From positions 62,001-126,000 of the forward strand of contig CANLQL010000001.1 of the NCBI GenBank assembly GCA_947493265.1: DNA of 64,000 bases. The letters are read 5' to 3'. Each line of letters opens with the position of its first letter. Within the stretch, counting starts at the first letter, position 1. Origin of the DNA: an uncultured Litoreibacter sp. (GTDB taxonomy: Bacteria; Pseudomonadota; Alphaproteobacteria; Rhodobacterales; Rhodobacteraceae). Below the pieces are notes generated by a model. The model saw only the letters and a list, made by a program, of their open reading frames with translations, did not search any database and had not been told where the DNA came from. The translations under genes were made by a program, and so were the position numbers. Positions 1-64,000 of the stretch are shown piece after piece.

Positions 1-30
1 TGGCCCCGGGCATAACGCTGTCCGGGGCCA
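1..30 (-). terminator. Hairpin downstream of the demethylase operon
   Basis: A perfect 9-base-pair stem (TGGCCCCGG at 1-9, CCGGGGCCA at 22-30) with a 12-base loop lies just after the stop codon of the minus-strand demethylase gene. It is probably the stem of the operon terminator. Any T-tract would lie to the left of base 1 and cannot be seen. Confidence 0.55.
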
Positions 31-44
31 AATGTCCAATGGGA

Positions 45-2492
45 TCAGACTTTGACGCGTTCAGAGCGCGGGTCATAGAACGGCTTTGAAGATACTTCTG
101 CCTTCACCCGCGTTCCAGCAACGTCGATTTCATAGGACGATGCCAGAACATCAGCGAGCTTTTCGCCTTTGCATGGAATATACCCCATCCCCATCGCACC
201 ACCCAGATGGTGACCATAGGCACCGGATGTCAGGTAGCTGACAATTTCACCGTCGCGCAGCACCGGCTCCGCATGATAAAGCAGCGGTTCGGCATCGGTC
301 AGCTTGAACTGCAAAAGCCGCATATCAAGACCGTTTTCCTGCTTTTCAAGGATCGCGTCGCGGCCGATATAGTCGGCTTTGTCTTTCTTGACGGCGAAGC
401 CAAGGCCAGCCTCCATCACATGATCTTCCGACGTGATATCATGACCGAAATGGCGGAAGCCTTTTTCGATCCGGCAGGTGTCCATCATATGCATGCCGCA
501 TAGTTTCAGATCCATGTCCTGACCTGCATCCCAGAGCGTTTCAAACACATGGCCCGCCTGATCCGCAGAGACGTAGATTTCCCAACCAAGCTCGCCTACA
601 TAAGTCACACGGTGCGCCCGGGCGAGACCCATGCCGATCTCTACCTCTTGCGCGGTGCCGAACGGGTTCACGTTGTTTGAAAAGTCCGCCGGAGAGACCT
701 TTTCGAGCAAAGCCCGTGCGTTTGGCCCCATCACCGCGAGAACACCTTCACCAGCTGTCACGTCGGTGATGACAACGTTGAATTTACCTGCGTGTCGCCG
801 CATCCAGGTTTCATCGGCAAGCCGCGTGGCGGCAGGCGTGACGACAAGGTAAGCGGTCTCCGATAGCCGGGTCACTGTCACGTCAGCTTCAATCCCCGCA
901 TTCGTGTTCAAAAACTGCGTGTAGACGATCTTGCCCACGGGCACAGAATAGTCGCCCCCTCCGACATAGTTCATGAACGCTTCGGCGTCGCGACCTTCGA
1001 CCCGCAACTTTCCGAAAGACGACATGTCGTACATGCCGACATTGCTGCGGATTGCGACATGTTCTTCGGCAACGTTGTCGAAGAAGTTTTGGCGCTTCCA
1101 GCTATATTCATATTCCGCTGCTTGGTCGGGTCTAGAGAACCAGTTGGCCCGCTCCCAACCCGCAAGCTCCCCCATCACGGCACCTTTGTCCAAAAGCTGT
1201 TGATGGAAAGGGGTACGACGCACTCCGCGCGCTGTTTTCTTCTGCAGATATGGGAAGTGATCAGCATAGAGCAGCCCCAATGTCTCTTTGGAGCGTTCAA
1301 ACAGGTAGTTTTTGTTGCCCTGGAACGGCTGCATCCGGGAAATATCGACGTCCCCCAGATCAAAGGGTTTCTGACCTTCATCCATCCATTGCGCCAAGGC
1401 GGAGCCTGCCCCGCCAGCTGATTGAATACCGATGGAGTTGAACCCTGCCGCAACCCAGAAATTGTCCATCTCAGGCGCAAGGCCAAGGTGATAAGCGTCA
1501 TCAGGCGTGAAGCTTTCCGGACCATTGAAGAATGTATGAATGCCAGCTTCCGCCAACATCGGCATCCGTTCAACGGCGGCTTCCAAGATTGGTTCAAAAT
1601 GGTCGAAGTCTTCCGGCAGCTGGTCGAATTCAAAATCCTGCGGAATGCCGTCCATCGCCCAAGGCTTGGATTCGGGCTCAAAGGCACCCAGCAGCATTTT
1701 TCCGGCATCTTCTTTGTAGTAAGCGCACTCATCCGGCACCCGGAGGACCGGCATCTGCGACAGCCCGGAAATGCTTTCGGTCACGATGTAGAAATGCTCA
1801 CAGGCATGAAGCGGGACATTTACATTTACCATGCGACCGATTTCATGCGCCCACATGCCGCCGCAGTTGACGACATGTTCAGCCTCGATGGTGCCGATCT
1901 CACCGGCTTTGTTTTCCCACTCTACACTCGTAGCACGGCGACCGGTTTTGTTGATCGCAGTGACGCGGGTGCCCTCGCGGACGATGGCCCCTTTCATTCT
2001 TGCGCCTTTTGCAAGCGCATGGGCGATATTGGCTGGATCCCCCTGACCATCCAACGGCAGATAGACCCCACCAGCGACGCCGTCGATATTGATATGCTCG
2101 TAGCGTTTCTTGACTTCGTCCGGGCTGATCGGTTCGGCCTCCACGCCAAAAGAACGCGCCATCGCGGCTTGGCGATTAATCTCTTCCAGACGCTCTTCGG
2201 TCAAAGCCACGGTGATGGAGCCGCAGCGCTTGAACCCTGTGGCAACCCCTGTTTCGGCTTCCAGATCGCCGTAAAGTTCTTGGCTGTATTTCGCCAATTT
2301 GGTCATGTTCTTTGTTGCCCGCAATTGGGCGATCAGACCCGCGGCGTGCCATGTCGTGCCAGAGGTCAGCTGCTTGCGCTCAAGCAGAACGATGTCTTTC
2401 CAGCCGATCTTTGCCAAGTGGTATGCGACCGAACAACCGATGACACCGCCGCCAACAATCACGACACGGGCTTTGTTTGGAAGATCAGCCAT
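45..2492 (-). CDS. FAD-dependent demethylase with GcvT-like C-terminus (dimethylglycine/sarcosine dehydrogenase family)
   Basis: Predicted flavoprotein that oxidatively demethylates an N-methyl amine such as dimethylglycine or sarcosine and passes the C1 unit to tetrahydrofolate. The 815-residue product begins with a Rossmann motif (GGGVIG, residues 14-19) and keeps Trp48-His49 in TWHAAG, the site of covalent flavin in this family. From about residue 430 it becomes a GcvT/T-protein domain. I start at 2492, where the ATG shares one base with the TGA of the upstream methyltransferase; a longer reading frame would run into that gene. It is the last gene of the operon and a paralogue of the 3447-5900 gene. 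Which of the two uses dimethylglycine and which sarcosine cannot be told from sequence. Confidence 0.85.
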   Translation of the reverse strand: MADLPNKARVVIVGGGVIGCSVAYHLAKIGWKDIVLLERKQLTSGTTWHAAGLIAQLRATKNMTKLAKYSQELYGDLEAETGVATGFKRCGSITVALTEERLEEINRQAAMARSFGVEAEPISPDEVKKRYEHINIDGVAGGVYLPLDGQGDPANIAHALAKGARMKGAIVREGTRVTAINKTGRRATSVEWENKAGEIGTIEAEHVVNCGGMWAHEIGRMVNVNVPLHACEHFYIVTESISGLSQMPVLRVPDECAYYKEDAGKMLLGAFEPESKPWAMDGIPQDFEFDQLPEDFDHFEPILEAAVERMPMLAEAGIHTFFNGPESFTPDDAYHLGLAPEMDNFWVAAGFNSIGIQSAGGAGSALAQWMDEGQKPFDLGDVDISRMQPFQGNKNYLFERSKETLGLLYADHFPYLQKKTARGVRRTPFHQQLLDKGAVMGELAGWERANWFSRPDQAAEYEYSWKRQNFFDNVAEEHVAIRSNVGMYDMSSFGKLRVEGRDAEAFMNYVGGGDYSVPVGKIVYTQFLNTNAGIEADVTVTRLSETAYLVVTPAATRLADETWMRRHAGKFNVVITDVTAGEGVLAVMGPNARALLEKVSPADFSNNVNPFGTAQEVEIGMGLARAHRVTYVGELGWEIYVSADQAGHVFETLWDAGQDMDLKLCGMHMMDTCRIEKGFRHFGHDITSEDHVMEAGLGFAVKKDKADYIGRDAILEKQENGLDMRLLQFKLTDAEPLLYHAEPVLRDGEIVSYLTSGAYGHHLGGAMGMGYIPCKGEKLADVLASSYEIDVAGTRVKAEVSSKPFYDPRSERVKV

Positions 2493-3373
2493 CAGGCAGC
2501 TCCTTTGAAACGTCTTGAAAGTTCTTTGATATGATCCGGGCCTACCTCGCAGCAGCCACCGATCAGGCGCGCACCGTGTTCCGCCCAAACCGACGCAAAT
2601 TCAGCATAGGCATCCGGTGACAAATCCTTGCGCACCTCCAATTGATCAACCGTCGCACCGATTGTGCTAAAGCTGTCGGCAATGGAGACAAAGCCGTTCG
2701 CGTAGCCACCAAGTGGGGTGTCCGTCTTCAATTCGGCCAAGGCCTGGCTGACAGCCTCGGGCGCAGAGCAATTGATCAAAAGCGCCGCCGGCGCGAATTC
2801 GTCCAGCAACGGCAGAATGTCAGTCACCGGCTCGCCCGAACGAAGCTTGCTTCCGTCATCATCGTCGACAGAAACTGCCAACCAGACTGGAAGGTTTGTG
2901 ACGCTACTGCCCATCAGACCACCGCGGGCCTGATCAACCGATGACATCGTCTCCAGGATATGGAAATCGACATAGTCCGCATGACGGCGCGCCAGCATGG
3001 CATAGGTTTCGGCCGCAACCTCAGCCGGTGGCGCTTTGTCTGGCTGATAGGAAAATCCCAATGGTCCAAGTGACCCGGCAACTTGTCCGGACCCATGCGC
3101 ATCACGGGCTTCACAAGCCAGAGTGCACGCAAGGATGCCCAGCGCGTCCAGCTTGTCTTCAATTCCATGATGGACAAGGCGGTCTGGCAAGACAGAATAG
3201 GTGTTGGTCGTCGCAATCTCAGCCCCTGCATCAAAATACAGTCTGTGGACGTCTCGCACCAGATCAGGATCATCTAGCAAGAACTGCACTGACCACAAAC
3301 CGGTCGGCGTATTGCCCGACCGGTTGAGCAGCTCCTGCCCCATTCCGCCATCCAGAATTTTTACATCTGTCAT
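2492..3373 (-). CDS. Homocysteine S-methyltransferase family protein (BHMT/MmuM-like)
   Basis: Predicted zinc enzyme that moves a methyl group from a methylated donor (glycine betaine, S-methylmethionine or similar) to homocysteine to make methionine. The 293-residue protein has the three zinc cysteines of the family: Cys202 in INCSAPE, and Cys274-Cys275 in GGCCEVGP. I start at 3373 because the protein then opens with the conserved LDGGMG strand; the frame stays open upstream without looking coding. It lies between two FAD/GcvT demethylases, which favours betaine as methyl donor. A strong hairpin (3406-3439) separates it from the gene upstream, and it is translationally coupled to the gene downstream. 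Confidence 0.8.
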   Translation of the reverse strand: MTDVKILDGGMGQELLNRSGNTPTGLWSVQFLLDDPDLVRDVHRLYFDAGAEIATTNTYSVLPDRLVHHGIEDKLDALGILACTLACEARDAHGSGQVAGSLGPLGFSYQPDKAPPAEVAAETYAMLARRHADYVDFHILETMSSVDQARGGLMGSSVTNLPVWLAVSVDDDDGSKLRSGEPVTDILPLLDEFAPAALLINCSAPEAVSQALAELKTDTPLGGYANGFVSIADSFSTIGATVDQLEVRKDLSPDAYAEFASVWAEHGARLIGGCCEVGPDHIKELSRRFKGAA

Positions 3374-3405
3374 TTCCACACCTGTTCGCGCGTTAGCGGC
3401 GGACG

Positions 3406-3439
3406 GCAAAATAAGGGGGGTCGATCCCCCCGGTTTTGC
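3406..3439 (-). terminator. Strong intra-operon hairpin (attenuator or partial terminator)
   Basis: In the 73-base gap between the upstream demethylase and the methyltransferase lies a G6/C6 stem (3415-3420 with 3426-3431, 5-base loop). It is extended by an outer GCAAAA/TTTTGC pairing. Read on the minus strand, the C6 arm is followed by TTATTTTG, so it resembles an intrinsic terminator placed inside the operon. It may lower expression of the last two genes. Confidence 0.55.
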
Positions 3440-3446
3440 AGCGCCC

Positions 3447-5900
3447 TCATGCACGGATCCGTTCGTTTTCGGGATCCCACAAAGGTTGATCAGCTTGAAC
3501 GACGGCCTTGCAGCGCTCCCCGTAGATTTCAACCTCAAGCTCAGTGCCCTCAACAGCCAAATCCGCTTTCACCACACCAAGCGCGACAGATTTGTTGATC
3601 CGGTACCCCCAATCACCCGAGGTCGTTTCGCCCACGACTTCATCACCACGCCAAACCGTTGACATGTAGGGTGCATCTGCGTCGCCAGCATCAACGAGCA
3701 ATGTCACAAAGGCCTTCTTCGACCCTTGCTGCATTTCGTTCGCAAGCGCCGCTTTACCAGGGAAGTCCTGTTCCTTGTTCAAGCGAAGGAACCTTTCCAT
3801 CCCACCTTCCAACAGGGTGTAATCGGTAGACAGATCGCCCTTCCATGTCCGGTAGCCCTTTTCGATCCGCATCGAATTCAGGGCGTACATGCCGAATGGT
3901 TTTGCGCCTGCGCTACGCACGGCCTCGTAAATTGCGGCGCTGTCGTCAAAGGCGGAATGAATTTCCCATCCTAATTCACCGGCAAACGAGATGCGCATCA
4001 GCTTCACGGGTTTGCCTGCAATTTCAGCGTCCTGATGGGTCAACCAACCAGCGGTCAAATCCGCATTTGGCGCTAGTCCTTGCACAAGTTCGCGAGACTG
4101 CGCACCGGTCACGAGGGCTGTGGACCAATCAGTGGTGATATCCGTCATGCTCAAGGAGCCATCGACGGGCAGACGGGCTTTGAGGAATTCAAAGTCGTGC
4201 CATTGTGCGACCGCCGCGGTCATCAGCCAAAAATCATCTTCGCCAAAGCGGATGATTGTAACCTCTGTGACGATGCGACCGCGACTGTCTGTAAAGTAGC
4301 CAAGGTTCATGCGACCTGCTTTCGGCAACGCACCCGTGACTTGGCCACGCAACCATTCCGCAGCACCTTCACCGCTTAACGTATAGCGCGAGAAGCCCGG
4401 CATATCGAGGACACCCACAGCGTTCGTGCAGGCCTCAACCTCCTCCTTGATGCGCTGTGCCCAAGGTCCCTGGCGGTCCCAAGTATGAGTTGCTTCTTCG
4501 GACGTGTCGTCGCCCTCTTGTGCAAACCAGTTTGCGCGTTCCCAGCCGTTATAGGCCCCCATTTGCGCGCCAGATGCCAGCAGCGTTGCATGGTTCGGCG
4601 ACAATTTCTTGTCCCGACCTGCAGGCCATTCGTGATGCGGAAAGTGCATCGCATATTCGTGGCCATAGGTTTCCAGCGCTTTGGCCAAGCAATAATCGTG
4701 ATCTGCAAAGTCGGTGTAGCGGCGTGGGTCTGCGGCCCACATATCGTCTTCGGTTTCACCATACATGATCCACTCAGACAGGACTTTCCCAGCGCCGCCG
4801 CCTTGCGCGATGCCGAAGGTAAAGGAGTGCCCCTCATAGGCGTTTTTGACACCCGGCATCGGACCAATCATCGGCAGCCCGTCCGGCGCATAGGGGATTG
4901 GGCCGTTGATATTGCGCTCAACGCCGCCCTCACCCAGCAGCGGCACACGAGCCATTGCGTCTTCGATGTAAAATTCCAGACGTTCCAGGTCATCCGGATA
5001 CAGTTGGAACGAAAAGTCTTCCGGCATTGGATCATCAGGTGTCACCCAATGCGCCTTACAATTCCGCTCATACGGTCCGAGGTTCAGACCGTATTTATCC
5101 TGACGCAGGTAATAGCTTATATCGACGTCGCGGATCAGCGGCATCTTGTGACCCTTTTCCTTGGTCCAGGCTTCCAGCTCCGGCAGCTGCCCGGTCAGAA
5201 AGTACTGGTGGCTCATCACGACCATCGGCACGGTCCGACCGCCGAACGGTTTGAACATCTCTCCGACGCGCTGCGCGTAGTACCCGGCGCAGTTGACGAC
5301 TTTCTCGCAGCGGATATCGCCTTTTTCGGTTTTGACGATCCACTCATCGCCATCGCGATCAATGCCGGTTACCGGGCAGAAACGCTCGATCTGGCCACCT
5401 GCATCCCGCGCGCCCTTGGCCAAAGCCTGGGTCAACTGTGCTGGATCGATGTCGCCATCCAGCGGGTCCCAAAGGCCGCCTTCCAGATCATGGGTTTCCA
5501 TGAAGGGGTTCATCTCTTTCATCTCGGCATTGGTGACGATGTCCATTTGCAGGCCCTGATAGCGGCCCATGCCCGCGACGCGTTCGAACTCCTGCATCCG
5601 CTCTTTGGAATGGGCGAGACGAATAGACCCGGTGACGTGGTAGTTCATCGGGTAGTCAACGTCGTCTGCCAATGTGCGGTACATTTCCAGGCCGTAGCGC
5701 TGGATATTCATGATCCCCCAAGAGCCCGCAAAGTTCGGACAGTTGCCTGCCGCGTGCCAGGTTGATCCGGCGGTCAGCTCGTTCTTCTCAAGAAGAACAC
5801 AGTCTTTCCAACCAGCTTTCGCCAGGTGGTAAAGTGTGGACGTCCCGACGACGCCGCCTCCGATGATGACCACGCGGGCCGTTGTTGGAAAATCGGACAT
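3447..5900 (-). CDS. FAD-dependent demethylase with GcvT-like C-terminus, second paralogue
   Basis: An 817-residue flavoprotein with the same layout as the 45-2492 product: Rossmann GGGVVG at residues 14-19, Trp48-His49 in STWHAAG for covalent flavin, and a C-terminal GcvT folate-binding half from about residue 440. It should oxidise an N-methyl group of dimethylglycine, sarcosine or a related amine and load the C1 unit on tetrahydrofolate. The ATG at 5900 has GGGAG about nine bases upstream. The gene starts 14 bases after the GFA gene ends. The paralogues differ after the flavin His (NCPNFAGSWG here, LIAQLRATKN there), which suggests different substrates rather than recent duplication. Confidence 0.85.
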   Translation of the reverse strand: MSDFPTTARVVIIGGGVVGTSTLYHLAKAGWKDCVLLEKNELTAGSTWHAAGNCPNFAGSWGIMNIQRYGLEMYRTLADDVDYPMNYHVTGSIRLAHSKERMQEFERVAGMGRYQGLQMDIVTNAEMKEMNPFMETHDLEGGLWDPLDGDIDPAQLTQALAKGARDAGGQIERFCPVTGIDRDGDEWIVKTEKGDIRCEKVVNCAGYYAQRVGEMFKPFGGRTVPMVVMSHQYFLTGQLPELEAWTKEKGHKMPLIRDVDISYYLRQDKYGLNLGPYERNCKAHWVTPDDPMPEDFSFQLYPDDLERLEFYIEDAMARVPLLGEGGVERNINGPIPYAPDGLPMIGPMPGVKNAYEGHSFTFGIAQGGGAGKVLSEWIMYGETEDDMWAADPRRYTDFADHDYCLAKALETYGHEYAMHFPHHEWPAGRDKKLSPNHATLLASGAQMGAYNGWERANWFAQEGDDTSEEATHTWDRQGPWAQRIKEEVEACTNAVGVLDMPGFSRYTLSGEGAAEWLRGQVTGALPKAGRMNLGYFTDSRGRIVTEVTIIRFGEDDFWLMTAAVAQWHDFEFLKARLPVDGSLSMTDITTDWSTALVTGAQSRELVQGLAPNADLTAGWLTHQDAEIAGKPVKLMRISFAGELGWEIHSAFDDSAAIYEAVRSAGAKPFGMYALNSMRIEKGYRTWKGDLSTDYTLLEGGMERFLRLNKEQDFPGKAALANEMQQGSKKAFVTLLVDAGDADAPYMSTVWRGDEVVGETTSGDWGYRINKSVALGVVKADLAVEGTELEVEIYGERCKAVVQADQPLWDPENERIRA

Positions 5901-5914
5901 TGGTTGAGTGCTCC

Positions 5915-6298
5915 CTAGTATTTCTCGATATGCGGCGCGTCGTCCGCAATTTGATAATATTCACCCTTGTCTGCGGTGAAGATGTGTTTGCCCGGTTTCA
6001 GCCGGTTAGGTGTCTCGATACAGCCTGCCGCGATGCCGATGCCGTCTTCATCATTCATCCGGTAAAACAGGCTTGAGCCGCAGCGGTTACAAAACCCCCG
6101 CTTTGCAAAATCCGAAGAGGCATACCATGTCAGCCCATCGTCAGCGGTGAAGGTCAGCGACGCAAAGGGCGCGCGGGTGGCGGCCCATTGATGCCCGCTT
6201 GTGCGTCGGCATTGGCTGCAGTGGCAAAATGTGACTTCTTCGCGAAGCTCGGGTGCCTCGAACGCGACCGCTCCACATTCACAACGTCCTTTGAACAT
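5915..6298 (-). CDS. GFA family zinc protein (glutathione-dependent formaldehyde-activating fold)
   Basis: A 127-residue protein of the GFA/CENP-V fold. The zinc-site cysteines are visible: Cys6 and Cys8 (GRCECG), the FCHCSQC cluster near residues 24-30, and a late FCNRCG pair. The family includes S-(hydroxymethyl)glutathione synthase, but most members are uncharacterised. In an operon of demethylases that can release formaldehyde, a formaldehyde role is attractive but inferred. The upstream gene ends inside an ATGATG start region; GGGAGG is better spaced for the second ATG (6298) than the first (6301), so I used 6298. Confidence 0.75.
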   Translation of the reverse strand: MFKGRCECGAVAFEAPELREEVTFCHCSQCRRTSGHQWAATRAPFASLTFTADDGLTWYASSDFAKRGFCNRCGSSLFYRMNDEDGIGIAAGCIETPNRLKPGKHIFTADKGEYYQIADDAPHIEKY

Positions 6299-6918
6299 CA
6301 TGCCCTCCCCGGTGATGAGGCGCTGCCCAGAAGGATCCCGTAGATCACAAAGCAGGCCGACATCAGGCGTCTGACCCAAGTATTGAGAACTGCACCAAGT
6401 GCCGCCTTGCCAATGCCAGCGCCAATTGCTGTGTAGCCAAGGTAGCTGAGTGCGGTGATGCAAAGTGCGGTTGGCATGATCACCACCATCTGGGTCCAGA
6501 TCGGAACATCAGGTTGAACGAACTGCGTGAACGCCGCGAAGTAGCCCGCAACTGATTTGACGTTGATCGTAGCAATCAAAAACGCGCGTCCATAAAGCGT
6601 TCTTGCGTTCACTGGTTTGACGGAAACGGGCTTCGACGCGTTTAACCACCCGCGCACACCTAAGTAGATCAGCACTCCTGCGCCGATGAGTTTGCCCCAG
6701 TAGAAAACACCCGGTGCTTGCGCCAGCAGTGCAGTCACCCCCGCTGCAGATGCGATCAGAAACAGCGTCGCTTGCGTCAAGATTGCCAAAACGCCCGGCA
6801 ACGATTTTCGGAAGCCATAGGTCATGCCGTTGGTCACGCAATTCACCGCATTGGGTCCAGGCGTTGTCACAAAGACAACCCAAAACACCGCGAATATGAT
6901 CCAAGCCTCCCCGCTCAT
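6298..6918 (-). CDS. LysE family amino-acid exporter
   Basis: A 206-residue, very hydrophobic inner-membrane protein with about six membrane segments. It has the family's TPGPNA motif near residue 20, in the first segment. LysE/RhtB proteins export amino acids or their derivatives. In this operon it could relieve build-up of glycine, methionine or an N-methylated intermediate, which is inference from context. Its start follows the regulator stop by one base, and its stop overlaps the start region of the GFA gene, so the three are almost certainly co-transcribed. Confidence 0.85.
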   Translation of the reverse strand: MSGEAWIIFAVFWVVFVTTPGPNAVNCVTNGMTYGFRKSLPGVLAILTQATLFLIASAAGVTALLAQAPGVFYWGKLIGAGVLIYLGVRGWLNASKPVSVKPVNARTLYGRAFLIATINVKSVAGYFAAFTQFVQPDVPIWTQMVVIMPTALCITALSYLGYTAIGAGIGKAALGAVLNTWVRRLMSACFVIYGILLGSASSPGRA

Positions 6919-6919
6919 A

Positions 6920-7501
6920 TCAGTAGATCGGTGGCGCGATGACCCAGATCACTTTGCAAGGATCAGGGTAAGGGTTGGCCCATTGATAGTATTCTCCGCG
7001 GATGCGGAAACTGTCGCCGGGGCTCAGATGAAACAAGGTACCGCCAATCGTCAGGTCCAGCTTGCCAGAAATCACGTACCCAACCTCTTGGGTTGGACGC
7101 GCATTCGCTTCTTCAATGGCGGAACCAGGTTCGAAGATCGAATGAACCATTTCAAAATCGTCGGTCAGGTCAGGTGACAAAAGCTCTTCGACCAAACCCG
7201 CTTCTCGGGAACCGATGGGCCGCCGCGCATCGGAGCGGACGATGTATCCCTGTTCGCGGCTTGGGGTCGCCGACTGGCGAAATAGGCTGGAGACGGAGAT
7301 ATCGAGGATGCCAGCAATTTGTTTGAGATCTGCAATGGAGGGTTCAGATTTGTCACGCTCAACCTGGCTGAGCCAACCAACAGAGCGGCCAAGCGCTTCC
7401 GCCAATTCGCTAAGGGTCATGCCACGCGCTTTGCGCAGCGCCCTTAAATCCGCACCAAGCGTCAGGAGCAAATTCTTTTGAAGCATCGGAGCGAGACTCA
7501 C
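6920..7501 (-). CDS. XRE family regulator with C-terminal cupin domain
   Basis: A 193-residue regulator: helix-turn-helix at about residues 15-70 (GRSVGWLSQVERDKSEPS is the recognition region) and a small cupin sensor at about 110-190. It is the first gene of the demethylase operon and probably controls it in response to a methylamine or amino acid. The start at 7501 is GTG; an in-frame ATG at 7486 is the alternative, and neither has a clear ribosome-binding site. The palindrome at 7507-7517 sits directly before the start and is a candidate site for autoregulation. Confidence 0.8.
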   Translation of the reverse strand: MSLAPMLQKNLLLTLGADLRALRKARGMTLSELAEALGRSVGWLSQVERDKSEPSIADLKQIAGILDISVSSLFRQSATPSREQGYIVRSDARRPIGSREAGLVEELLSPDLTDDFEMVHSIFEPGSAIEEANARPTQEVGYVISGKLDLTIGGTLFHLSPGDSFRIRGEYYQWANPYPDPCKVIWVIAPPIY

Positions 7502-7504
7502 TGT

Positions 7505-7531
7505 CGTGAAATTTTCAACGTTTTTTTCACG
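7505..7531. promoter_or_regulatory. Candidate operator of the demethylase operon
   Basis: CGTGAAA (7505-7511) and TTTCACG (7525-7531) form an inverted repeat with a 13-base spacer. Inside it lies the near-palindrome TGAAATTTTCA (7507-7517). It lies immediately before the first gene of the operon, which encodes an XRE-cupin regulator, so it may be that regulator's own site. This is based on position and symmetry only. Confidence 0.4.
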
Positions 7532-7585
7532 GTGTCAGAAACTTGTTTTTCAGGCAAGAAAAATCTGCGCCTCGGAAATGGTGCA

Positions 7586-8035
7586 TCAGTGGGAGAAAAC
7601 CGCCTTCAAGATGTCTTCCAGCGCCGTTGCATCTTCATGGGTAAAGGCATCTGGTTGATCGCTGTCGATGTCAAAAACTGCGATGACGTCTCCGGAATTG
7701 TCAAAGACAGGCAACACGAGTTCCGACCGGGTCGAACTGGCGCAGGCTATGTGGCCTTCGAACTGATCAACGTCGGCCACAAGTTGGGTCTGCTTTGTTC
7801 GCGCCGCGGCACCGCATACACCGCGTGAGAATGGAATGACCAGGCAACCGTGGCCACCTTGGTAGGGTCCGATCTTCATCAGCTCAGGCGCTACAACACG
7901 GTAGAACCCCGTCCAGTCAAACCGCGTGTCAGAATGGTGCACCTCGCAGGCGACGGTTGCCATCAAGGAGACCTGATCATCTTCGCCGTCCACAAGAGAT
8001 AGGATTGCGGATTTCAAGGATGCGTAATCTGGCAT
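7586..8035 (-). CDS. msrC: Free methionine-(R)-sulfoxide reductase (GAF domain, fRMsr)
   Basis: Cytoplasmic repair enzyme reducing free L-methionine-(R)-sulfoxide with thioredoxin. The 149-residue protein is one GAF domain. Cys64, Cys74 and Cys98 lie in HGCLVIPF, RGVCGAA and HIACASSTRSE. Their 10- and 24-residue spacing equals that of Cys84, Cys94 and Cys118 in the E. coli enzyme, so the catalytic and resolving cysteines are all present. Its ATG shares a base with the TGA of the thiolase gene upstream (TGATG), so translation is coupled. The symbol msrC is used for this enzyme; yebR is the older E. coli name. Confidence 0.88.
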   Translation of the reverse strand: MPDYASLKSAILSLVDGEDDQVSLMATVACEVHHSDTRFDWTGFYRVVAPELMKIGPYQGGHGCLVIPFSRGVCGAAARTKQTQLVADVDQFEGHIACASSTRSELVLPVFDNSGDVIAVFDIDSDQPDAFTHEDATALEDILKAVFSH

Positions 8036-9207
8036 CAGACCCTCTCAATCGCGATGGCCGTCCCTTCACCACCGCCAATACAGATCGCGGCAACACCCCG
8101 TTTTAGCCCGCGTTTTTCAAGGGCATTCAGAAGCGTAACAATGATCCTTGTCCCAGAGGCCCCGATTGGGTGGCCCAAAGCACATGCACCACCATTTACA
8201 TTCACAATATCCCGCGGCAGGCCCATTTCATGCATGAACGCCATAGGGACGACGGCAAAGGCTTCGTTGACCTCCCAAAGATCAACATCGCTGACGTTCC
8301 AGCCGATGGTGTCCAACAGTTTCTTGGCTGCCGGCACCGGTGCTGTGGTGAACAGGTTTGGGGCTTGCGCGTGGCTCGCATGTCCAATGATCCGCGCGCG
8401 AACGGTTAGGTTTTGTGCATCAGCCGCGTCCTGTGACGCCAACACAAGTGCCGCAGCACCGTCAGAAATGGACGATGAATTTGCTGCTGTAACGGTACCG
8501 CCGTCGCGAAACGCAGGGCGCAGGTTCGGGATTTTATCCGGGCGGGCATTGGCTGGTTGTTCATCCTCAACGACAATCGTTTCCCCGACGCGCGACTTCA
8601 GCGTCACCGACGTGATCTCCCCATCAAAAGCACCGTTCTTTTGAGCCGCCAAAGCGTTCGAGAGTGATGTCAAAGCATAGTCATCTTGTGCCTCGCGGGT
8701 GAACTGATACGCCTCCGCACAGTCTTCGGCGAATGTCCCCATAAGGCGACCTTTGTCATAGGCATCTTCCAGACCATCCAGAAACATCGAATCCTGAACC
8801 TGCCCGTGGCCAATCCTTGCGCCATCGCGCATTTTCGGCAGCAAATATGGGGCATTGGTCATGCTTTCCATACCGCCAGCAACCATCGTGTCCGCATGAC
8901 TAAGCGCGATCTGGTCAAACGCCATCATCGCGGTTTTCATGCCCGATCCGCACATCTTGTTCAGCGTCGTGGCGGGAACCTCTTCGCCAAGGCCTGCCAA
9001 AAACCCGGCTTGGCGCGCAGGTGCTTGTCCTTGACCGGCGGGCAAAACGCATCCCATCAACACCTCATCAACGCTTTGGGCACCGGCCCCTTCAAGCGCT
9101 GCTTTGATCGCGACGCCGCCCAACGCTGGCGCATCCAATGGTGAGAACATCCCCTGAAATCCACCCATCGGCGTGCGTGCGGCACCTGCAATGACAACCT
9201 GTTTCAT
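8035..9207 (-). CDS. Acetyl-CoA acetyltransferase (thiolase)
   Basis: A 390-residue thiolase that condenses two acetyl-CoA or cleaves acetoacetyl-CoA. Cys86 in KMCGSGMK is the acylated nucleophile. The NGGACALGHPIGASG and CIGGGEGTA motifs supply the active-site His and second Cys. I start at 9207, which has AAGGAGA well placed upstream; a start 27 bases further out has no such site. No phbB or phaC is adjacent, so a role in polyhydroxybutyrate synthesis or in fatty acid or amino acid breakdown is open. It overlaps msrC by one base, an unusual pairing with no obvious metabolic link. Confidence 0.88.
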   Translation of the reverse strand: MKQVVIAGAARTPMGGFQGMFSPLDAPALGGVAIKAALEGAGAQSVDEVLMGCVLPAGQGQAPARQAGFLAGLGEEVPATTLNKMCGSGMKTAMMAFDQIALSHADTMVAGGMESMTNAPYLLPKMRDGARIGHGQVQDSMFLDGLEDAYDKGRLMGTFAEDCAEAYQFTREAQDDYALTSLSNALAAQKNGAFDGEITSVTLKSRVGETIVVEDEQPANARPDKIPNLRPAFRDGGTVTAANSSSISDGAAALVLASQDAADAQNLTVRARIIGHASHAQAPNLFTTAPVPAAKKLLDTIGWNVSDVDLWEVNEAFAVVPMAFMHEMGLPRDIVNVNGGACALGHPIGASGTRIIVTLLNALEKRGLKRGVAAICIGGGEGTAIAIERV

Positions 9208-9295
9208 GCAGCGTCTCCTTCGATCCGTTTTCAAAAACCTAATAGTAACCTTTGGCTCTTAGAACCCGATATCATAGATAAATCGGAGTAACACC

Positions 9296-9649
9296 ATGCA
9301 GCTTAGTTCGAAGGTGGTGAAAGATGTGCTTGTCATCAAGGTTGATTCCAAACGTATCGACGCGGCGGGTGCAATTCATCTAAAGGACCAATTTCGCGAC
9401 CTCACCATGGATTTCGAAGGCCGGGTTCTTATGGATCTGCAAAATGTGGAATTCATGGACAGCAGCGGCCTTGGCGCAATGGTTTCAGCACTTAAAATTC
9501 TCGACAATCGGAAGCTAGAACTGGCGGATTTGCAACCAGCGGTTGCCAAGGTTTTCGCGCTGACGCGGATGGATAAAGTCTTTGTACTCTTCGATACGGT
9601 CGAGGACGCTTTGGAAGATACTAAAGGTCAGGGTGCCGATGCCGCGTGA
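9296..9649 (+). CDS. STAS domain anti-sigma factor antagonist
   Basis: A 117-residue single STAS domain of the SpoIIAA/RsbV kind. Ser56 in MDSSGLGA is the expected phosphorylation site, in the conserved DSSGLG loop. In such partner switches the unphosphorylated antagonist binds the kinase/anti-sigma and frees its target. The next gene encodes the matching HATPase, overlapping by 11 bases, so the two form one unit. No sigma factor or PP2C phosphatase gene is nearby, so the controlled target is unknown. Confidence 0.85.
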   Translation: MQLSSKVVKDVLVIKVDSKRIDAAGAIHLKDQFRDLTMDFEGRVLMDLQNVEFMDSSGLGAMVSALKILDNRKLELADLQPAVAKVFALTRMDKVFVLFDTVEDALEDTKGQGADAA

Positions 9650-10121
9650 TGTTCCAGCACGGCAAGCCACGAACATCAAAGCCGCCGACAGCACCGTATC
9701 AAATGTCGAGATTCAGATCCGCGCCCTTCCCGAAGAAGTGCGTAATTGTTTCGAACAGATACACCGCGCATTCGAAACGGCGGAGCTGCCCAGTGACCTG
9801 CGGATAAATACGGAAGTGGTTCTGGCTGAAGTGCTCAACAATATTGCGGAGCACAGCTATTGCGATAGACCCGCGGGACAGATCGCGATGAACCTTGAAC
9901 TTTCGGGCGACGGGGTCAAATTCCTGATCGTCGATGACGGCAACGTTATGCCAAATCTCACACCCCCTGATCCTGAACTTCCAAAGATCGATGTCGAAGT
10001 AAGTGATCTTCCGGAAGGTGGTTTTGGTTGGTACCTGATCCGAACATTAACAACTGATCTGGAATATGCTCGGGTGGGTTCTCACAACCACCTACGGGCG
10101 CGTATTCTGGCCGACGGCTAG
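9639..10121 (+). CDS. Anti-sigma-type serine kinase (HATPase, RsbW-like)
   Basis: A 160-residue GHKL ATPase of the RsbW/SpoIIAB type. The N-box is at about residues 64-72 (Glu64, Asn67/68, His72), the G1 box at Asp100-Gly101, and the G2 box GGFGWYLI at about 127-134. It is expected to phosphorylate the STAS protein encoded just upstream and to hold an unknown partner. The ATG at 9639 overlaps the STAS gene by 11 bases and follows AGGTCAGGG. A longer reading frame from 9582 lies inside the STAS gene and is unlikely. Confidence 0.82.
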   Translation: MPRDVPARQATNIKAADSTVSNVEIQIRALPEEVRNCFEQIHRAFETAELPSDLRINTEVVLAEVLNNIAEHSYCDRPAGQIAMNLELSGDGVKFLIVDDGNVMPNLTPPDPELPKIDVEVSDLPEGGFGWYLIRTLTTDLEYARVGSHNHLRARILADG

Positions 10122-10495
10122 ATCAACGCAAAGCCGTGGCGGGACGCACGCGATTCTCTTGGAGAGCCCCAACGAAATTTACTGCGCCGCTAAACACCGA
10201 CGCATTGTCTTTCGTTTCTGAACAATTCCGGTCTCTGCGAACATTCCTGCAAAATTCAATGAACAATACTTATTGTGACTGCGATGATGCCATCCAAATT
10301 CCTTAATGCTCCCTAACCCGCGCCTCAAATGAACGCGATACATGTCTTGTAGCTGCAGAGCTTCCCTCGGCGTCGCGTTATTCAGCCCCCACCCAGATGC
10401 GCGGCGTCGAGGAACTGCAGATCCCCGAAAATTCGTATTTACACCAGACCTCCAGCGCCTATCTTCACGCAAAACGTTGCTGAAAGGTCCTGTAG
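10122..10495. other. Intergenic region without recognised gene
   Basis: This 374-base gap lies between the HATPase gene and the gamma-glutamyltransferase gene. I see no RNA gene, convincing terminator or coding frame. A minus-strand open frame (10179-10559) runs into the transferase gene, has no recognisable features and is rejected. AAAGG about eight bases before 10496 is the ribosome-binding site of the next gene. Confidence 0.5.
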
Positions 10496-12076
10496 ATGCG
10501 TGATTTCCAAATTCCCGGCCGATCCACCGTGTTTGCAGCCAATGGCATGATCGCGACATCGCACCCTTTGGCGTCTAAGATCGGTGTCCAAATCCTTGAA
10601 GCAGGCGGCAACGCAATGGACGCCGCAATTGCTGCCGCGGTTGCACAAGGCATTTGCGAACCTCAAATGACGGGAATTGGTGGCGATTGTTTTGTTTTGG
10701 TCAAACCTGCCGGACGTGATGACATCGTCGCGTTAAACGGATCGGGACGGGCCCCCAAAGCCGCGTCTGCGCAAGCGCTCAGAGATGCGGGTCATACCAC
10801 GGTCCCTTTGACAAAACCGGACGCCGTCACAGTACCGGGTGCTGTTGATGCGTTTTGCCGCCTATCTGCCGATTGGGGCAAGATCGGCTTGGCGGCAACT
10901 CTCGCGCCAGCGATCCACTATGCCGAAGCCGGTATCCCGGTCGCCCCGCGCACCGCGTTTGACTGGGCAGAGGCCGAAGACAGGCCGCATGGGGCGGGTG
11001 CGAAATTCTTTTTGCAAAACGGCAAAGCGCTGAAAGCTGGCCAAACCTTCCGCGCACCTGGACAGGCTGAAGTTTTACGTAGAATTTCCGCGGATGGCCG
11101 CGACGCGTTCTATGAAGGCGAAGTTGCGCACGACATGGTCGACGCGCTGTCTGCCCAAGGGGGCGTCCATACCCTGGACGACTTCGCAGCAACTGCATGT
11201 GATTATACCGACCCGATTTCTGGAACCTACCAAGGCATAGAGATGGTCGAACATCCCCCGAACGGGCAAGGGGCGACAGCGATCCTGATCAACAACATTC
11301 TCAGCCAGTTTGATATCGCTTCCATGGACCCGTTGGGTGCGCAACGCGCGCATATCGAAGCGGAGGCTACGAAACTTGGCTATGATACGCGCAATCGGTT
11401 CTTGTCTGATCCCGACTATATGGAACGTCTGGATTACATGGTGTCGATGGACACGGCGACCGCTCTTGCGAAACTGATCGATCCGGCCCGGGCTATGGAA
11501 AGTGCCACAACTCTTTCCGAGCAAGTTCACAAGGAAACGATCTGCCTGACAGTCGTCGACAAGGACCAGATGGCCGTGTCGTTGATCTATTCGATCTTCA
11601 ACAGCTTTGGTTCAGGGATCGCATCGGATAAATTTGGCATCCTGTTTCAGAACCGTGGAGCAGGATTTACTCTGGAAGCCGGACATCCGAACGAGCTGGG
11701 CCCCGGAAAACGCCCGATGCATACCATCATTCCTGGGATGCTGCGGAAATCCGGGAAGGTCATCATGCCTTTCTGCGTCATGGGAGGGGCCTATCAGGCC
11801 AACGGGCACGCCCGCTTCGTGACAAATCTGGTGGATTTCGGCATGGACGTTCAGTCAGCAATCGATGCGCCCCGATGCTTTGCCTATCAGGGGGAACTCT
11901 CGGTGGAGCGCGGTTATAGTGACCAGGTTCGTCAGGAATTGTCTGACCTGGGCCACAACGTTGTCATCCCGGAAGGCCCAATTGGTGGGGCGCAAGCAAT
12001 CTTGATCGACCACGAAAACGGCATTCTTCACGGCGCATCTGACCCGCGGAAAGATGGTTGTGCGTTAGGGTATTAA
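10496..12076 (+). CDS. Gamma-glutamyltransferase family protein (YwrD-like)
   Basis: A 526-residue Ntn-hydrolase precursor that should self-cleave into two subunits and act on gamma-glutamyl compounds such as glutathione. The nucleophile is probably Thr348 in KETICLTVVD, which fits the YwrD-like branch (TI-L-VVD) rather than the classic TTHYSVVD pattern. Downstream SIFNSFGSG and NRGAGF agree with the family. The N-terminus lacks a clear signal peptide, so it may be cytoplasmic, unlike the periplasmic E. coli enzyme. AAAGG lies before the ATG. It converges on hspQ with a one-base gap. Confidence 0.83.
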   Translation: MRDFQIPGRSTVFAANGMIATSHPLASKIGVQILEAGGNAMDAAIAAAVAQGICEPQMTGIGGDCFVLVKPAGRDDIVALNGSGRAPKAASAQALRDAGHTTVPLTKPDAVTVPGAVDAFCRLSADWGKIGLAATLAPAIHYAEAGIPVAPRTAFDWAEAEDRPHGAGAKFFLQNGKALKAGQTFRAPGQAEVLRRISADGRDAFYEGEVAHDMVDALSAQGGVHTLDDFAATACDYTDPISGTYQGIEMVEHPPNGQGATAILINNILSQFDIASMDPLGAQRAHIEAEATKLGYDTRNRFLSDPDYMERLDYMVSMDTATALAKLIDPARAMESATTLSEQVHKETICLTVVDKDQMAVSLIYSIFNSFGSGIASDKFGILFQNRGAGFTLEAGHPNELGPGKRPMHTIIPGMLRKSGKVIMPFCVMGGAYQANGHARFVTNLVDFGMDVQSAIDAPRCFAYQGELSVERGYSDQVRQELSDLGHNVVIPEGPIGGAQAILIDHENGILHGASDPRKDGCALGY

Positions 12077-12077
12077 C

Positions 12078-12407
12078 CTAGTTCAGGTCGAATTGGAGCG
12101 GGTATTTCCCGCGACCATCATAGTCGCCAAACATCGCGCTGAGATCAGGGTGATCTACAGGTTCTCCCGACATGTCAGCAGCAAGGTTTTGCTCCGAAAC
12201 ATAGGCGACATAGTAGCTTTCATCGTTCTCAGCGAGGAGATGATAGAAAGGCTGATCTTTGCGCGGACGACTCTCTGCGGGAATATTCGCGTACCACTCG
12301 TCGGAATTTGAGAACTCCGCATCGACATCAAAAATGACACCTCTAAAAGAGTGTTTTTTGTGCCGGACGATCTGTCCAAGCATATATTTGGCGTGAGTTC
12401 TAATCAT
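12078..12407 (-). CDS. hspQ: Heat shock protein HspQ (YccV-like)
   Basis: A 109-residue protein of the hemimethylated-DNA-binding/YccV family, known in E. coli as HspQ, which promotes turnover of damaged proteins and is a Lon-related specificity factor. Typical segments are KYMLGQIVRHKKHSFRGVIFD, the middle QPFYHLLAEND and YVSEQNL. I start at 12407, giving the usual family length; an upstream extension in the frame is Cys- and Arg-rich and unlikely. It is divergent from the AEC transporter gene. Confidence 0.85.
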   Translation of the reverse strand: MIRTHAKYMLGQIVRHKKHSFRGVIFDVDAEFSNSDEWYANIPAESRPRKDQPFYHLLAENDESYYVAYVSEQNLAADMSGEPVDHPDLSAMFGDYDGRGKYPLQFDLN

Positions 12408-12491
12408 AACATTGCAACCTTTACACCTTCTAGATAGACCCAACCAGCCCTGTTTGTCCAATCAAGCGGCCTCAATTTAGGGAAACAGTTT

Positions 12492-13373
12492 GTGAACATA
12501 GCCCTGACAGTGGTTGAAATCGTTGCGCCGGTGTTCCTTTTGGCAGCGATCGGTTTTACGTGGGTCAAGCTTGGCTTTGACTACCGGATCGAATTTGTGA
12601 CCCGGTTGGCGATGACCCTATCGATCCCATGTTTGATCTTTGTCGCCTTGATGAAAACGGATATCGAGCCGAGTGCATTAACGACCGTGTCCATCGCCGC
12701 AATCGCGGCTTACGGCATCGTAACGGTCGGGTGCTACGCCTTGGTCTTCCTATTTGGAATGGATAGGCGCACCTATCTGGCCCCGCTGATTTTCGGCAAT
12801 ACTGGTAACTTGGGATTGCCGCTTGCGCTTTTTGCATTCGGAGATATCGGGTTCGACTACGCGGTGGTGATCTTCGCGATTATGGGCATCTATTCCTTTA
12901 CGTTTGGTGTCTGGCTCGTTTCTGGTGGGGGATCGCTGCTCAAAGTGGTGAAAGAGCCGCTGGTCGCCGCAACCCTGCTTGGTGCGCTGTTTTTGTGGCA
13001 GGATTGGGAAACTCCCAGCTTTCTGACGAACACGCTGGACCTTATTGGCCAGATGGCAATCCCGCTGATGCTGATAACGTTGGGGGTCGCTGTCGCGCGC
13101 TTGAAACCTCATGGGATCGGTCGCGCTTTTTTCATTTCGATCATCAAAGCGGCACTTTGCATTGGTGTGGCAGTCGCCGTTGGACTTTACTTCCAGCTGC
13201 CTGCGATCCCGTTTGGTGTTCTGGTGCTGCAGATCTCCACGCCTGTTGCCGTCACATCTTACATGCTGGCCGAAAAATATGAGGCCGACGCAGAGGCTGT
13301 GGCCGGTTTGGTTGTGATTTCGACGATGCTGTCTGTTGGCTTCATTCCGCTAACCCTCGCTTTTTTGATCTGA
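12492..13373 (+). CDS. AEC family transporter
   Basis: A 293-residue inner-membrane protein with about eight to ten hydrophobic segments along its whole length, of the auxin-efflux-carrier family (DUF/permease Mem_trans). Members move carboxylates, for example malonate or malate. The start is GTG at 12492. The conserved NTGNLGLPLALFAFG segment near residues 100-115 and the late TPVAVTSYMLAEKY segment support the family. The substrate cannot be deduced from the neighbours, which are hspQ (divergent) and a lytic transglycosylase gene. Confidence 0.82.
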   Translation: MNIALTVVEIVAPVFLLAAIGFTWVKLGFDYRIEFVTRLAMTLSIPCLIFVALMKTDIEPSALTTVSIAAIAAYGIVTVGCYALVFLFGMDRRTYLAPLIFGNTGNLGLPLALFAFGDIGFDYAVVIFAIMGIYSFTFGVWLVSGGGSLLKVVKEPLVAATLLGALFLWQDWETPSFLTNTLDLIGQMAIPLMLITLGVAVARLKPHGIGRAFFISIIKAALCIGVAVAVGLYFQLPAIPFGVLVLQISTPVAVTSYMLAEKYEADAEAVAGLVVISTMLSVGFIPLTLAFLI

Positions 13374-13450
13374 GTTGGTCTTACAGAGACTTCCCCGACC
13401 CTTGGAAATAAGGTAGCATCGCCGGAAAAGCCAAAAAGGCATACAGGCAG

Positions 13451-14035
13451 ATGATCAAAACTTACCGCTATTTAGCGCTTCTTCTGATGCTCGCAGCATG
13501 CGGTGTCGGCGGCAGCAACCCGCCGCGCAACCTTGATGACGCGTGCTCAATCGTGTCTCAGCGACCTGCGTGGCTGAAAGACATGAAACAAGTGCAACGC
13601 AAATGGGGTGTGCCCGTACCCGTCCAAATGGCAACGATTTACCACGAAAGCCGGTTTGTCGGGGATGCCAGAACACCTTTGCAATTTTCCCTCGGAGTGA
13701 TTCCAATGGGGCGGCAATCATCCGCTTTCGGGTTTAGCCAAGCACTGGATGGGACTTGGAAAGAATACCAGCGCGACCAAGGGCGACGCTTTGCCCGCCG
13801 CGACCGGTTCGACGATTCCGTTGACTTTATTGGATGGTATATGGACGGCACCCAAGATCGCTTGGGCATTTCCAAAGGGGACGCGCGCAACCAATATCTG
13901 GCCTATCACGAAGGTCGCACAGGCTATGCGCGCGGCAGCTACCGCAAGAAATCATGGCTCTTGCGGGTCTCGTCAGAAGTTGCAGCCCGCGCTGATAATT
14001 ACAACGCTCAGTTGATCAGTTGTGGGAAAATCTAG
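13451..14035 (+). CDS. Lipoprotein lytic transglycosylase-like protein
   Basis: A 194-residue lipoprotein with a type II signal peptide ending in LAAC (Cys17), so it is probably lipid-anchored. The body resembles an SLT lytic transglycosylase: YHESRF (about residues 64-69) carries the likely catalytic Glu, FGFSQALDGTW is the following motif, and YLAYHEG is near the end. It would cleave murein glycan strands. Its 3' end overlaps lolA, which is on the other strand, by four bases. Confidence 0.8.
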   Translation: MIKTYRYLALLLMLAACGVGGSNPPRNLDDACSIVSQRPAWLKDMKQVQRKWGVPVPVQMATIYHESRFVGDARTPLQFSLGVIPMGRQSSAFGFSQALDGTWKEYQRDQGRRFARRDRFDDSVDFIGWYMDGTQDRLGISKGDARNQYLAYHEGRTGYARGSYRKKSWLLRVSSEVAARADNYNAQLISCGKI

Positions 14036-14631
14036 TTTAGGCCCCGTGCCTGAATTTCCTGTGGGATATTGAACAATCGCGCACCGATCTGCGCTTCTGA
14101 AAGGTCCTTCAACATGACACGGGTTTGACCGCCCGCATCATTGTTGATGACCCATTCCCGCAATGTCACCGGGTTCGCACTGAACTTCAGCTCAATATTG
14201 CCGTATTCAGGATGTTTGGGATCCTGCAGCGTGATCACCGTCCGATCCCCTTGTTCACGGTGAGAAACCAGTTGATTGGTCCGGTTCAACTGCACGTTCT
14301 TTGCCAAAATCAGGCTTAATGGCGTGCGTCTGAGTGGATACTGCTCCGGCGGGACATTTGATTTCGGGTCAAAGATCGCGACCTGTTGGCCACCCGCAAT
14401 TACCAAGCTTTTGTTTGGTGGGTCGTATTCGAAGCGCGCGCGGTTCGGGCGCTTGATATAGATCGTCCCCGTGCTGACCGAACCGTCATCATTTGTTTGC
14501 GAAAACGCGGCTTTCGCACTTTTCAGGTCATTGAGATAGCTGTTGAGCACTTGCAGCGGGATTTTCTCTGCGAATGCAGGAAAACTCAGGGCGAAGACAA
14601 GCGCAGGCGCGAGGATAAGTTTTTTCATCAT
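14032..14631 (-). CDS. lolA: Outer-membrane lipoprotein carrier protein LolA
   Basis: Periplasmic chaperone that carries lipoproteins from the LolCDE complex to the outer membrane. The 199-residue product has a signal peptide (residues 1 to about 21, ending in AFA), then a LolA-type beta sheet: AAFSQTNDDGSVSTGTIYIKR and PNRARFEYDPP are characteristic. Two adjacent ATGs (14631, 14628) make the first residue uncertain by one. It follows ftsK by 86 bases on the same strand, a common alphaproteobacterial order. Confidence 0.88.
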   Translation of the reverse strand: MMKKLILAPALVFALSFPAFAEKIPLQVLNSYLNDLKSAKAAFSQTNDDGSVSTGTIYIKRPNRARFEYDPPNKSLVIAGGQQVAIFDPKSNVPPEQYPLRRTPLSLILAKNVQLNRTNQLVSHREQGDRTVITLQDPKHPEYGNIELKFSANPVTLREWVINNDAGGQTRVMLKDLSEAQIGARLFNIPQEIQARGLN

Positions 14632-14717
14632 GCCATTAAGATAAGCGAAACGGCCGCGGATGAAACCCGCAGCCGTTCACATAGATGCTACCGTCCTGAA
14701 ATATCGCGAAAAATCGC

Positions 14718-17534
14718 CTATTGTTCAGGAATAAGTATCTCGCGTTTTCCGACATGGTTCGCGCCAGAGACAAGCCCCTGCTCTTCCATCTGCTCGACCA
14801 GACGTGCCGCTTTGTTGTACCCAATCGCCAATTTACGCTGGATGTAGGACGTCGAACATTTGCGGTCTTTGATGACGATCCCCACGGCTTGGTCATAAAG
14901 AGCATCTTCGCCATCCGTATTGCCGCCTAGGCCCAAGACCGCATCGATATCGCTTGATTTTTCTTCGTCTGGGCCGTCAACGACGCCGGACATGTATTCT
15001 GGCTCCCCGAAGGATTTCAGATGGTTGACGATTTCTTCAACCTCTTCATCGCTTACAAATGGACCATGAATACGGGTGATCTTGGACCCGCCCGCCATGT
15101 AAAGCATGTCGCCCATGCCAAGAAGCTGTTCAGCGCCTTGTTCGCCAAGGATCGTTCGGCTGTCTATTTTCGAGGTAACCTGGAAGGAAATCCGCGTCGG
15201 GAAGTTAGCTTTGATCGTCCCGGTGATGACATCCACAGATGGACGCTGCGTCGCCATGATCAGGTGAATACCCGAGGCCCGCGCCATCTGCGCAAGACGT
15301 TGGATACAAGCTTCGATTTCCTTGCCGGCAACCATCATAAGGTCGGCCATCTCGTCGACGATTACCACGATATAGGGCATCGCTTCTGGTTGGAACTCTT
15401 CTGTCTCGAACACGGGTTCGCCGGTTTCATCGTCAAAGCCGGTTTGTACCGTCCGTTTGAACATTTCGTTCTTGGACAGCGCTTCTTTCACACGGCCGTT
15501 GAATCCGTCGATATTTCGCACGCCCATTTTGGACATCTTGCGGTACCGTTCTTCCATCTCGCCCACGACCCATTTCAAGGCGACAACTGCCTTTTTCGGG
15601 TCGGTCACAACCGGGCTTAGAAGATGTGGGATGCCGTCATACACGCTGAGTTCCAGCATTTTCGGATCAATCATGATCAGGCGGCATTCTTCTGGGGTCA
15701 GTTTATAGAGAAGCGACAGGATCATCGTGTTGATCGCCACAGATTTACCAGAGCCCGTGGTCCCAGCAATAAGCAGGTGAGGCATCTTGGCCAAGTTGGC
15801 AACAATCGCTTCCCCGCCGATATCCTTGCCCAGCGCCAGTGGCAGTTTCTGGTTGCTATCGCCGAAATCTCGCGCCGCAAGTATTTCGCGCAGCACAACC
15901 ATTTCGCGCTTTTCATTGGGCAATTCGATCCCGATGACCGAACGACCCGGAACGGTCGATACCCGTGCAGACAGCGCGGACATGGAACGCGCGATATCAT
16001 CGGCCAGACCGATCACACGGGATGCTTTCAAGCCCGGTGCGGGCTCAAGCTCGTACATGGTGACGACAGGCCCGGGGCGAACCGCGACGATTTCACCTTT
16101 GACGCCGTAGTCATCCAGAACCGCTTCCAGCATACGCGCGTTTTCTTCCAACGACTCGTCGCTGAGAATATGACGCTCAATGGTGGAGGGGCTAGACAAA
16201 AGGTTCAAGGGCGGCAGCTCGAACGCGGGCTTGTCGCCACTGAAGTTTAGACGAGGCTGCGCATCGGATTGTGCTTTGCGGCTAGGTGCTGGCGTCTTGC
16301 GAACAGGGTGCTGCACAACGGCCTTGGCTTCCGGGATCGGCACTTCGCGATGTGCAAACTCACCTTGCTGGGCAAGGTCTTCTTGCCCCGCGTCGAAATC
16401 ATCGTTGAAGATGTTTTCGTCCGTATCAAATTCATCAAACGGGGTTGCGGGCATGTCTTCACCATAAGCGGATCCGGCCTGCGTACGCGTCAGCGCAGGT
16501 TCTGCGCGCAATGCCTGCGATTGGGTCACGCTTGGCGGGACAACCCGGTTGCCACGGTTCTTGATCACGTCAGAGATCTTTGAGCGGATGCGGTCTTCAG
16601 CATCATAGTCGCTGTGATCAGGTTCAGCGGCGGTCAGGACCGGCTCCGCCTTGCGGCGCAAACCGGGCAGTTTGGAAAACAGGCTCGGCTTTTCAGGCTG
16701 AACTTCTTGTTCAATTTCTGCTTCCGGGGCCGGGGTTGGAGAAATCACAACGGGTGCGCGGCGCAGGCTTGGACCCGCTATCGGCCCTTCGTCGATTTCG
16801 TCATATTCTTCCGCAGCCGATAGACGCGCTTCGCGACGTTCCGCCCGGATGGAATTGGCTTTCTGCGCAGCAATGATTGTACCTTTGCCCGCCATTCCCA
16901 GCACGCGCATAACCGATGCATAGCTAAGAATGATCCCGATCATCAGGAACCGGAATGCTGTTTTGATCTCCAGTTTGTCGCTGCCAAGAACGAAGAAACT
17001 CAGCGCAACGAGACCGACGAAAAACAATGCGGCCAGGATTTTCAGACCAAAGGTGGCGCTGATCGGCGCAAGGCCAAGGATCGCACCAAGAACAGTGTCG
17101 CCAAACAAGCCACCCAGACCAAAGGAATGGCTCCAATCAGCATTGGGCACGTAGGTTGAGGCATAAACGGACGCCAAAGCGATTGCCAAAGGCGCAAAGA
17201 TCAAGCGGCTCACCGCGCGATCTGCACCGAAATGGAAGGCAAAGCGCAGACCCCAGACAATTGCCACGACGGGTATCGCCCAAGCTCCAAAACCCACAAT
17301 GATAAACAGCGGGCTCGCAATGGACGCCCCGAAATGACCTAGCCAGTTTTTGGCAGGCTGATCAGTGGCAGACAGCCAGCTGGGATCTTCCGGCACATAG
17401 GATGCCAATAGCAGGGAGATGAGTATGCCAAAGGTCAGCAGCGCAAGGCCAAAAAGCTCCTTGCCGCGTTTTTCGATTGCCGCCTGCATATCGCTGTCCA
17501 GAAACGGATCCCGGGGTCTTGCCTGATACGCCAT
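14718..17534 (-). CDS. ftsK: DNA translocase FtsK
   Basis: Septum-located motor that pumps chromosomal DNA and activates XerCD at dif. The 938-residue protein has four to five membrane segments in the first 200 residues, an acidic and proline-rich linker to about residue 440, then the RecA-like motor. Walker A GTTGSGKS is near residue 590 and the Walker B aspartate in VIVDEMADL near 728. The last 65 residues form the winged-helix gamma domain that reads KOPS ([19 protein letters not shown]). GAGGTAAC precedes the ATG. The aminotransferase gene ends ten bases upstream, so the two are likely co-transcribed. Confidence 0.95.
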
Positions 17535-17544
17535 GCTTGTTACC

Positions 17545-18729
17545 TCACTTCCTGTAGATGCAGTCTTTCAGGGCGGTAAGCCCTGGCTGCACTTCGTTCA
17601 TTGGAGCCACCAAAGCGACCCGTATGTAAGTCTCGCCGGGGTTCGATCCTTGGTAGTCTCGCCCCAGATAAGAGCCCGGCAGGACTTTGACGCCTGTCTT
17701 GGACCAGAGTTTCTTGGTTGCGGCCTCACCGTCTTCAACGGGGAGCCACAGGAAAAAGCCAGCTTCTGGCGAGGCAAAGCCGGAGACATCGCCGAAAAGT
17801 TCGTCAGCGAAATCCAGTTTTTCCCGATAAAGCGTTCTGTTGGCCTCTACGTGGGCCTCATCCTGCCAGACCTTTTCAGCGGCTTTTTGCAGCGGCAGCG
17901 GCAGGGGTGCACCTGCATAGCTGCGCAAGCTTTTCATGCGTTTCACATTTTCCGGGCCTGTTGCCGCAAACCCGGATCTAAGACCCGCAAGGTTTGAGCG
18001 TTTCGACAAGGAATTAAACAGAACGACCCGTTCTGGATCAGCACCAACGGCGTGGGACGCCGTCAAAGCCCCCAATGGTGCAGTATCTCGGAAAATCTCG
18101 GAGTAGCACTCGTCTGCAAAAATTCGGAAATCGTACTTTTCCGCCAAATCCAAAAGCTCATTCCAATACTCCCTACTCGCGACTGCGCCCTGTGGATTTG
18201 AGGGCGAACAAATGTAAGCTGCTGTGACACGGTTCAAAACGTCTTCCGGAAGCCCAGCGAAATCGGGCAGAAAGCCGGTCTCATAGGTCGCGGGGACGTA
18301 GATCGGCTCGGCGTTGATGGCCAGTCCTGCAACGGCATAAACCTGATAAAACGGGTTCGGCATCAAGATCACTGGCTTTTGGCCGTTTTTTTCTTCTGGA
18401 AGCAGGGCAAGGGCTGCGTTGAACAAACCCTCACGCGTGCCATTCAAAACAAAAACATTGGTTTCCGGGTCCGCGTCGACGCCGTATCTGCGATCAATGA
18501 AGCCAGAGATTGCGGCGCGAAGCTCTGGGGTACCTTCATTTGGTGGATACCCTCCAAACCCGTCTCCGTGCTGGGCGATCACGTCCATGATCCAATGTGG
18601 AAAGGGATGCTTTGGTGACCCGATCGTCATATCGTTCACAGCCCCGCCCGGTTCAAAACCGGCGAGAAGGCTCCGCAGACGCGGAAACGCATATGGTGGC
18701 AAGTTCGAAAACCGCTCGGGAAAGGTCAT
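17545..18729 (-). CDS. Class I/II aminotransferase (DapC-like)
   Basis: PLP-dependent aminotransferase of 394 residues. The Schiff-base lysine is in [16 protein letters not shown] (near residue 241), a pattern typical of the DapC branch that makes N-succinyl-LL-2,6-diaminopimelate in lysine and peptidoglycan synthesis. DECYSEIF supplies the Asp that pairs with the PLP pyridine nitrogen. I prefer the start at 18729, [17 protein letters not shown], as in relatives; 18765 is also open, and neither has a strong ribosome-binding site. The exact substrate is not certain. Confidence 0.78.
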
Positions 18730-18866
18730 GGGACCCACTATGTCTGCCTCAAAGATCGGGGTCATTTCGCCCCGTTTTGTTCAAATTACCCGCTTGCAGG
18801 CGTCCGGTCCAGTGAAAGGCATGGAAATTTCGCAATCAATTTCGACGGTTGTGTCTTTTGAGTCCC

Positions 18867-20198
18867 TTAACCCAGCGCTTGTTCTGCCGCTGCCCCGAAC
18901 CTCAGCAGGCGTTCTTCGGAATTGGGCGCAGACAGGAACATGATCCCGGTAGATGGCACGCCTGTCGGAAGGGTTAGTCCGGCCGACCCCATCAGGTTGC
19001 CAATCCGCGTGTTTCTTAGCGCAAGAAGGTTTTCGGTGACGTAGTAGTCACTGTCGGTCAGAAGCCGTTCGATATTTGGCGGCAAAATCGGTGAGGTTGG
19101 CAAAACCACCGCATCATAAGCGCTGATTTTTGCTTCCCAGACCGCTTTGTAACCTTCGAGGGTTCGCCAAGCGCGCAAGTAGTCTTTTGCCAGCGTTTCG
19201 GAACCTGACCGGAAACGGTCGCGAATTTCGGCAAACATCAGGTTTGGATTGGCTTCGATGGTTTCACCCCAAACGGCATAAGCCTCTGTTGCGAATAGGA
19301 TTCCTGAAAGGCCAAGTGCTTGTTCAACTTCAGGAACGTGCAGTGTGTCAACCTGCGCCCCCGCCGATTTCAAGGCCTCAACAGCGCTGTAAAAGGCTGC
19401 TTTGGGAACATCGCGGATGTCATCAAACGCCGCTGTTTCCAGAACGGCAATGCGCGTTCCATCCAGTGACGCACCGGCCAAGTCTGCGGGTTTGCTGCCT
19501 TCCAGCACCGCAAGTAAATGCGCTGCGTCTTCGACCGATCTGCATAGCGGCCCAACAGTATCAAATTTGGGACACAGCGGCACCGAACCAGCGACAGAGA
19601 CGCGATTTATCGTTGTTTTCAACCCGACCAGATCGTTCCAAGCAGACGGGATTCGAACCGAACCACCCGTGTCGGAGCCTATGCCAGCCGCTGCGATATT
19701 GAAGGCCACCGAGGTCGCTGCCCCGGAGGAAGAGCCACCGGAAACAGCGTCATGATCGTTAACGCAGGGCGATGTTGCGGTCACCGGATTGAGACCCAGA
19801 CCCGAAAAAGCCAACTCGGACATGTGGGTTTTTCCCAAGCAGACAAGGCCGCTTTCAGTCGCGTTTTTCAGAACCTCCGCGTCCGCGTCAGGGACCCTAT
19901 CTTTAAGCAGGGCGGAGCCAGCTTCCGTTTCCACCCCGGCAGTGTCGAAGAGGTCTTTCCAGGAAATAGGAACACCATCCAAAGGGCTTTTCAACGTGCC
20001 CGATTTCGCCCGTTCAGCCGCGGCTTTTGCTTCGGTTAAGGCCCGTGTTTCTGTCATGCGCGCATATATTCGATCCTTCATCGGATGCCCATTTGCCGCA
20101 TCAAGATAAGTCTGCGTCAGTTCAACCGGGTCAATCTTTTGCGCCGCAATTTCACGACCGAGATCGCTGGCAGTCTGGGTTAACCATTTTTCTGACAT
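18867..20198 (-). CDS. Amidase (amidase signature family)
   Basis: A 443-residue amidase-signature hydrolase. The Ser-cisSer-Lys triad is visible: Lys in PISWKDLFD (near residue 81), the cis-Ser in the SGGSSSGAA loop (near 154) and the nucleophile in GSDTGGSVRIPS (near 178). It resembles GatA but no gatB or gatC is nearby, so it is more likely a free-standing amidase of unknown substrate. I start at 20198, just before MSEKWLTQ, with AAGGAG upstream. It is divergent from the UbiH-type gene. Confidence 0.85.
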   Translation of the reverse strand: MSEKWLTQTASDLGREIAAQKIDPVELTQTYLDAANGHPMKDRIYARMTETRALTEAKAAAERAKSGTLKSPLDGVPISWKDLFDTAGVETEAGSALLKDRVPDADAEVLKNATESGLVCLGKTHMSELAFSGLGLNPVTATSPCVNDHDAVSGGSSSGAATSVAFNIAAAGIGSDTGGSVRIPSAWNDLVGLKTTINRVSVAGSVPLCPKFDTVGPLCRSVEDAAHLLAVLEGSKPADLAGASLDGTRIAVLETAAFDDIRDVPKAAFYSAVEALKSAGAQVDTLHVPEVEQALGLSGILFATEAYAVWGETIEANPNLMFAEIRDRFRSGSETLAKDYLRAWRTLEGYKAVWEAKISAYDAVVLPTSPILPPNIERLLTDSDYYVTENLLALRNTRIGNLMGSAGLTLPTGVPSTGIMFLSAPNSEERLLRFGAAAEQALG

Positions 20199-20281
20199 AG
20201 CGCGGCTCCTTCTTCTTTCTAAGGACGGTAGCGGCAGCCCACCGCATGGACAATCCCACATCTTCCCACATATTGAACAGT

Positions 20282-21505
20282 ATGAACTATGAAGCAGATG
20301 TCACGATTGTCGGTGGTGGATTAAACGGGTGCGCCTTGGCGCTTGCGCTTGCAAGTGCAGGCTTCCGCACTGTTGTCGTTGATACGCAGGATGCGCAAAA
20401 TCAGTCCGACGAATTTGATGGGCGTGCCTACGCGCTTGCCTTGTCGTCAAAACGCTTGTTGTCCGCATTAGGGCTCTGGAGCGGTTTAGACGCGACCGCA
20501 GAACCGATGCTTGAAATAAAGGTGACCGATGGTCGGCAAGGGGAAGGCCCGTCGCCGTTTTGGATGCATTTCGATCATACGGAAATCGAAGAAGGCCCAA
20601 TGGGCTTCATGGTCGAAGACAGATATCTGCGGCAGGCATTTCTAGACGCGATGAAATCTTCTGCCTTCATCACCCATCTGACTTCGGAGACTGTCGTGTC
20701 CCAACGCATCGATGGCGGAACGGCAACCGCAGGTCTTGCCTCGGGCGGACAAATTTCGTCGACAGTTCTCGTTGGTTGCGATGGTCGAAAAAGCGGAACG
20801 GCGGAACGTGCCGGTATTTCCCGAAGCTTTAAAGACTATGGTCAAACTGCGCTCGTCGCCGCTATCGGGCATGAAAAACCACATCGCGGAATCGCGCATC
20901 AGTTTTTTATGCCGGAAGGCCCGCTGGCGATTTTGCCGCTTACTGGTAATCGAAGCTCCATTGTTTGGGCCGTTAATCATGCGCGTGCAGACATGCTCAG
21001 CCAAACATCTGATCAAGATTTTATTGACGCGCTCGGCCCCGCGTTTGGTGACTTTTTAGGGGATCTGACTGTCGCTGGGGCCCGGTTTTCCTACCCTCTG
21101 AATCTGACGGAAGCGCGCAGTCTTGTGGCAGATCGCGTCGCGCTGGTCGGTGACGCCGCGCATGGCATCCACCCGATCGCAGGTCAGGGCTTGAACCAAG
21201 GCCTGCGCGAAATCGCAGCTTTGGCAGAGGTTTTAACGGACGCGGTAAGACGTGGGGAAGATATCGGATCAGAAAACGTACTTGCCCGTTACGCCGAATG
21301 GCGGCGCTTCGATGCGAAGACGCTCGCCTTTGCGACAGACGCATTTAACACAATGTTTTCAAATGATAATCCCGCTGTTCGGCTTGGCCGGGATATCGGT
21401 ATGGGGATTGTGAACGCGGTCCCTGCCCTGCGTCGTGGGTTTATGCGGGAGGCAGCTGGTTTGACCGGAGACGTCCCAAAATTGCTGAAAGGGCGCTTGC
21501 TCTAG
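20282..21505 (+). CDS. UbiH/UbiF-family FAD-dependent monooxygenase
   Basis: A flavoprotein hydroxylase of about 407 residues in the UbiH/UbiF/COQ6 family, expected to hydroxylate the ubiquinone ring. It has the FAD Rossmann motif IVGGGLNG at the N-terminus, and the second FAD motif [20 protein letters not shown] near residue 289. Starts at 20246 and 20282 are both open. I chose 20282 because the first beta strand then begins within seven residues, as in the family; neither shows a good ribosome-binding site. Its stop overlaps the Trm112-like gene by four bases. Confidence 0.83.
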
Positions 21506-21681
21506 GACAGCTTGCGCGCTTCGTCGATCAGCATAATCGGCACACCTTCGCGGATCGGAAACGCAAGGTTTGCGGTCTTTGACACAAGTTCCTGCTTTTC
21601 GGCGTCATAAGAAAGCGTACCTTGGGTGACCGGGCAAATGAGCCCATCAAGCATATGCCGGTCTGTCTTGGTCTCGTTCAT
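21502..21681 (-). CDS. Trm112-family small protein
   Basis: A 59-residue protein too short to stand out by length alone. It reads [20 protein letters not shown] at the start, then the [20 protein letters not shown] and [14 protein letters not shown] segments, which match the Trm112/YcaR family. Trm112 proteins are small partners of [18 protein letters not shown]; many bacterial members keep only one CP motif, as here. Its ATG overlaps the TGA of the LON-domain gene (ATGA), so it is translationally coupled. The converging UbiH-type gene ends inside its last codons. Confidence 0.85.
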
Positions 21682-22319
21682 TGGACAAGCTCCTCGTTTG
21701 ATCCGCCGCGCAATGCGAATTCGATCAAAGTGACAAGAGTTTCCCGGCGTGTCGAGAGTGAGGGTGCCTCCAGCAAAGCCTGCTTTTCTTCTGGCTCAAA
21801 CGGGCAAAGCATCGATAGCGAATTGATTAACAATTCGTCCTCGGCGTCCTTGAGGCTTTCCCAATCGGTTTGCAATTCCTGAGCCGCGAAGAACCGTGCC
21901 AGCAGGTCCATGAATTTTTCGCGGTCGAATTGGTCATCTTTTTCCGTCGGCCCGAGATCCCGCTCAAAACCGGTCCAGCTGACATTGGCACGCCTGTAGG
22001 GTGTAAACCCTGATACTTCTTCGAGAATGCGGTAGCGGGAGATGCCGCTGAGCGTGATCATATATCGACCATCTTCCGTTTCGGAAAATTGCGAAATACG
22101 CCCGGCGCATCCGATCGAATGAAGCTGTCCTTTGCCCCCAGGTCCGTCATGTGGCTGAACCATGCCGATCAGACGGTGGCTGGTCTTCAGCGTATCCTCG
22201 AACATCTGCAAATAGCGCGGTTCGAACAAATGCAGCGGCAGGCGTGCCCTCGGAAGAAGCAGCGCGCCGGGCAAAGGAAAGACGGGCACCGTCTCGGGAA
22301 GATTGGAAGCTTTGAACAT
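21678..22319 (-). CDS. LON peptidase substrate-binding domain protein
   Basis: A 213-residue protein made only of the Lon N-terminal (substrate-binding) domain, with no ATPase or protease part. Characteristic parts are [25 protein letters not shown] at the start and GCAGRISQF in the middle. Its biochemical role is not established; binding of unfolded protein is assumed from Lon. It follows the thioredoxin/YbbN gene by 26 bases and overlaps the Trm112-like gene by four, so the three form an operon with protein quality-control character. Confidence 0.88.
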
Positions 22320-22345
22320 ACCCTTGATCTAGGGCGAACAGTTGG

Positions 22346-23248
22346 TCAGGCAAATATCATCGACGAAAGTTTCCGCCGGCCGTTCAGCGCTATCGGATCT
22401 TCTGGCTTCAGCGCCTCAAAAATCGTGAAGAGCTGCGTTTTCGCAGCACCGTCATTCCATTCCCGATCACGTCGGAAAAGCTCCAGCAAGTGATCAACAG
22501 CAGCCTCGGTTTCGCCGCTCGCATGCAACGCAATTGCCAGATCCAAGCGGGATTGATGGTCATCCTCATCGGCATCAATCCTTGCGCTCAATTCGGCAAC
22601 TGGGCCGGTATTTGCGGCTTGCTGCATCAGTTCAAGTTGGGCGGACACTGCCTCTAGCTCACCGGCCATGCTTTCCGGGGCGGCGGCAAGAAGTTCTTGT
22701 GCCTTTTCCACTTCGCCAACGGCGATATGAGACCGAACCAAGCCACTGTAAGCCGCCGAATTCGATGCATCTTCTCCAAGAATTGCCGCGAAAGTTTGCA
22801 ATGCATCCAGTGCGGCACCCTCTTCCAGCATGGTTTCTGCTGCCGCAATTGCTTCTTCTAGACCACCATCATCGTCACCAGAAAGCTCGATGAGTTTTGC
22901 GATGAACGCTTTGATTTCGCTGCCTGGCAATGCACCCTGAAATGCATCCACGGGTTTGCCATCATAGAACGCGTATACCGTCGGGATAGACTGGATCTGT
23001 AACTGCCCAGCAATCTGCTGATTTTGGTCAACGTCAAGCTTGACCATTTTGACCTTCCCGCCCGCAGCCGTAACTTCCGCTTCCAAAGCTGGCCCAAGTG
23101 TCTTGCACGGTCCGCACCAAGGGGCCCAGAAATCGACAATTACAGGGACGTCTTTGCTGGCCTCGATCACATCTTGCATGAAAGTGGCCTCTGAGCCGTC
23201 TTTGATCAGGTCAGTCGCGGCCGCAGTTCCGGTGTTCAATTCAAGCAT
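22346..23248 (-). CDS. Thioredoxin-like co-chaperone YbbN (CnoX)
   Basis: A 300-residue protein: N-terminal thioredoxin fold with the redox pair in WCGPCK (Cys45, Cys48), followed by TPR-like helices to the end. E. coli YbbN/CnoX is a chaperone-holdase that hands clients to GroEL; it has lost the CGPC pair, whereas this protein keeps it and may also be an active oxidoreductase. I start at 23248, which has GAGGA six bases upstream. The exonuclease III gene precedes it by 49 bases. Confidence 0.88.
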   Translation of the reverse strand: MLELNTGTAAATDLIKDGSEATFMQDVIEASKDVPVIVDFWAPWCGPCKTLGPALEAEVTAAGGKVKMVKLDVDQNQQIAGQLQIQSIPTVYAFYDGKPVDAFQGALPGSEIKAFIAKLIELSGDDDGGLEEAIAAAETMLEEGAALDALQTFAAILGEDASNSAAYSGLVRSHIAVGEVEKAQELLAAAPESMAGELEAVSAQLELMQQAANTGPVAELSARIDADEDDHQSRLDLAIALHASGETEAAVDHLLELFRRDREWNDGAAKTQLFTIFEALKPEDPIALNGRRKLSSMIFA

Positions 23249-23297
23249 TTTGGTCCTCAAACGGGGATGATTTGCACCCTATATGTGCGCTCGGGCC

Positions 23298-24086
23298 TCA
23301 AAGATCAAATGTTGCGAAAACAGGCGCATGATCTGATGGTTTTTCCCAGCCGCGTGCAGCCCGGTAGACGCGCGAACTGTGGCCCGCGGACGCGATATCG
23401 GATGTAGCCCAGACGTGATCCAAACGGCGTCCTTTGTCTGCAGCGTCCCAGTCCTTCGCACGATACGACCACCATGAATAAAGTTGGCCTTCGGGAATAT
23501 CGGCGCGGGTGACATCAATCCAGTTCCCGGCTTCCTGAGCTTCACCAAGATGGTCGACCTCAATCGGTGTGTGGCTGACCACTTTCAACAATTGCTTGTG
23601 CGACCAGACGTCGTCTTCGCGTGGCGCAATATTCAGATCACCGACTAGAATCGATTTTTGTGGCGCGTTCTTGCGGAAATCGTCCCTAAGTTCGGTCAGG
23701 TAATCCAGCTTGTTGCCGAACTTTTCGTTTACCTCCCGGTCGGGGATATCCCCGCCAGCGGGAATATAGTGATTGTGAATGGTAACCCCGTTTTCCAAAC
23801 GTCCAGCGATATGGCGGGCATGACCAAGATTTGCATAGTCTACCGCCCCAGCTTCAACCATCGGCAAGCGCGAGATTATCGCAACGCCGTTGTAGCCCTT
23901 CTGTCCGCGCGCAACCATGTGGGTGTAGCCCAAAGCGTGCAGACCTTCGACTGGGATTTTGTCGACCGGGCTTTTACACTCCTGCAAACACAAGACATCC
24001 GGGGCCTCCTCTTTCAGAAGCTTCAGCACAATCGGTTCTCTCAGACGGACCGAGTTGATATTCCAAGTTGCGAGGGTAAACGGCAT
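23298..24086 (-). CDS. xthA: Exodeoxyribonuclease III
   Basis: AP endonuclease and 3'-phosphodiesterase of base-excision repair, 262 residues, in the EEP fold. Motifs include TWNINSVR at the start, LCLQECK (metal-binding Glu), LVGDLNIAPREDD and the final SDHAPVFATF with the catalytic Asp-His. Length matches the E. coli enzyme. It is the first gene after the terminator at 24174-24203 and probably heads the xthA-ybbN-LON-Trm112 unit. Confidence 0.92.
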   Translation of the reverse strand: MPFTLATWNINSVRLREPIVLKLLKEEAPDVLCLQECKSPVDKIPVEGLHALGYTHMVARGQKGYNGVAIISRLPMVEAGAVDYANLGHARHIAGRLENGVTIHNHYIPAGGDIPDREVNEKFGNKLDYLTELRDDFRKNAPQKSILVGDLNIAPREDDVWSHKQLLKVVSHTPIEVDHLGEAQEAGNWIDVTRADIPEGQLYSWWSYRAKDWDAADKGRRLDHVWATSDIASAGHSSRVYRAARGWEKPSDHAPVFATFDL

Positions 24087-24173
24087 CGAACTCTCCCTGA
24101 GCGTGTTTGTGACGAACCTATCCAGTTGCCAAAGTTACCTCAACTGACATTCAATGGCATTCCGGATCGCGCG

Positions 24174-24203
24174 AAAAAAAGGCCCGGGCACGCAGCCCGG
24201 GCA
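24174..24203 (-). terminator. Intrinsic terminator of the CenR-like regulator gene
   Basis: Read on the minus strand: GCCCGGGC, a short loop, GCCCGGGC, then a T-tract (T7 at 24174-24180). It lies between the response regulator gene and xthA, so it separates the two units. Confidence 0.85.
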
Positions 24204-24218
24204 AGTCCAACAGGGAGG

Positions 24219-24244
24219 TGTCACGTTATAACCCCAACGTGACA
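24219..24244. promoter_or_regulatory. Perfect 9-base inverted repeat
   Basis: TGTCACGTT (24219-24227) and AACGTGACA (24236-24244) form a perfect inverted repeat with an 8-base loop. It lies 15 bases from the terminator hairpin and after the CenR-like gene. No T-tract follows, so it could be an extra RNA stem at the 3' end or an operator in front of xthA. Confidence 0.4.
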
Positions 24245-24307
24245 AGGGGAACTTACGGGGACCGGTGCGGGGGAGGAAGCAAACCGTTCCACACCAGCCC
24301 CATGTAA

Positions 24308-24994
24308 TCAGACATTCAATCTATAGCCGCCAGATTCGGTCACAAGAAGGCGGGCATTTGACGGTTCTGGTTCTATTTTTTGACGAAGACGGTAAATATG
24401 TGTCTCCAATGTGTGCGTGGTTACGCCTGCATTGTAGCCCCAGACCTCGTGCAGAAGCACATCGCGGGCCACAACACCATCAGTCGCGCGGTAAAGAAAC
24501 TTCAAGATGTTCGTCTCTTTTTCGGTCAGACGGATCTTTTTGTCGTCTTCGGTCACCAGCATCTTCATCGATGGCTTGAACGTATATGGTCCAAGCTGGA
24601 ACACAGCATCCTCAGATTGCTCGTGCTGGCGCAATTGCGCGCGGATACGTGCCAAAAGCACCGGAAATTTGAATGGTTTTGAGATATAGTCGTTCGCGCC
24701 GGCATCCAGACCAAGGATCGTGTCTGCATCCGTATCATGGCCAGTGAGCATCATAATCGGGCATTTGACACCCTGTTTGCGCATCAGCCGGCACAATTCA
24801 CGGCCATCTGTATCGGGAAGGCCTACGTCCAAGATCACCAGTTCGTAGATGGATTCTTTGGCCTTCTCCATGGCGGTTGCACCGCTATCGGCTTCGAAGA
24901 CATCGAAATCCTCTGTCATAACCAGTTGTTCTGACAAAGCTTCGCGCAAATCATCGTCATCATCGACCAAAAGAATCTTTTTCGTTGTGGACAT
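24308..24994 (-). CDS. OmpR-family response regulator (CenR-like)
   Basis: A 228-residue response regulator: receiver with acidic pocket at Asp11-Asp13, phospho-acceptor Asp56 in VILDVGLPD and Lys in ISKPFKF; then an OmpR-type winged helix with LTEKETNILKFLYRA and THIYRLRQKIE. It strongly resembles CenR, an essential cell-envelope regulator in Caulobacter and Rhodobacter, but that identity is from memory. I start at 24994; the long upstream extension in the frame has no family features. No histidine kinase gene is adjacent. Confidence 0.82.
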   Translation of the reverse strand: MSTTKKILLVDDDDDLREALSEQLVMTEDFDVFEADSGATAMEKAKESIYELVILDVGLPDTDGRELCRLMRKQGVKCPIMMLTGHDTDADTILGLDAGANDYISKPFKFPVLLARIRAQLRQHEQSEDAVFQLGPYTFKPSMKMLVTEDDKKIRLTEKETNILKFLYRATDGVVARDVLLHEVWGYNAGVTTHTLETHIYRLRQKIEPEPSNARLLVTESGGYRLNV

Positions 24995-25160
24995 AGCTCT
25001 CACTTCCCTAATGATTTGAGGCACAATGGCGTGAACCGGTGCTTGGGAACAATTCACGGACCCGTTATTCACGGCGACGTGTCGGGAACCTAGCAAATGT
25101 TTCAAAATCCTGTCATTGGAGTCACGCAAAACGCTCAAATGTTACAGGTTGCTGTCTGAA

Positions 25161-26231
25161 ATGCTTCTGAAACTGACCAATACTGACCTGATGGCCCGCG
25201 CACGTGGCGATTTGCAGATGGGTTTGCCGGTTCTTATTGATGGAACACTGATTTGGGCAGCAGAAGCACTTCAACCAGCAAGATTTGACGAAGCCAAGGC
25301 GCTGGGTGCGCCACTGGCATTGGCGATTACAAATTGGCGGGCGCAAACATTAAAGGCCCGCGCCTATGATGGTGATATGGCGCGGTTGGAACTTCCACAA
25401 GACGCCGATCTGGCTTGGTTGCAAGCTGTCTCTGATCCGTCGACTGATCTGTCCTCCCCGATGAAAGGGCCATTCAAGAGCCTTCGCGATGATGATAGTA
25501 TCGCAGCAAGACTGGGCATTCTTCTGATTAAGCACGCGCGGTTGCTGCCTGCAGCGTTGATTTGCAAAGCGCCGTTGGATGCTGTCAGCCCTGACATTAC
25601 CGCGCTGGACAGAGTCATGGTCACTCAACATCTGGCAGTTCAAACAAAGCTCAGCCCGGTTGTGTCTGCCCGCGTTCCACTATCGGTGAGTGAAGCCGGT
25701 CGCGTGCATGTTTTCCGCCCCCCAAATGGTGGTGAAGAACACTACGCGGTTGAAATAGGTCAGCCAGACCGAAACAAACCAGTCCTCATGCGATTGCATT
25801 CGGCATGTTTTACCGGTGATCTTTTGGGGTCACTCAAGTGCGATTGTGGTCCGCAATTGCGTGCAGCTTTGGCGCAGATGGGGGCTGAAGGGTCCGGTGT
25901 CTTGCTATATCTCAATCAGGAAGGCCGTGGCATCGGGCTGTCAAACAAGATGCGCGCCTATGCCTTGCAGGATCAAGGTTTCGATACAGTCGAAGCAAAC
26001 CATCGGCTAGGGTTTGAAGATGATGAACGCGATTTTTCGATTGGGGCAATGATCCTGAAGGAAATGGGCTTTTCCCAATTGCGGCTGATGACGAACAACC
26101 CGGCAAAGATCGACAAGATGCAGGCTAGCGGCCTGGACGTTGTGGAGCGTGTTCCCCTCAAAGTTGGAGAGAGCGCCCATAATAAAGACTATTTGTCTGT
26201 GAAGGCTTCCAAATCCGGCCATATCTTATGA
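25161..26231 (+). CDS. ribA: GTP cyclohydrolase II with degenerate RibB-like N-terminus
   Basis: First step of riboflavin synthesis: GTP to 2,5-diamino-6-ribosylamino-4-pyrimidinone phosphate. Of 356 residues, about 185-350 are the catalytic domain: zinc cysteines in ACFTGDLLGSLKCDCG (near 215-228), NQEGRGIGL and TNNPAKI. The first 180 residues look like a RibB fold (MARARGDLQMGLPVLIDGTL, then AAEAL) but lack the acidic DDEDRENEGD loop needed for DHBP synthase, so this half is probably inactive. I used the ATG at 25161; a TTG at 25116 is less likely. Confidence 0.88.
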   Translation: MLLKLTNTDLMARARGDLQMGLPVLIDGTLIWAAEALQPARFDEAKALGAPLALAITNWRAQTLKARAYDGDMARLELPQDADLAWLQAVSDPSTDLSSPMKGPFKSLRDDDSIAARLGILLIKHARLLPAALICKAPLDAVSPDITALDRVMVTQHLAVQTKLSPVVSARVPLSVSEAGRVHVFRPPNGGEEHYAVEIGQPDRNKPVLMRLHSACFTGDLLGSLKCDCGPQLRAALAQMGAEGSGVLLYLNQEGRGIGLSNKMRAYALQDQGFDTVEANHRLGFEDDERDFSIGAMILKEMGFSQLRLMTNNPAKIDKMQASGLDVVERVPLKVGESAHNKDYLSVKASKSGHIL

Positions 26232-26725
26232 ATGCTGCTGATCTTGTCGTCGGCAAATGGGGCACTCGATTTCGCGGCCGTGTCTTCCCTAGCGCAATTG
26301 GTCGGGGTGGGATCAGCGCAGAAAAACGCGAAGGTGACGGCGCAACACCAGTTGGGACCCATCGAATAGCGGGGCTGCTCTATCGCCCGGACCGAATATC
26401 AAAACCAGTTTCCTGGGCCGTGCCTATCGGACCGCGAGATTTGTGGTCCGATGATCCGACCGACAGGTGCTACAATCTGATGGTACGCGCGCCCTATAAC
26501 TGTAGCCATGAAAGCCTGCGTCGAGCAGATCCGCTTTATGACATGGTGCTTATTTTGAATTGGAATTGGCCAGTTGCCGAGCGGGGCAAGGGGTCGGCCA
26601 TTTTCATACATACCTGGCGCAAACCGCGCCATCCAACCGAAGGATGCGTGGCGTTTCGCGGCGATCACTTACGTTGGATCATAGACAATCTGAGCCCTGA
26701 AACACGGGTTATTGTTCAGCCCTGA
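26228..26725 (+). CDS. L,D-transpeptidase (YkuD) family protein
   Basis: A 165-residue YkuD-fold protein with the His and Cys of the active site in HTWRKPRHPTEGCVAF (His near residue 127, Cys near 140). Such enzymes cross-link murein or attach lipoproteins to it. No signal peptide is evident, which is seen in this short branch often annotated L,D-transpeptidase catalytic domain. Its start overlaps the ribA stop by four bases (ATGA), so it is translated with ribA. It converges on yggS with a ten-base overlap. Confidence 0.82.
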   Translation: MNAADLVVGKWGTRFRGRVFPSAIGRGGISAEKREGDGATPVGTHRIAGLLYRPDRISKPVSWAVPIGPRDLWSDDPTDRCYNLMVRAPYNCSHESLRRADPLYDMVLILNWNWPVAERGKGSAIFIHTWRKPRHPTEGCVAFRGDHLRWIIDNLSPETRVIVQP

Positions 26726-27375
26726 TCATACACCCTGTCGCCGAAAATTGCCGATCCCACACGAATATGAGTGGCCCCTTGTGCAATCGCAGTTTCGAAA
26801 TCCCCACTCATTCCCATACTGAGACCTTGCAAATCGTTGCGCTTGGCCAGCTTGGCAAGCAGCGCGAAGTGAAGACTGGGCTCTTCATCAACAGGTGGGA
26901 TGCACATTAGACCGATTACTGGCAGGTTCAGGTCCCGACATTTTTCAATGAACGCGTCCGTGTCTTCGGGATCAATCCCAGCCTTCTGCGGTTCTTTGCC
27001 AGTGTTGACTTGAATGAATAGGTCCGGGCATTTGCCCAACTCGTCCCGAAGCTGCGCAAATCGCGTGGCGAGCTTTTCGCGGTCTAGGGTGTGGATCACG
27101 TCAAACAGCTCCATCGCCTGACGGGCCTTGTTCGATTGTAGTGGACCAAGAAGGTGCAGCTCAACACCGTCAAATTTTTCGCGGAATTCTGGCCATTTGC
27201 CAGCTGCTTCCTGAACACGGTTTTCACCGAAAATACGGTGGCCTTCTTCTAGAACGGATTCGACGCGCTTATTTGGCTGGATTTTCGAAACTGCGATGAG
27301 GGTCGTTGTGCCAGTATCTCGGCCGCTTTGAGCTTCCTGGGATGAAATACGGGCTTTGATTTCGGATAGGGACAT
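26716..27375 (-). CDS. YggS-family PLP homeostasis protein
   Basis: A 219-residue single-domain PLP-binding TIM barrel of the YggS/PROSC family, which has a role in vitamin B6 balance rather than a known enzymatic reaction. The PLP lysine is Lys31 in AVSKIQPN. FGENRVQE, HLLGPLQSNK and the C-terminal MGMSGDFETAI and IRVGSAIFG motifs are all present, the last binding the phosphate. It is a single gene between the porin terminator and the ribA unit. Confidence 0.93.
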   Translation of the reverse strand: MSLSEIKARISSQEAQSGRDTGTTTLIAVSKIQPNKRVESVLEEGHRIFGENRVQEAAGKWPEFREKFDGVELHLLGPLQSNKARQAMELFDVIHTLDREKLATRFAQLRDELGKCPDLFIQVNTGKEPQKAGIDPEDTDAFIEKCRDLNLPVIGLMCIPPVDEEPSLHFALLAKLAKRNDLQGLSMGMSGDFETAIAQGATHIRVGSAIFGDRVYDQG

Positions 27376-27440
27376 TGGCGGCTCTGACCTGATGACTGCG
27401 TGACATATATATAGTCACCCACGCCGAAACGCCCATCCCA
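27376..27440 (-). promoter_or_regulatory. yggS upstream region with AT-rich inverted repeat
   Basis: GTGAC-ATATATATA-GTCAC lies about 30 bases before the yggS start. The TATATATA core could be a -10 region flanked by symmetric arms. It is short and might be chance. Confidence 0.25.
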
Positions 27441-27446
27441 AAAAGA

Positions 27447-27472
27447 AAAGAGCGGGCCGAAGCCCGCTCTTT
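27447..27472 (-). terminator. Intrinsic terminator of the porin gene
   Basis: On the minus strand AAAGAGCGGGC, loop TTCG, GCCCGCTCTTT, then TCTTTTT. The stem is perfect over 11 pairs with a stable tetraloop and lies about 25 bases after the porin stop. It is a strong terminator, as expected for a highly expressed outer-membrane protein. Confidence 0.92.
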
Positions 27473-27497
27473 CCGTAACTCAAGATCTAAGTAAAAC

Positions 27498-28487
27498 TTA
27501 GAAGCTCAGGCCAAGGCCGAAAGACCATGTGTCGGAGTCAACGCCAGCAGCTGTTGTGCCGTCGCCGTAGCCGAGGTGTACAACTGCACCGCCGCCAAGG
27601 TCGTATGCTGCTGCAAGACCGAAGCCGTCAGCGGATGTACCGCCGTTGAAGTCAACTTCACCGTAGTTGGCGTGCAGGGACAGAGCGCCCGTGGAGTAGC
27701 CAAGACCGATGCCGTAGTGGCTGTCGAAGCCAGCTGCCAGGTCTGTGTCGTCCCAGTCAGCGTATACAACACCAACGGACAGGCCGGAGCCCAGAGTTGC
27801 AGTTGCGGAAACACCGAGTGCTTCAACTTCACGACCAGCTGTGCCGCCGAAGTTTTCGCCGCTCTCTTGGTAACCGATACCAAATGCAACTGCTGTACCG
27901 CCGAGGTCAGCTGTGTATTTCAGACCAACAGCGTAACCGATGTCGTCGCCAGCTGTTGAGTTGTCGTCAACAGAAACAGCAACACCGAATGCGCCCATGG
28001 AGTAATCCCAACGCAGGATTTGACCGTCTTGGGAACCGTCGAGGTAAGACCCAACGTAACCAGCGTGTGAAGTTTCGTCGTCAGCCAGGGAGCCTGGGTT
28101 GCCAACGTTACCAGCTTCAGTCAGAGCCCAGTCCAGAGCGCCGTCTGTGTCACCCATTGTGACTGTACCGAAACCACCGGAGATGAAGATAGTTGCGCCG
28201 CCATCGTCGGAGTTGTTACCAGTCGCGCCAGAAGCACCAACTGTATCACCACCAGCGAAAGAGCCAGAACCATCAGCTTCGTCCAGATCAACGGATGCGC
28301 CGAAAGTCAGGCCACCGTCTGTTTCGCCAGACATTGTGAATGTTACGTCGATGTCTGTGAAGAACTCAGCGTCGCCGGATCCACCATCGAATACACCCAT
28401 TTCGGCACGGCCGGAAAGGGCAACGTCCGCAACAGCTGCGCCTGTGAAGGCTACAAGTGCTGTGGATGCAAGAAGTACGTTTTTCAT
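27498..28487 (-). CDS. Outer-membrane porin
   Basis: A 329-residue porin of the Rhodobacter type, forming beta-barrel trimers for passive diffusion. It has a signal peptide (residues 1-20, ending AAVA), the mature start DVALSGRAEMGVF, alternating short beta strands rich in Gly, Asp and Ala, and the C-terminal Phe (LGLSF) needed for outer-membrane assembly. GAGGAAGC lies before the ATG. Codon use is very biased (GCT/GCA-rich), as for a highly expressed gene. Long shadow frames on the opposite strand come from this bias. Confidence 0.9.
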   Translation of the reverse strand: MKNVLLASTALVAFTGAAVADVALSGRAEMGVFDGGSGDAEFFTDIDVTFTMSGETDGGLTFGASVDLDEADGSGSFAGGDTVGASGATGNNSDDGGATIFISGGFGTVTMGDTDGALDWALTEAGNVGNPGSLADDETSHAGYVGSYLDGSQDGQILRWDYSMGAFGVAVSVDDNSTAGDDIGYAVGLKYTADLGGTAVAFGIGYQESGENFGGTAGREVEALGVSATATLGSGLSVGVVYADWDDTDLAAGFDSHYGIGLGYSTGALSLHANYGEVDFNGGTSADGFGLAAAYDLGGGAVVHLGYGDGTTAAGVDSDTWSFGLGLSF

Positions 28488-28963
28488 TTTGCTTCCTCTA
28501 CAAAGTTTAAGAGCGTGCGAACCGCACGGGCGGCTACATTCGCTGAGAATTTTCTACACCATTTCAAATCTTATAATAAACAGGGGTGCCGAAACTTGTG
28601 TCTAATGGCTTCATTTTTGCAACGGTCCATTATTGATGTTTATTATCAGTAGCTTAATAAGAAAATTCGTCGTCAAAACGAACTAATTACTGCTGTTTTT
28701 TGGCCACAAAATGCAATGTTAAGGTTAACTGGCAGATTTCTTGGAAACGGAAATTTCTCTGACTTGATCATATCGAACATTTTCGGCGTTTTATCTGAAA
28801 TTTTCTTACCAGCTTGAGGAATCGATTCCGCATTTGATCGGAAACCAACTGCTTCTGATCCGTCTGTTGTGGCTTGATACCAGAAGATCGGGATTAAATC
28901 TTGTCGCTTTTCTTTCGCTCAGATACACCTCTCGGTTAGAGCGACTGTTACAAATGGGGCGTT
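28488..28963. promoter_or_regulatory. Divergent promoter region between porin and DUF3576 genes
   Basis: This AT-rich 476-base region without genes must hold the porin promoter (leftward) and the DUF3576 promoter (rightward). The porin 5' leader holds a hairpin, CGTGCG-AAC-CGCACG (28514-28528), ending about 27 bases before the start codon; it may protect the mRNA. At 28819-28828 two CcrM-type sites abut (GAATCGATTC). No small gene is supported. Confidence 0.5.
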
Positions 28964-29515
28964 ATGTCTGGGAACAAGTATCTTAAACTGACACTGGTCG
29001 GCGTTTTGGCAATTGCGCTTTCCGCATGTGGCAACAGTCGAGGAAGCGGATTGTTTTCTGGGAATGGTGGGTTGTTTGGGTCCGGCCAGAACGAGCGCCG
29101 CGAGAATGATCCGAATGGTTTCTCAAGAGATTATGATAGCGCGGCACGCGCGGAAGCTGTTCGAAAAGGCGACAGCATCTTTGACCTTTTCCAGAACTTT
29201 GACGATCCAAACACAACGCTGGAAGTGAACAAGTACCTTTGGGCGGCATCATTGGATGTGTTGAATTTCATGCCGATCGAAGCTGCAGACCCTTTCACAG
29301 GTACAATCGCTTTGGGATATGGCAGACCACGCGGGGCTGGACAGGCTTACCGCGCAACCGTCTACATCACCGACCCTGCACTTGATGCACGTGCGTTGAG
29401 AGTTTCGCTTCAATCCAGCGGCGGCCGTGCCGTTAGCCGCGAAACAACACGCGCGATTGAGGATGCAATCCTGACACGCGCGCGGCAACTTCGAATTCAG
29501 GACACGAAGCTCTAG
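28964..29515 (+). CDS. DUF3576 family lipoprotein
   Basis: A 183-residue lipoprotein: signal peptide with lipobox LSAC (Cys22), a Gly-rich stretch, then the conserved DUF3576 region (SIFDLFQNF, LEVNKYLWAASLDVLNFMPI, ADPFTGTI and ALGYGRPRGAGQAYRATVYI). The function is unknown; the family is alphaproteobacterial and often precedes leuS, as here. In position and style it resembles an envelope assembly lipoprotein, consistent with lptE two genes downstream. Confidence 0.83.
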   Translation: MSGNKYLKLTLVGVLAIALSACGNSRGSGLFSGNGGLFGSGQNERRENDPNGFSRDYDSAARAEAVRKGDSIFDLFQNFDDPNTTLEVNKYLWAASLDVLNFMPIEAADPFTGTIALGYGRPRGAGQAYRATVYITDPALDARALRVSLQSSGGRAVSRETTRAIEDAILTRARQLRIQDTKL

Positions 29516-29543
29516 ACCCTCGTCGGACAGACACGTATGACAT

Positions 29544-29567
29544 GCGCCGGGTCTCATCGCCCGGCGC
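29544..29567 (+). promoter_or_regulatory. GC-rich hairpin before leuS
   Basis: GCGCCGGG (29544-29551) and CCCGGCGC (29560-29567) form a perfect 8-base-pair stem with an 8-base loop in the gap between the DUF3576 gene and leuS. Only a weak T-rich stretch follows, so it may be a partial terminator or a leader structure of leuS. No T-box features are seen. Confidence 0.45.
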
Positions 29568-29587
29568 AAATCGTTTAAGGAAGATCC

Positions 29588-32119
29588 ATGTCTCGCTACA
29601 ACGCCCGCACAGTCGAACCGAAATGGCAGAAAGCTTGGGATGACGCGCAAACGTTTCTCGCCACGCGCGATGACAACCGCGAGAAATACTATGTCCTGGA
29701 AATGTTCCCCTACCCGTCCGGGCGCATTCATATCGGACATGTGCGCAACTACACGATGGGTGACGTCATTGCGCGTTATAAATCCTCATGTGGGTTCAGT
29801 GTTCTGCATCCGATGGGCTGGGACGCTTTCGGCATGCCTGCTGAAAACGCCGCGATGGCAATCGGTGGCCATCCGAAAACATGGACATACGACAATATCG
29901 CGACAATGCGTGACCAGATGAAACCGCTGGGTCTGTCGATTGACTGGACCCGTGAATTCGCGACCTGTGATCCGGAATATTACGGCCAGCAGCAGGCCCT
30001 GTTTATAGATATGCTGGGCAAAGGTCTCGTTTACCGCAAAAACGCCACTGTGAATTGGGACCCGGTCGATATGACAGTGCTTGCCAATGAACAGGTCATC
30101 GACGGGAAAGGCTGGCGGTCAGATGCGCCAGTTGAACGGCGTGAGCTGACGCAGTGGTTCTTCAATATTTCTTCCATGGCGGATGAGCTGCTGGAGGCCA
30201 TAGATGGTCTCGACAATTGGCCAGCCAAGGTAAAACTGATGCAGTCAAACTGGATCGGGAAATCCCGCGGCATCGATATACCATTTACGCGCCGTGACGG
30301 CGGGGACCCTATTGTCTGCTATTCAACGCGTCCTGATACGATGCGCGGGGCCAGCTTTTTGGCGATTGCACCGGACCACCCGGTTGCCAAGGAACTTGAG
30401 GCAGCGAACCCCGACCTGGCCGCATTTATTGATGAATGCCGCAAAATGGATACGACCGAAGCCGCCCTTGAAAAGGCAGAGAAGAAAGGGATTGATACCG
30501 GCATTCGCGTCGCGCATCCGATCTATCAAGACCAAGATCTTCCCGTGTGGATCGGCAATTTCGTATTGATGGATTACGGCACCGGTGCCGTCTTCGGATG
30601 CCCGGCCCATGACCAGCGCGACCTTGATTTTGCACGCAAATATGATCTGCCAGTACAAAACGCTTTCTATATGCCAGGTGAAGAAACCGATGTTGCGGCT
30701 GAGGCTTTGGTGCCGGAAAAGACGGACACCGTTGTTTATATTGACCATTTTGCAGGGATTGAAGAAGCAACCTCGCTTGACGGGATTGATGCGACGATCG
30801 ACTATTTCGAAGCAAATGGTCTGGGCAATGGCAAGGTCCAATTCCGCCTGCGTGACTGGGGGCTGTCACGGCAGCGCTATTGGGGTTGCCCAATTCCGGT
30901 TGTTCATTGCGACGATTGCGGCGTTGTGCCGGAAAAGAAAGAAAACCTTCCGGTCGAATTGCCTGACGATGTCTCCTTCGACATTCCAGGCAACCCGCTT
31001 GACCGTCACCCAACGTGGCGTTACACCCCCTGCCCGTCTTGCGGCAAACCCGCGAAGCGTGAAACCGATACGATGGATACCTTTGTGGATTCGTCTTGGT
31101 ACTTTGCGCGCTTCACATCACCCCGGGCAACAACGCCAACCGATATCGACGATGCTGCCTATTGGATGAATGTCGACCAATATATCGGCGGGGTTGAGCA
31201 TGCGATTCTGCATTTGCTTTATTCCCGCTTCTTCGCACGTGCAATGCGCCTAACAGGGCATTTGCCACAAGGCACTGAAGAGCCGTTCGATGCTCTCTTT
31301 ACCCAAGGCATGGTGACACACGCGATTTACCAAACGCGGGACGAAAAGGGCCGGCCCGTCTATCACCTTCCCGAAGATGTGGATGCGGCTTCGGCGACAC
31401 TTCGTGCGACTGGCGAGGCTGTCGAGGTGATTCCTTCGGCCAAGATGTCGAAATCGAAACGCAATGTGGTCGACCCGGTCGATATCATCGACCAATACGG
31501 GGCAGACACAGCACGTTGGTTTGTTCTGAGTGATTCTCCGCCCGAGCGGGATGTCGAATGGACCGCCTCTGGCGCTGAAGCCGCCTGGAAATTCCTGGGC
31601 CGGGTTTGGCGTTTGGCGGAAGATCTGGGCGATGGTGACGACACTGATCAGGATCTGGAGCGGGAAACCGCCAAAGCGATCATCGAGGTGACGCAAGGTA
31701 TTGAGACATTCGGTTTCAACAAGTCTGTCGCAAAACTCTACGAATTTGCCAACGCGATCAGCAAATCAAAAGCTGGTCCCGGTGCGAAACGAAAAGCTGT
31801 CAAAGTGTTGGCACAGCTGATTTCTCCGATGACACCGCATCTGGCAGAAGAAATGTGGAGCCACCTTGGCGGCGAAGGTCTGATCGCGAACTCAAAATGG
31901 CCGGAAGCCGACGAAAGCCTACTGGTTGAAGATACGGTCACGTTGCCCATTCAGGTTAATGGCAAGCGCCGCTCCGAATTGGTGGTCGCAAAAGACCTGC
32001 CCAAGGAAGAGGTTGAAAAGCTGGCGCTGGCGGATGAAGCTGTGGTCAGGGCGCTTGAAGGTCGAGAGCCTAAAAAACTGATCGTCGTCCCGGGCCGCAT
32101 TATCAATGTCGTTATTTAA
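29588..32119 (+). CDS. leuS: Leucyl-tRNA synthetase
   Basis: Class I aminoacyl-tRNA synthetase charging tRNA-Leu, 843 residues, usual bacterial length. The HIGH motif is at residues 48-51 ([12 protein letters not shown]), the CP1 editing domain lies in the middle, and KMSKS is at about 619-623 ([13 protein letters not shown]). A zinc-ribbon-like pair CDDCG and CPSCG is seen between. AAGGAAG precedes the ATG. Its stop overlaps lptE by 14 bases. Confidence 0.97.
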
Positions 32120-32588
32120 TCGCCGTATCTTTGTCGCAAGCCTGACAGCCCTCGCTGCATGTGGTTTTGAACCGGTCTATAAAGACGGCGGGTCTGCTGA
32201 TGGTCTGCGCGGAAAAATTCGTATGTTTACCCCAAGCACACGGGATGAATTTGCGCTTGTCTCCCGCCTTGAAGAGCGTCTCGGGCGGAGCGTCGGCGCG
32301 CAATATACTTTGTTGGTCCGGTTGACGACGGCGTCCGAGGGTCTTGCGATTTCGGGATCGAACGACATCACCCGTTATAACCTGACGGGAACGGCAAACT
32401 ACCAACTTCAGGATGTGGCTACCGAAGAGATTGTTTTTTCTGATGCCGTGAACACGTTCACATCCTATTCCGCGTCACAGCAGTCGGTCGCAACTCGGGT
32501 CGCGCAGCGGGATGCTGAGCGCAGGTTGATGGTCGCATTGGCAGATAAGATCACGTCGCAGCTTTTGCTGAACGCGGATCGTCTTTGA
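32106..32588 (+). CDS. lptE: LPS-assembly lipoprotein LptE
   Basis: Plug lipoprotein of the LptD/LptE complex that inserts lipopolysaccharide in the outer membrane. The 160-residue product has a type II signal peptide with lipobox LAAC and the following GFEPVYKDG, which is typical of alphaproteobacterial LptE. It sits between leuS and holA, as rlpB does in E. coli, which supports the call because the rest of the sequence is weakly conserved. It overlaps leuS by 14 bases. Confidence 0.85.
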
Positions 32589-32591
32589 CCC

Positions 32592-33614
32592 ATGAAGCTT
32601 AGCGCGCGCGATGCGAAAGCCTATTTTTCCAAACCTGATCCAAATTCTGCCGGGCTGCTAATCTACGGGCCTGATGCGATGCGAATTGCATTGCGACGGC
32701 AGGAAGTTATCGAAGCGCTGATTGGCCCAAGCGGTGATGACGAGATGCGCCTGACCCGCATTCCGGCAGCAGATTTGCGAAAAGATACGGCGCTGTTGGG
32801 GGACGCATTGAAGGCGCAGGGTTTTTTCCCGGGCGCGCGTGTTGCATTCGTCGAAGACGCGGGAGACGGGCTTGCCAAAGCGATCGAAACAGCCTTGCAA
32901 GATTGGCAGCCAGGGGACGCAAGTATCATTGTGACGGCCGGTCAACTTACACCACGGTCTGCGCTACGGAAGCTTTTTGAAGGTCACAAATCCGCCTTTG
33001 CAACCGCCATTTATGCCGATCCGCCTGGGCGCGATGAAATAGAAACGACACTTCAAAAGGCCGGGGTCACTTCCATTTCCAATGAAGCCATGTCGGATCT
33101 GCTGGAATTGGGTCGTGTCCTCGATCCCGGAGATTTTCGGCAGACGGTCGAAAAACTGGCGCTGTTCAAGATTGGCGATTCAGACCCTGTTTCACCACAA
33201 GACGTGCAGAACTGCGCCCCACAAACCATTGAGGCGGGGATTGATGACGCTTTGGATTGCGTCGCCGAGGGCCGCGCCGCCGAGATTGGTCCGCTTCTTC
33301 AAAAGCTGGAAGGACAAGGGGTTGCGCCGGTACGGCTTTGCATCGGCGCAAGCCAACACTTTCGGAAACTTCATGCTGCTGCATGTGATCCGGGCGGCCC
33401 CGAAGCTGGCTTGTCGCGTGCGCGCCCACCAGTTCCTTACATGCGAAAGGATCGAATGGTTCGGCAGGCTCGTGCGCTTGGAGTGAACCGTCTGGAAGAA
33501 GCGCTGAGCCTGCTTTTGGATGTCGATTTGCAACTGCGATCTTCGCAACCGGTACCACAAATGGCCGTTCTGGAACGTGCGCTTATTCGTTTGGCGATGA
33601 TCAGCCGTCGTTAG
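32592..33614 (+). CDS. holA: DNA polymerase III subunit delta
   Basis: Clamp-loader delta subunit that opens the beta clamp. The 340-residue protein has the HolA pattern LIYGPDAMRIALRRQEVIEAL near residues 22-42, then YADPPGRDEIETTL, and the C-terminal helical domain with VPYMRKDRMVRQARALGV. It follows lptE by three bases. It converges with the flavoprotein gene and shares 14 bases with it. Confidence 0.9.
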   Translation: MKLSARDAKAYFSKPDPNSAGLLIYGPDAMRIALRRQEVIEALIGPSGDDEMRLTRIPAADLRKDTALLGDALKAQGFFPGARVAFVEDAGDGLAKAIETALQDWQPGDASIIVTAGQLTPRSALRKLFEGHKSAFATAIYADPPGRDEIETTLQKAGVTSISNEAMSDLLELGRVLDPGDFRQTVEKLALFKIGDSDPVSPQDVQNCAPQTIEAGIDDALDCVAEGRAAEIGPLLQKLEGQGVAPVRLCIGASQHFRKLHAAACDPGGPEAGLSRARPPVPYMRKDRMVRQARALGVNRLEEALSLLLDVDLQLRSSQPVPQMAVLERALIRLAMISRR

Positions 33615-34788
33615 CTTTCAGCCAAGCATTTGCTTTCTGGCCGACCCAATGTCCGGTCGCAAAACATGCTGTCAAAAGATACCCGCCAGTTGGTGCTTCC
33701 CAATCCAGCATTTCCCCTGCAACGAAGACACCGGGAATTTCCTTTAGCATCAGATTTTTGTCGACCTGGTCCCATTTCACACCCCCGGCCGTTGAGATTG
33801 CGCCGTCCATCGGGGCCATCCCTGTCACAGGAACACTCAGGTTTTTGATCTCCTGCGCAAGTGCGCCCGCGGATTGCGGCAGCGCCGGACAGCAGTCCCT
33901 AAGCATCGCTTGCTTGACCGGGTCCAGCTTCGCAGCTTTTCGGAGGTGGTTCGAAAGTGTTTGTTTCTTCGGTCGTTTTGCGAGCTTTTGCGCAAGTTCC
34001 TGCACATTCATATCAGGAAGAAGATCGACACGCAGGATCCCGCCATCCCGGAGAGCGTTGGAAACTGAATAAACGCCGCCTCCCTCTAGCCCTGTCTCTG
34101 TGATCACAGCCTCCCCTCGGCTGGTTAAATCTTCTGTTTTCAAAGTGATATTCTTTAGCGGATGGCCAAAGAACTTCTTCATATAAGTCGACCAATTGAC
34201 TGTAACTGCCGCGTTCGCGGGTTTAAACGGTGCGATATCGATGCCCTTTTGCGACAACTGTTCGCTCCAGCGTCCGTCCGATCCAAGTTTTGACCAGCTG
34301 GCCCCACCCAATGCTAAAACGACTGCATCTGGCTTTAGAAGTTGCTGCCCTTCCGGTGTGTCAAAGAGCAGATGTTCTCCGTACCATCCTGTCCAACGCC
34401 ATTTAGTTCGACGGTCCACGCCCAACTCATCGAGATGCGCTAACCAGGATCGCATTAGTGGCGACGCCTTCATCGCAGTCGGAAAGACCCGCCCTGTGGA
34501 GCCCGTAAACAGTGTCTGTTTTAGCCCAACAGCCCAATTTTCCACATCTTGTGAACCAAAGTTTTCCAGTATCGGCTTCAATTGCTTTGCACTGTTCCCG
34601 TATGCTTCCAGAAGCTTGCCTGGGTCTTCCGGCTTTGTGAGGTTGAGGCCTGATTTGCCGGCCATTAGAAACTTTCGACCAACGGATGGTTTCTGGTCTG
34701 CAACAAGCACTTTGTGGCCAATTGCAGCTAGTGTCTGGGCAGCCATCAGTCCAGCTGGACCCGCCCCGACCACGACCACAAAACTCAC
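33601..34788 (-). CDS. TIGR03862-type flavoprotein (HI0933/BaiN-like)
   Basis: A 395-residue NAD(P)/FAD-dependent oxidoreductase of the HI0933/BaiN superfamily. The N-terminal FAD motif is VVVGAGPAGLMAAQ; GKSGLNLTK and the C-terminal AGEMLDWEAPTGGYLL motif are family marks. The function is unknown. Its start overlaps the stop of the mechanosensitive-channel gene by four bases, so both are translated together. Confidence 0.83.
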   Translation of the reverse strand: MSFVVVVGAGPAGLMAAQTLAAIGHKVLVADQKPSVGRKFLMAGKSGLNLTKPEDPGKLLEAYGNSAKQLKPILENFGSQDVENWAVGLKQTLFTGSTGRVFPTAMKASPLMRSWLAHLDELGVDRRTKWRWTGWYGEHLLFDTPEGQQLLKPDAVVLALGGASWSKLGSDGRWSEQLSQKGIDIAPFKPANAAVTVNWSTYMKKFFGHPLKNITLKTEDLTSRGEAVITETGLEGGGVYSVSNALRDGGILRVDLLPDMNVQELAQKLAKRPKKQTLSNHLRKAAKLDPVKQAMLRDCCPALPQSAGALAQEIKNLSVPVTGMAPMDGAISTAGGVKWDQVDKNLMLKEIPGVFVAGEMLDWEAPTGGYLLTACFATGHWVGQKANAWLKANDG

Positions 34789-36095
34789 TTGGGAAAGCCA
34801 CCTTTGATCTCGACCACACGCTGGGGATAGGGAATCTCGATGTTGTTTTCCTTCAAGACGTTCCAGATCAGGAACAGAACTTGAGAGGTGTACTTATGCT
34901 TGCCGTCATCAATCCCATTCACCCAGAATTCCACGGCAAAGTTTATCCCACTATCACCAAAACTTCTTAGCTCACAATCTGCGGGATAGGGTTCCATCAA
35001 TACGTCAGGATGGGCCTGTACCGCGGCCTCAACCATGTCTGGAATGAGGTTGATATCGGTGTCGTAGGAAACGGAAAACTCCGCCTCATACCGGTTTGCC
35101 GATCCTTGATCGGAGAAATTGGTTACGCGTGTGACAATGAAATCTTCGTTTGGCACAACAATCCAACGGCCATCAAAGGTTTCAAGAATGATCGCGCGGG
35201 CGGTCATTTTCACGATCGTGCCCGCTTCCCCACCGTCCAATTCTACGAAATCGCCGACAGTCGCTTGGCCCTCCAACAGCAAAATGACGCCAGAAATAAA
35301 GTTGGAGGCAATTTTTTGCAGGCCAAAACCAAGACCAACACCGATCGCCCCGCCAAGAACGGCGAGGGTCGACAGGTTGATGCCCATAATGCTCATCAAC
35401 AGCAGGAAGGCGGCCCCAAAAATTACAATCTCTGCCGTCTTGACCGCCAATTGGCGAGTAGCTGGCCGAAGTTCTTCCTGTCTGTTCAGAAAGTGTGAGC
35501 TTTGGTCGTTCGACCAACGACCGAGCCAGAACAACAGCGATCCAGCAATGAGGCCGCGCACCAATGCCATCAATGAGAAAGAAATGTTTCCGAGCCGGAT
35601 GATAAATTCGTTCAGGAACGTCGAAACAGTGTCTAACAAGCCCAAAGCGTACAGTGCCGCGACGGGAACGAGGACAAATTTCCCAATAACTTTGAGGAAC
35701 GGATCAGTGATGATGTCGCGCACAAGAATACGCGCAGCCAGGAACAAAAAGACCCGCTTGCCAAAGGCGATTACACCACTTGATCCAAACACGGACGCGG
35801 TGATCTGTTCGCCGATCGCAGTAAATGCGTAGGCAAAAATTGGCAGCAACAGCGGAACAAAAATCAGAAGGAACCGACGAGCTTGCGCCAGCGGGCTTTG
35901 GTTTTCGGCATCCGGACTCAACAGACGGTTGATGCTGGGCGTCATCCGGCCCGCGACCACTTTTGCCGCAAGGAACGCCAGAATAAGAAGTCCAAATTGC
36001 GACCAGGCCGCAGGGCTGCTTAGCCATTTCATCGCCAGCTCAGTGGCAGGATCGGTATAGACGCGAGCCTGCTCAAGAAGCGCTGTCATATCCAT
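34785..36095 (-). CDS. MscS-family mechanosensitive ion channel
   Basis: Inner-membrane channel released by membrane tension to dump solutes on osmotic downshift. The 436-residue protein has about five to six N-terminal membrane segments, then the MscS core: the pore helix LGGAIGVGLGFGLQKIASNFISG, followed by VGDFVELDG and the beta domain WIVVPNEDFIVTRVTNFSD. I start at the ATG at 36095, which has AAGGG seven bases upstream, instead of the TTG at 36101. It overlaps the flavoprotein gene by four bases. Confidence 0.88.
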   Translation of the reverse strand: MDMTALLEQARVYTDPATELAMKWLSSPAAWSQFGLLILAFLAAKVVAGRMTPSINRLLSPDAENQSPLAQARRFLLIFVPLLLPIFAYAFTAIGEQITASVFGSSGVIAFGKRVFLFLAARILVRDIITDPFLKVIGKFVLVPVAALYALGLLDTVSTFLNEFIIRLGNISFSLMALVRGLIAGSLLFWLGRWSNDQSSHFLNRQEELRPATRQLAVKTAEIVIFGAAFLLLMSIMGINLSTLAVLGGAIGVGLGFGLQKIASNFISGVILLLEGQATVGDFVELDGGEAGTIVKMTARAIILETFDGRWIVVPNEDFIVTRVTNFSDQGSANRYEAEFSVSYDTDINLIPDMVEAAVQAHPDVLMEPYPADCELRSFGDSGINFAVEFWVNGIDDGKHKYTSQVLFLIWNVLKENNIEIPYPQRVVEIKGGFPK

Positions 36096-36171
36096 CGGCA
36101 ATCCCTTCGTGTCCGAAACTTTGGTTGTCAGTTCATAGGTTGCCCGGACGCCCTTGGGAAGCCACTTGAGG

Positions 36172-36783
36172 TTACCCGATTAGTGCTTTGATGGCGGAAA
36201 TATGCTGCGGGGCCGCACCGAGTGCGTCTTCGCAAAGGCTTTTGGCATCAGTCAGTAGCGATTCCTGTTCAACAATTCTGTCGATCAGACCCCAATTCAG
36301 CGCCTCACCTGCTTCGATTCTCGCGCCGCCAAGCAGAACCATTTTCGCGCGCGCTGGACCTACCAGGTCCCTCAGCCTCATGGGATCACTGGGCTGAGGC
36401 AAGAACCCGAGCTTCATCACCGGGTAGAAAAACTTGGCGTTTGAAACCGCAATGCGGATATCGCATGCAAGGGCCATTCCGAAAGCGCCCCCTGCAAGCG
36501 TTCCGTTTAGCGCCGCGATTGAGACACCATCGAATTTGGCTATGTTTCCAGACAGGCTTTCCCAAATACCATCCGTCGCCAGACCGGCCTTAGCAGCGTC
36601 CAGATCTGCGCCTGCGCTGAAAACTTTACCAGCACCCGTCAGGATCAGAGCTTTTGCGTTTCCGCGGGCGTCCCGTGCGATAGCGTCAAGCTCTTCCAGC
36701 ATCGATTTTGTAAGCGAATTTGCCTTGTCAGGCCTGTTTAGGGTCACAACCCATAGCGAGCCGTCCTTCTCGAGATCAATCAT
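36172..36783 (-). CDS. Enoyl-CoA hydratase/isomerase family protein
   Basis: A 203-residue crotonase-fold protein, short for the family (about 260). It retains the oxyanion hole motifs VFSAGADLDAAK and GTLAGGAFGMALACDIR, but lacks the long C-terminal helices. The catalytic Glu positions of hydratases are not obvious, so the reaction is open. It overlaps the SDR gene by four bases, suggesting a joint function in acyl-CoA or related metabolism. Confidence 0.8.
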   Translation of the reverse strand: MIDLEKDGSLWVVTLNRPDKANSLTKSMLEELDAIARDARGNAKALILTGAGKVFSAGADLDAAKAGLATDGIWESLSGNIAKFDGVSIAALNGTLAGGAFGMALACDIRIAVSNAKFFYPVMKLGFLPQPSDPMRLRDLVGPARAKMVLLGGARIEAGEALNWGLIDRIVEQESLLTDAKSLCEDALGAAPQHISAIKALIG

Positions 36784-37529
36784 AGAAGTCCCGCTCTTGC
36801 GCGAATATCTTCGTCACGCAGCGAAATTTCCGTACCGATAAATTCGTCAGCATCCGCTGAACACATCCAGAGCAAGGTACGCGCGGGCCATTCTGCCGGG
36901 ATATGAACAGATGGATCAAGCTGGCTGACCGGGTTTACACCGCTTGCTTTGATTTGCACCTGCATATCGGTGGCAACGGTTCCAGGCGACAATCCGATAG
37001 CGCGAATGCCTGCATCCCGCATTTCCTTGTCAGCACAGCGCGTCAACATCGCCGCGGCTGCCTTGGAGGCACAATAGTGGCTCCACCCTTCCATAGGCCC
37101 ATGCGCAGCGCCGGAACTGATTGTCAGGATGCTTCCGCCGCCTTGGGCGCGCATCACAGGCAAAACGGCCCGCATCCCGTAGTAGACGCCCTTCAAATTG
37201 ATATCGATCGTCTGTCCCCAGCTATCTGGATCACTGTCTTCCAGGCTTGAAATAGGCTCTATTACACCGGCATTGTTGATGATGACGTCGACACGCCCAG
37301 TTTTCGCAACAGCCGCTTGAACGGCATTTTCCAAGTCTTCAAACTTGCTGACGTCGCAGGCCATCGCTGTCGCCTGATCACCGATTTCCGAGGCAAGATC
37401 TTCCAATTGGCTGGCAGACCGCGCCAATAGGAAAACATGTGCGCCGGCCTTGGCAAACACCCGTGCCGTGTCCGCGCCAATACCACGACTTGCGCCTGTA
37501 ATAAGAACTGTCTTTCCGTTCATTTCCAT
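36780..37529 (-). CDS. SDR family oxidoreductase
   Basis: A 249-residue short-chain dehydrogenase/reductase with the cofactor motif TGASRGIG (residues 11-18), NNAG, and the YxxxK catalytic pair in YCASKAAAA. The substrate is unknown. AAGGA lies six bases before the first ATG (37529), so this start is favoured over the second ATG six bases later. It is divergent from pmbA and translationally coupled to the enoyl-CoA hydratase gene. Confidence 0.86.
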   Translation of the reverse strand: MEMNGKTVLITGASRGIGADTARVFAKAGAHVFLLARSASQLEDLASEIGDQATAMACDVSKFEDLENAVQAAVAKTGRVDVIINNAGVIEPISSLEDSDPDSWGQTIDINLKGVYYGMRAVLPVMRAQGGGSILTISSGAAHGPMEGWSHYCASKAAAAMLTRCADKEMRDAGIRAIGLSPGTVATDMQVQIKASGVNPVSQLDPSVHIPAEWPARTLLWMCSADADEFIGTEISLRDEDIRARAGLL

Positions 37530-37652
37530 TTGATTTCCTTTTCCGAATTTGGCGTATCAGAGCCTGACATGACCCTGGACGCAAGAGAGTGATGCCTTGC
37601 GCGTCCTGTCATCGGGCACTAGGTGCAAGAGAGAGAAATTTACGGAGCCCCC

Positions 37653-38999
37653 ATGGCGCAAGATCTTGCTGCATTAACGGATCGCCTTTTGAACCAAGCC
37701 CTGAAGGCCGGCGCGGATGCCGCCGACGTTCTTGCGGTTGATGGGACCTCAGTCTCAATCGATGTGTTGGACGGTCGCTTGGAGCACGCAGAACGTTCCG
37801 AGGGGATCGATCTGGGTTTGCGGGTTCTGGTCGGCCAGAAACAAGCAATCGTTTCGTCCTCCCTTTTCGATGATGCAACCCTCACAACGATGGCTGATCG
37901 TGCGGTTTCAATGGCGAAGGAAGCTCCAGAGGACCCGTATATCGGACTTGCGGATACTGCAGAGCTGGCAAGTGCACGCGATGCGTCTGGTCTGGAGCTT
38001 TTTGATCCAACCGAAGAACCGCCAGCCGCAGAACTGGAAGAAGACGCACGCCGGGCTGAAGTCGCCGCAATTTCTGTCGCAGGAATTTCAAAAGTTCAGT
38101 CCGCATCAGCAGGCTATGGTCAGCAAAGGTTGCATTTGACCGCATCCAACGGGTTTTCTGGCGGTTATCAGCGCAGCTCTCGATCAACGTCTTGCGTCGC
38201 AATCACCGGTGAAGGCACCGGGATGGAACGGGACTACTTCGGTGAAAGCCGCATCTTTCAAGCCGATCTACCGTCACCTGAATCTATTGGCCAAACCGCA
38301 GCAGAACGGACCTTAGCCCGCGCGAACGCCCGCAAACCAAAGACAGGCAGCTTTCCAGTGATGTTTGACGAACGCATCTCGGCGTCTTTGATCGGGCATC
38401 TGTTGGTGGCTATCAACGGGTCGATGATCGCACGGGGCAGTTCCTGGCTATCGGATGCAATGGGGCAGCAAGTCCTACCGACGAACATGACGATTACGGA
38501 AGATCCGCATCGTATCCGCGTTTCCGGATCGCGGCCATTCGATGGTGAAGGCCTGGCGACGAGACCGCGTCAGATCGTGAAGGATGGTATCTTGCAGACC
38601 TGGACGCTTGATCTGTCAAATGCGCGAAAACTTGGACTGGAGAGTACCGCAAATGCGTCTCGTGGGACATCTTCCGCGCCTAGTCCATCAGTGTCTAACA
38701 TTGCCCTAACGCAGGGAAATCAAAGCCAAACGGATCTTCTGAAAGATATGGGAACAGGTCTATTGGTCACGTCTATGATCGGATCTACGATCAACCCCAA
38801 TACAGGCGACTATTCTCGCGGTGCGTCAGGACTTTGGATCGAGAATGGACAGCCGCAATACGCAGTGAACGAATGTACAATCGCAGGAAATCTGCGCGAT
38901 ATGCTTGGCGGACTGGTTGCTGCGAATGACGCACGCCTTCATGTTTCGCGCGTGGTACCGAGCCTGCTTGTCGAAGGGTTGACCATTGCCGGAAGCTGA
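37653..38999 (+). CDS. pmbA: TldD/PmbA family metalloprotease regulator
   Basis: A 448-residue PmbA homologue. In E. coli TldD and PmbA form a heterodimeric metalloprotease that matures microcin B17 and degrades CcdA; PmbA lacks the HExxxH metal site, and I see none here. Typical parts are RLEHAERSEGIDLGLRV, the middle GRSFP-like block and NPNTGDYSRGASGLWIENG near the end. I start at 37653 with GGAG upstream; a GTG at 37623 is less likely. The cysQ gene begins 14 bases before its stop. Confidence 0.85.
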   Translation: MAQDLAALTDRLLNQALKAGADAADVLAVDGTSVSIDVLDGRLEHAERSEGIDLGLRVLVGQKQAIVSSSLFDDATLTTMADRAVSMAKEAPEDPYIGLADTAELASARDASGLELFDPTEEPPAAELEEDARRAEVAAISVAGISKVQSASAGYGQQRLHLTASNGFSGGYQRSSRSTSCVAITGEGTGMERDYFGESRIFQADLPSPESIGQTAAERTLARANARKPKTGSFPVMFDERISASLIGHLLVAINGSMIARGSSWLSDAMGQQVLPTNMTITEDPHRIRVSGSRPFDGEGLATRPRQIVKDGILQTWTLDLSNARKLGLESTANASRGTSSAPSPSVSNIALTQGNQSQTDLLKDMGTGLLVTSMIGSTINPNTGDYSRGASGLWIENGQPQYAVNECTIAGNLRDMLGGLVAANDARLHVSRVVPSLLVEGLTIAGS

Positions 39000-39780
39000 C
39001 GATCTGGCACTTCTGATTGACGCGGCGAAGGCATCTGGCGAAATCGCCAGAAAGTTCTTCAAAGCATCGCCAGAAACTTGGGACAAATCTGACGGTGCGG
39101 GCCCAGTGACCGAGGCAGACCTCGCCATCGACCAGATGTTGAAAGCGGAATTGAGAGCCGCGCGCCCCGACTACGGATGGCTTTCTGAAGAGACTGAAGA
39201 CACCGCCGACCGGCTGCACAAGGATCATGTCTTCATTATCGACCCGATTGACGGAACCCGGGCATTTATCGCGGGCGAAACAAGCTTTTCGCACTCGCTT
39301 GCGATCGCGCGAAATGGTCGGGTCACAAGCGCCGTCGTCTACCTTCCGATGAAGGAAAAAATGTATACTGCCAGCGCTGAAACACCATCGGAATTGAACG
39401 GCGCTCCGATTTCGACAAGTGTTCAAGATATCGACGGTGCAAGTGTGCTTGCGGCCAAATCCAACCTCCACGAAGAGTACTGGAAAGGCTCTATTCCACC
39501 AGTAAAGCGGCATTTTCGACCTTCGCTGGCTTATCGGTTGAGCTTGGTTGCAGAAGGAAAGTTTGATGCCATGCTGACGCTCCGGGATTGCTGGGAGTGG
39601 GATATTGCAGCGGGTGACCTGATTGTTCGAAATGCAGGTGGAATTGCATCTGACCGACATTCCGACGCGCTTGAGTTCAACAATCCGACACCAAAAACGC
39701 GGGGGTGTCTTGCAGCGGGGGCACAACTGCATCCTCAGGTTCAAGCACGGTTGAATCTGGGTGCGAGCAACCCATCCTAA
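38986..39780 (+). CDS. cysQ: 3'(2'),5'-bisphosphate nucleotidase CysQ-like
   Basis: A 264-residue Mg/Li-sensitive phosphatase of the inositol monophosphatase fold. Metal-site residues are seen: Glu68/69 in LSEETED, Asp86-Asp89 in DPIDGTRAF, and the C-terminal WDIAAGD. CysQ removes adenosine 3',5'-bisphosphate made in sulfate assimilation; a plain inositol phosphatase is the alternative. The start is TTG, with AAGGG seven bases upstream, inside the end of pmbA. Confidence 0.85.
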   Translation: MPEADDLALLIDAAKASGEIARKFFKASPETWDKSDGAGPVTEADLAIDQMLKAELRAARPDYGWLSEETEDTADRLHKDHVFIIDPIDGTRAFIAGETSFSHSLAIARNGRVTSAVVYLPMKEKMYTASAETPSELNGAPISTSVQDIDGASVLAAKSNLHEEYWKGSIPPVKRHFRPSLAYRLSLVAEGKFDAMLTLRDCWEWDIAAGDLIVRNAGGIASDRHSDALEFNNPTPKTRGCLAAGAQLHPQVQARLNLGASNPS

Positions 39781-39862
39781 TTTCGCCGATAACGTTAACC
39801 ACCCTGTTGCCGAGCAGCAATCTGGCTTAACATCCGCGCAACCTTAAATTCGGAGTTTTCTC

Positions 39863-40108
39863 ATGACCCAACGACTTCACCTTGTTTTTGGCGGCGAACT
39901 TGTCGATCCGACAAAGAATGCGTTCAAGAATGTCGATGACATCCATATTGTCGGAATGTTTCCCGACTACGATTCCGCTTACAATGCCTGGAAAAGCGAA
40001 GCTCAGCGCACGGTTGATAATGCGCATATGAGGTATTTTATCGCGCATATTCATCGTTTGCGGGACGAAGAAGCCGCGGCAAGCCCAACAGAAGAGTTGG
40101 ACAACTAA
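39863..40108 (+). CDS. DUF4170 family protein
   Basis: An 81-residue protein matching DUF4170, with LVFGGELVDPTK near the start and GMFPDYDSAYNAWKSEAQRT followed by AHMRYFIAHIHRL. No function is known. It lies between cysQ and waaA, a position conserved in Rhodobacteraceae, which suggests a link to lipopolysaccharide synthesis. GGAG precedes the ATG at the usual distance. Confidence 0.85.
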   Translation: MTQRLHLVFGGELVDPTKNAFKNVDDIHIVGMFPDYDSAYNAWKSEAQRTVDNAHMRYFIAHIHRLRDEEAAASPTEELDN

Positions 40109-40128
40109 ACACCGGCGGGCTGAACTCA

Positions 40129-41418
40129 ATGGGACATTCGTTAGGCCTTGCGCTCTATCTGGCGTTGTCAAAGCGGCTCACGACGTTTGCCGACAAGACA
40201 CTGGACCGAAGGCTAAAGGCGGGCAAAGAAGACGCTCAGCGGATCGGCGAACGTCGCGGGATCGCCTCTGAGCCGCGTCCCGATGGACCATTGGTGTGGT
40301 TCCACGCCGCAAGCGTTGGCGAGTCGCTGTCATTGATGGAGCTGGTTGAACAGCTGATCGAAGAGCGCCCGGAAATCTACGTGCTGATGACCACGGGTAC
40401 GAAAAGTTCTGCTGAGTTGATGGCCAAGCGGTTGCCGGATCAGTGCATCCATCAGTTTATCCCCGTCGATGCCGCCCCATTTGTCGAGGCGTTTCTGGAT
40501 CATTGGAAACCAGATTTGGCCGTCTGGACAGAAAGCGAGCTTTGGCCGAACTTGATTGTCCAAACCCACGATCGCGCAATTCCGATGGTACTGCTGAATG
40601 CGCGTATGTCTCTGAAATCTCATCAGAATTGGCGATGGATACCGGCGTTTTCAGGGTCGCTCCTAAATAGGTTCGACCACATTCTTGTGCAGGACCCAAA
40701 CACAGCCTTCTACCTCAAGCGGCTTGGGGCATCGCCTTGGCGGGTCAGAATAAATGGGTCTTTGAAACAGACAACTGGCGCGCTGCCGCATAACGAAGAC
40801 GAACGAATGCGCATGGCCAGAATTTTGGACAACCGACCCGTTTGGCTTGCGGCCAGCACCCATGATCCCGAGGAAATGATCGCTGCAGAAGCCCATAAGG
40901 CGGCGCGCCGCGCGGCACCTCGATTGATGCTGATCATAGCCCCGCGCCACCCCGAACGTGGTCCAGCGATTGCCGACGCGCTTAGAAAAGAAGGCTGGAA
41001 GGTCGCGTTGCGATCCGGGGATGAAGAACCGGAAGCGAATATCGAGATCTATGTTGCCGATACTTTGGGGGAAATGGGCCTGTGGTATCGCCTGGCCCCA
41101 ATTAGTTTCGTCGGAGGGTCAATCGCTCCGATAGGTGGCCACAACCCGTTTGAACCCGCTGCATTGGGATCATCGATCCTCCACGGGCCCCATGTTGTCA
41201 GTGCAAAAGAAGTCTACGAACGGCTTGATGAGGCCGGCGGTGCCAAACAAGTGGATGACGCGGAATATTTGGCTGCTGGTGTGATAGAGTTGTTGGAGCC
41301 GCAAAGGGCAGCGCAATTTGCACATGCCGCTTGGGAGGTAAGCTCCACCGGGTCTGAGGCTACAGAAAACGCGCTGGTTCTGCTGGTCGATATCCTTGAT
41401 CGCACGGGAAAAACCTGA
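40129..41418 (+). CDS. waaA: 3-deoxy-D-manno-octulosonic acid transferase
   Basis: Adds Kdo from CMP-Kdo to lipid A precursor at the inner membrane. The 429-residue protein has the GT-B fold pattern of WaaA/KdtA: WFHAASVGE, where Glu is the catalytic base, LMTTGTKSSAEL, WTESELWPN, and the C-terminal SFVGGSIAPIGGHNPFEPA. An N-terminal hydrophobic segment anchors it. lpxK starts on its stop codon (TGATG), giving a Kdo-lipid A pair. Confidence 0.93.
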   Translation: MGHSLGLALYLALSKRLTTFADKTLDRRLKAGKEDAQRIGERRGIASEPRPDGPLVWFHAASVGESLSLMELVEQLIEERPEIYVLMTTGTKSSAELMAKRLPDQCIHQFIPVDAAPFVEAFLDHWKPDLAVWTESELWPNLIVQTHDRAIPMVLLNARMSLKSHQNWRWIPAFSGSLLNRFDHILVQDPNTAFYLKRLGASPWRVRINGSLKQTTGALPHNEDERMRMARILDNRPVWLAASTHDPEEMIAAEAHKAARRAAPRLMLIIAPRHPERGPAIADALRKEGWKVALRSGDEEPEANIEIYVADTLGEMGLWYRLAPISFVGGSIAPIGGHNPFEPAALGSSILHGPHVVSAKEVYERLDEAGGAKQVDDAEYLAAGVIELLEPQRAAQFAHAAWEVSSTGSEATENALVLLVDILDRTGKT

Positions 41419-42404
41419 TGCAGGCCCCGGAATTTTGGCATCGCCCCGCAGGGCTGTTGGCCAAAGTGCTTTCCCCGCTTGGGGCAATCTACGGATTTGC
41501 GACAGCACGGCGACTGGCGTCCGGAACCCCTGAAAAACTGTCTGTGCCTGTGATCTGCGTCGGGAATTTCAACGCAGGTGGGACAGGAAAAACACCGACC
41601 GTTATTGCGATTGCTGAACGCCTGAATGCACGCGGACTGACCCCGCATGTCGTCTCTCGGGGGTATGGCGGATCTATGGAAGGCCCGGTGCGCGTGCGGG
41701 AAACCGATCATACTGCCGCGGAGGTTGGGGATGAACCCTTGCTTGTTTCCGCGTTTTGTCCCGTTTGGGTTTCAAAAGATCGCAAGGAGGGCGCGCAGCA
41801 AGCAATCGCTGCCGGGGCCGATGTTATCTTGCTGGATGATGGCTTCCAGAACCCTGCGATCGCTAAAGATGTGTCTATCGTCGTCGTTGATGCGGTTCAG
41901 GGCTTCGGCAACGGCTATGTTTTGCCTGCCGGACCATTGCGTGAGCCCGTTAAAACGGGGCTGAAGCGTGCGGATTTGGTTTTGTCGATTGGACCAGAAA
42001 AAGCCCAGAAGTCTTTTCGGGAACGCTGGGGGAAACTGATCACCTGCGCGCATCTTTCCGCTAGGTTAGAGCCTTTGCAGACCGGGATGGACTGGTCGGG
42101 AACACGCGTGTTTGCGTTTGCCGGGATCGGTAATCCGAACAAATTCTTTGCGACGCTTCGCGACCTTGGCGCTGACATCGCGAAATCAGAATCCCTTGAT
42201 GATCATCAACCGCTTTCTCAAAGCCTGATGGCGCGCATCACGGGGGAGGCAAAGATGCTCAACGCGCAGTTGGTCACCACAGAAAAAGACGCTATACGAC
42301 TGCCGCCTGAACTGCGGGCCACCGTCATGACGTTGCCAGTGAGATTGGTGATCCAGGACTGGGACGCCCTGGACCAGAAATTCGATCAGCTGTTTGGCAA
42401 TTAA
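41418..42404 (+). CDS. lpxK: Tetraacyldisaccharide 4'-kinase
   Basis: Phosphorylates the 4' position of lipid A disaccharide at the inner membrane. The 328-residue protein has the Walker A NAGGTGKTPT (residues 52-61), SRGYGG and the LLDDGFQNP motif of the LpxK family. It follows waaA with a one-base overlap. Its 3' end overlaps the dsbA-like gene on the other strand by four bases. Confidence 0.94.
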   Translation: MQAPEFWHRPAGLLAKVLSPLGAIYGFATARRLASGTPEKLSVPVICVGNFNAGGTGKTPTVIAIAERLNARGLTPHVVSRGYGGSMEGPVRVRETDHTAAEVGDEPLLVSAFCPVWVSKDRKEGAQQAIAAGADVILLDDGFQNPAIAKDVSIVVVDAVQGFGNGYVLPAGPLREPVKTGLKRADLVLSIGPEKAQKSFRERWGKLITCAHLSARLEPLQTGMDWSGTRVFAFAGIGNPNKFFATLRDLGADIAKSESLDDHQPLSQSLMARITGEAKMLNAQLVTTEKDAIRLPPELRATVMTLPVRLVIQDWDALDQKFDQLFGN

Positions 42405-43060
42405 AGGGCCGCGTCGATGATTTCCTTCATGTCGGCATAAGACATGTTGGAATGTGTGGTGCCATTAATCACAAAAGACGGCGTCGCGCGAATACCGTCG
42501 GCCTCCGCGTTTTGCTGATACAATGCATTCAGCGCCTCGGCCTTGTTGGCATCGGTCATGCAGGCATCCAGTGTTTCATCATCCATGCCGGACAAACGCC
42601 CCATCTTCTTCAAATTCTCTGCAATCTGTACCGGTTCACCTTGGGTCCATGTGCTTTGATTCTCATAAATCAGATCGACAAGGCCAAAGTAACGGTCTGG
42701 ACCACCGCACCGCGCCATCATACCAGCCCAAAGCCCATAGCGGTCGAAATAGACTTCGCGATAAACGAATTTCACCTTCCCGGTGTCGATATAGTCAGCC
42801 TTCAACTGCTTGAACGCATTCTCGTGAAAACTGCGGCAATGCGGACAGGTGAACGATGCATATTCCACAATTGTGACAGGTGCATCGTCGCTGCCCAACG
42901 TCATTTCAACAACGCTGGACGTGTCGACATCTGACGCACCTTCTGACGATTCTGTTGCCGCTATCGGGGTTTCAGGCGCTTGGGACGGGCTAAGATACAT
43001 AAATGCGCCGACAGCGACGACGACTGCAAAGAGGCCTGCAATAAGTAGATTTCGGTTCAT
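42401..43060 (-). CDS. DsbA-family thiol oxidoreductase
   Basis: A 219-residue membrane-anchored or secreted thioredoxin-like protein. Residues 5-22 are a hydrophobic segment; the active pair is Cys72-Cys75 in TCPHCRSF; the cis-Pro loop is RATPSFVINGT. It resembles DsbA/BdbD-type oxidases that introduce disulfides in exported proteins. A second Cys pair (MARCGG and DACMTD) may be structural. Its ATG shares a base with the TGA of the DUF721 gene upstream. Confidence 0.87.
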   Translation of the reverse strand: MNRNLLIAGLFAVVVAVGAFMYLSPSQAPETPIAATESSEGASDVDTSSVVEMTLGSDDAPVTIVEYASFTCPHCRSFHENAFKQLKADYIDTGKVKFVYREVYFDRYGLWAGMMARCGGPDRYFGLVDLIYENQSTWTQGEPVQIAENLKKMGRLSGMDDETLDACMTDANKAEALNALYQQNAEADGIRATPSFVINGTTHSNMSYADMKEIIDAAL

Positions 43061-43608
43061 CAGGTCTGTCCTTTAGGTTTCGTATCGCGGGTCAGAACAT
43101 TCTGACCCAGTGTTTCAAGCGCGCGGCGAAGGTCGGTGTCTTGTACGTTTTCCGCAGCTTGCGCGCATTTCGCATGGATTTCGCGGCTCACAGGTGGTTT
43201 TGCGTCCGCAGGTTTGTGATCAAACGTCGCTTGCCCTTCGGCGAAGCCATCGGGGGCCGTTTGCGTGATACGGACGCGGCTGATGGCACTGTAGCCATAA
43301 CAAGCATTCACCCTTTCACGAATCTTGGGCAGTTGCGTTTGTAAGATCGGGGCATTTGGTCCCGTTGTCAGAACCGTCAGGGTCGCACCAAACCCTTCAC
43401 GTGTGTATCCCACTTTCAAGGGACGTGCGATATCTGCAAGATCAGGTCCGACAATTTCGGTCCAATGGGTAAGAAGCCGCATCACCGCAAATCCACGTTT
43501 CTCACCGGCTGTGCGGATGTTTTTCTCGATCAGACCTGACATAGCGGCAAAGCCCCGCGCACGGCGAGGCGCGTTTTGCGCTTGAATGGCAGGGGGCTTG
43601 CGGGCCAT
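43060..43608 (-). CDS. DUF721 (DciA-like) protein
   Basis: A 182-residue DUF721 protein. Relatives include DciA, a replication helicase loader partner found in bacteria without DnaC; whether this protein acts so is inference. The conserved centre is LTHWTEIVGPDLADIARPLKV followed by ILQTQLPKIRERVNACYGY. I start at 43608, with GAGGAG upstream, giving MARKPPAIQ. It is divergent from mutY and coupled to the dsbA-like gene. Confidence 0.8.
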   Translation of the reverse strand: MARKPPAIQAQNAPRRARGFAAMSGLIEKNIRTAGEKRGFAVMRLLTHWTEIVGPDLADIARPLKVGYTREGFGATLTVLTTGPNAPILQTQLPKIRERVNACYGYSAISRVRITQTAPDGFAEGQATFDHKPADAKPPVSREIHAKCAQAAENVQDTDLRRALETLGQNVLTRDTKPKGQT

Positions 43609-43706
43609 GTCACTCCTCAAAGAGAAAACGATCATCTTTAGGATGCCCATTGTACCGTCAGCAGGCAGCAGCACCAGCCCTCAATGCTGGAAAAGGAGCT
43701 TAAAAA

Positions 43707-44765
43707 TTGCGTGATAACACCGCAGCCACAGAGCTTTTGACCTGGTACGACAAGCACGCACGGGACATGCCCTGGCGTATCTCACCAAAAGATCGCAAGG
43801 CGGGCATTCGCCCGGACCCCTATCGGGTTTGGTTGTCTGAGGTCATGTTGCAGCAAACAACCGTCGCGGCTGTGCGCAGTTATTTCGAAACTTTCACCAA
43901 GCTGTGGCCGCGCGTTCAGGACCTGGCGGCGGCTTCAGATCCTGACGTAATGGCTGCTTGGGCAGGGTTAGGCTACTATGCAAGGGCCCGTAATCTTCTG
44001 AAATGTGCACGCGTCATCTCACAGGAATTGAACGGTGTTTTCCCCAATAACAGGGTCGATCTTCAAGCACTTCCTGGAATTGGGCCATACACATCTGCAG
44101 CGATTTCTGCGATCGCCTACGATCTTCCTGAGACGGTTGTCGATGGGAATGTTGAACGTGTAATGTCCCGGGTTCACGCGGTCGAAACACCCTTGCCCAA
44201 AGCAAAGTCGGGACTGACCGCATTGGCTGAAAACTATACGCCCAAGACGCGGGCCGGTGACTATGCGCAGGCGGTAATGGACTTGGGCGCTACGATCTGT
44301 ACGCCCAGAAAACCCACCTGTTCGCTGTGCCCTTGGATGGATATCTGTGCGGCGTTTCGCCTTGGAACCCCAGAGGCTTTTCCGAAGAAAGAACCTAAAA
44401 AGGCCAAACCCGTCCGTCGCGGCGTTGCCTATGTAGCAAAACGAAATGATGGGGCGTGGTTGCTGGAACGACGGCCGGCAAAAGGTTTGCTTGGCGGAAT
44501 GTTGGGCTGGCCCGGATCTAATTGGTCAGATGCGCCGGAACCCAATCCGCCTTTCGATGCAAACTGGACGCCAAGCGACGTTGAGGTGCGCCACACATTT
44601 ACGCATTTCCACTTGGTCCTGTCTGTTCAAACGGCCACAACGGACGGGAGCGAAAATCCTGAAACCGGAGAGTTCTTGCCAGCCTCAGCATTTCGCCCGA
44701 CTGATCTTCCAACTGTGATGCGTAAGGTATTTGACGTTGCGCGCGATAGCCTCGAATCCGATTGA
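43707..44765 (+). CDS. mutY: A/G-specific adenine glycosylase
   Basis: Removes adenine mispaired with 8-oxoguanine. The 352-residue protein has Glu45 in LSEVMLQQTT, which is the catalytic acid, the helix-hairpin-helix LPGIGPYTSAA with Asp in VVDGNVERV, the FeS cluster cysteines CTPRKPTCSLCPWMDIC, and a NUDIX-like C-terminus reading 8-oxoG. The start is TTG at 43707 with GGAG seven bases upstream. Confidence 0.94.
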   Translation: MRDNTAATELLTWYDKHARDMPWRISPKDRKAGIRPDPYRVWLSEVMLQQTTVAAVRSYFETFTKLWPRVQDLAAASDPDVMAAWAGLGYYARARNLLKCARVISQELNGVFPNNRVDLQALPGIGPYTSAAISAIAYDLPETVVDGNVERVMSRVHAVETPLPKAKSGLTALAENYTPKTRAGDYAQAVMDLGATICTPRKPTCSLCPWMDICAAFRLGTPEAFPKKEPKKAKPVRRGVAYVAKRNDGAWLLERRPAKGLLGGMLGWPGSNWSDAPEPNPPFDANWTPSDVEVRHTFTHFHLVLSVQTATTDGSENPETGEFLPASAFRPTDLPTVMRKVFDVARDSLESD

Positions 44766-44815
44766 GCCTTCGTGGCGTGCAGATTAGCATCTTGGGCAAT
44801 CAAAGGATTTGACCG

Positions 44816-45937
44816 ATGGCTGATACAAAGACTGCCCACCCTGCACCATTTTTCCTATCTCTGGGACTACTCGCCGTTGTTTTGTTTGCGATGATGCAAG
44901 GCGGCTGGTGGCTGGCCTTGATCCCGTTTAGCAGTTGGATCTTGTTTTCAATCCTAGACAGCCTGATTGGGACGAACCCGGTCAATCCAGACCCTGAAAC
45001 ACCAGATGCGGACCTATTCTGGCACAAGCTTGTCGTCATCGGATGGTTCCCGCTGCAATTTCTGGTCATCTTTGGCGCGATTTTTTACGTCACGCAAACG
45101 GATGCGATGGATAAGTCAGAAGCGTTCTGGCTATTTTTTGGCATCGGAGTTCTGACCGGCACTATCGGCATCGTTTATGCACATGAGCTTATGCATCAGA
45201 AAAACCGGCTGGAGCGTTGGATGGCTGATCTTCTGCTGGCATCGGTTCTTTACAGCCACTTCCGCAGCGAGCACCTTTTGGTCCATCACCGCTATGTCGG
45301 AACGCCGCGTGACGCTGTCACGGCACGGTACAATGAAAGCTTCTACCGGTTCTTTCCCCGGGTCTTGTCCGAAAGCCTGACCTCTTCCTGGACTGCGGAG
45401 GCAGATCTACAAGCGCGCAAAAACAAGAGCCCGTTCAATCTTCAGAACCCGTTTGCAAAATACCTCGCGCTGCAAACCGGCATGCTTATCTTGGCATTTG
45501 TGATCGGCGGCTGGGTTGGCGTCGCACTTTTCTGTTGGCAAGCCTTCGTTGCCATCTGGCAGTTGGAGTTGGTCAACTATCTGGAACACTATGGCCTGAC
45601 CCGTAAGCATCTGGGCAACGGGAAGTACGAGCACGTTCAGCCACGTCATTCATGGAATTCAGATCAGCGTGCGTCCAATTGGTTGCTGATCAATCTGCAG
45701 CGTCACTCAGACCACCACTACAAACCTGATCGACGCTATCCATTGTTGCAGACCTATGGTTCCAGCGATGCGCCCCAGCTTCCATATGGCTATCCATTGA
45801 TGACGATGCTTGCGATGGTTCCGCCGGTATTCCGAAAAATCATGAACCCGCGTGTCCGCAAATGGCACGCAATGTATTATCCAGAAATCACGGATTGGGG
45901 TCCTTACAAAACGGCCTCAAATCCAATGCCGCGGTAA
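44816..45937 (+). CDS. alkB: Alkane 1-monooxygenase (AlkB family)
   Basis: Membrane-bound diiron enzyme that hydroxylates terminal carbons of medium or long n-alkanes with rubredoxin as electron donor. The 373-residue protein has about six membrane segments and the histidine boxes HELMH (123-127), HLLVHH (153-158) and NYLEHYG, LQRHSDHH (about 297-302). AAAGGA precedes the ATG. No rubredoxin or reductase gene is nearby, so electrons must come from elsewhere. It is an isolated gene between mutY and ccrM. Confidence 0.88.
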   Translation: MADTKTAHPAPFFLSLGLLAVVLFAMMQGGWWLALIPFSSWILFSILDSLIGTNPVNPDPETPDADLFWHKLVVIGWFPLQFLVIFGAIFYVTQTDAMDKSEAFWLFFGIGVLTGTIGIVYAHELMHQKNRLERWMADLLLASVLYSHFRSEHLLVHHRYVGTPRDAVTARYNESFYRFFPRVLSESLTSSWTAEADLQARKNKSPFNLQNPFAKYLALQTGMLILAFVIGGWVGVALFCWQAFVAIWQLELVNYLEHYGLTRKHLGNGKYEHVQPRHSWNSDQRASNWLLINLQRHSDHHYKPDRRYPLLQTYGSSDAPQLPYGYPLMTMLAMVPPVFRKIMNPRVRKWHAMYYPEITDWGPYKTASNPMPR

Positions 45938-45946
45938 GCGTTAGGC

Positions 45947-45982
45947 AAAAAAATGCCCCGCCACTTGGGTGTAGACGGGGCA
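45947..45982 (-). terminator. Intrinsic terminator of ccrM
   Basis: On the minus strand TGCCCCG, a 15-base loop, CGGGGCA, then T7 (45947-45953). It lies about 65 bases after the ccrM stop codon and may also slow readthrough from alkB. Confidence 0.78.
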
Positions 45983-46046
45983 GTTATTGTGCATACGGAT
46001 CGATCCACTTGGAAAGGCCGCAGGCACAGGCGGTAATCTTGGAAAG

Positions 46047-47195
<1,149 letters not shown>

Positions 47196-47202
47196 TCAAG
47201 AT

Positions 47203-47241
47203 GAGTCAAAGCTGATTCGGGGTCAAATTCTTTTTTGAATC
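47203..47241. promoter_or_regulatory. Cluster of three GANTC sites upstream of ccrM
   Basis: GAGTC (47203-47207), GATTC (47214-47218) and GAATC (47237-47241) lie within 39 bases in the gap between rnhB and ccrM. In Caulobacter the ccrM promoter carries such sites and its activity depends on their methylation state. Self-control by the gene's own product is plausible here. Confidence 0.6.
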
Positions 47242-47254
47242 AATCACTTAGAAA

Positions 47255-47875
47255 TTAGGCTTGATACAAGATGTTGTGTACCGGTCGAAACGAGACACGA
47301 TGGTGTGGGGTCACCCCCTGTTCGACCAGTGCAGAAATGTGACGCTTTGTCGGATAACCCATGTTGCTTTCCCAGCCATAGCCGGGATGCTGTTGCGCCA
47401 AATCCACCATCAGCCGGTCACGCGTCACTTTCGCAAGGATCGAGGCGGCCGCGATCGACAGAGATCTACCGTCACCTTTGACAATCGCGATAGCCGGGCA
47501 GTCCAGATCTTTCGGGATCTTGTTACCGTCGATCAATGCGTGATCAACGTGGCCCAGCGCTTGAACAGCGCGGGTCATCGCAAGATGGGAGGCGTGAAAA
47601 ATGTTCAGCTTATCAATCTCGGCGACGCTGGCTTCGGCGATTGCATATCGGGCGGTGGCCATGATCTGGCCAAATAAATCTTCCCTCCGCGTTGCACTGA
47701 GCTTTTTGGAATCGTTCAGTCCGTCAGGAATATTGTCGGGGTCAAGAATGACAGCCGCTGCGGTGACAGGCCCTGCAAGCGGTCCGCGCCCAACTTCGTC
47801 CACGCCTGCGATCTGGACAAAGCCTTGCCTAAGGAGATCGGATTCGAAGCTGAAGTCAGGGCCGGGTTTGGACAT
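47255..47875 (-). CDS. rnhB: Ribonuclease HII
   Basis: Removes RNA from RNA-DNA hybrids and single ribonucleotides from DNA. The 206-residue protein has [12 protein letters not shown], where the first Asp-Glu bind metal, LNDSKKL, the ALIDGNK aspartate and the terminal [14 protein letters not shown] start at 47875, giving AGGTGGGT upstream; the longer frame adds 19 unlikely residues. It ends 107 bases before ccrM, with the GANTC cluster between them. Confidence 0.93.
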
Positions 47876-47929
47876 ACCCACCTTGAAACCCGCCAGCGCA
47901 AAATTGGCAAGAGGGCGGCACGCGGTAGA

Positions 47930-47961
47930 CAAAAAAGAAAGGGGCGGTCACGACCCGCCCC
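47930..47961 (-). terminator. Intrinsic terminator of the basic secreted protein gene
   Basis: On the minus strand GGGGCGG, 7-base loop, CCGCCCC, then TTTCTTTTTTG. It follows the stop codon of the 47993-48442 gene by about 30 bases and separates it from rnhB. Confidence 0.88.
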
Positions 47962-47992
47962 CGTTAAAGGTACTCGTTAACTTTTGAACTTG

Positions 47993-48442
47993 TTAAGTAC
48001 GCCACCCGTTCTCACGCAGGCAGTATGGGGTGTAAAACTGGCGCCGACCGTCACGGGTCCGAACTTCCCGCAGGCACTCACGCGGTGGGTTCGCTTTTGC
48101 GTAACGCTCCAGGCATTCTGCCGCATAGACGTCGCGGCTTCCGCGGAATGTCCATTGTTCGGTCAGACACCGCTGCGGTGCGACTTTGCGAGCCTGCTTT
48201 TTGGCTTTCTTCTTGTACTTGTTCTTGCGGTGCGCATTTTGATTGATGATTGGCTGCGGTCGATAGGTATTCTGCTGCACTTTCGGTTTGCGGTTTTTCT
48301 TCACCACCTCATTCAGGATCACCAGGCCTGCGATTCCGGCAAGGATCTTTGCGACGTCTTCATCAGCCCTTGCCGGGGCGGTTGTGAATGACGTCATCAC
48401 CAAAGCGAGGCTTAGGGCGGAGGCAAATACTGTACGTTTCAT
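47993..48442 (-). CDS. Secreted basic protein with internal CL repeat, function unknown
   Basis: I do not recognise a family. The 149-residue product has a signal peptide (about residues 1-26, ending in PARA), one hydrophobic segment (about 31-46), a very Lys/Arg-rich middle (48-90), and a C-terminus with four cysteines, each followed by Leu. These lie in two 22-residue units starting CLTEQWTF and CLREVRTR; both keep C-L-x-E, a central G-x-R, Tyr and a closing CL. It may be a periplasmic protein with two disulfides. AAAGGA precedes the ATG; it has its own terminator. Confidence 0.6.
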   Translation of the reverse strand: MKRTVFASALSLALVMTSFTTAPARADEDVAKILAGIAGLVILNEVVKKNRKPKVQQNTYRPQPIINQNAHRKNKYKKKAKKQARKVAPQRCLTEQWTFRGSRDVYAAECLERYAKANPPRECLREVRTRDGRRQFYTPYCLRENGWRT

Positions 48443-48535
48443 TTTTCATCCTTTCAAACTGTGCCGGACCACGTGCCCGGTATGGGATGGATCAACGTTG
48501 AGGCGTCTGGGGAAAGTTATGCAATGACAGCGAGA

Positions 48536-48571
48536 TGTTATTCAAAATCACCGCAATGATATTGAATAACA
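48536..48571. promoter_or_regulatory. Perfect 10-base inverted repeat upstream of a small secreted protein
   Basis: TGTTATTCAA (48536-48545) and TTGAATAACA (48562-48571) form a perfect inverted repeat with a 16-base spacer, 25 bases before the ATG at 48597. It is a candidate operator, perhaps for the membrane winged-helix protein encoded downstream. The long spacer fits two protein subunits one and a half to two turns apart. Confidence 0.5.
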
Positions 48572-48577
48572 CGACAG

Positions 48578-48597
48578 TTCCGCGCATGATCGCGGAA
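48578..48597 (+). promoter_or_regulatory. Hairpin covering the translation start
   Basis: TTCCGCG (48578-48584) and CGCGGAA (48591-48597) form a perfect 7-base-pair stem with a 6-base loop. The last A of the stem is the first base of the ATG at 48597. No Shine-Dalgarno sequence is visible before this start, so initiation may be held down by the stem. Confidence 0.45.
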
Positions 48598-48881
48598 TGA
48601 AAAAGCTTCTGTATATCATAGCCTTGTGCAGCATCGGCCAATCCGCTTTCGCGGAGTGCTATGCTGACTATAAGGCAAAGAAAGATGACCCGTTGAAGCT
48701 GCATTACGGCGTGATAGAGTTACCGGACAATGCGTGTCAGTCCCAGCAAACGGCAGCACAGGCGGTTGCACCGCGGCTTGCAGATAACGGCTGGACGCTT
48801 CTGAATGTCGTGGGGGTATTTGACGCGTCAGGCTTGGCGGAAAGGAAGCCCAGTGCCGGAAAATTCTTCCTCCGTTACTAA
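48597..48881 (+). CDS. Small secreted protein of unknown function
   Basis: I do not recognise a family. The 94-residue product has a signal peptide (about 1-19, ending in AFA). The mature part starts ECYADYKAKKDD and has two cysteines (ECYAD and NACQSQ) that could form a disulfide, and ends KPSAGKFFLRY. The start has no Shine-Dalgarno sequence and lies at a hairpin (48578-48597). Its last 29 bases overlap the next gene, which encodes a membrane winged-helix protein, so both probably belong to one unit. Confidence 0.65.
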   Translation: MKKLLYIIALCSIGQSAFAECYADYKAKKDDPLKLHYGVIELPDNACQSQQTAAQAVAPRLADNGWTLLNVVGVFDASGLAERKPSAGKFFLRY

Positions 48882-49554
48882 AGGATGGACCCCTGCCCGG
48901 GTAACTGTCTTTGGCGTCGCGGCAATTGTTCTAATCTTATCCTCAGCAGCGATCGTTCTGTTTGCGAACCTCCCGGATGCCAATGCGTTCAACTTACGGG
49001 TGGAACAGATTTTCATTCAGAACGATGCGCTGACATCGACAAGCGATGTGAAACTGCTGGAAATACTTGCGCAAAGCGGTACGGCGTTTTCGGAAACCCT
49101 TGCCTCTTATAGGTTTATCATCTTTGTTCTTATGGTCTTTGCGACAGCGGTTTTGATCGCGGCTTTGATCGCGCTGGTCTCACTTGTCACAATGACACGC
49201 CGCATCGCACAGATCGAAAAAACCGGCATTCAGGTATCTTCGCTGGTCGTCAATCGCGATCAACGGATCGTTCAGATCAACGACATGGAGTTCAAGCTTA
49301 CCGAAGCCGCGCTAGAGACACTTTCCGTTCTGGCAGAAGCGCGGCTTGATGATGACATCCTGACGGGTCTGGAGATCGAGGCGATGATCTCCGGCAAGCC
49401 AGAGGTCGACTGTGACGAAGCGACGGGTGCCACACGGGTCAAGCGGCTGCGTGATCACCTTGGCAATCAAATGATCAGCGAGTTGTTGATCAAGAACATC
49501 GCCCGCAAAGGCTATGTGCTGGCTGTTGAGCCGGACGCGATCAAAGTGTTCTGA
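48853..49554 (+). CDS. Membrane-anchored winged-helix protein, ToxR-like with reversed domain order
   Basis: A 233-residue protein: membrane segments at about 17-39 and 87-114, a 47-residue loop between them, then a cytoplasmic-looking C-terminal domain (137-226). That domain resembles an OmpR-type winged helix: FKLTEAALETLSVLAEA at its start and the wing-like IARKGYVLAV at its end. ToxR and CadC have this domain at the N-terminus; here it follows the membrane part. I start at the GTG at 48853 because AAAGGA is six bases upstream; an ATG at 48805 lies deep in the upstream gene. Target and signal are unknown. Confidence 0.6.
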   Translation: MPENSSSVTKGWTPARVTVFGVAAIVLILSSAAIVLFANLPDANAFNLRVEQIFIQNDALTSTSDVKLLEILAQSGTAFSETLASYRFIIFVLMVFATAVLIAALIALVSLVTMTRRIAQIEKTGIQVSSLVVNRDQRIVQINDMEFKLTEAALETLSVLAEARLDDDILTGLEIEAMISGKPEVDCDEATGATRVKRLRDHLGNQMISELLIKNIARKGYVLAVEPDAIKVF

Positions 49555-49667
49555 CTACCCTCGGGCGTTTTCGGTCGCTGCCCTGTGCAGTCCAGTTCTT
49601 CGGTGAATGCGGCGAGGCATGGGAAAGTCCTGAGCTCTCATTGAACGAGCTGGTTCATCAGGCGTAC

Positions 49668-50708
49668 TTACTCTGCCAATTCAACAGATTTCTGTTCCGC
49701 TTCGATTAGTCGGCTTAGCTGCTTTCGGAACGTCTTTGCGCCCAGATCCAGCCCCATATCGATGTTCGGTGTCGCCATATCGGCCATACCTTTATGAACC
49801 GCCTCAAGCACGTGCTTGTCTTCATTGAATGCCATTATTGCACCGGCATTCATCTTCTCCGATATCGCCTTGTCATTGGGATCGGTATTGCGATGCTGGA
49901 ACCAGATATACTGGGTATTGTTCTCATCCACCGGGGTCATGAAATTGTAGGAAATGTTGACATAGGTCTTTTCGACTTGCGGCTTGTCGGGCCCGCCTGT
50001 GCCCAAAGGCGTGTAGATAGACTTGTTAAGCGCAATCGCCGGGAAGCACATCTCGTAGTGTTGTAGCCGGTCGCATTTGCCTTCGAATTTCACCAGATCT
50101 TTATAGTATGGCGACGGGTCCTGCCCACTGATCCATCGGGACACCACGACACCGCGATCTGTCTTTTCCACATCTAGCGGTGCGTTGTCCGTTCCGCCCC
50201 CGGCGAAAGACGTTACGTGAACCCAGGCAACGTGGCTGGGGTCGAGAAGATTGTCGCAAACCCAAAGGTAGTTGCATTCGATTGGCAATATGCCACCATC
50301 GGTGTAGCCCCAGTCCGGATTGTCGAAGTTCTCAATCTCAAAAATCTCATCCGGGTTTGCCAAAGCCGGGTCGCCCATCCAGATCCACAAAAGCCGGTAG
50401 CGGTCTACGACCGGGTAGGATCTCACAACAGCGCGACGCGGTGTCATTCCACGCTGCGTTGGGCTGTCGGTGCATTTTCCTGTGCAATCAAAGGTAAGGC
50501 CATGGTAGCCGCAAACCACCGTATCGCCTTCCAGTTGCCCCATCGACAATGGCAATTTTCGGTGCGGACAAGCGTCTTCAAGCGCAACTGGGGTGCCGTC
50601 GATTTGACGGTAGAAGACGACATTTTCACCAAGCAATTTCTGCGATTTGAGGGCGCGGTCGTAATCACGGCTCCATCCGGCGACATACCAGCAATTGCGA
50701 AGATACAT
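49668..50708 (-). CDS. Rieske non-heme iron oxygenase, alpha subunit (VanA-like)
   Basis: A 346-residue oxygenase component of the vanillate O-demethylase/phthalate dioxygenase type. The Rieske ligands are Cys47-x-His49 and Cys66-x2-His69 (CPHRKL, CGYHGL). The mononuclear iron site is Asp156, His159 and His164 in LLDPSHVAWVH. It could demethylate or hydroxylate an aromatic or heterocyclic ring. No ferredoxin-reductase gene is nearby. It lies 101 bases after hutU on the same strand, with a palindrome at 50790-50808 between them, so it may have its own promoter. Confidence 0.83.
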   Translation of the reverse strand: MYLRNCWYVAGWSRDYDRALKSQKLLGENVVFYRQIDGTPVALEDACPHRKLPLSMGQLEGDTVVCGYHGLTFDCTGKCTDSPTQRGMTPRRAVVRSYPVVDRYRLLWIWMGDPALANPDEIFEIENFDNPDWGYTDGGILPIECNYLWVCDNLLDPSHVAWVHVTSFAGGGTDNAPLDVEKTDRGVVVSRWISGQDPSPYYKDLVKFEGKCDRLQHYEMCFPAIALNKSIYTPLGTGGPDKPQVEKTYVNISYNFMTPVDENNTQYIWFQHRNTDPNDKAISEKMNAGAIMAFNEDKHVLEAVHKGMADMATPNIDMGLDLGAKTFRKQLSRLIEAEQKSVELAE

Positions 50709-50789
50709 GTGCGACCCCTCAGTCTCAGCTTTTGAGGCGAAGCTTAGTGCGCGCGCTGTGTGGACGCCATCATTTCGAGATTATTTGTC

Positions 50790-50808
50790 TCATTAGGATG
50801 GCTAATGA
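50790..50808. promoter_or_regulatory. LysR-type box upstream of the Rieske oxygenase gene
   Basis: TCATTAG-GATGG-CTAATGA is a perfect 7-base inverted repeat. Its core ATTAG-N5-CTAAT (50792-50806) has the T-N11-A form of LysR-family sites. It lies 84 bases before the Rieske start codon. The same core with the same spacing recurs at 59627-59641. It directly follows the hutU stop, so a role as an RNA hairpin is the alternative. Confidence 0.55.
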
Positions 50809-50809
50809 T

Positions 50810-52477
50810 TCAATTGCCAAGGATTGTCGGCAAGCGCAGCCCGTTTTCACGCGCGCAGGCCACCGCATCGTCATACCCCGCATCCGCATGCCGCCAAACA
50901 CCAGAGGCGGGATCATTCCAAAGCACGCGTTCCAACCGGGCGGCGGCTTCATCAGTGCCGTCCGCACAAATCACCATGCCAGCATGTTGCGAAAAGCCCA
51001 TACCGACGCCACCCCCGTGATGAAGCGAAACCCATGTCGCGCCGGAAGCGGTATTGATCAGTGCGTTTAATAGTGGCCAGTCCGACACTGCGTCGGAGCC
51101 GTCTCTCATCGCCTCCGTTTCCCGATTGGGGGAAGCGACCGACCCACTATCAAGGTGATCACGGCCAATCACCACCGGGGCGGATAATTCACCGTTCTTG
51201 ACCATTTCGTTGAACGCCAGACCCAACTTGTGACGGACACCAAGACCGACCCAGCAAATGCGCGCGGGCAAGCCCTGAAAGCTGATCCGGTCGCGTGCCA
51301 TATCCAGCCAATTGTGCAGATGCGGGTCATCGACCAGCTCTTTCACTTTGGCGTCTGTTTTGTAGATATCCTCTGGATCACCAGACAAAGCACACCAGCG
51401 AAATGGGCCGATGCCGCGGCAGAAAAGCGGGCGAATGTAAGCTGGCACAAAGCCTGGAAACGCAAACGCGTTCTCAAGCCCTTCTTCCAATGCGACCTGT
51501 CGGATGTTGTTTCCATAGTCCAGCGTCGGGACGCCCATGTTCCAGAAATCCACCATTGCGGACACATGTATTTTCATCGACGCACGTGCAGCTTTTTCGA
51601 CAGCCTTTGGATCGCTTTCGCGTTTCTCACGCCATGTCGCCAAGCACCAACCTTGCGGCAGATATCCGTTGATCGGGTCATGGGCAGAAGTTTGGTCTGT
51701 CACCAAATCTGGCTTGATCCCCCGCTTCACCAGCTCGGGGAAGACATCCGCCGCGTTGCCCAGAAGACCGACGGATTTCGCCTCACCTGCTTTGGTCCAG
51801 CGGTCGATCATCGCCAGCGCTTCGTCCAGCGTTTCCGCTTTCTCATCGACGTATTTCATGCGCAGACGGAAATCGATCGACTCGGGGTTGCATTCAACCG
51901 CAAGGCAGCACGCTCCGGCCATCACTGCCGCCAGAGGTTGCGCGCCACCCATTCCGCCAAGACCACCTGTCAAAATCCATTTGCCGGTGAGATTGCCGTC
52001 ATAGTGCTGACGCCCAGCCTCCACGAATGTCTCATAGGTTCCTTGCACGATCCCTTGACTACCAATGTAGATCCATGACCCCGCCGTCATCTGGCCATAC
52101 ATCGCCAGGCCCTTTTTATCGAGCTCGTTGAAGTGGTCCCAAGTGGCCCAATGCGGCACGAGGTTGGAATTTGCGATCAGAACGCGCGGCGCATCAGAGT
52201 GCGTTCTGACAACCGCCACCGGACGTCCGGATTGCACGATCATGGTCTCATCGGCTTCGAGGTCTTTCAGCGTCGCAACCATTGCATCGAAATCCGACCA
52301 CGTGCGCGCTGCGCGGCCAATACCGCCATAGACCACAAGTTCATGTGGGTTTTCGGCAACGTCAGGATGCAAGTTGTTCATCAGCATCCGCATCGGCGCT
52401 TCGGTCAGCCAACTTTTCGCGTTCAACTCAGGCCCATTTGGGGGGTATACGTCACGGGTGTTCTTACGATCAAACAT
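50810..52477 (-). CDS. hutU: Urocanate hydratase
   Basis: Second step of histidine breakdown: urocanate to imidazolone propionate, using tightly bound NAD as an electrophile. The 555-residue length is normal. Recognisable parts are [32 protein letters not shown] for [19 protein letters not shown] and the final [16 protein letters not shown]. It is the last of the hutI-hutH-hutG-hutU operon, 12 bases after hutG. Confidence 0.96.
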
Positions 52478-52489
52478 ATGTGGCTCCTT

Positions 52490-53284
52490 TCAATCTGCGA
52501 GGACACCGGCACGCGCCAGCTGTTCGAGTTTTTCAAAGATATCTGCGAAGATCGGGCGGATGTTGGCAGCGCGTTCGGGTCGGTACGTCCAAGGCGCGGC
52601 CTCGTCCATATAAGCGCGTTGCGCAGTTTCCATCTGCAGCGCGTGAACTCCGGTTCTGGGCTGGCCATAGCGACGTGTTGTCCACCCACCTTTGAAACGC
52701 GCGTTCGTAACGGTTTCGTCAGGCGGGCAGGCATCGCATGCGGCCTTTTCAACTGCAGGGTGGCAGGTTTGTCCGTTGTTGGTGCCGATGTTGAAAACTG
52801 GCAACAATCCTTCGAACAGAAACGGGACATGTGACCGGATAGAGTGGCAATCATAAAGGATCGCGACACCGTGGATTGCCTTGACCCGTGCCAGCTCCTC
52901 GGCAATTGCTGCGTGATACGGCGCGTGAAACTTGTTCCGGCGCGATATGATTTCATCTTCCGACGGCATTTGCCCATCCTGCCAGATTTCGAACCCGTCA
53001 AAATCGGTTGTCGGGCAAAGCGCCGTCGTGTTTTGCCCCGGATAGAGCGAGATGCCCGCAGGATCGCGATTGGCGTCGATCACATAACGATGAATATTCG
53101 ATCGGATAACAGTGCTGCTAGGTGCGAGACCGTCGTACAGTCGGTCAATATGCCAATCGGTATCGGCCAGCTGTTGTCCCCGCGCATTCAACCGATCGCT
53201 CAGTCCATCCGGAAGAAAGGTCCCTCCATGCGGTTGAGCCAGCACCAAGGGGCTATCGCCGCGCTGAACCTCAAAGACATTCAT
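52490..53284 (-). CDS. hutG: N-formylglutamate deformylase
   Basis: Last step of the five-step route: N-formylglutamate to glutamate and formate. The 264-residue protein has the family pattern PHGGTFLP near the start, then [20 protein letters not shown], and [13 protein letters not shown], which hold the likely metal and catalytic His, Asp and Arg residues. Together with hutF it shows that formimidoylglutamate is first deaminated. It overlaps hutH by four bases. Confidence 0.92.
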
Positions 53285-54819
53285 GTGTCTAGATCCGGCA
53301 TGGCGATACTTGGTGCGTCCACAACATCGCCATTTGCCACCAAACCTGCTGCAGCGGTGATATCCGGGGAAAGGTAGCGATCATCACCGAGTGTCGCCAC
53401 ATCCGCGCGCAGCCGTTTGAGCACTGCCTGCAAAGGTGCGCTTGTTGTCAGAGGCGCACGAAATTCTATGCCTTGTGCCGCGCACAACAGCTCCACACCG
53501 ATGATGTAGTGCAGATTTGCGATCATCTTCTTCAGACGCACCGCACCATGGGCCGCCATTGAAACATGATCTTCCTGATTGGCGGAGGTCGGCGTGGAGT
53601 CCGTCACACACGGGTTTGCCAGATGTTTGTTTTCACTCATCAAGGCAGCGGTCGTGACCTCAGCAATCATCAACCCGGAATTAAGACCGGGATCAGGTGT
53701 CAGGAAGGGCGGAAGATCGAACGACAAGGTCGGATCGACCATGAGCGCCACGCGTCTTTGCGCAATCGCGCCGATTTCTGACACCGCCAAAGCAATCATA
53801 TCCGCGGCAAAGCCCACGGGTTCTGCATGGAAATTCCCGCCAGAGACGATCAGTCCCACCTCGCTCAGAACAAGCGGGTTGTCGGTCGCCGCGTTCGCCT
53901 CAATCTCCAGAGTTTGGCCTGCCTGACGCAACACATCCATGGCCGCGCCTGTCACTTGCGGCTGGCAGCGGATGCAATAGGGGTCTTGCACACGGCTGTC
54001 ATCTTCGCGGTGGCTTTCGCGGATTTCCGATCCGTCAAGCAGGGCCCGCATTGTATTTGCGGCCTCGATCTGGCCGCGATGGCCCCGTAGGCTGTGAATT
54101 TCCGGTTGCAGCGGAGCAGTTGATCCCATGATTGCATCTGTGGACATGGCTGAAACCACAAGCGCCGATTGCATCGCGCGCCATGCATCAAACAACCCAA
54201 TCAACGAGAATGCGGTGGAAAACTGCGTTCCGTTGATAAATGCCAGACCTTCCTTCGGACCAAGCGGGATCGGGCTGAGGCCGGCCTTTGAAAGCGCTTC
54301 GGCTCCTGGCATCACGGTGCCTTCAAACTCCGCCTCGCCATGACCGATGATCACAGCCGTCATATGTGCAAGCGGCGCAAGATCGCCTGATGCGCCGACA
54401 GACCCTTGGCTTGGGATCACCGGTGTCACACCTTTGGCCAGCATGTCTTGCAACAGCTCGATCAGTGACCAGCGCACGCCAGACGCGCCACGTCCGAGCG
54501 ATAGAAGTTTCAGCACCATGATCATCCGCGCCTCTGCACGGGTGATCGGTTCCCCAACACCGCAGCAATGGGACAGGATCAAGTTTCGCTGAAGTTTTGC
54601 CGTGTCATTGGCGGCGATCTTCATGCTGGCGAGTTTGCCGAAGCCAGTATTGACGCCGTAAACGGCAGCGTCCCCTTGTGCAGCTTCATTGATCCGCGCG
54701 GCGGCTGCTTCCACCGCGGGTCTGCAGCTGGGGTTCAATACAACAGCAGCCTCAGCGCGATACACCGCTTCAAGCTGGGCGAGGGTCACATCCCCGGGGG
54801 TCAATTCCATCGCGGTCAT
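53281..54819 (-). CDS. hutH: Histidine ammonia-lyase
   Basis: First step: L-histidine to trans-urocanate and ammonia. The 512-residue protein makes the MIO cofactor from Ala143-Ser144-Gly145 ([12 protein letters not shown]). The Tyr of VYGVNTGFG and the [11 protein letters not shown] block (read here as VQDPYCIRC) are also present. GGAGG is six bases before the first ATG (54819), which I prefer over the ATG three codons on. It overlaps hutI and hutG by four bases on either side. Confidence 0.96.
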
Positions 54820-56021
54820 ACTGCACCTCCGTAGATGCGCTGATACAGGGGGTTGAAGCCAATGCGGTAAGCCAGCTCTGCCGGGGTGTTGATGTCCCAG
54901 ACCGCCAGATCAGCGCGTTGTCCCGCGGCAATTGTGCCACGATCAGGCAGGCCCAAGGCGCGGGCGGCATTGCGGGTCACACCGGCCAAAGCCTCTTCCG
55001 GGGTTAAGCGAAACAGCGTTGATCCCATGTTCATCGCCAGCAGAAGGGATGTCAGCGGCGATGACCCCGGATTAGCGTCGGTCGCCAAAGCCATCGCGAC
55101 ACCGTGCTTCCGAAACACTTCAATTGGTGGGCTTTGCGTTTCGCGCAGCGTGTAAAACGCGCCGGGTAAAATCACGGCAGCGGTCCCGGCCTTGGCCATT
55201 GCCTTTACGCCATCTACGTCAAGATATTCGACATGATCGGCTGAAAGGGCATCAAACCCCGCAGCCATTTTCGCGCCACCAAGGTTGGATAATTGTTCAG
55301 CATGAATCTTGACCGGAAGACCCAATTCCTTCGCGACGGTAAAGACCCGTGCGACCTGCGCTGGCTGAAAAGCAATTCCTTCGCAAAACGCATCGACTGC
55401 ATTGACCAGCCCTTCGGCGTGGGCCGCGCGCAAAGTTGGGATGCAGACCTCATCGATGTATCGATCAGCCTCACCCGCAAATTCTTCCGGTATTGCGTGA
55501 GCACCTAGAAAGGAGGTCTGAATCTGAACCGGGCGCAGCTGGGACAGACGACGCGCCGCACGCAACATGCGCAGTTCTGTTTCATGATCCAGGCCATAGC
55601 CGGATTTGATCTCAAGCGTGGTCACACCTTCCGCGATCAGGGCGTCGAGGCGGGGTAAGGCCGATGCAACCAAATCATCTAGCGACGCAGACCGCGTCGC
55701 CGCAACGGTTGAAACGATGCCGCCCCCTGCGCGCGCCACATCCTCGTAGCTTGCCCCATTGAGGCGCATTTCAAACTCTTTGGCGCGATCACCGCCGAAA
55801 ACCAAATGCGTGTGACAGTCAATCAACCCTGGCGTCACCAATCGCCCACCAAGATCAACAGGCATGGCGTCAACGAAGTCAGCCGGGAGGGAGCTGATTT
55901 CACCGACCCACGCGATGTGCTCCCCTTTGACAACGATCGCGTCATCGTCGCCCAAACCATATGCCGCCCCGCCCGATTTCATCGTGGCAATGCGGCAGTT
56001 TTGAAAGAGCGTCAGAGTCAC
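54816..56021 (-). CDS. hutI: Imidazolonepropionase
   Basis: Third step: opens imidazolone propionate to N-formimidoylglutamate. The 401-residue amidohydrolase has the metal pair His70 and His72 ([14 protein letters not shown]), the [12 protein letters not shown] segment, HAEQLSN and [10 protein letters not shown] with the second-shell Asp. The start is GTG at 56021 with GAGG eight bases upstream. It is the first gene of the leftward operon, divergent from hutF over 85 bases. Confidence 0.94.
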
Positions 56022-56075
56022 GACAGCCTCATCGGGGGAGTTTTATCTTGCGAGGTAGATTGTATGGTCTTAACA

Positions 56076-56097
56076 TTATTATGTCCAATCATAATAA
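56076..56097. promoter_or_regulatory. Inverted repeat in the hutI-hutF divergent region
   Basis: TTATTATG (56076-56083) and CATAATAA (56090-56097) form a perfect 8-base inverted repeat with a 6-base centre. It ends nine bases before the hutF start and lies 55 bases from the hutI start, so one bound regulator could control both. It differs from the palindromes at 50790 and 59627. Confidence 0.5.
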
Positions 56098-56106
56098 GGT
56101 ACGGAC

Positions 56107-57465
56107 ATGAGAATTTTTTCGAAACGCGCGCTGCTGCCAAGCGGTTGGGAAACCAACGTTGCAGTGCATGTGGACGCCGGGGCAATCGCCGATATCGAAG
56201 CCGGAGCTGCCCGGTCTTCTGACGATATCGCGGTAGACACGTTGATGCCTGCCCTGTCGAACCTGCACAGCCATGCGTTTCAGCGGGCCATGGCGGGGAT
56301 GACAGAATACCGTGCGAAAGGACGGGAGAGCTTCTGGACCTGGCGCGATCTGATGTATCGCTATCTGGATCAACTGACACCCAAGCATATGACCGCCATC
56401 GCCGAACTGGCTTTCATGGAAATGCTAGAGGCCGGATATTCCGCAGTAGGTGAGTTTCACTATGTCCATCATGCGCCCGGTGGGCAGGTCTACAACGATA
56501 TCGCAGAACTTTCCGCCTGTGTGATGCAGGCCGCCGCGCAGACCGGGATCGGTATCACGCACCTCCCGGTGCTTTACACGTATGGAGGGGTCGACAGGCG
56601 CGATCTTGAAGGTGGCCAGCTGCGGTTCGGCAATTCAACAGATCGCTTTTTGGCCCTGTTGGATCGTTGCCGGGATATTGCGTCCGACATGGCTCCAGAC
56701 ACGAATGTTGGCATTGCGCCGCATTCCCTTCGCGCAACTTCCCCCACCGATCTTTCCACGGTCCTGAATGCGGTGCCCAAAGGCCCTGTCCATATCCATA
56801 TCGCCGAGCAAACTCGTGAAGTGGACGAGGTTCAATCAACCCTGGGCGCACGGCCTGTTGAATGGCTTCTGGACAACGCAGATGTGTCGGACCGTTGGTG
56901 CCTGATCCACGCCACCCATATGACAGCATCCGAGTGCGAGGCGATGGCAAGAAGCGGCGCGATTGCTGGCCTGTGCCCGGTGACAGAAGCCAATCTAGGC
57001 GATGGAGTATTTCCCGGTAAAAGTTTTCTGGATGCAGAAGGTGCCTTTGGCGTCGGCACAGATTCGAATATCAACATTTCAGTAGCCGAAGAGTTGCGAA
57101 CCCTCGAATATTCACAGCGCTTGACCCACCGAGAACGCAATGTATTGGCTGCTGAGGCGGGTTCCACTGGATCGGCACTTTACATGGGCGCTGCAGCGGG
57201 CGGTGCGAAAGCGCTTAGCCGCAAAACAGGTCAGATTACGTCCGGCTTTCTGGCTGACTTTGTTGCAATTGACAGCACGCATCCAACGCTCTGCATGTTA
57301 GACGACCATCAGCTTCTGGATGGATTTGTTTTTGCGAGCCGAGATTCTGTTGTAACTGATGTCTGGTCGGCGGGTCGTCACATGGTAAAGGACGGGCAGC
57401 ACATTGCACGTGACAGGATTCGCGAACGTTACAGGCAGGTGCTGGCGGATTTGAAAGCTCACTAA
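56107..57465 (+). CDS. hutF: Formimidoylglutamate deiminase
   Basis: Fourth step: N-formimidoylglutamate to N-formylglutamate and ammonia. The 452-residue amidohydrolase has its metal pair His54 and His56 in NLHSHAFQRAM, IHIAEQTREV, LIHATHMT and GTDSNI with the catalytic Asp. HutF with HutG is the Pseudomonas-type route. AAGG precedes the ATG. A LysR regulator gene follows after 14 bases on the same strand. Confidence 0.94.
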   Translation: MRIFSKRALLPSGWETNVAVHVDAGAIADIEAGAARSSDDIAVDTLMPALSNLHSHAFQRAMAGMTEYRAKGRESFWTWRDLMYRYLDQLTPKHMTAIAELAFMEMLEAGYSAVGEFHYVHHAPGGQVYNDIAELSACVMQAAAQTGIGITHLPVLYTYGGVDRRDLEGGQLRFGNSTDRFLALLDRCRDIASDMAPDTNVGIAPHSLRATSPTDLSTVLNAVPKGPVHIHIAEQTREVDEVQSTLGARPVEWLLDNADVSDRWCLIHATHMTASECEAMARSGAIAGLCPVTEANLGDGVFPGKSFLDAEGAFGVGTDSNINISVAEELRTLEYSQRLTHRERNVLAAEAGSTGSALYMGAAAGGAKALSRKTGQITSGFLADFVAIDSTHPTLCMLDDHQLLDGFVFASRDSVVTDVWSAGRHMVKDGQHIARDRIRERYRQVLADLKAH

Positions 57466-57479
57466 GGTAGTTTGGTTCG

Positions 57480-58385
57480 ATGTTGAAAACCCTTCCCTAC
57501 GCGGCGCTACGAACACTGGAAGCCGTGGTGCGGTTGCGTGGATTTGGCAGGGCAGCCGAAGAGCTTAACGTCACCCAAAGTGCAGTAAGCCAGCATGTCA
57601 AATCACTGGAAGAATGGCTTGGACACAAGCTGTTGCATCGCCATCGCCCTCAGATTGAACCAACGGAAACAGGTGCGCGTCTGGCAGATGCGGTCCGGTC
57701 CGGCTTTGGCATGGTTGAAAGTCTGTGCGACGATCTTCGTGTTGCACCGATGAAGCGCGCGCCCGGCCTACGCATCGCAGCTCCACCGGGTTTTGCATAT
57801 CTTTGGCTTCTGCCACGTTTGTTGCAGTTTGATGAATTACATCCAAACACCCCAGTGTCCCTATCCACCAATCCAGACTCTCTTGATCTCAGGATCAGCG
57901 ATGCAGATGCGATGATCTGTTATAGCACGGGCGGATTCCCGGACATGCACGCAGAACGCTTGTTGTCTGAGACGCTTGCGCCGGTTTGCACGCCCGAGAT
58001 TGCGAACACGCTAAAAACCCCCGCCGATCTGGCCGCCCATGTTATCCTTGAAGACGTCCATGCCGTGCAAACCCAACAGTCAAATTGGGATGTCTGGGCA
58101 AAAGAAGTTGGCATCAAGCTGCCGCATTTCAAACGAAAAAGACGGTTCGGGCAGGCCAATCTGGTCGTTCAGGCGGCGGTTGATGGTTTGGGCATCGCAA
58201 TGGGACGCAGCCCGCTTGTTCAAGGACTTATGGACGAGGGCAAACTTGTGTATCCATTCCCTGAAGCGGCGGCGTCCCAGTTTGACTATTGGTTTGTCTG
58301 CAAACATAACGCTTTGGAAGGCCGGTCGGTCAAAGCCTTTCGGAATTGGCTGCGAGATGCCGGCGCGCGGGCGAATGCGGGATAA
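57480..58385 (+). CDS. LysR family transcriptional regulator
   Basis: A 301-residue LysR regulator of the GcvA-like type: winged helix at residues 1-60 (FGRAAEELNVTQSAVSQHVKSLE) and a periplasmic-binding-like effector domain from about 90. It starts 14 bases after hutF, so it is probably co-transcribed with it and may sense a histidine-pathway compound. It is also the nearest candidate to bind the T-N11-A boxes at 50792-50806 and 59627-59641. Effector and target are inference. Confidence 0.85.
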   Translation: MLKTLPYAALRTLEAVVRLRGFGRAAEELNVTQSAVSQHVKSLEEWLGHKLLHRHRPQIEPTETGARLADAVRSGFGMVESLCDDLRVAPMKRAPGLRIAAPPGFAYLWLLPRLLQFDELHPNTPVSLSTNPDSLDLRISDADAMICYSTGGFPDMHAERLLSETLAPVCTPEIANTLKTPADLAAHVILEDVHAVQTQQSNWDVWAKEVGIKLPHFKRKRRFGQANLVVQAAVDGLGIAMGRSPLVQGLMDEGKLVYPFPEAAASQFDYWFVCKHNALEGRSVKAFRNWLRDAGARANAG

Positions 58386-58426
58386 ATCGGTGGCGACGCC
58401 GAACGGCGGGCTGGGTATCGCCTGAT

Positions 58427-59539
58427 CTAGATGTAGCTAAGTTGATTGTCCTGCCCCAAGCCCACCGCGCGGCTTGGCGCATCAAAGAGCGCGCGCATCT
58501 CTGGAACGGAATCCAGAAGCGCAGTGCCTCCTGCGATTAGGTCCGGGTTGAAGTAGCCATCCCGCCAGACAGCGACACCATCCAACCGGACAGTCGGATC
58601 CAACACATTCAGCGAAATTTCACCGGGTGGATAAGCCCCACATGTGTGGAAATGCAAAAGGCGCGGATTGCCGAATGCGCCGCCGCCCCAACGTTCAAAA
58701 TGGGACGATGCAGGCTGTGGGTAATGGCAACCCGGATGGATACCGATATGCCAGGAATGCACGAAGAACGTATTTATATTGAACATGTTTCCCACGAACT
58801 CATAGTGCGCGCGGGCGGTGGCAACATCTTTTGGAATGCCTTCAAAACCGACAATTTCATTGTCATCGAAATCGACAAAAAGCGTGTCGTTTAATTCGCA
58901 CGTGTAGGGGTCGTAGTAGTTTGACCCACAACCGGTCAGAAACCCATTTTGCGCAATCCTGCCTTTAAAGTTTCGGGAAGGTATTGGCGCAAAAATCGAG
59001 ACCGGGAAGCGTTTGCGTGTCACGTCACCCGTCGTCTCCAATGGGTCAAGCAGTTGGCCACGGAAATCAGTACCTGCGGGACAGGTTACATGCACGTCAT
59101 GCGCGGTTGAAAACGCATCATTGACCAACTGCTTGAGCCGATCAAACGCGGTATAGGACACGGTTCCGAACGGGGAGCTCAGCATCTCTTGATCCAGGGC
59201 ATAGCTGATGATCTGTCGCATGGATGCATCTTTGGTCCGAAAACGGATTTGATCCCCCAGACGGGCAAAAAAGACCGTACAGTCGACTGCAGCCATCCGC
59301 GCGACGAGATCAGCATCGGGGTCCATGACGGTGCGCTGAAAAGGGACGCCGTAGGTTTCAGCTTTCAAACCCAGTTCTTCGGCAGCAAACAAAACGGATT
59401 GCGCGAGGGATGGATCGTAATATCCGTCCTCCTCAGTTTCGAAAACAATGAGAAGCGTGTCGCCAGCGCGGCACGTGCCGCAGTCAAACAAGAGATTGCG
59501 CACGGCCTTTTTCAAACCACCGTGGGTATCGTCCAACAC
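58427..59539 (-). CDS. M29/NicX-like metalloprotein
   Basis: A 370-residue protein of the M29 aminopeptidase/NicX fold, a group that holds leucyl aminopeptidase T and 2,5-dihydroxypyridine 5,6-dioxygenase (NicX/PicD). GSNYYDPYTCELNDTLFVDF, then WHIGIHPGC and HFHTCGAYPPGE hold Glu and His residues that may bind metal; which are true ligands cannot be told. A ring-cleaving role fits the amidohydrolase and Rieske oxygenase nearby, but a peptidase is possible. It is divergent from the HutC-like gene over 177 bases with two palindromes. Confidence 0.65.
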   Translation of the reverse strand: MLDDTHGGLKKAVRNLLFDCGTCRAGDTLLIVFETEEDGYYDPSLAQSVLFAAEELGLKAETYGVPFQRTVMDPDADLVARMAAVDCTVFFARLGDQIRFRTKDASMRQIISYALDQEMLSSPFGTVSYTAFDRLKQLVNDAFSTAHDVHVTCPAGTDFRGQLLDPLETTGDVTRKRFPVSIFAPIPSRNFKGRIAQNGFLTGCGSNYYDPYTCELNDTLFVDFDDNEIVGFEGIPKDVATARAHYEFVGNMFNINTFFVHSWHIGIHPGCHYPQPASSHFERWGGGAFGNPRLLHFHTCGAYPPGEISLNVLDPTVRLDGVAVWRDGYFNPDLIAGGTALLDSVPEMRALFDAPSRAVGLGQDNQLSYI

Positions 59540-59626
59540 ACCCGTTCCCCTTTGTGTTTCCCCAAGCTTGTCGTGACCCTAGGCCTATGGATCAGGAGGC
59601 ACCATTTTCGGGTGATAATAGAGCCT

Positions 59627-59641
59627 ATTAGGGAAACTAAT
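59627..59641. promoter_or_regulatory. LysR-type box upstream of the NicX-like gene
   Basis: ATTAG-GGAAA-CTAAT, with T-N11-A symmetry, lies 88 bases before the NicX-like start codon. Half-sites and spacing are identical to 50792-50806, which lies 84 bases before the Rieske gene. Confidence 0.55.
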
Positions 59642-59656
59642 GCTGAATGGTGGCCA

Positions 59657-59674
59657 TTGTCTGCGCGCAGACAA
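59657..59674. promoter_or_regulatory. Perfect 18-base palindrome, candidate GntR-family operator
   Basis: TTGTCTGCGCGCAGACAA is a perfect palindrome, 43 bases before the start of the HutC-like regulator gene and in the divergent region shared with the NicX-like gene. It is a likely site for that regulator. I did not see a copy in the hutI-hutF region. Confidence 0.55.
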
Positions 59675-59716
59675 ATGCTAGAATAAATATAGACATAAGA
59701 AAAAGGCAGCAGGCAT

Positions 59717-60406
59717 TTGCGCAGCAGTTATCAAGACATCAAAGCAGACGTCCTGAACCGTATTCGGCAAAATATTTGGCCGCCCGGTGCAAACCTACCC
59801 GGTGAGATTGAGCTCGCTGAAGAGTTCGGTTGTGCCCGTGCGACGGTTAATCGCGCGATGCGTGAGTTGGTCGACGAAGGCATTCTGGAACGCAAACGCA
59901 AAGCCGGGACACGGGTCAAATCCTTCCCGACCCGAAAAGCTCGATTTACAATCCCTCTGATCCGAGAAGAGATCGAAAGCACCGGCGCAGCGTATCGATA
60001 TGCGCTCGTCGACCGGGAGGTTATTGCCGTCCCGGGCTGGCTTAGTGCGCAGGTCAAAATACCCAGAAACGGCCAGGTTCTACACCTCAGATGCATGCAC
60101 TTCGCCTCGAACAAACCCTACCAATTGGAAGATCGCTGGATCAATCTGACGGCGATTCCAAAGGCAGAAAAGCAAGATTTTGAGGTGATCGGCCCAAACG
60201 AATGGCTTGTCCGAGAAGTTCCTTTTTCGGAAGCGGACCTCTCTTTTTCAGCCACAAGTGCAACCCAGGAGATCGCGGATTTTCTGGACCAGAAAGAAGG
60301 TGATGCGGTTTTCACGGCCGAACGCACAACGTGGCTGGATGAAGACAACATTACCCACGCGCGGCTATACTTTTCACAAGGCTACAAGATGACAACGAAG
60401 TTGTAG
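59717..60406 (+). CDS. GntR family regulator of the HutC/UTRA type
   Basis: A 229-residue regulator: GntR winged helix at residues 1-70 (LAEEFGCARATVNRAMRELVDE) and a UTRA effector domain from about 85. QLEDRWINLTAIP and PNEWLVREVPFSEADL resemble HutC, the urocanate-sensing hut repressor. But it is not next to the hut genes; it lies between the NicX-like and amidohydrolase genes. It may therefore control them instead. The start is TTG (59717); no ATG fits the helix-turn-helix. Confidence 0.75.
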   Translation: MRSSYQDIKADVLNRIRQNIWPPGANLPGEIELAEEFGCARATVNRAMRELVDEGILERKRKAGTRVKSFPTRKARFTIPLIREEIESTGAAYRYALVDREVIAVPGWLSAQVKIPRNGQVLHLRCMHFASNKPYQLEDRWINLTAIPKAEKQDFEVIGPNEWLVREVPFSEADLSFSATSATQEIADFLDQKEGDAVFTAERTTWLDEDNITHARLYFSQGYKMTTKL

Positions 60407-60431
60407 TCAGGTGATACACGTTACCACATAA

Positions 60432-61472
60432 CTAGCGCTGCTTTGCATCATGCGCGATTTGCTTTTGACGAAGCCCCTCCAACCGTTCAAATAAATCCGC
60501 CGCGGTTTTCCAAGTCACCTGTGCCTTTTCTTCGTCGGTCAGGTCAGACGGAACAACCGCGTGAGAATAAGGATCGTCCTTGAAGATCGGATAGTCAGAG
60601 CCAAGCATGATGCGGTCTGCGCCAAAAAGTTTAACCGCTGACTCTAGTGCACGCGGTCCCAGCGATGCGCTATCATACCAAAGCCTGCGCAAGCGGTCCG
60701 TTGGAAACGGTTCTTCGGGATTTCGGTGCCGAGCGATGCTTTCGATCCGCTCGAAAATGAATGGCAGCGTGCCACCAAGATTGACCACCTGAAAACTGAC
60801 ATTCGGGTAGGTATCCAGCATATCCGACAAGATCACCGTCAGGGCCACTTGGCTCGCGCTTGATTGCAGATCAACTGCGGACAATCGGTATTGCATGAAA
60901 TCTGCCTGCCTGGGCGGCGGTTCTTGTCCAACTTTCAGACCGGGATGTAGCATGATGTGGCAGCCATATTCGTTCGCCGCCGAAAGAAGGGGGCGCAACG
61001 TGTCAGCTTCAGCCAGTGAATTGAAATAGTTTGACGGAAGGATGATCCCGGGCAGACCTAGATCACGCCGGATGCGCCGCAGCTCGGCACATGCCAGGTC
61101 AAGATCGTCAAGCGGCACGCCCGCCAATCCGATCAGAACGCCATTGGTTTGCGCGTTCAGTTTTTCCAGATGATCATTGTACGATGTGATCGCATCCGCA
61201 ATTTCATCCGCAGGCAATAGGTCCACACCCAAAGCCCCCGGAAATGTGATCAACCGATGTGTTAAGCCTTGAATGCGCATTTCAGCCAGTCCAACGGCAG
61301 GATCGTGGTAGTGATCGGTGAAAGGAAACTCACCATTCATTGCAACCATCACGGTCACGCCATCCTCCCGCTCACGAAGATAGGGCCGCTTGGTTCGGGC
61401 CTTCAAAGTATCAACCAACCCGCCGCCGTAGAAATGGGAGTGCATGTCGACGCGACTCTTGTCAGAAATCAT
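60432..61472 (-). CDS. Amidohydrolase (ACMSD/PicC-like)
   Basis: A 346-residue metal-dependent amidohydrolase of the amidohydrolase_2 group, which holds non-oxidative decarboxylases such as ACMSD, gamma-resorcylate decarboxylase and PicC. His11 and His13 (MHSHFYGG) start the TIM barrel; further ligands are likely in MLHPGLKV (near residue 174) and GSDYPIFKDD (near 294). With the NicX-like gene it recalls the PicC-PicD pair in pyridine-carboxylate breakdown, which is a hypothesis. AAGGA lies nine bases before the ATG. Confidence 0.75.
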   Translation of the reverse strand: MISDKSRVDMHSHFYGGGLVDTLKARTKRPYLREREDGVTVMVAMNGEFPFTDHYHDPAVGLAEMRIQGLTHRLITFPGALGVDLLPADEIADAITSYNDHLEKLNAQTNGVLIGLAGVPLDDLDLACAELRRIRRDLGLPGIILPSNYFNSLAEADTLRPLLSAANEYGCHIMLHPGLKVGQEPPPRQADFMQYRLSAVDLQSSASQVALTVILSDMLDTYPNVSFQVVNLGGTLPFIFERIESIARHRNPEEPFPTDRLRRLWYDSASLGPRALESAVKLFGADRIMLGSDYPIFKDDPYSHAVVPSDLTDEEKAQVTWKTAADLFERLEGLRQKQIAHDAKQR

Positions 61473-61642
61473 TTATCTTTGTCCTTCAAGGCGTGATTTT
61501 CATAGTCGGCTCCGATCAAGACCTGCCGCCTGAGCCGTCCGCCTCGCCGAATGCTATCACACCGCAGATCCAGCTGAGTTTCAATCTAAGCACGGGACAA
61601 TCGTTTAATCCGCGCAAACTGGCTATCGTTATCAAGCAGTTC

Positions 61643-61719
61643 TGGTGACCCCGGCAGGATTCGAACCTGCAACCTGCCCCTTAGGAGGGGGCTGCTCTAT
61701 CCAGTTGAGCCACGGGGTC
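61643..61719 (-). tRNA. tRNA-Arg (anticodon CCT)
   Basis: On the minus strand a full cloverleaf: acceptor GACCCCG pairing with CGGGGTC, D arm GCTC/GAGC, anticodon stem GCCCC/GGGGC with loop CTCCTAA (anticodon CCT, reads AGG), T arm GCAGG/CCTGC with loop TTCGAAT. The 3' CCA is encoded at 61643-61645. Such a tRNA is a frequent integration site for islands; no integrase or repeated tRNA end is seen in the window. Confidence 0.96.
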
Positions 61720-61757
61720 TCGGCGTCGTTTTGATCGCTATGTCTGAATGAAGCAAT

Positions 61758-61798
61758 AAAAAAGGGGACACGAATTTGGCCCAACGTGTCCCCTTTTT
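61758..61798. terminator. Bidirectional terminator-like hairpin
   Basis: A6-GGGGACACG (61758-61772) pairs with CGTGTCCCC-T5 (61785-61798) over a 12-base loop. The A-run on one side and T-run on the other allow termination in either direction. It lies upstream of the tRNA-Arg gene, so it may end an unseen small transcript or insulate the LacI regulator. Confidence 0.7.
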
Positions 61799-61844
61799 CA
61801 AAAACCGGCGAGATTACTGGGAAACAGCCGGTCTGTTACTTTGA

Positions 61845-61860
61845 ACGTTAGCGGTAACAT
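61845..61860. promoter_or_regulatory. GntR-like (LacI family) operator
   Basis: ACGTTAGCGGTAACAT matches 14 of 16 bases of the E. coli gluconate-repressor operator ATGTTACCGGTAACAT as I remember it. It lies 94 bases before the start of a LacI-family regulator whose sequence resembles GntR, so autoregulation is likely. Confidence 0.6.
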
Positions 61861-61953
61861 TGCCTCAGCGCAAGATGGTGAAGCGGTTGCTGCTTGTGTC
61901 TTGACCTTTGCGAGCGCTATCAATGACAAAACAGCAAAGAAAGTACATTTGCT

Positions 61954-62994
61954 TTGAGCGACCGCCAGTCCCAAGATAGCCGCCACAATCTGACATTGCG
62001 CGATGTTTCCGAAGCCTCTGGCGTCAGCGAAATGACTGTTAGCCGGGTGCTGCGTAACCGTGGTGAGGTGTCTGATCGCACGCGCGCCAAAGTGCTGGAA
62101 GCCGCAAGACAGCTTGGCTATGTCCCAAACAAAATTGCCGGGGCGCTTGCGTCAAACAGGGTCAACCTGGTCGGCGTGATCATACCATCACTATCAAACA
62201 TGGTTTTCCCGGAAGTGATGATGGGTATCTCAAAAGTTCTGGATGATACACCGCTGCAACCCGTTGTCGGGGTCACTGAATACCAGCCGGAAAAAGAAGA
62301 AGAAGTCATCTTTGAAATGCTGTCTTGGCGACCGTCTGGTCTGATCGTCGCCGGCCTGGAACATACGCCGGCTGCAGTCGCGATGATGAAAAATTCCGGT
62401 GTTCCAATCGTAGAGATTATGGATGTTGATGGCGACGCAATTGATGCCTGTGTCGGGATTTCGCACACGCGCGCTGGACGCGAAACAGCGACAGAAATTT
62501 TGAAGCGCGGGTATCGAAATATCGGATTTCTCGGCACGAAAATGCCGTTAGACCACCGGGCGCGAAAACGGTTTGAGGGCTTTCGCGCAGTCTTGCAGGA
62601 ATCTGGTGTATCACTGAAAGCTGAGGAATATTATTCCGGCGGCTCCGCTTTGAAAAAGGGTCGCGAAATGACTCGATCAATCCTCGCGGACAATAAGGAC
62701 TTGGATTTTCTATATTATTCCAATGACATGATCGGTGCTGGCGGTTTGCTCTATTGCATCGAGGAAGGTCTGGAAGTCCCCGGGAAAATGGGACTTGCGG
62801 GATTCAATGGGGTTGAGTTGATCGAAGGTCTTCCCATTCGTCTTGCGACACTCGACAGTTGCCGCACCGAGATCGGGAAGGCTGCGGCGCAAATAATCGC
62901 TGATGATATTGTCGGGGACGGATCGTCTGGGCAAAACCAGCGTATTGAACTGGAGCCTGTGTTTAATCCGGGCGACACGGTCCGTGCGAACTAG
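61954..62994 (+). CDS. LacI family regulator, GntR (gluconate)-like
   Basis: A 346-residue LacI-type repressor: helix-turn-helix at about 15-40 (TLRDVSEASGVSEMTVSRVL), the hinge PNKIAGALAS, then a sugar-binding core. IPSLSNMVFPEVMMGI, EMLSWRPSGLIVAGLEHTP and GVPIVEIMDVDGD follow E. coli GntR closely, so gluconate or a related sugar acid is the likely effector. The only workable start is TTG at 61954. No gluconate genes are in the window; its targets are elsewhere. Confidence 0.83.
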   Translation: MSDRQSQDSRHNLTLRDVSEASGVSEMTVSRVLRNRGEVSDRTRAKVLEAARQLGYVPNKIAGALASNRVNLVGVIIPSLSNMVFPEVMMGISKVLDDTPLQPVVGVTEYQPEKEEEVIFEMLSWRPSGLIVAGLEHTPAAVAMMKNSGVPIVEIMDVDGDAIDACVGISHTRAGRETATEILKRGYRNIGFLGTKMPLDHRARKRFEGFRAVLQESGVSLKAEEYYSGGSALKKGREMTRSILADNKDLDFLYYSNDMIGAGGLLYCIEEGLEVPGKMGLAGFNGVELIEGLPIRLATLDSCRTEIGKAAAQIIADDIVGDGSSGQNQRIELEPVFNPGDTVRAN

Positions 62995-63096
62995 AATCCG
63001 CGGCTGTTAACGTTTCTTTAGCCGTTTGTTCATGATTTCGTAGTACATAGGCATCTCCCCCACCTAACTCCTATTTCCAATCGCGAGGCATTTGTC

Positions 63097-63510
63097 ATGG
63101 CGTATCGCCGGACCAAAAAGCATGATGCCGTCCGAAAACCTCAACGGATCTTGCTTGTCGAAGATGAAGCTATCCTGGCTATGGATCTGTCCCATAGCCT
63201 GACGGAATTGGGATTCGGAATTTGCGCCGTCGCCCGGACTCGTGCCGAGGCGCTATATCACGCCAAATCGACAAATCCGGAATTGCTGCTGTGTGACATT
63301 ACGCTTGCAGATAATTCTTCCGGCGTCATCGCCTGCCGGGAGATCATCCATGAGATCGGTGAGCGGCCAGTTGTTTTTATCTCCGGTGATACTGATCTTG
63401 TCGCCGCAGACCTGCTTCCCGGTCGCACGGAATTGGTCACCAAACCATTCAGAACATCAGAAATTGTGTCTGCAATCGGCCATGTTTTGGCTGAGCAAAT
63501 AGGCGACTAG
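63097..63510 (+). CDS. Single-domain response regulator
   Basis: A 137-residue receiver with no output domain. Acidic pocket residues are in LLVEDEA (Glu22-Asp23), the phospho-acceptor is Asp67 in LLCDITLAD, with Ser96 and Lys116 (VTKPFRT) completing the switch. It resembles the receiver part of PhyR but lacks the sigma-like domain. No histidine kinase gene is near, so its partner is unknown. GAGG precedes the ATG. It converges on the zinc-ribbon gene, overlapping four bases. Confidence 0.82.
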   Translation: MAYRRTKKHDAVRKPQRILLVEDEAILAMDLSHSLTELGFGICAVARTRAEALYHAKSTNPELLLCDITLADNSSGVIACREIIHEIGERPVVFISGDTDLVAADLLPGRTELVTKPFRTSEIVSAIGHVLAEQIGD

Positions 63511-63773
63511 TCAAACAGGTCTTCCAACCAGTCCTTCAATCTGTCCTTCTTTTTGAATTTTGACTTCTTGGATGATCGTTTGCGTGGCCTGTCATCTGAA
63601 TCTTCCTCAACCAAGCGTTGAGCTCTTGGCGCAATCGCTTCGGCGCTGCGCTCAATGATCTTGTCCAACTCTCCGCGATCCAACCAGACACCGCGACAGT
63701 TTGGACAGTAATCAATCTCAACATTCTGCCGAACAGACAGGTGCAACGCCACGTTGCAGCTGGGGCAAAGCAT
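63507..63773 (-). CDS. Zinc-ribbon (zf-TFIIB) protein
   Basis: An 88-residue protein of the TFIIB-type zinc-ribbon family. Zinc ligands are Cys3, Cys6 (LCPSC) and Cys23, Cys26 (YCPNCRGVWLDRGELDKII); the tail is strongly basic then acidic (KKSKFKKKDRLKDWLEDLFD). The function of the family is unknown. I prefer the ATG at 63773 with GAGGTG upstream and the zinc site at the N-terminus; the ATG at 63851 would add 26 residues rich in Arg and Pro and cannot be excluded. Confidence 0.75.
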   Translation of the reverse strand: MLCPSCNVALHLSVRQNVEIDYCPNCRGVWLDRGELDKIIERSAEAIAPRAQRLVEEDSDDRPRKRSSKKSKFKKKDRLKDWLEDLFD

Positions 63774-64000
63774 CGCTGTCACCTCATCTTGCGCAGCGTC
63801 ACGGCGCGGACGACGCGGCGGGCGACCGGGCTCTTGAAGTTCGACAACCATTCTTCTTTTCCTCTGGAATAACGTCTCCCCGAAATATGGGAAGTGCTGG
63901 CCACCTTTTAAAGCGGCCCTGCTGAAAATCCCCCTGTGCACCCTTCGAATTTATCGGTTAGTCTCAAGACGATTGCCCAAAACGGGCTGAAACTCGGGAG
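63774..64000. other. Window end, no gene assigned
   Basis: The last 227 bases hold the likely upstream region of the zinc-ribbon gene. I see no further supported gene start or RNA before the window ends. Confidence 0.4.

Follow-up and report, generated by a model that had tools for sequence, protein, structure and literature searches.

The window, by which we mean the whole 64-kb stretch of DNA analysed here, contains a set of histidine utilisation (hut) genes, a Rieske oxygenase gene, a gene for a protein of the NicX superfamily, and a LysR-type regulator gene encoded between the latter two. The features, in order of position, are as follows.

49668-50708, minus strand: Rieske non-heme iron oxygenase of the VanA type (Pfam domains, PDB match, alignment)
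50767-50806, minus strand: extended 40-base promoter element of the Rieske gene, ATTAG-N5-CTAAT-N7-ATWAT-N9-ATGG
50792-50806, no strand: LysR box (IR1) of the Rieske promoter, ATTAGGATGGCTAAT, an exact ATTAG-N5-CTAAT (genome scan, relatives' boxes)
50810-52477, minus strand: hutU, urocanate hydratase (TIGR01228)
52490-53284, minus strand: hutG, N-formylglutamate deformylase (TIGR02017)
53281-54819, minus strand: hutH, histidine ammonia-lyase (TIGR01225)
54816-56021, minus strand: hutI, imidazolonepropionase, a reading frame named from its position in the hut set and its general appearance
56079-56094, no strand: putative HutC-type operator between hutI and hutF, TTATG-N6-CATAA, conserved in relatives
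56107-57465, plus strand: hutF, formimidoylglutamate deiminase (TIGR02022, over the cut-off)
57480-58385, plus strand: LysR-type regulator, probably of the GcvA subfamily; proposed to activate both promoters (Pfam HTH_1 and LysR_substrate; NCBIfam GcvA)
58427-59539, minus strand: NicX-superfamily protein of an unnamed family, GTG start (fold match, family alignment)
59602-59641, minus strand: extended promoter element of the NicX-like gene, of the same 40-base design as the Rieske promoter
59627-59641, no strand: LysR box (IR1) of the NicX-like promoter, ATTAGGGAAACTAAT, an exact ATTAG-N5-CTAAT (genome scan, relatives' boxes)
59717-60406, plus strand: HutC repressor, divergent from the NicX-like gene (TIGR02018, over the cut-off)
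60432-61472, minus strand: Amidohydrolase-2 protein (Amdh2), related to ACMSD-type decarboxylases (Pfam Amidohydro_2; PDB ACMSD entries up to E 1.9e-23)

A preliminary description of this DNA had placed the Rieske and NicX-like genes in one regulon on the strength of the two ATTAG-N5-CTAAT boxes. The positions given for the boxes are correct, and they are the sole exact matches within the window, where dinucleotide shuffles give an expectation of 0.02 and where two copies appeared in 0 of 100 shuffles. The same holds genome-wide, as the exact motif occurs at only two places in 3,521,727 bases (3.52 Mb), both of them in the window. Distances of 84 and 88 bases between the boxes and the minus-strand start codons at 50708 and 59539, counted first base to first base, were likewise confirmed. 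The first box lies in a gap that opens immediately past the hutU stop (hutU end, 50810), and the second lies within the NicX-hutC gap, where it is overlapped by a 165-aa ORF that was taken as spurious. With one mismatch allowed, the motif is found at 12 places in the genome, against 35 for a reversed control pattern; ten of these places lie in frames or beside non-module genes, as judged from mechanical reading frames only, and none was a convincing further member of the regulon. The preliminary description understates the case, because the likeness of the two promoters extends past the box: AT[TA]AT and ATGG stand at fixed distances beyond it in both, and the resulting 40-base design occurs at two places only in the genome, even with up to 3 mismatches.

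The LysR gene reported between the boxes is real, with Pfam HTH_1 and LysR_substrate domains and GcvA as its best NCBIfam model (E 1.8e-73; 247 bits, under the 288-bit cut-off). Its nearest relative in its own genome is 30% identical, and another GcvA paralogue was rejected as the regulator on these grounds. The predicted sites of GcvA are given as ATTAG-n5-CTAAT centred at -65 and a weaker site at -43 (PMC5002191). A step of about 22 bases to a second, weaker site is also present in the window promoters. The locus resembles the GcvA system of Escherichia coli, whose regulator is of the LysR family, in its inverted repeat, in this step, and in a regulator that is probably of the GcvA subfamily, and also in that 37 of the 49 loci that carry this LysR have a box just upstream of lysR (no more than 120 bases away). 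It is unlike that system in its targets, a Rieske oxygenase and a NicX-superfamily protein, in a LysR score below the GcvA cut-off, and in the placing of the window lysR, which comes after hutF rather than facing its target.

From 101 loci, 93 distinct NicX genes were obtained (L044 included), 49 with a window-type LysR in the locus and 44 without; L128-L136, L146-L149 and L173-L180 stand outside these 93. Gene calls in relatives were mechanical and tblastn-anchored, and the longest-ORF lists, which include shadow ORFs, were used as a guide. A box was scored as a match within one mismatch of ATTAG-N5-CTAAT upstream of the gene. The NicX-like gene is preceded by a box in 41 of the 49 loci with LysR and in 2 of the 44 without (Fisher p 1e-15). 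The Rieske promoter was scorable in 42 of the 49 and 36 of the 44, the others lacking either a Rieske gene at 45% identity or above or 100 bases of upstream sequence, and carries a box in 20/42 and 0/36, respectively (p 4e-7). The 49 and 44 loci are not independent, because they are related, and the counts were repeated on clusters. At 70% NicX identity, the NicX box is present in 24 of the 29 clusters that have LysR and could be scored, against 2 of the 22 that have none, and the Rieske box in 9/24 against 0/17; at 60%, the corresponding figures are 8/12 against 0/11 for NicX and 2/10 against 0/10 for Rieske.

The correspondence has exceptions on both sides. Rieske promoters in LysR-bearing loci lack the box in 22 of 42 cases, some of them having TTTAG-N5-CTAAA-like variants and others nothing clear. 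The two loci with a NicX box despite having no such LysR are L116 and L027, in the latter of which only 16 bases separate match and start codon; outside the 93, L178 has an exact box and neither LysR nor Rieske gene in its 19.9 kb. The plasmid regions of Ruegeria conchae and Paracoccus seriniphilus, also outside the 93, have the LysR and a box on both sides. Cultured relatives with both boxes include Planktotalea frisia, Marivita and Ruegeria atlantica. In 78 of the 93 loci the NicX-like gene has a Rieske gene of 45% identity or more alongside it, and the 44 loci that lack the window-type LysR, many from Ruegeria and Leisingera, mostly retain the pair, so the LysR is dispensable for the pathway. 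The only genome sampled from the same genus lacks both the NicX-like gene and hutU. Taken with the unique boxes and the 40-base design, the co-occurrence with LysR supports a single regulon, and the sequences point to the LysR encoded between the two genes as their likely regulator, which probably switches both on jointly.

Other genes of the neighbourhood mostly do not share the box. Among LysR-bearing loci it was found upstream of none of the scored copies of Amdh2 (0/18), MocD (0/22), SBP18 (0/27), Creatin (0/17), GST (0/13) or XREcup (0/10), and upstream of few copies of perox (2/18), SBP3 (1/12) and HutC (3/13). Amdh2, which the preliminary description had drawn into its ring-oxidation route and which adjoins the pair in 21 of the 93 loci, was accordingly rejected as a member. 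The hut genes also fall away as direct LysR targets, with no box in the same loci upstream of hutF (0/9), hutI (0/7), hutH (0/7) or hutG (0/6); hutU was outside this test. A match with 2 mismatches at 56075 overlaps the HutC-type operator, and TTATG-N6-CATAA is also present in the corresponding gap of six relatives (L037, L042, L048, L050, L055 and L057). No HutC-type operator (up to 1 mismatch) was found upstream of the Rieske or NicX-like gene in the window. These patterns suggest that the hut genes are under an operator of their own, presumably bound by HutC and apart from the LysR box. The window shares hutIHGU, hutF and hutC with the known hut system and differs from it in the added pair, which has a separate operator and regulator.

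The association of the pair with hut that the preliminary description had seen is not accidental. Two or more hut genes were found in the examined stretch of 17 of the 93 distinct loci, the window included, and in two of a further 8 regions, one belonging to a probable SAR116 genome; in all, 12 regions were compared, comprising these 8, three of the four annotated plasmid regions, and L067. Among genomes of the bacterial family, 20 of the 23 that carry the NicX-like gene also have hutU, against 83 of the 175 that lack that gene. Among carriers tested for hutU (44 of 80 fetched loci), 3 of 44 genomes, all drafts, lack it, including Planktotalea frisia, which has both boxes. In the window, lysR starts 14 bases past hutF on the same strand, and HutC may therefore control lysR and so link hut to the pair. 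This arrangement is found in 2 of the 9 loci with both genes (the window and L048).

The Rieske protein possesses C47, H49, C66 and H69 together with H159, H164 and D297, all invariant in 18 of 18 aligned rows. We take the first four to be the CxH...CxxH Rieske motif and the last three to be the 2-His-1-carboxylate iron site. Its Rieske and VanA_C domains and its PDB match to DdmC (E 4.4e-39) liken it to dicamba demethylase and VanA-type monooxygenases, from which it differs in that no reductase gene was identified for it. A MocE-like ferredoxin gene is present in 26 of the 93 loci and absent from the window.

The NicX-like protein has no Pfam match and no PDB match by sequence, and its plasmid-borne relatives are annotated as 'hypothetical protein'. 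The family has 222 reported relatives in a species-level genome collection; a single-sequence scan of the genome contigs returned 58 stretches, none a relative. Profile comparison ties the family to five loose relatives, and of two that were searched, one matches NicX by sequence and the other, L145, searched against the PDB, does not. The predicted structure (pLDDT 91.2) has 7cn3 and 7cup as its top Foldseek matches (best E 2.8e-16, TM 0.57-0.60). In NicX, 2,5-dihydroxypyridine 5,6-dioxygenase (7cn3), the iron ligands are His265, Ser302, His318 and Asp320 (PMC7910607). The window protein shares the fold but is only 15% identical, and under both alignment settings Ser262, Glu307 and Ser309 replace His265, His318 and Asp320. 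Twenty of 24 matches were aligned, leaving out L021/L044 (internal stop in frame) and three distant matches (L023-L025). The His265 position is Ser in 20/20 members, the His318 position Glu in 19 and Asp in 1, and the Asp320 position Ser in 16, Cys in 3 and Ala in 1, whereas Ser302 aligns with Gly290 or Ala288 depending on the setting, an unreliable placement. The name NicX-like is therefore justified by fold, but NicX orthology was rejected because three of the four ligands are replaced, and the ring-oxidation route for an N-heterocycle previously read from the locus is not established. Within the family, H264, H296 and H298 are invariant and E307 nearly so, suggesting a rearranged or different site.

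Our preferred reading, to which we assign a probability of about 0.7, is that the GcvA-subfamily LysR at 57480-58385 drives a two-promoter regulon of the Rieske and NicX-superfamily genes by GcvA-like two-site activation, and that both enzymes act on one substrate. A LysR dimer would occupy the strong repeat IR1 at each promoter, at a predicted position near -65, and a second dimer the weaker site IR2 about 22 bases downstream, near -43; by analogy with GcvA, the inducer-bound pair of dimers would contact RNA polymerase and activate transcription from predicted start sites close to 50734 and 59569. IR1 directly precedes lysR in most relatives, where it would therefore also repress that gene. 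The window lysR may instead share a transcript with hutF under HutC, which would make it part of a HutC-to-LysR cascade. The hut genes would remain under HutC, and the Rieske gene may also receive read-through from the hut operon. The enzymes would most likely act in sequence, the Rieske enzyme first, hydroxylating or demethylating, and the NicX-superfamily enzyme on its product, probably by ring opening. The pair in relatives adjoins amino-acid-type ABC transporters, Sox-like genes, creatininase- or AspA-like hydrolases, and hut genes, and for this reason an amino-acid-like N-heterocycle or N-methylated heterocycle is our guess for the substrate; its carbon would probably end in glutamate and there meet histidine breakdown.

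Against this reading, no transporter gene of the relatives' kinds was found in window positions 47001-63000, and the best own-genome match to SBP18 is 28% identical. Own-genome matches to the MocD-like protein are likewise distant (best 32%). Matches to the Sox-like alpha subunit reach 38% and are indistinguishable from ordinary sarcosine oxidase family members. Trimethylamine-methyltransferase-family genes are annotated in some regions. In L067, a Ruegeria pomeroyi strain, the NicX-like/Rieske pair is accompanied by perox, CMD, creatininase, and ABC transporter genes.

The alternatives concern chiefly the substrate. It is doubtful that the pair belongs to a catabolic set for homarine (N-methylpicolinate) or a close variant, in which the Rieske enzyme would oxidise the ring, the NicX-superfamily enzyme would open it to an N-formyl-type product, a deformylase would free formate, and N-methylglutamate would be demethylated to glutamate. 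Ring cleavage by NicX yields an N-formyl product (PMC7910607). The same cleavage applied to picolinate would, on our reasoning, give a glutamate skeleton. A role of N-methylglutamate dehydrogenase (Mgd) in homarine catabolism is stated in PMC13390433, citing a 2026 Nature Microbiology paper (Ferrer-Gonzalez et al.), and fast homarine uptake by R. pomeroyi is described in PMC12817926. The NicX-like gene is carried by L067 of R. pomeroyi and by L173, from a probable SAR116 genome, organisms that reportedly also have a homarine catabolic operon. Three plasmid regions have annotated Sox-type genes, but Sox-like genes at or above thresholds adjoin the pair in only 6 of 93 loci, and most accessory genes are absent from the window. 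The homarine operon reportedly also occurs in SAR11. Of 385 genomes of the class searched, the 18 with a match include none below 2 Mb, which would count against this reading if SAR11 genomes are well represented among the 385. A search of a limited set of papers for the homarine operon or for a Rieske/NicX/hut set led to nothing beyond the passages cited.

Rather unlikely is a histidine-derived substrate (of the N-methylhistidine, hercynine, ergothioneine or ovothiol type, or urocanate) that would enter hut or bypass HutU and HutI by oxidation of the imidazole ring. The recurrence of hut genes beside the pair in varied arrangements, the excess of hutU in carriers, and lysR directly after hutF in the window and L048 are consistent with it. 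So are the HutC-like genes that stay beside the pair with no other hut gene or with hutF only (L049, L053, L085, L091, L093 and L107), and the Sox- and trimethylamine-methyltransferase-family annotations. L052 has NicX-like, hutH, Rieske and hutG genes consecutively on one strand with no adjoining hutU or hutI, but its genome has hutU elsewhere; the draft carriers without hutU and the boxless hutF, I, H and G also argue against this substrate.

Picolinate pathways with an Amdh2 decarboxylase and a NicX homologue exist, and the NicX fold and the ACMSD-like Amdh2 would suit a picolinate or nicotinate route in which the Rieske enzyme hydroxylates, Amdh2 decarboxylates and NicX cleaves 2,5-dihydroxypyridine, but the ligands replaced across all 20 aligned members and the scarcity of a boxless Amdh2 make this route improbable. 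That the boxes are real but bound by another regulator, or that the Rieske gene is a mere tail of the hut operon, is very improbable: the Rieske gene does follow hutU on one strand after 101 bases, boxes of this type are general for GcvA-like regulators (PMC5002191), and L178 and L116 have a box without a window-type LysR, but the box tracks the neighbouring LysR gene, no close paralogue exists in the genome, and the 40-base design is confined there to the two promoters.

With the two-promoter LysR regulon retained as the preferred reading, a more specific proposal is possible, if tentative. The NicX-like family may be a new metal enzyme on a NicX/M29 scaffold with a rewired site (H264, H296, H298 and E307), which with the Rieske enzyme would oxidatively open the ring of a histidine-derived or N-methylated heterocycle on a route to glutamate that runs alongside HutU and HutI or replaces them, with a HutC-to-LysR cascade in control.

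A family of 222 relatives without a Pfam match is now placed in a regulon open to test, together with a partner oxygenase and a regulator that probably senses an inducer, and the regulon link offers a short experimental route to its substrate. A GcvA-type two-site promoter becomes traceable over many genera of Alphaproteobacteria, and the recurring link to hut, which extends to a probable SAR116 genome, suggests that marine bacteria have an unrecognised route from a nitrogen compound to glutamate.

The preliminary description had tied a Rieske oxygenase gene and a NicX-like gene into one LysR regulon around the hut genes, on the strength of two copies of the inverted repeat ATTAG-N5-CTAAT (the box), and had seen in them, together with an amidohydrolase, a ring-oxidation route for an N-heterocycle. 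The parts are arranged as follows:

49668-50708, minus strand: Rieske oxygenase gene
50792-50806: box upstream of the Rieske gene
56079-56094, hutI-hutF gap: putative HutC operator, TTATGTCCAATCATAA
57480-58385, plus strand: lysR
58427-59539, minus strand: NicX-like gene
59627-59641: box upstream of the NicX-like gene
59717-60406, plus strand: hutC
60432-61472, minus strand: amidohydrolase gene

Both boxes are present and are the only copies found in the window by exact search; 0.02 copies are expected, and none of 100 shuffles contained two. The genome-wide search proposed in that description was performed on all 3,521,727 bases of the five-contig genome, in which the window occupies bases 62001-126000 of contig 1, and returned the same two exact copies alone. 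Allowing up to one mismatch, the box occurs at 12 places, fewer than the 35 of a reversed control pattern, and the ten one-mismatch places lie in frames or beside genes foreign to the module, as judged from mechanical reading frames. Aligned at the box, the two promoters read ATTAG-N5-CTAAT-N7-AT[TA]AT-N9-ATGG, and this 40-base design, with up to three mismatches allowed, is found in the genome at just these two places, both times co-oriented with the gene that follows.

Among genomes of the same family the NicX-like gene is present in 23/198, and among those of the class, with distant relatives counted, in 18/385. A species-level collection reported 222 relatives; sequence was retrieved for the best 80, and 101 loci were reduced to 93 with distinct NicX-like genes (L numbers denote stretches of relatives' genomes, within the 93 or outside them). 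A locus was taken as LysR-bearing if it encoded a LysR at least 40% identical to that of the window, and the box was scored with at most one mismatch within 250 bases upstream. The box lies upstream of the NicX-like gene in 41/49 loci with LysR vs 2/44 without, and upstream of the Rieske gene in 20/42 vs 0/36, which supports the proposal that a shared LysR box ties the two genes together; when the same upstream regions are shuffled with a first-order Markov model, a box arises in 0.35% (LysR loci) and 0.5% (loci without LysR) of cases. Fisher p values, computed on loci that are related, are 1e-15 (NicX) and 4e-7 (Rieske). After clustering at 70% NicX identity, the box is found at NicX in 24/29 scorable clusters with LysR vs 2/22 without and at Rieske in 9/24 vs 0/17, and at 60% the figures are 8/12 vs 0/11 and 2/10 vs 0/10; the tie between box and LysR is therefore firm at NicX and narrower at Rieske. 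The Rieske box is present in window-like lineages (e.g. L035, L040, L048, L049, L051, several Marivita loci, L106, L108 and L118), and the remaining Rieske promoters possess a looser TTTAG-N5-CTAAA-like site or no site. Exceptions with a box and no such LysR in the stretch examined are L027 and L116 among the 93, and L178 outside them. L116 (9854-9868, one mismatch) and L178 (9492-9506, exact) carry their boxes upstream of the NicX-like gene, and the cognate LysR may be encoded elsewhere in those genomes. Two plasmid-borne regions that likewise do not belong to the 93, from Ruegeria conchae and Paracoccus seriniphilus, encode the LysR flanked by a box on each side.

An analysis of the gammaproteobacterial gcvA-gcvB region describes ATTAG-n5-CTAAT as a 15-base inverted repeat that occurs twice, with centres at -65 and at -43; the copy at -43 is less conserved, and the sites agree with older footprints (PMC5002191). 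The box of the window is identical in sequence and, as in the GcvA system, is followed by a second conserved block centred about 22 bases downstream. Counted from the first base of the box, the 41 boxed NicX promoters of LysR-bearing loci have further conserved positions inside +21 to +25 and +32 to +39; what is conserved immediately ahead of the box is mostly the beginning of lysR, which is divergent there. The 20 boxed Rieske promoters, a set weighted toward closely related Marivita-type loci, have conserved positions within +22 to +25, at +37 to +39 and scattered farther on. From the GcvA geometry, transcription starts are predicted near 50734 (Rieske) and 59569 (NicX-like), 26 and 30 bases ahead of the respective start codons. 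The top NCBIfam model for the window LysR is GcvA, with a score under the cut-off, and its closest relative in its own genome is only 30% identical, so that it has no close competitor there. A box within 120 bases upstream of lysR itself, as expected for self-control, occurs in 37/49 loci. On these comparative sequence grounds, we read the pair as a real regulon, probably of the known GcvA-type LysR kind, whose predicted targets are a known type of enzyme and a member of an unnamed family; the proposed mechanism is well supported by comparison.

The amidohydrolase was not retained as a regulon member, the box being upstream of 0/18 such genes in LysR-bearing loci. In the same loci the test covered hutF (0/9), hutI (0/7), hutH (0/7) and hutG (0/6), and the box was likewise absent upstream of SBP18 (0/27) and SBP3 was boxed once in 12 (both amino-acid-type binding proteins), with MocD-like (0/22), creatininase (0/17), GST (0/13) and XRE-cupin (0/10) genes at zero, peroxidase-related genes at 2/18 and HutC genes at 3/13, HutC and NicX using one common gap in the window. 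Alphaproteobacterial HutC orthologues have been described (PMC5343134), and the hutC gene product exceeds the HutC cut-off (TIGR02018). The inverted repeat of the hutI-hutF gap is kept in the same gap of six relatives (L037, L042, L048, L050, L055 and L057) and is therefore read as a HutC operator. Downstream of it, and on the strand of hutF, lysR begins 14 bases after that gene ends (57465-57480), an arrangement shared with L048 (23 bases), and thus found in 2/9 loci having both genes. If one transcript covers hutF and lysR, HutC would govern lysR directly and the Rieske/NicX-like pair through it. The Rieske gene also lies 101 bases past hutU on the same strand, and therefore read-through from hut is possible too.

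At least two hut genes lie near the pair in 17/93 loci, the window included, in several arrangements, which is far above a rough estimate that a random gene lies this close to hut in about one genome per hundred. Assuming that both searches covered the same 198 genomes, as the agreeing handles indicate, hutU is present in 20/23 family genomes with the NicX-like gene vs 83/175 without (p 2.9e-4); the sole same-genus genome in the sample has neither. Among 44 genomes chosen from the 80 carrier loci, 41 possess hutU, yet Planktotalea frisia, one of the three without, has both boxes. The pair is therefore tied to hut and not dependent on it. NicX-like, hutH, Rieske and hutG genes are consecutive on one strand in L052 (9977-15081), with hutU and hutI not adjacent and hutU elsewhere in the genome, and an annotated Leisingera region holds hut genes in the same stretch as the NicX-like gene. 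HutC-like genes sit beside the pair in L049, L053, L085, L091, L093 and L107; no other hut genes were found in the fetched stretches of L049, L091, L093 and L107, and hutF only in L053 and L085. The single-contig genome of L173 (2,753,527 bases), probably of SAR116 and of the size of the SAR116 isolate Puniceispirillum marinum, has hutC, hutF, hutI, hutH, hutU, NicX-like, peroxidase-related and amino-acid ABC transporter genes adjacent. Three genomes of the family contain additional hutU paralogues with lower scores (G101:C1:4192236-4197160, G114:C145 and G040:C4, as genome:contig), which could be thiourocanate-type hydratases.

The Rieske protein is a VanA-type oxygenase (top PDB matches 7qwt and dicamba demethylase), with Rieske and iron-site residues invariant in 18/18 aligned members. 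The NicX-like protein of the window has no NCBIfam or Pfam match and no PDB sequence match, singly or as a meaningful profile match, and its relatives are annotated as 'hypothetical protein' in 12/12 plasmid records carrying one. Its predicted structure (pLDDT 91.2) best matches NicX 7cn3 (E 2.8e-16, TM 0.57-0.60, 15% identity), followed by M29-type aminopeptidases. Five loose relatives are linked to the family by profile comparison (99.8% probability); PDB searches with two of them gave a match to NicX for one (E 1.3e-4) and none for the other. The iron ligands of NicX are His265, Ser302, His318 and Asp320 (PMC7910607). In 20 aligned family members, the His265 position is Ser in all, that of His318 is Glu in 19 and Asp in one, and that of Asp320 is Ser in 16, Cys in three and Ala in one, while the position of Ser302 differs between two alignment settings. 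In the loose relatives the His318 and Asp320 positions are still His and Asp, and that of His265 is Glu in three and His in two. The name 'NicX-like' thus holds for the fold and lacks support as a claim of enzymatic identity, three iron ligands being replaced. H264, H296 and H298 are invariant within the family and, with E307, could form another, putative metal site.

Neighbours were counted in the 93 loci with per-gene identity thresholds: Rieske 78, peroxidase-related 54, LysR of the window type 49, SBP3 49, creatininase-family 43, SBP18 31, MocD-like desaturase 24, amidohydrolase 21, HutC 18 and Sox-like 6. No Rieske gene of the window kind was found in the L176, L177 and L180 regions, where a 2-oxoglutarate-oxygenase-like frame, assigned by eye, adjoins the NicX-like gene (L176:11085-12050, L177:8040-8999, L180:11144-12124), as if one oxygenase had been replaced by the other. 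In the window, a 249-residue frame without a Pfam match (48805-49554) lies beside the Rieske gene on the opposite strand, its C-terminal part winged-helix-like by eye after membrane segments, and a LacI-family regulator (61954-62994) is nearest to gluconate-type GntR models, under the cut-off.

The Rieske enzyme would act first and the NicX-superfamily enzyme second; the substrate would be an amino-acid-like heterocycle brought in by import, and the route would likely end in glutamate. Homarine is the best single named substrate candidate, although a tentative one: its catabolism is reported to involve N-methylglutamate dehydrogenase (PMC13390433), and Sox-like genes lie near the pair in some loci; it is taken up by R. 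pomeroyi (PMC12817926), which possesses the pair (L067). Plasmid regions of R. conchae, P. seriniphilus and Alisedimentitalea scapharcae have an annotated sarcosine-oxidase delta subunit with alpha-/beta-type neighbours, the first two also RidA, and R. conchae and A. scapharcae a trimethylamine-methyltransferase-family gene. Histidine-derived compounds rank just after homarine and are about as tentative as substrates; either such a substrate or a common end product, e.g. glutamate, would explain the tie to hut. The value of the finding lies mainly in the unnamed family of the NicX superfamily and its repeated tie to hut.
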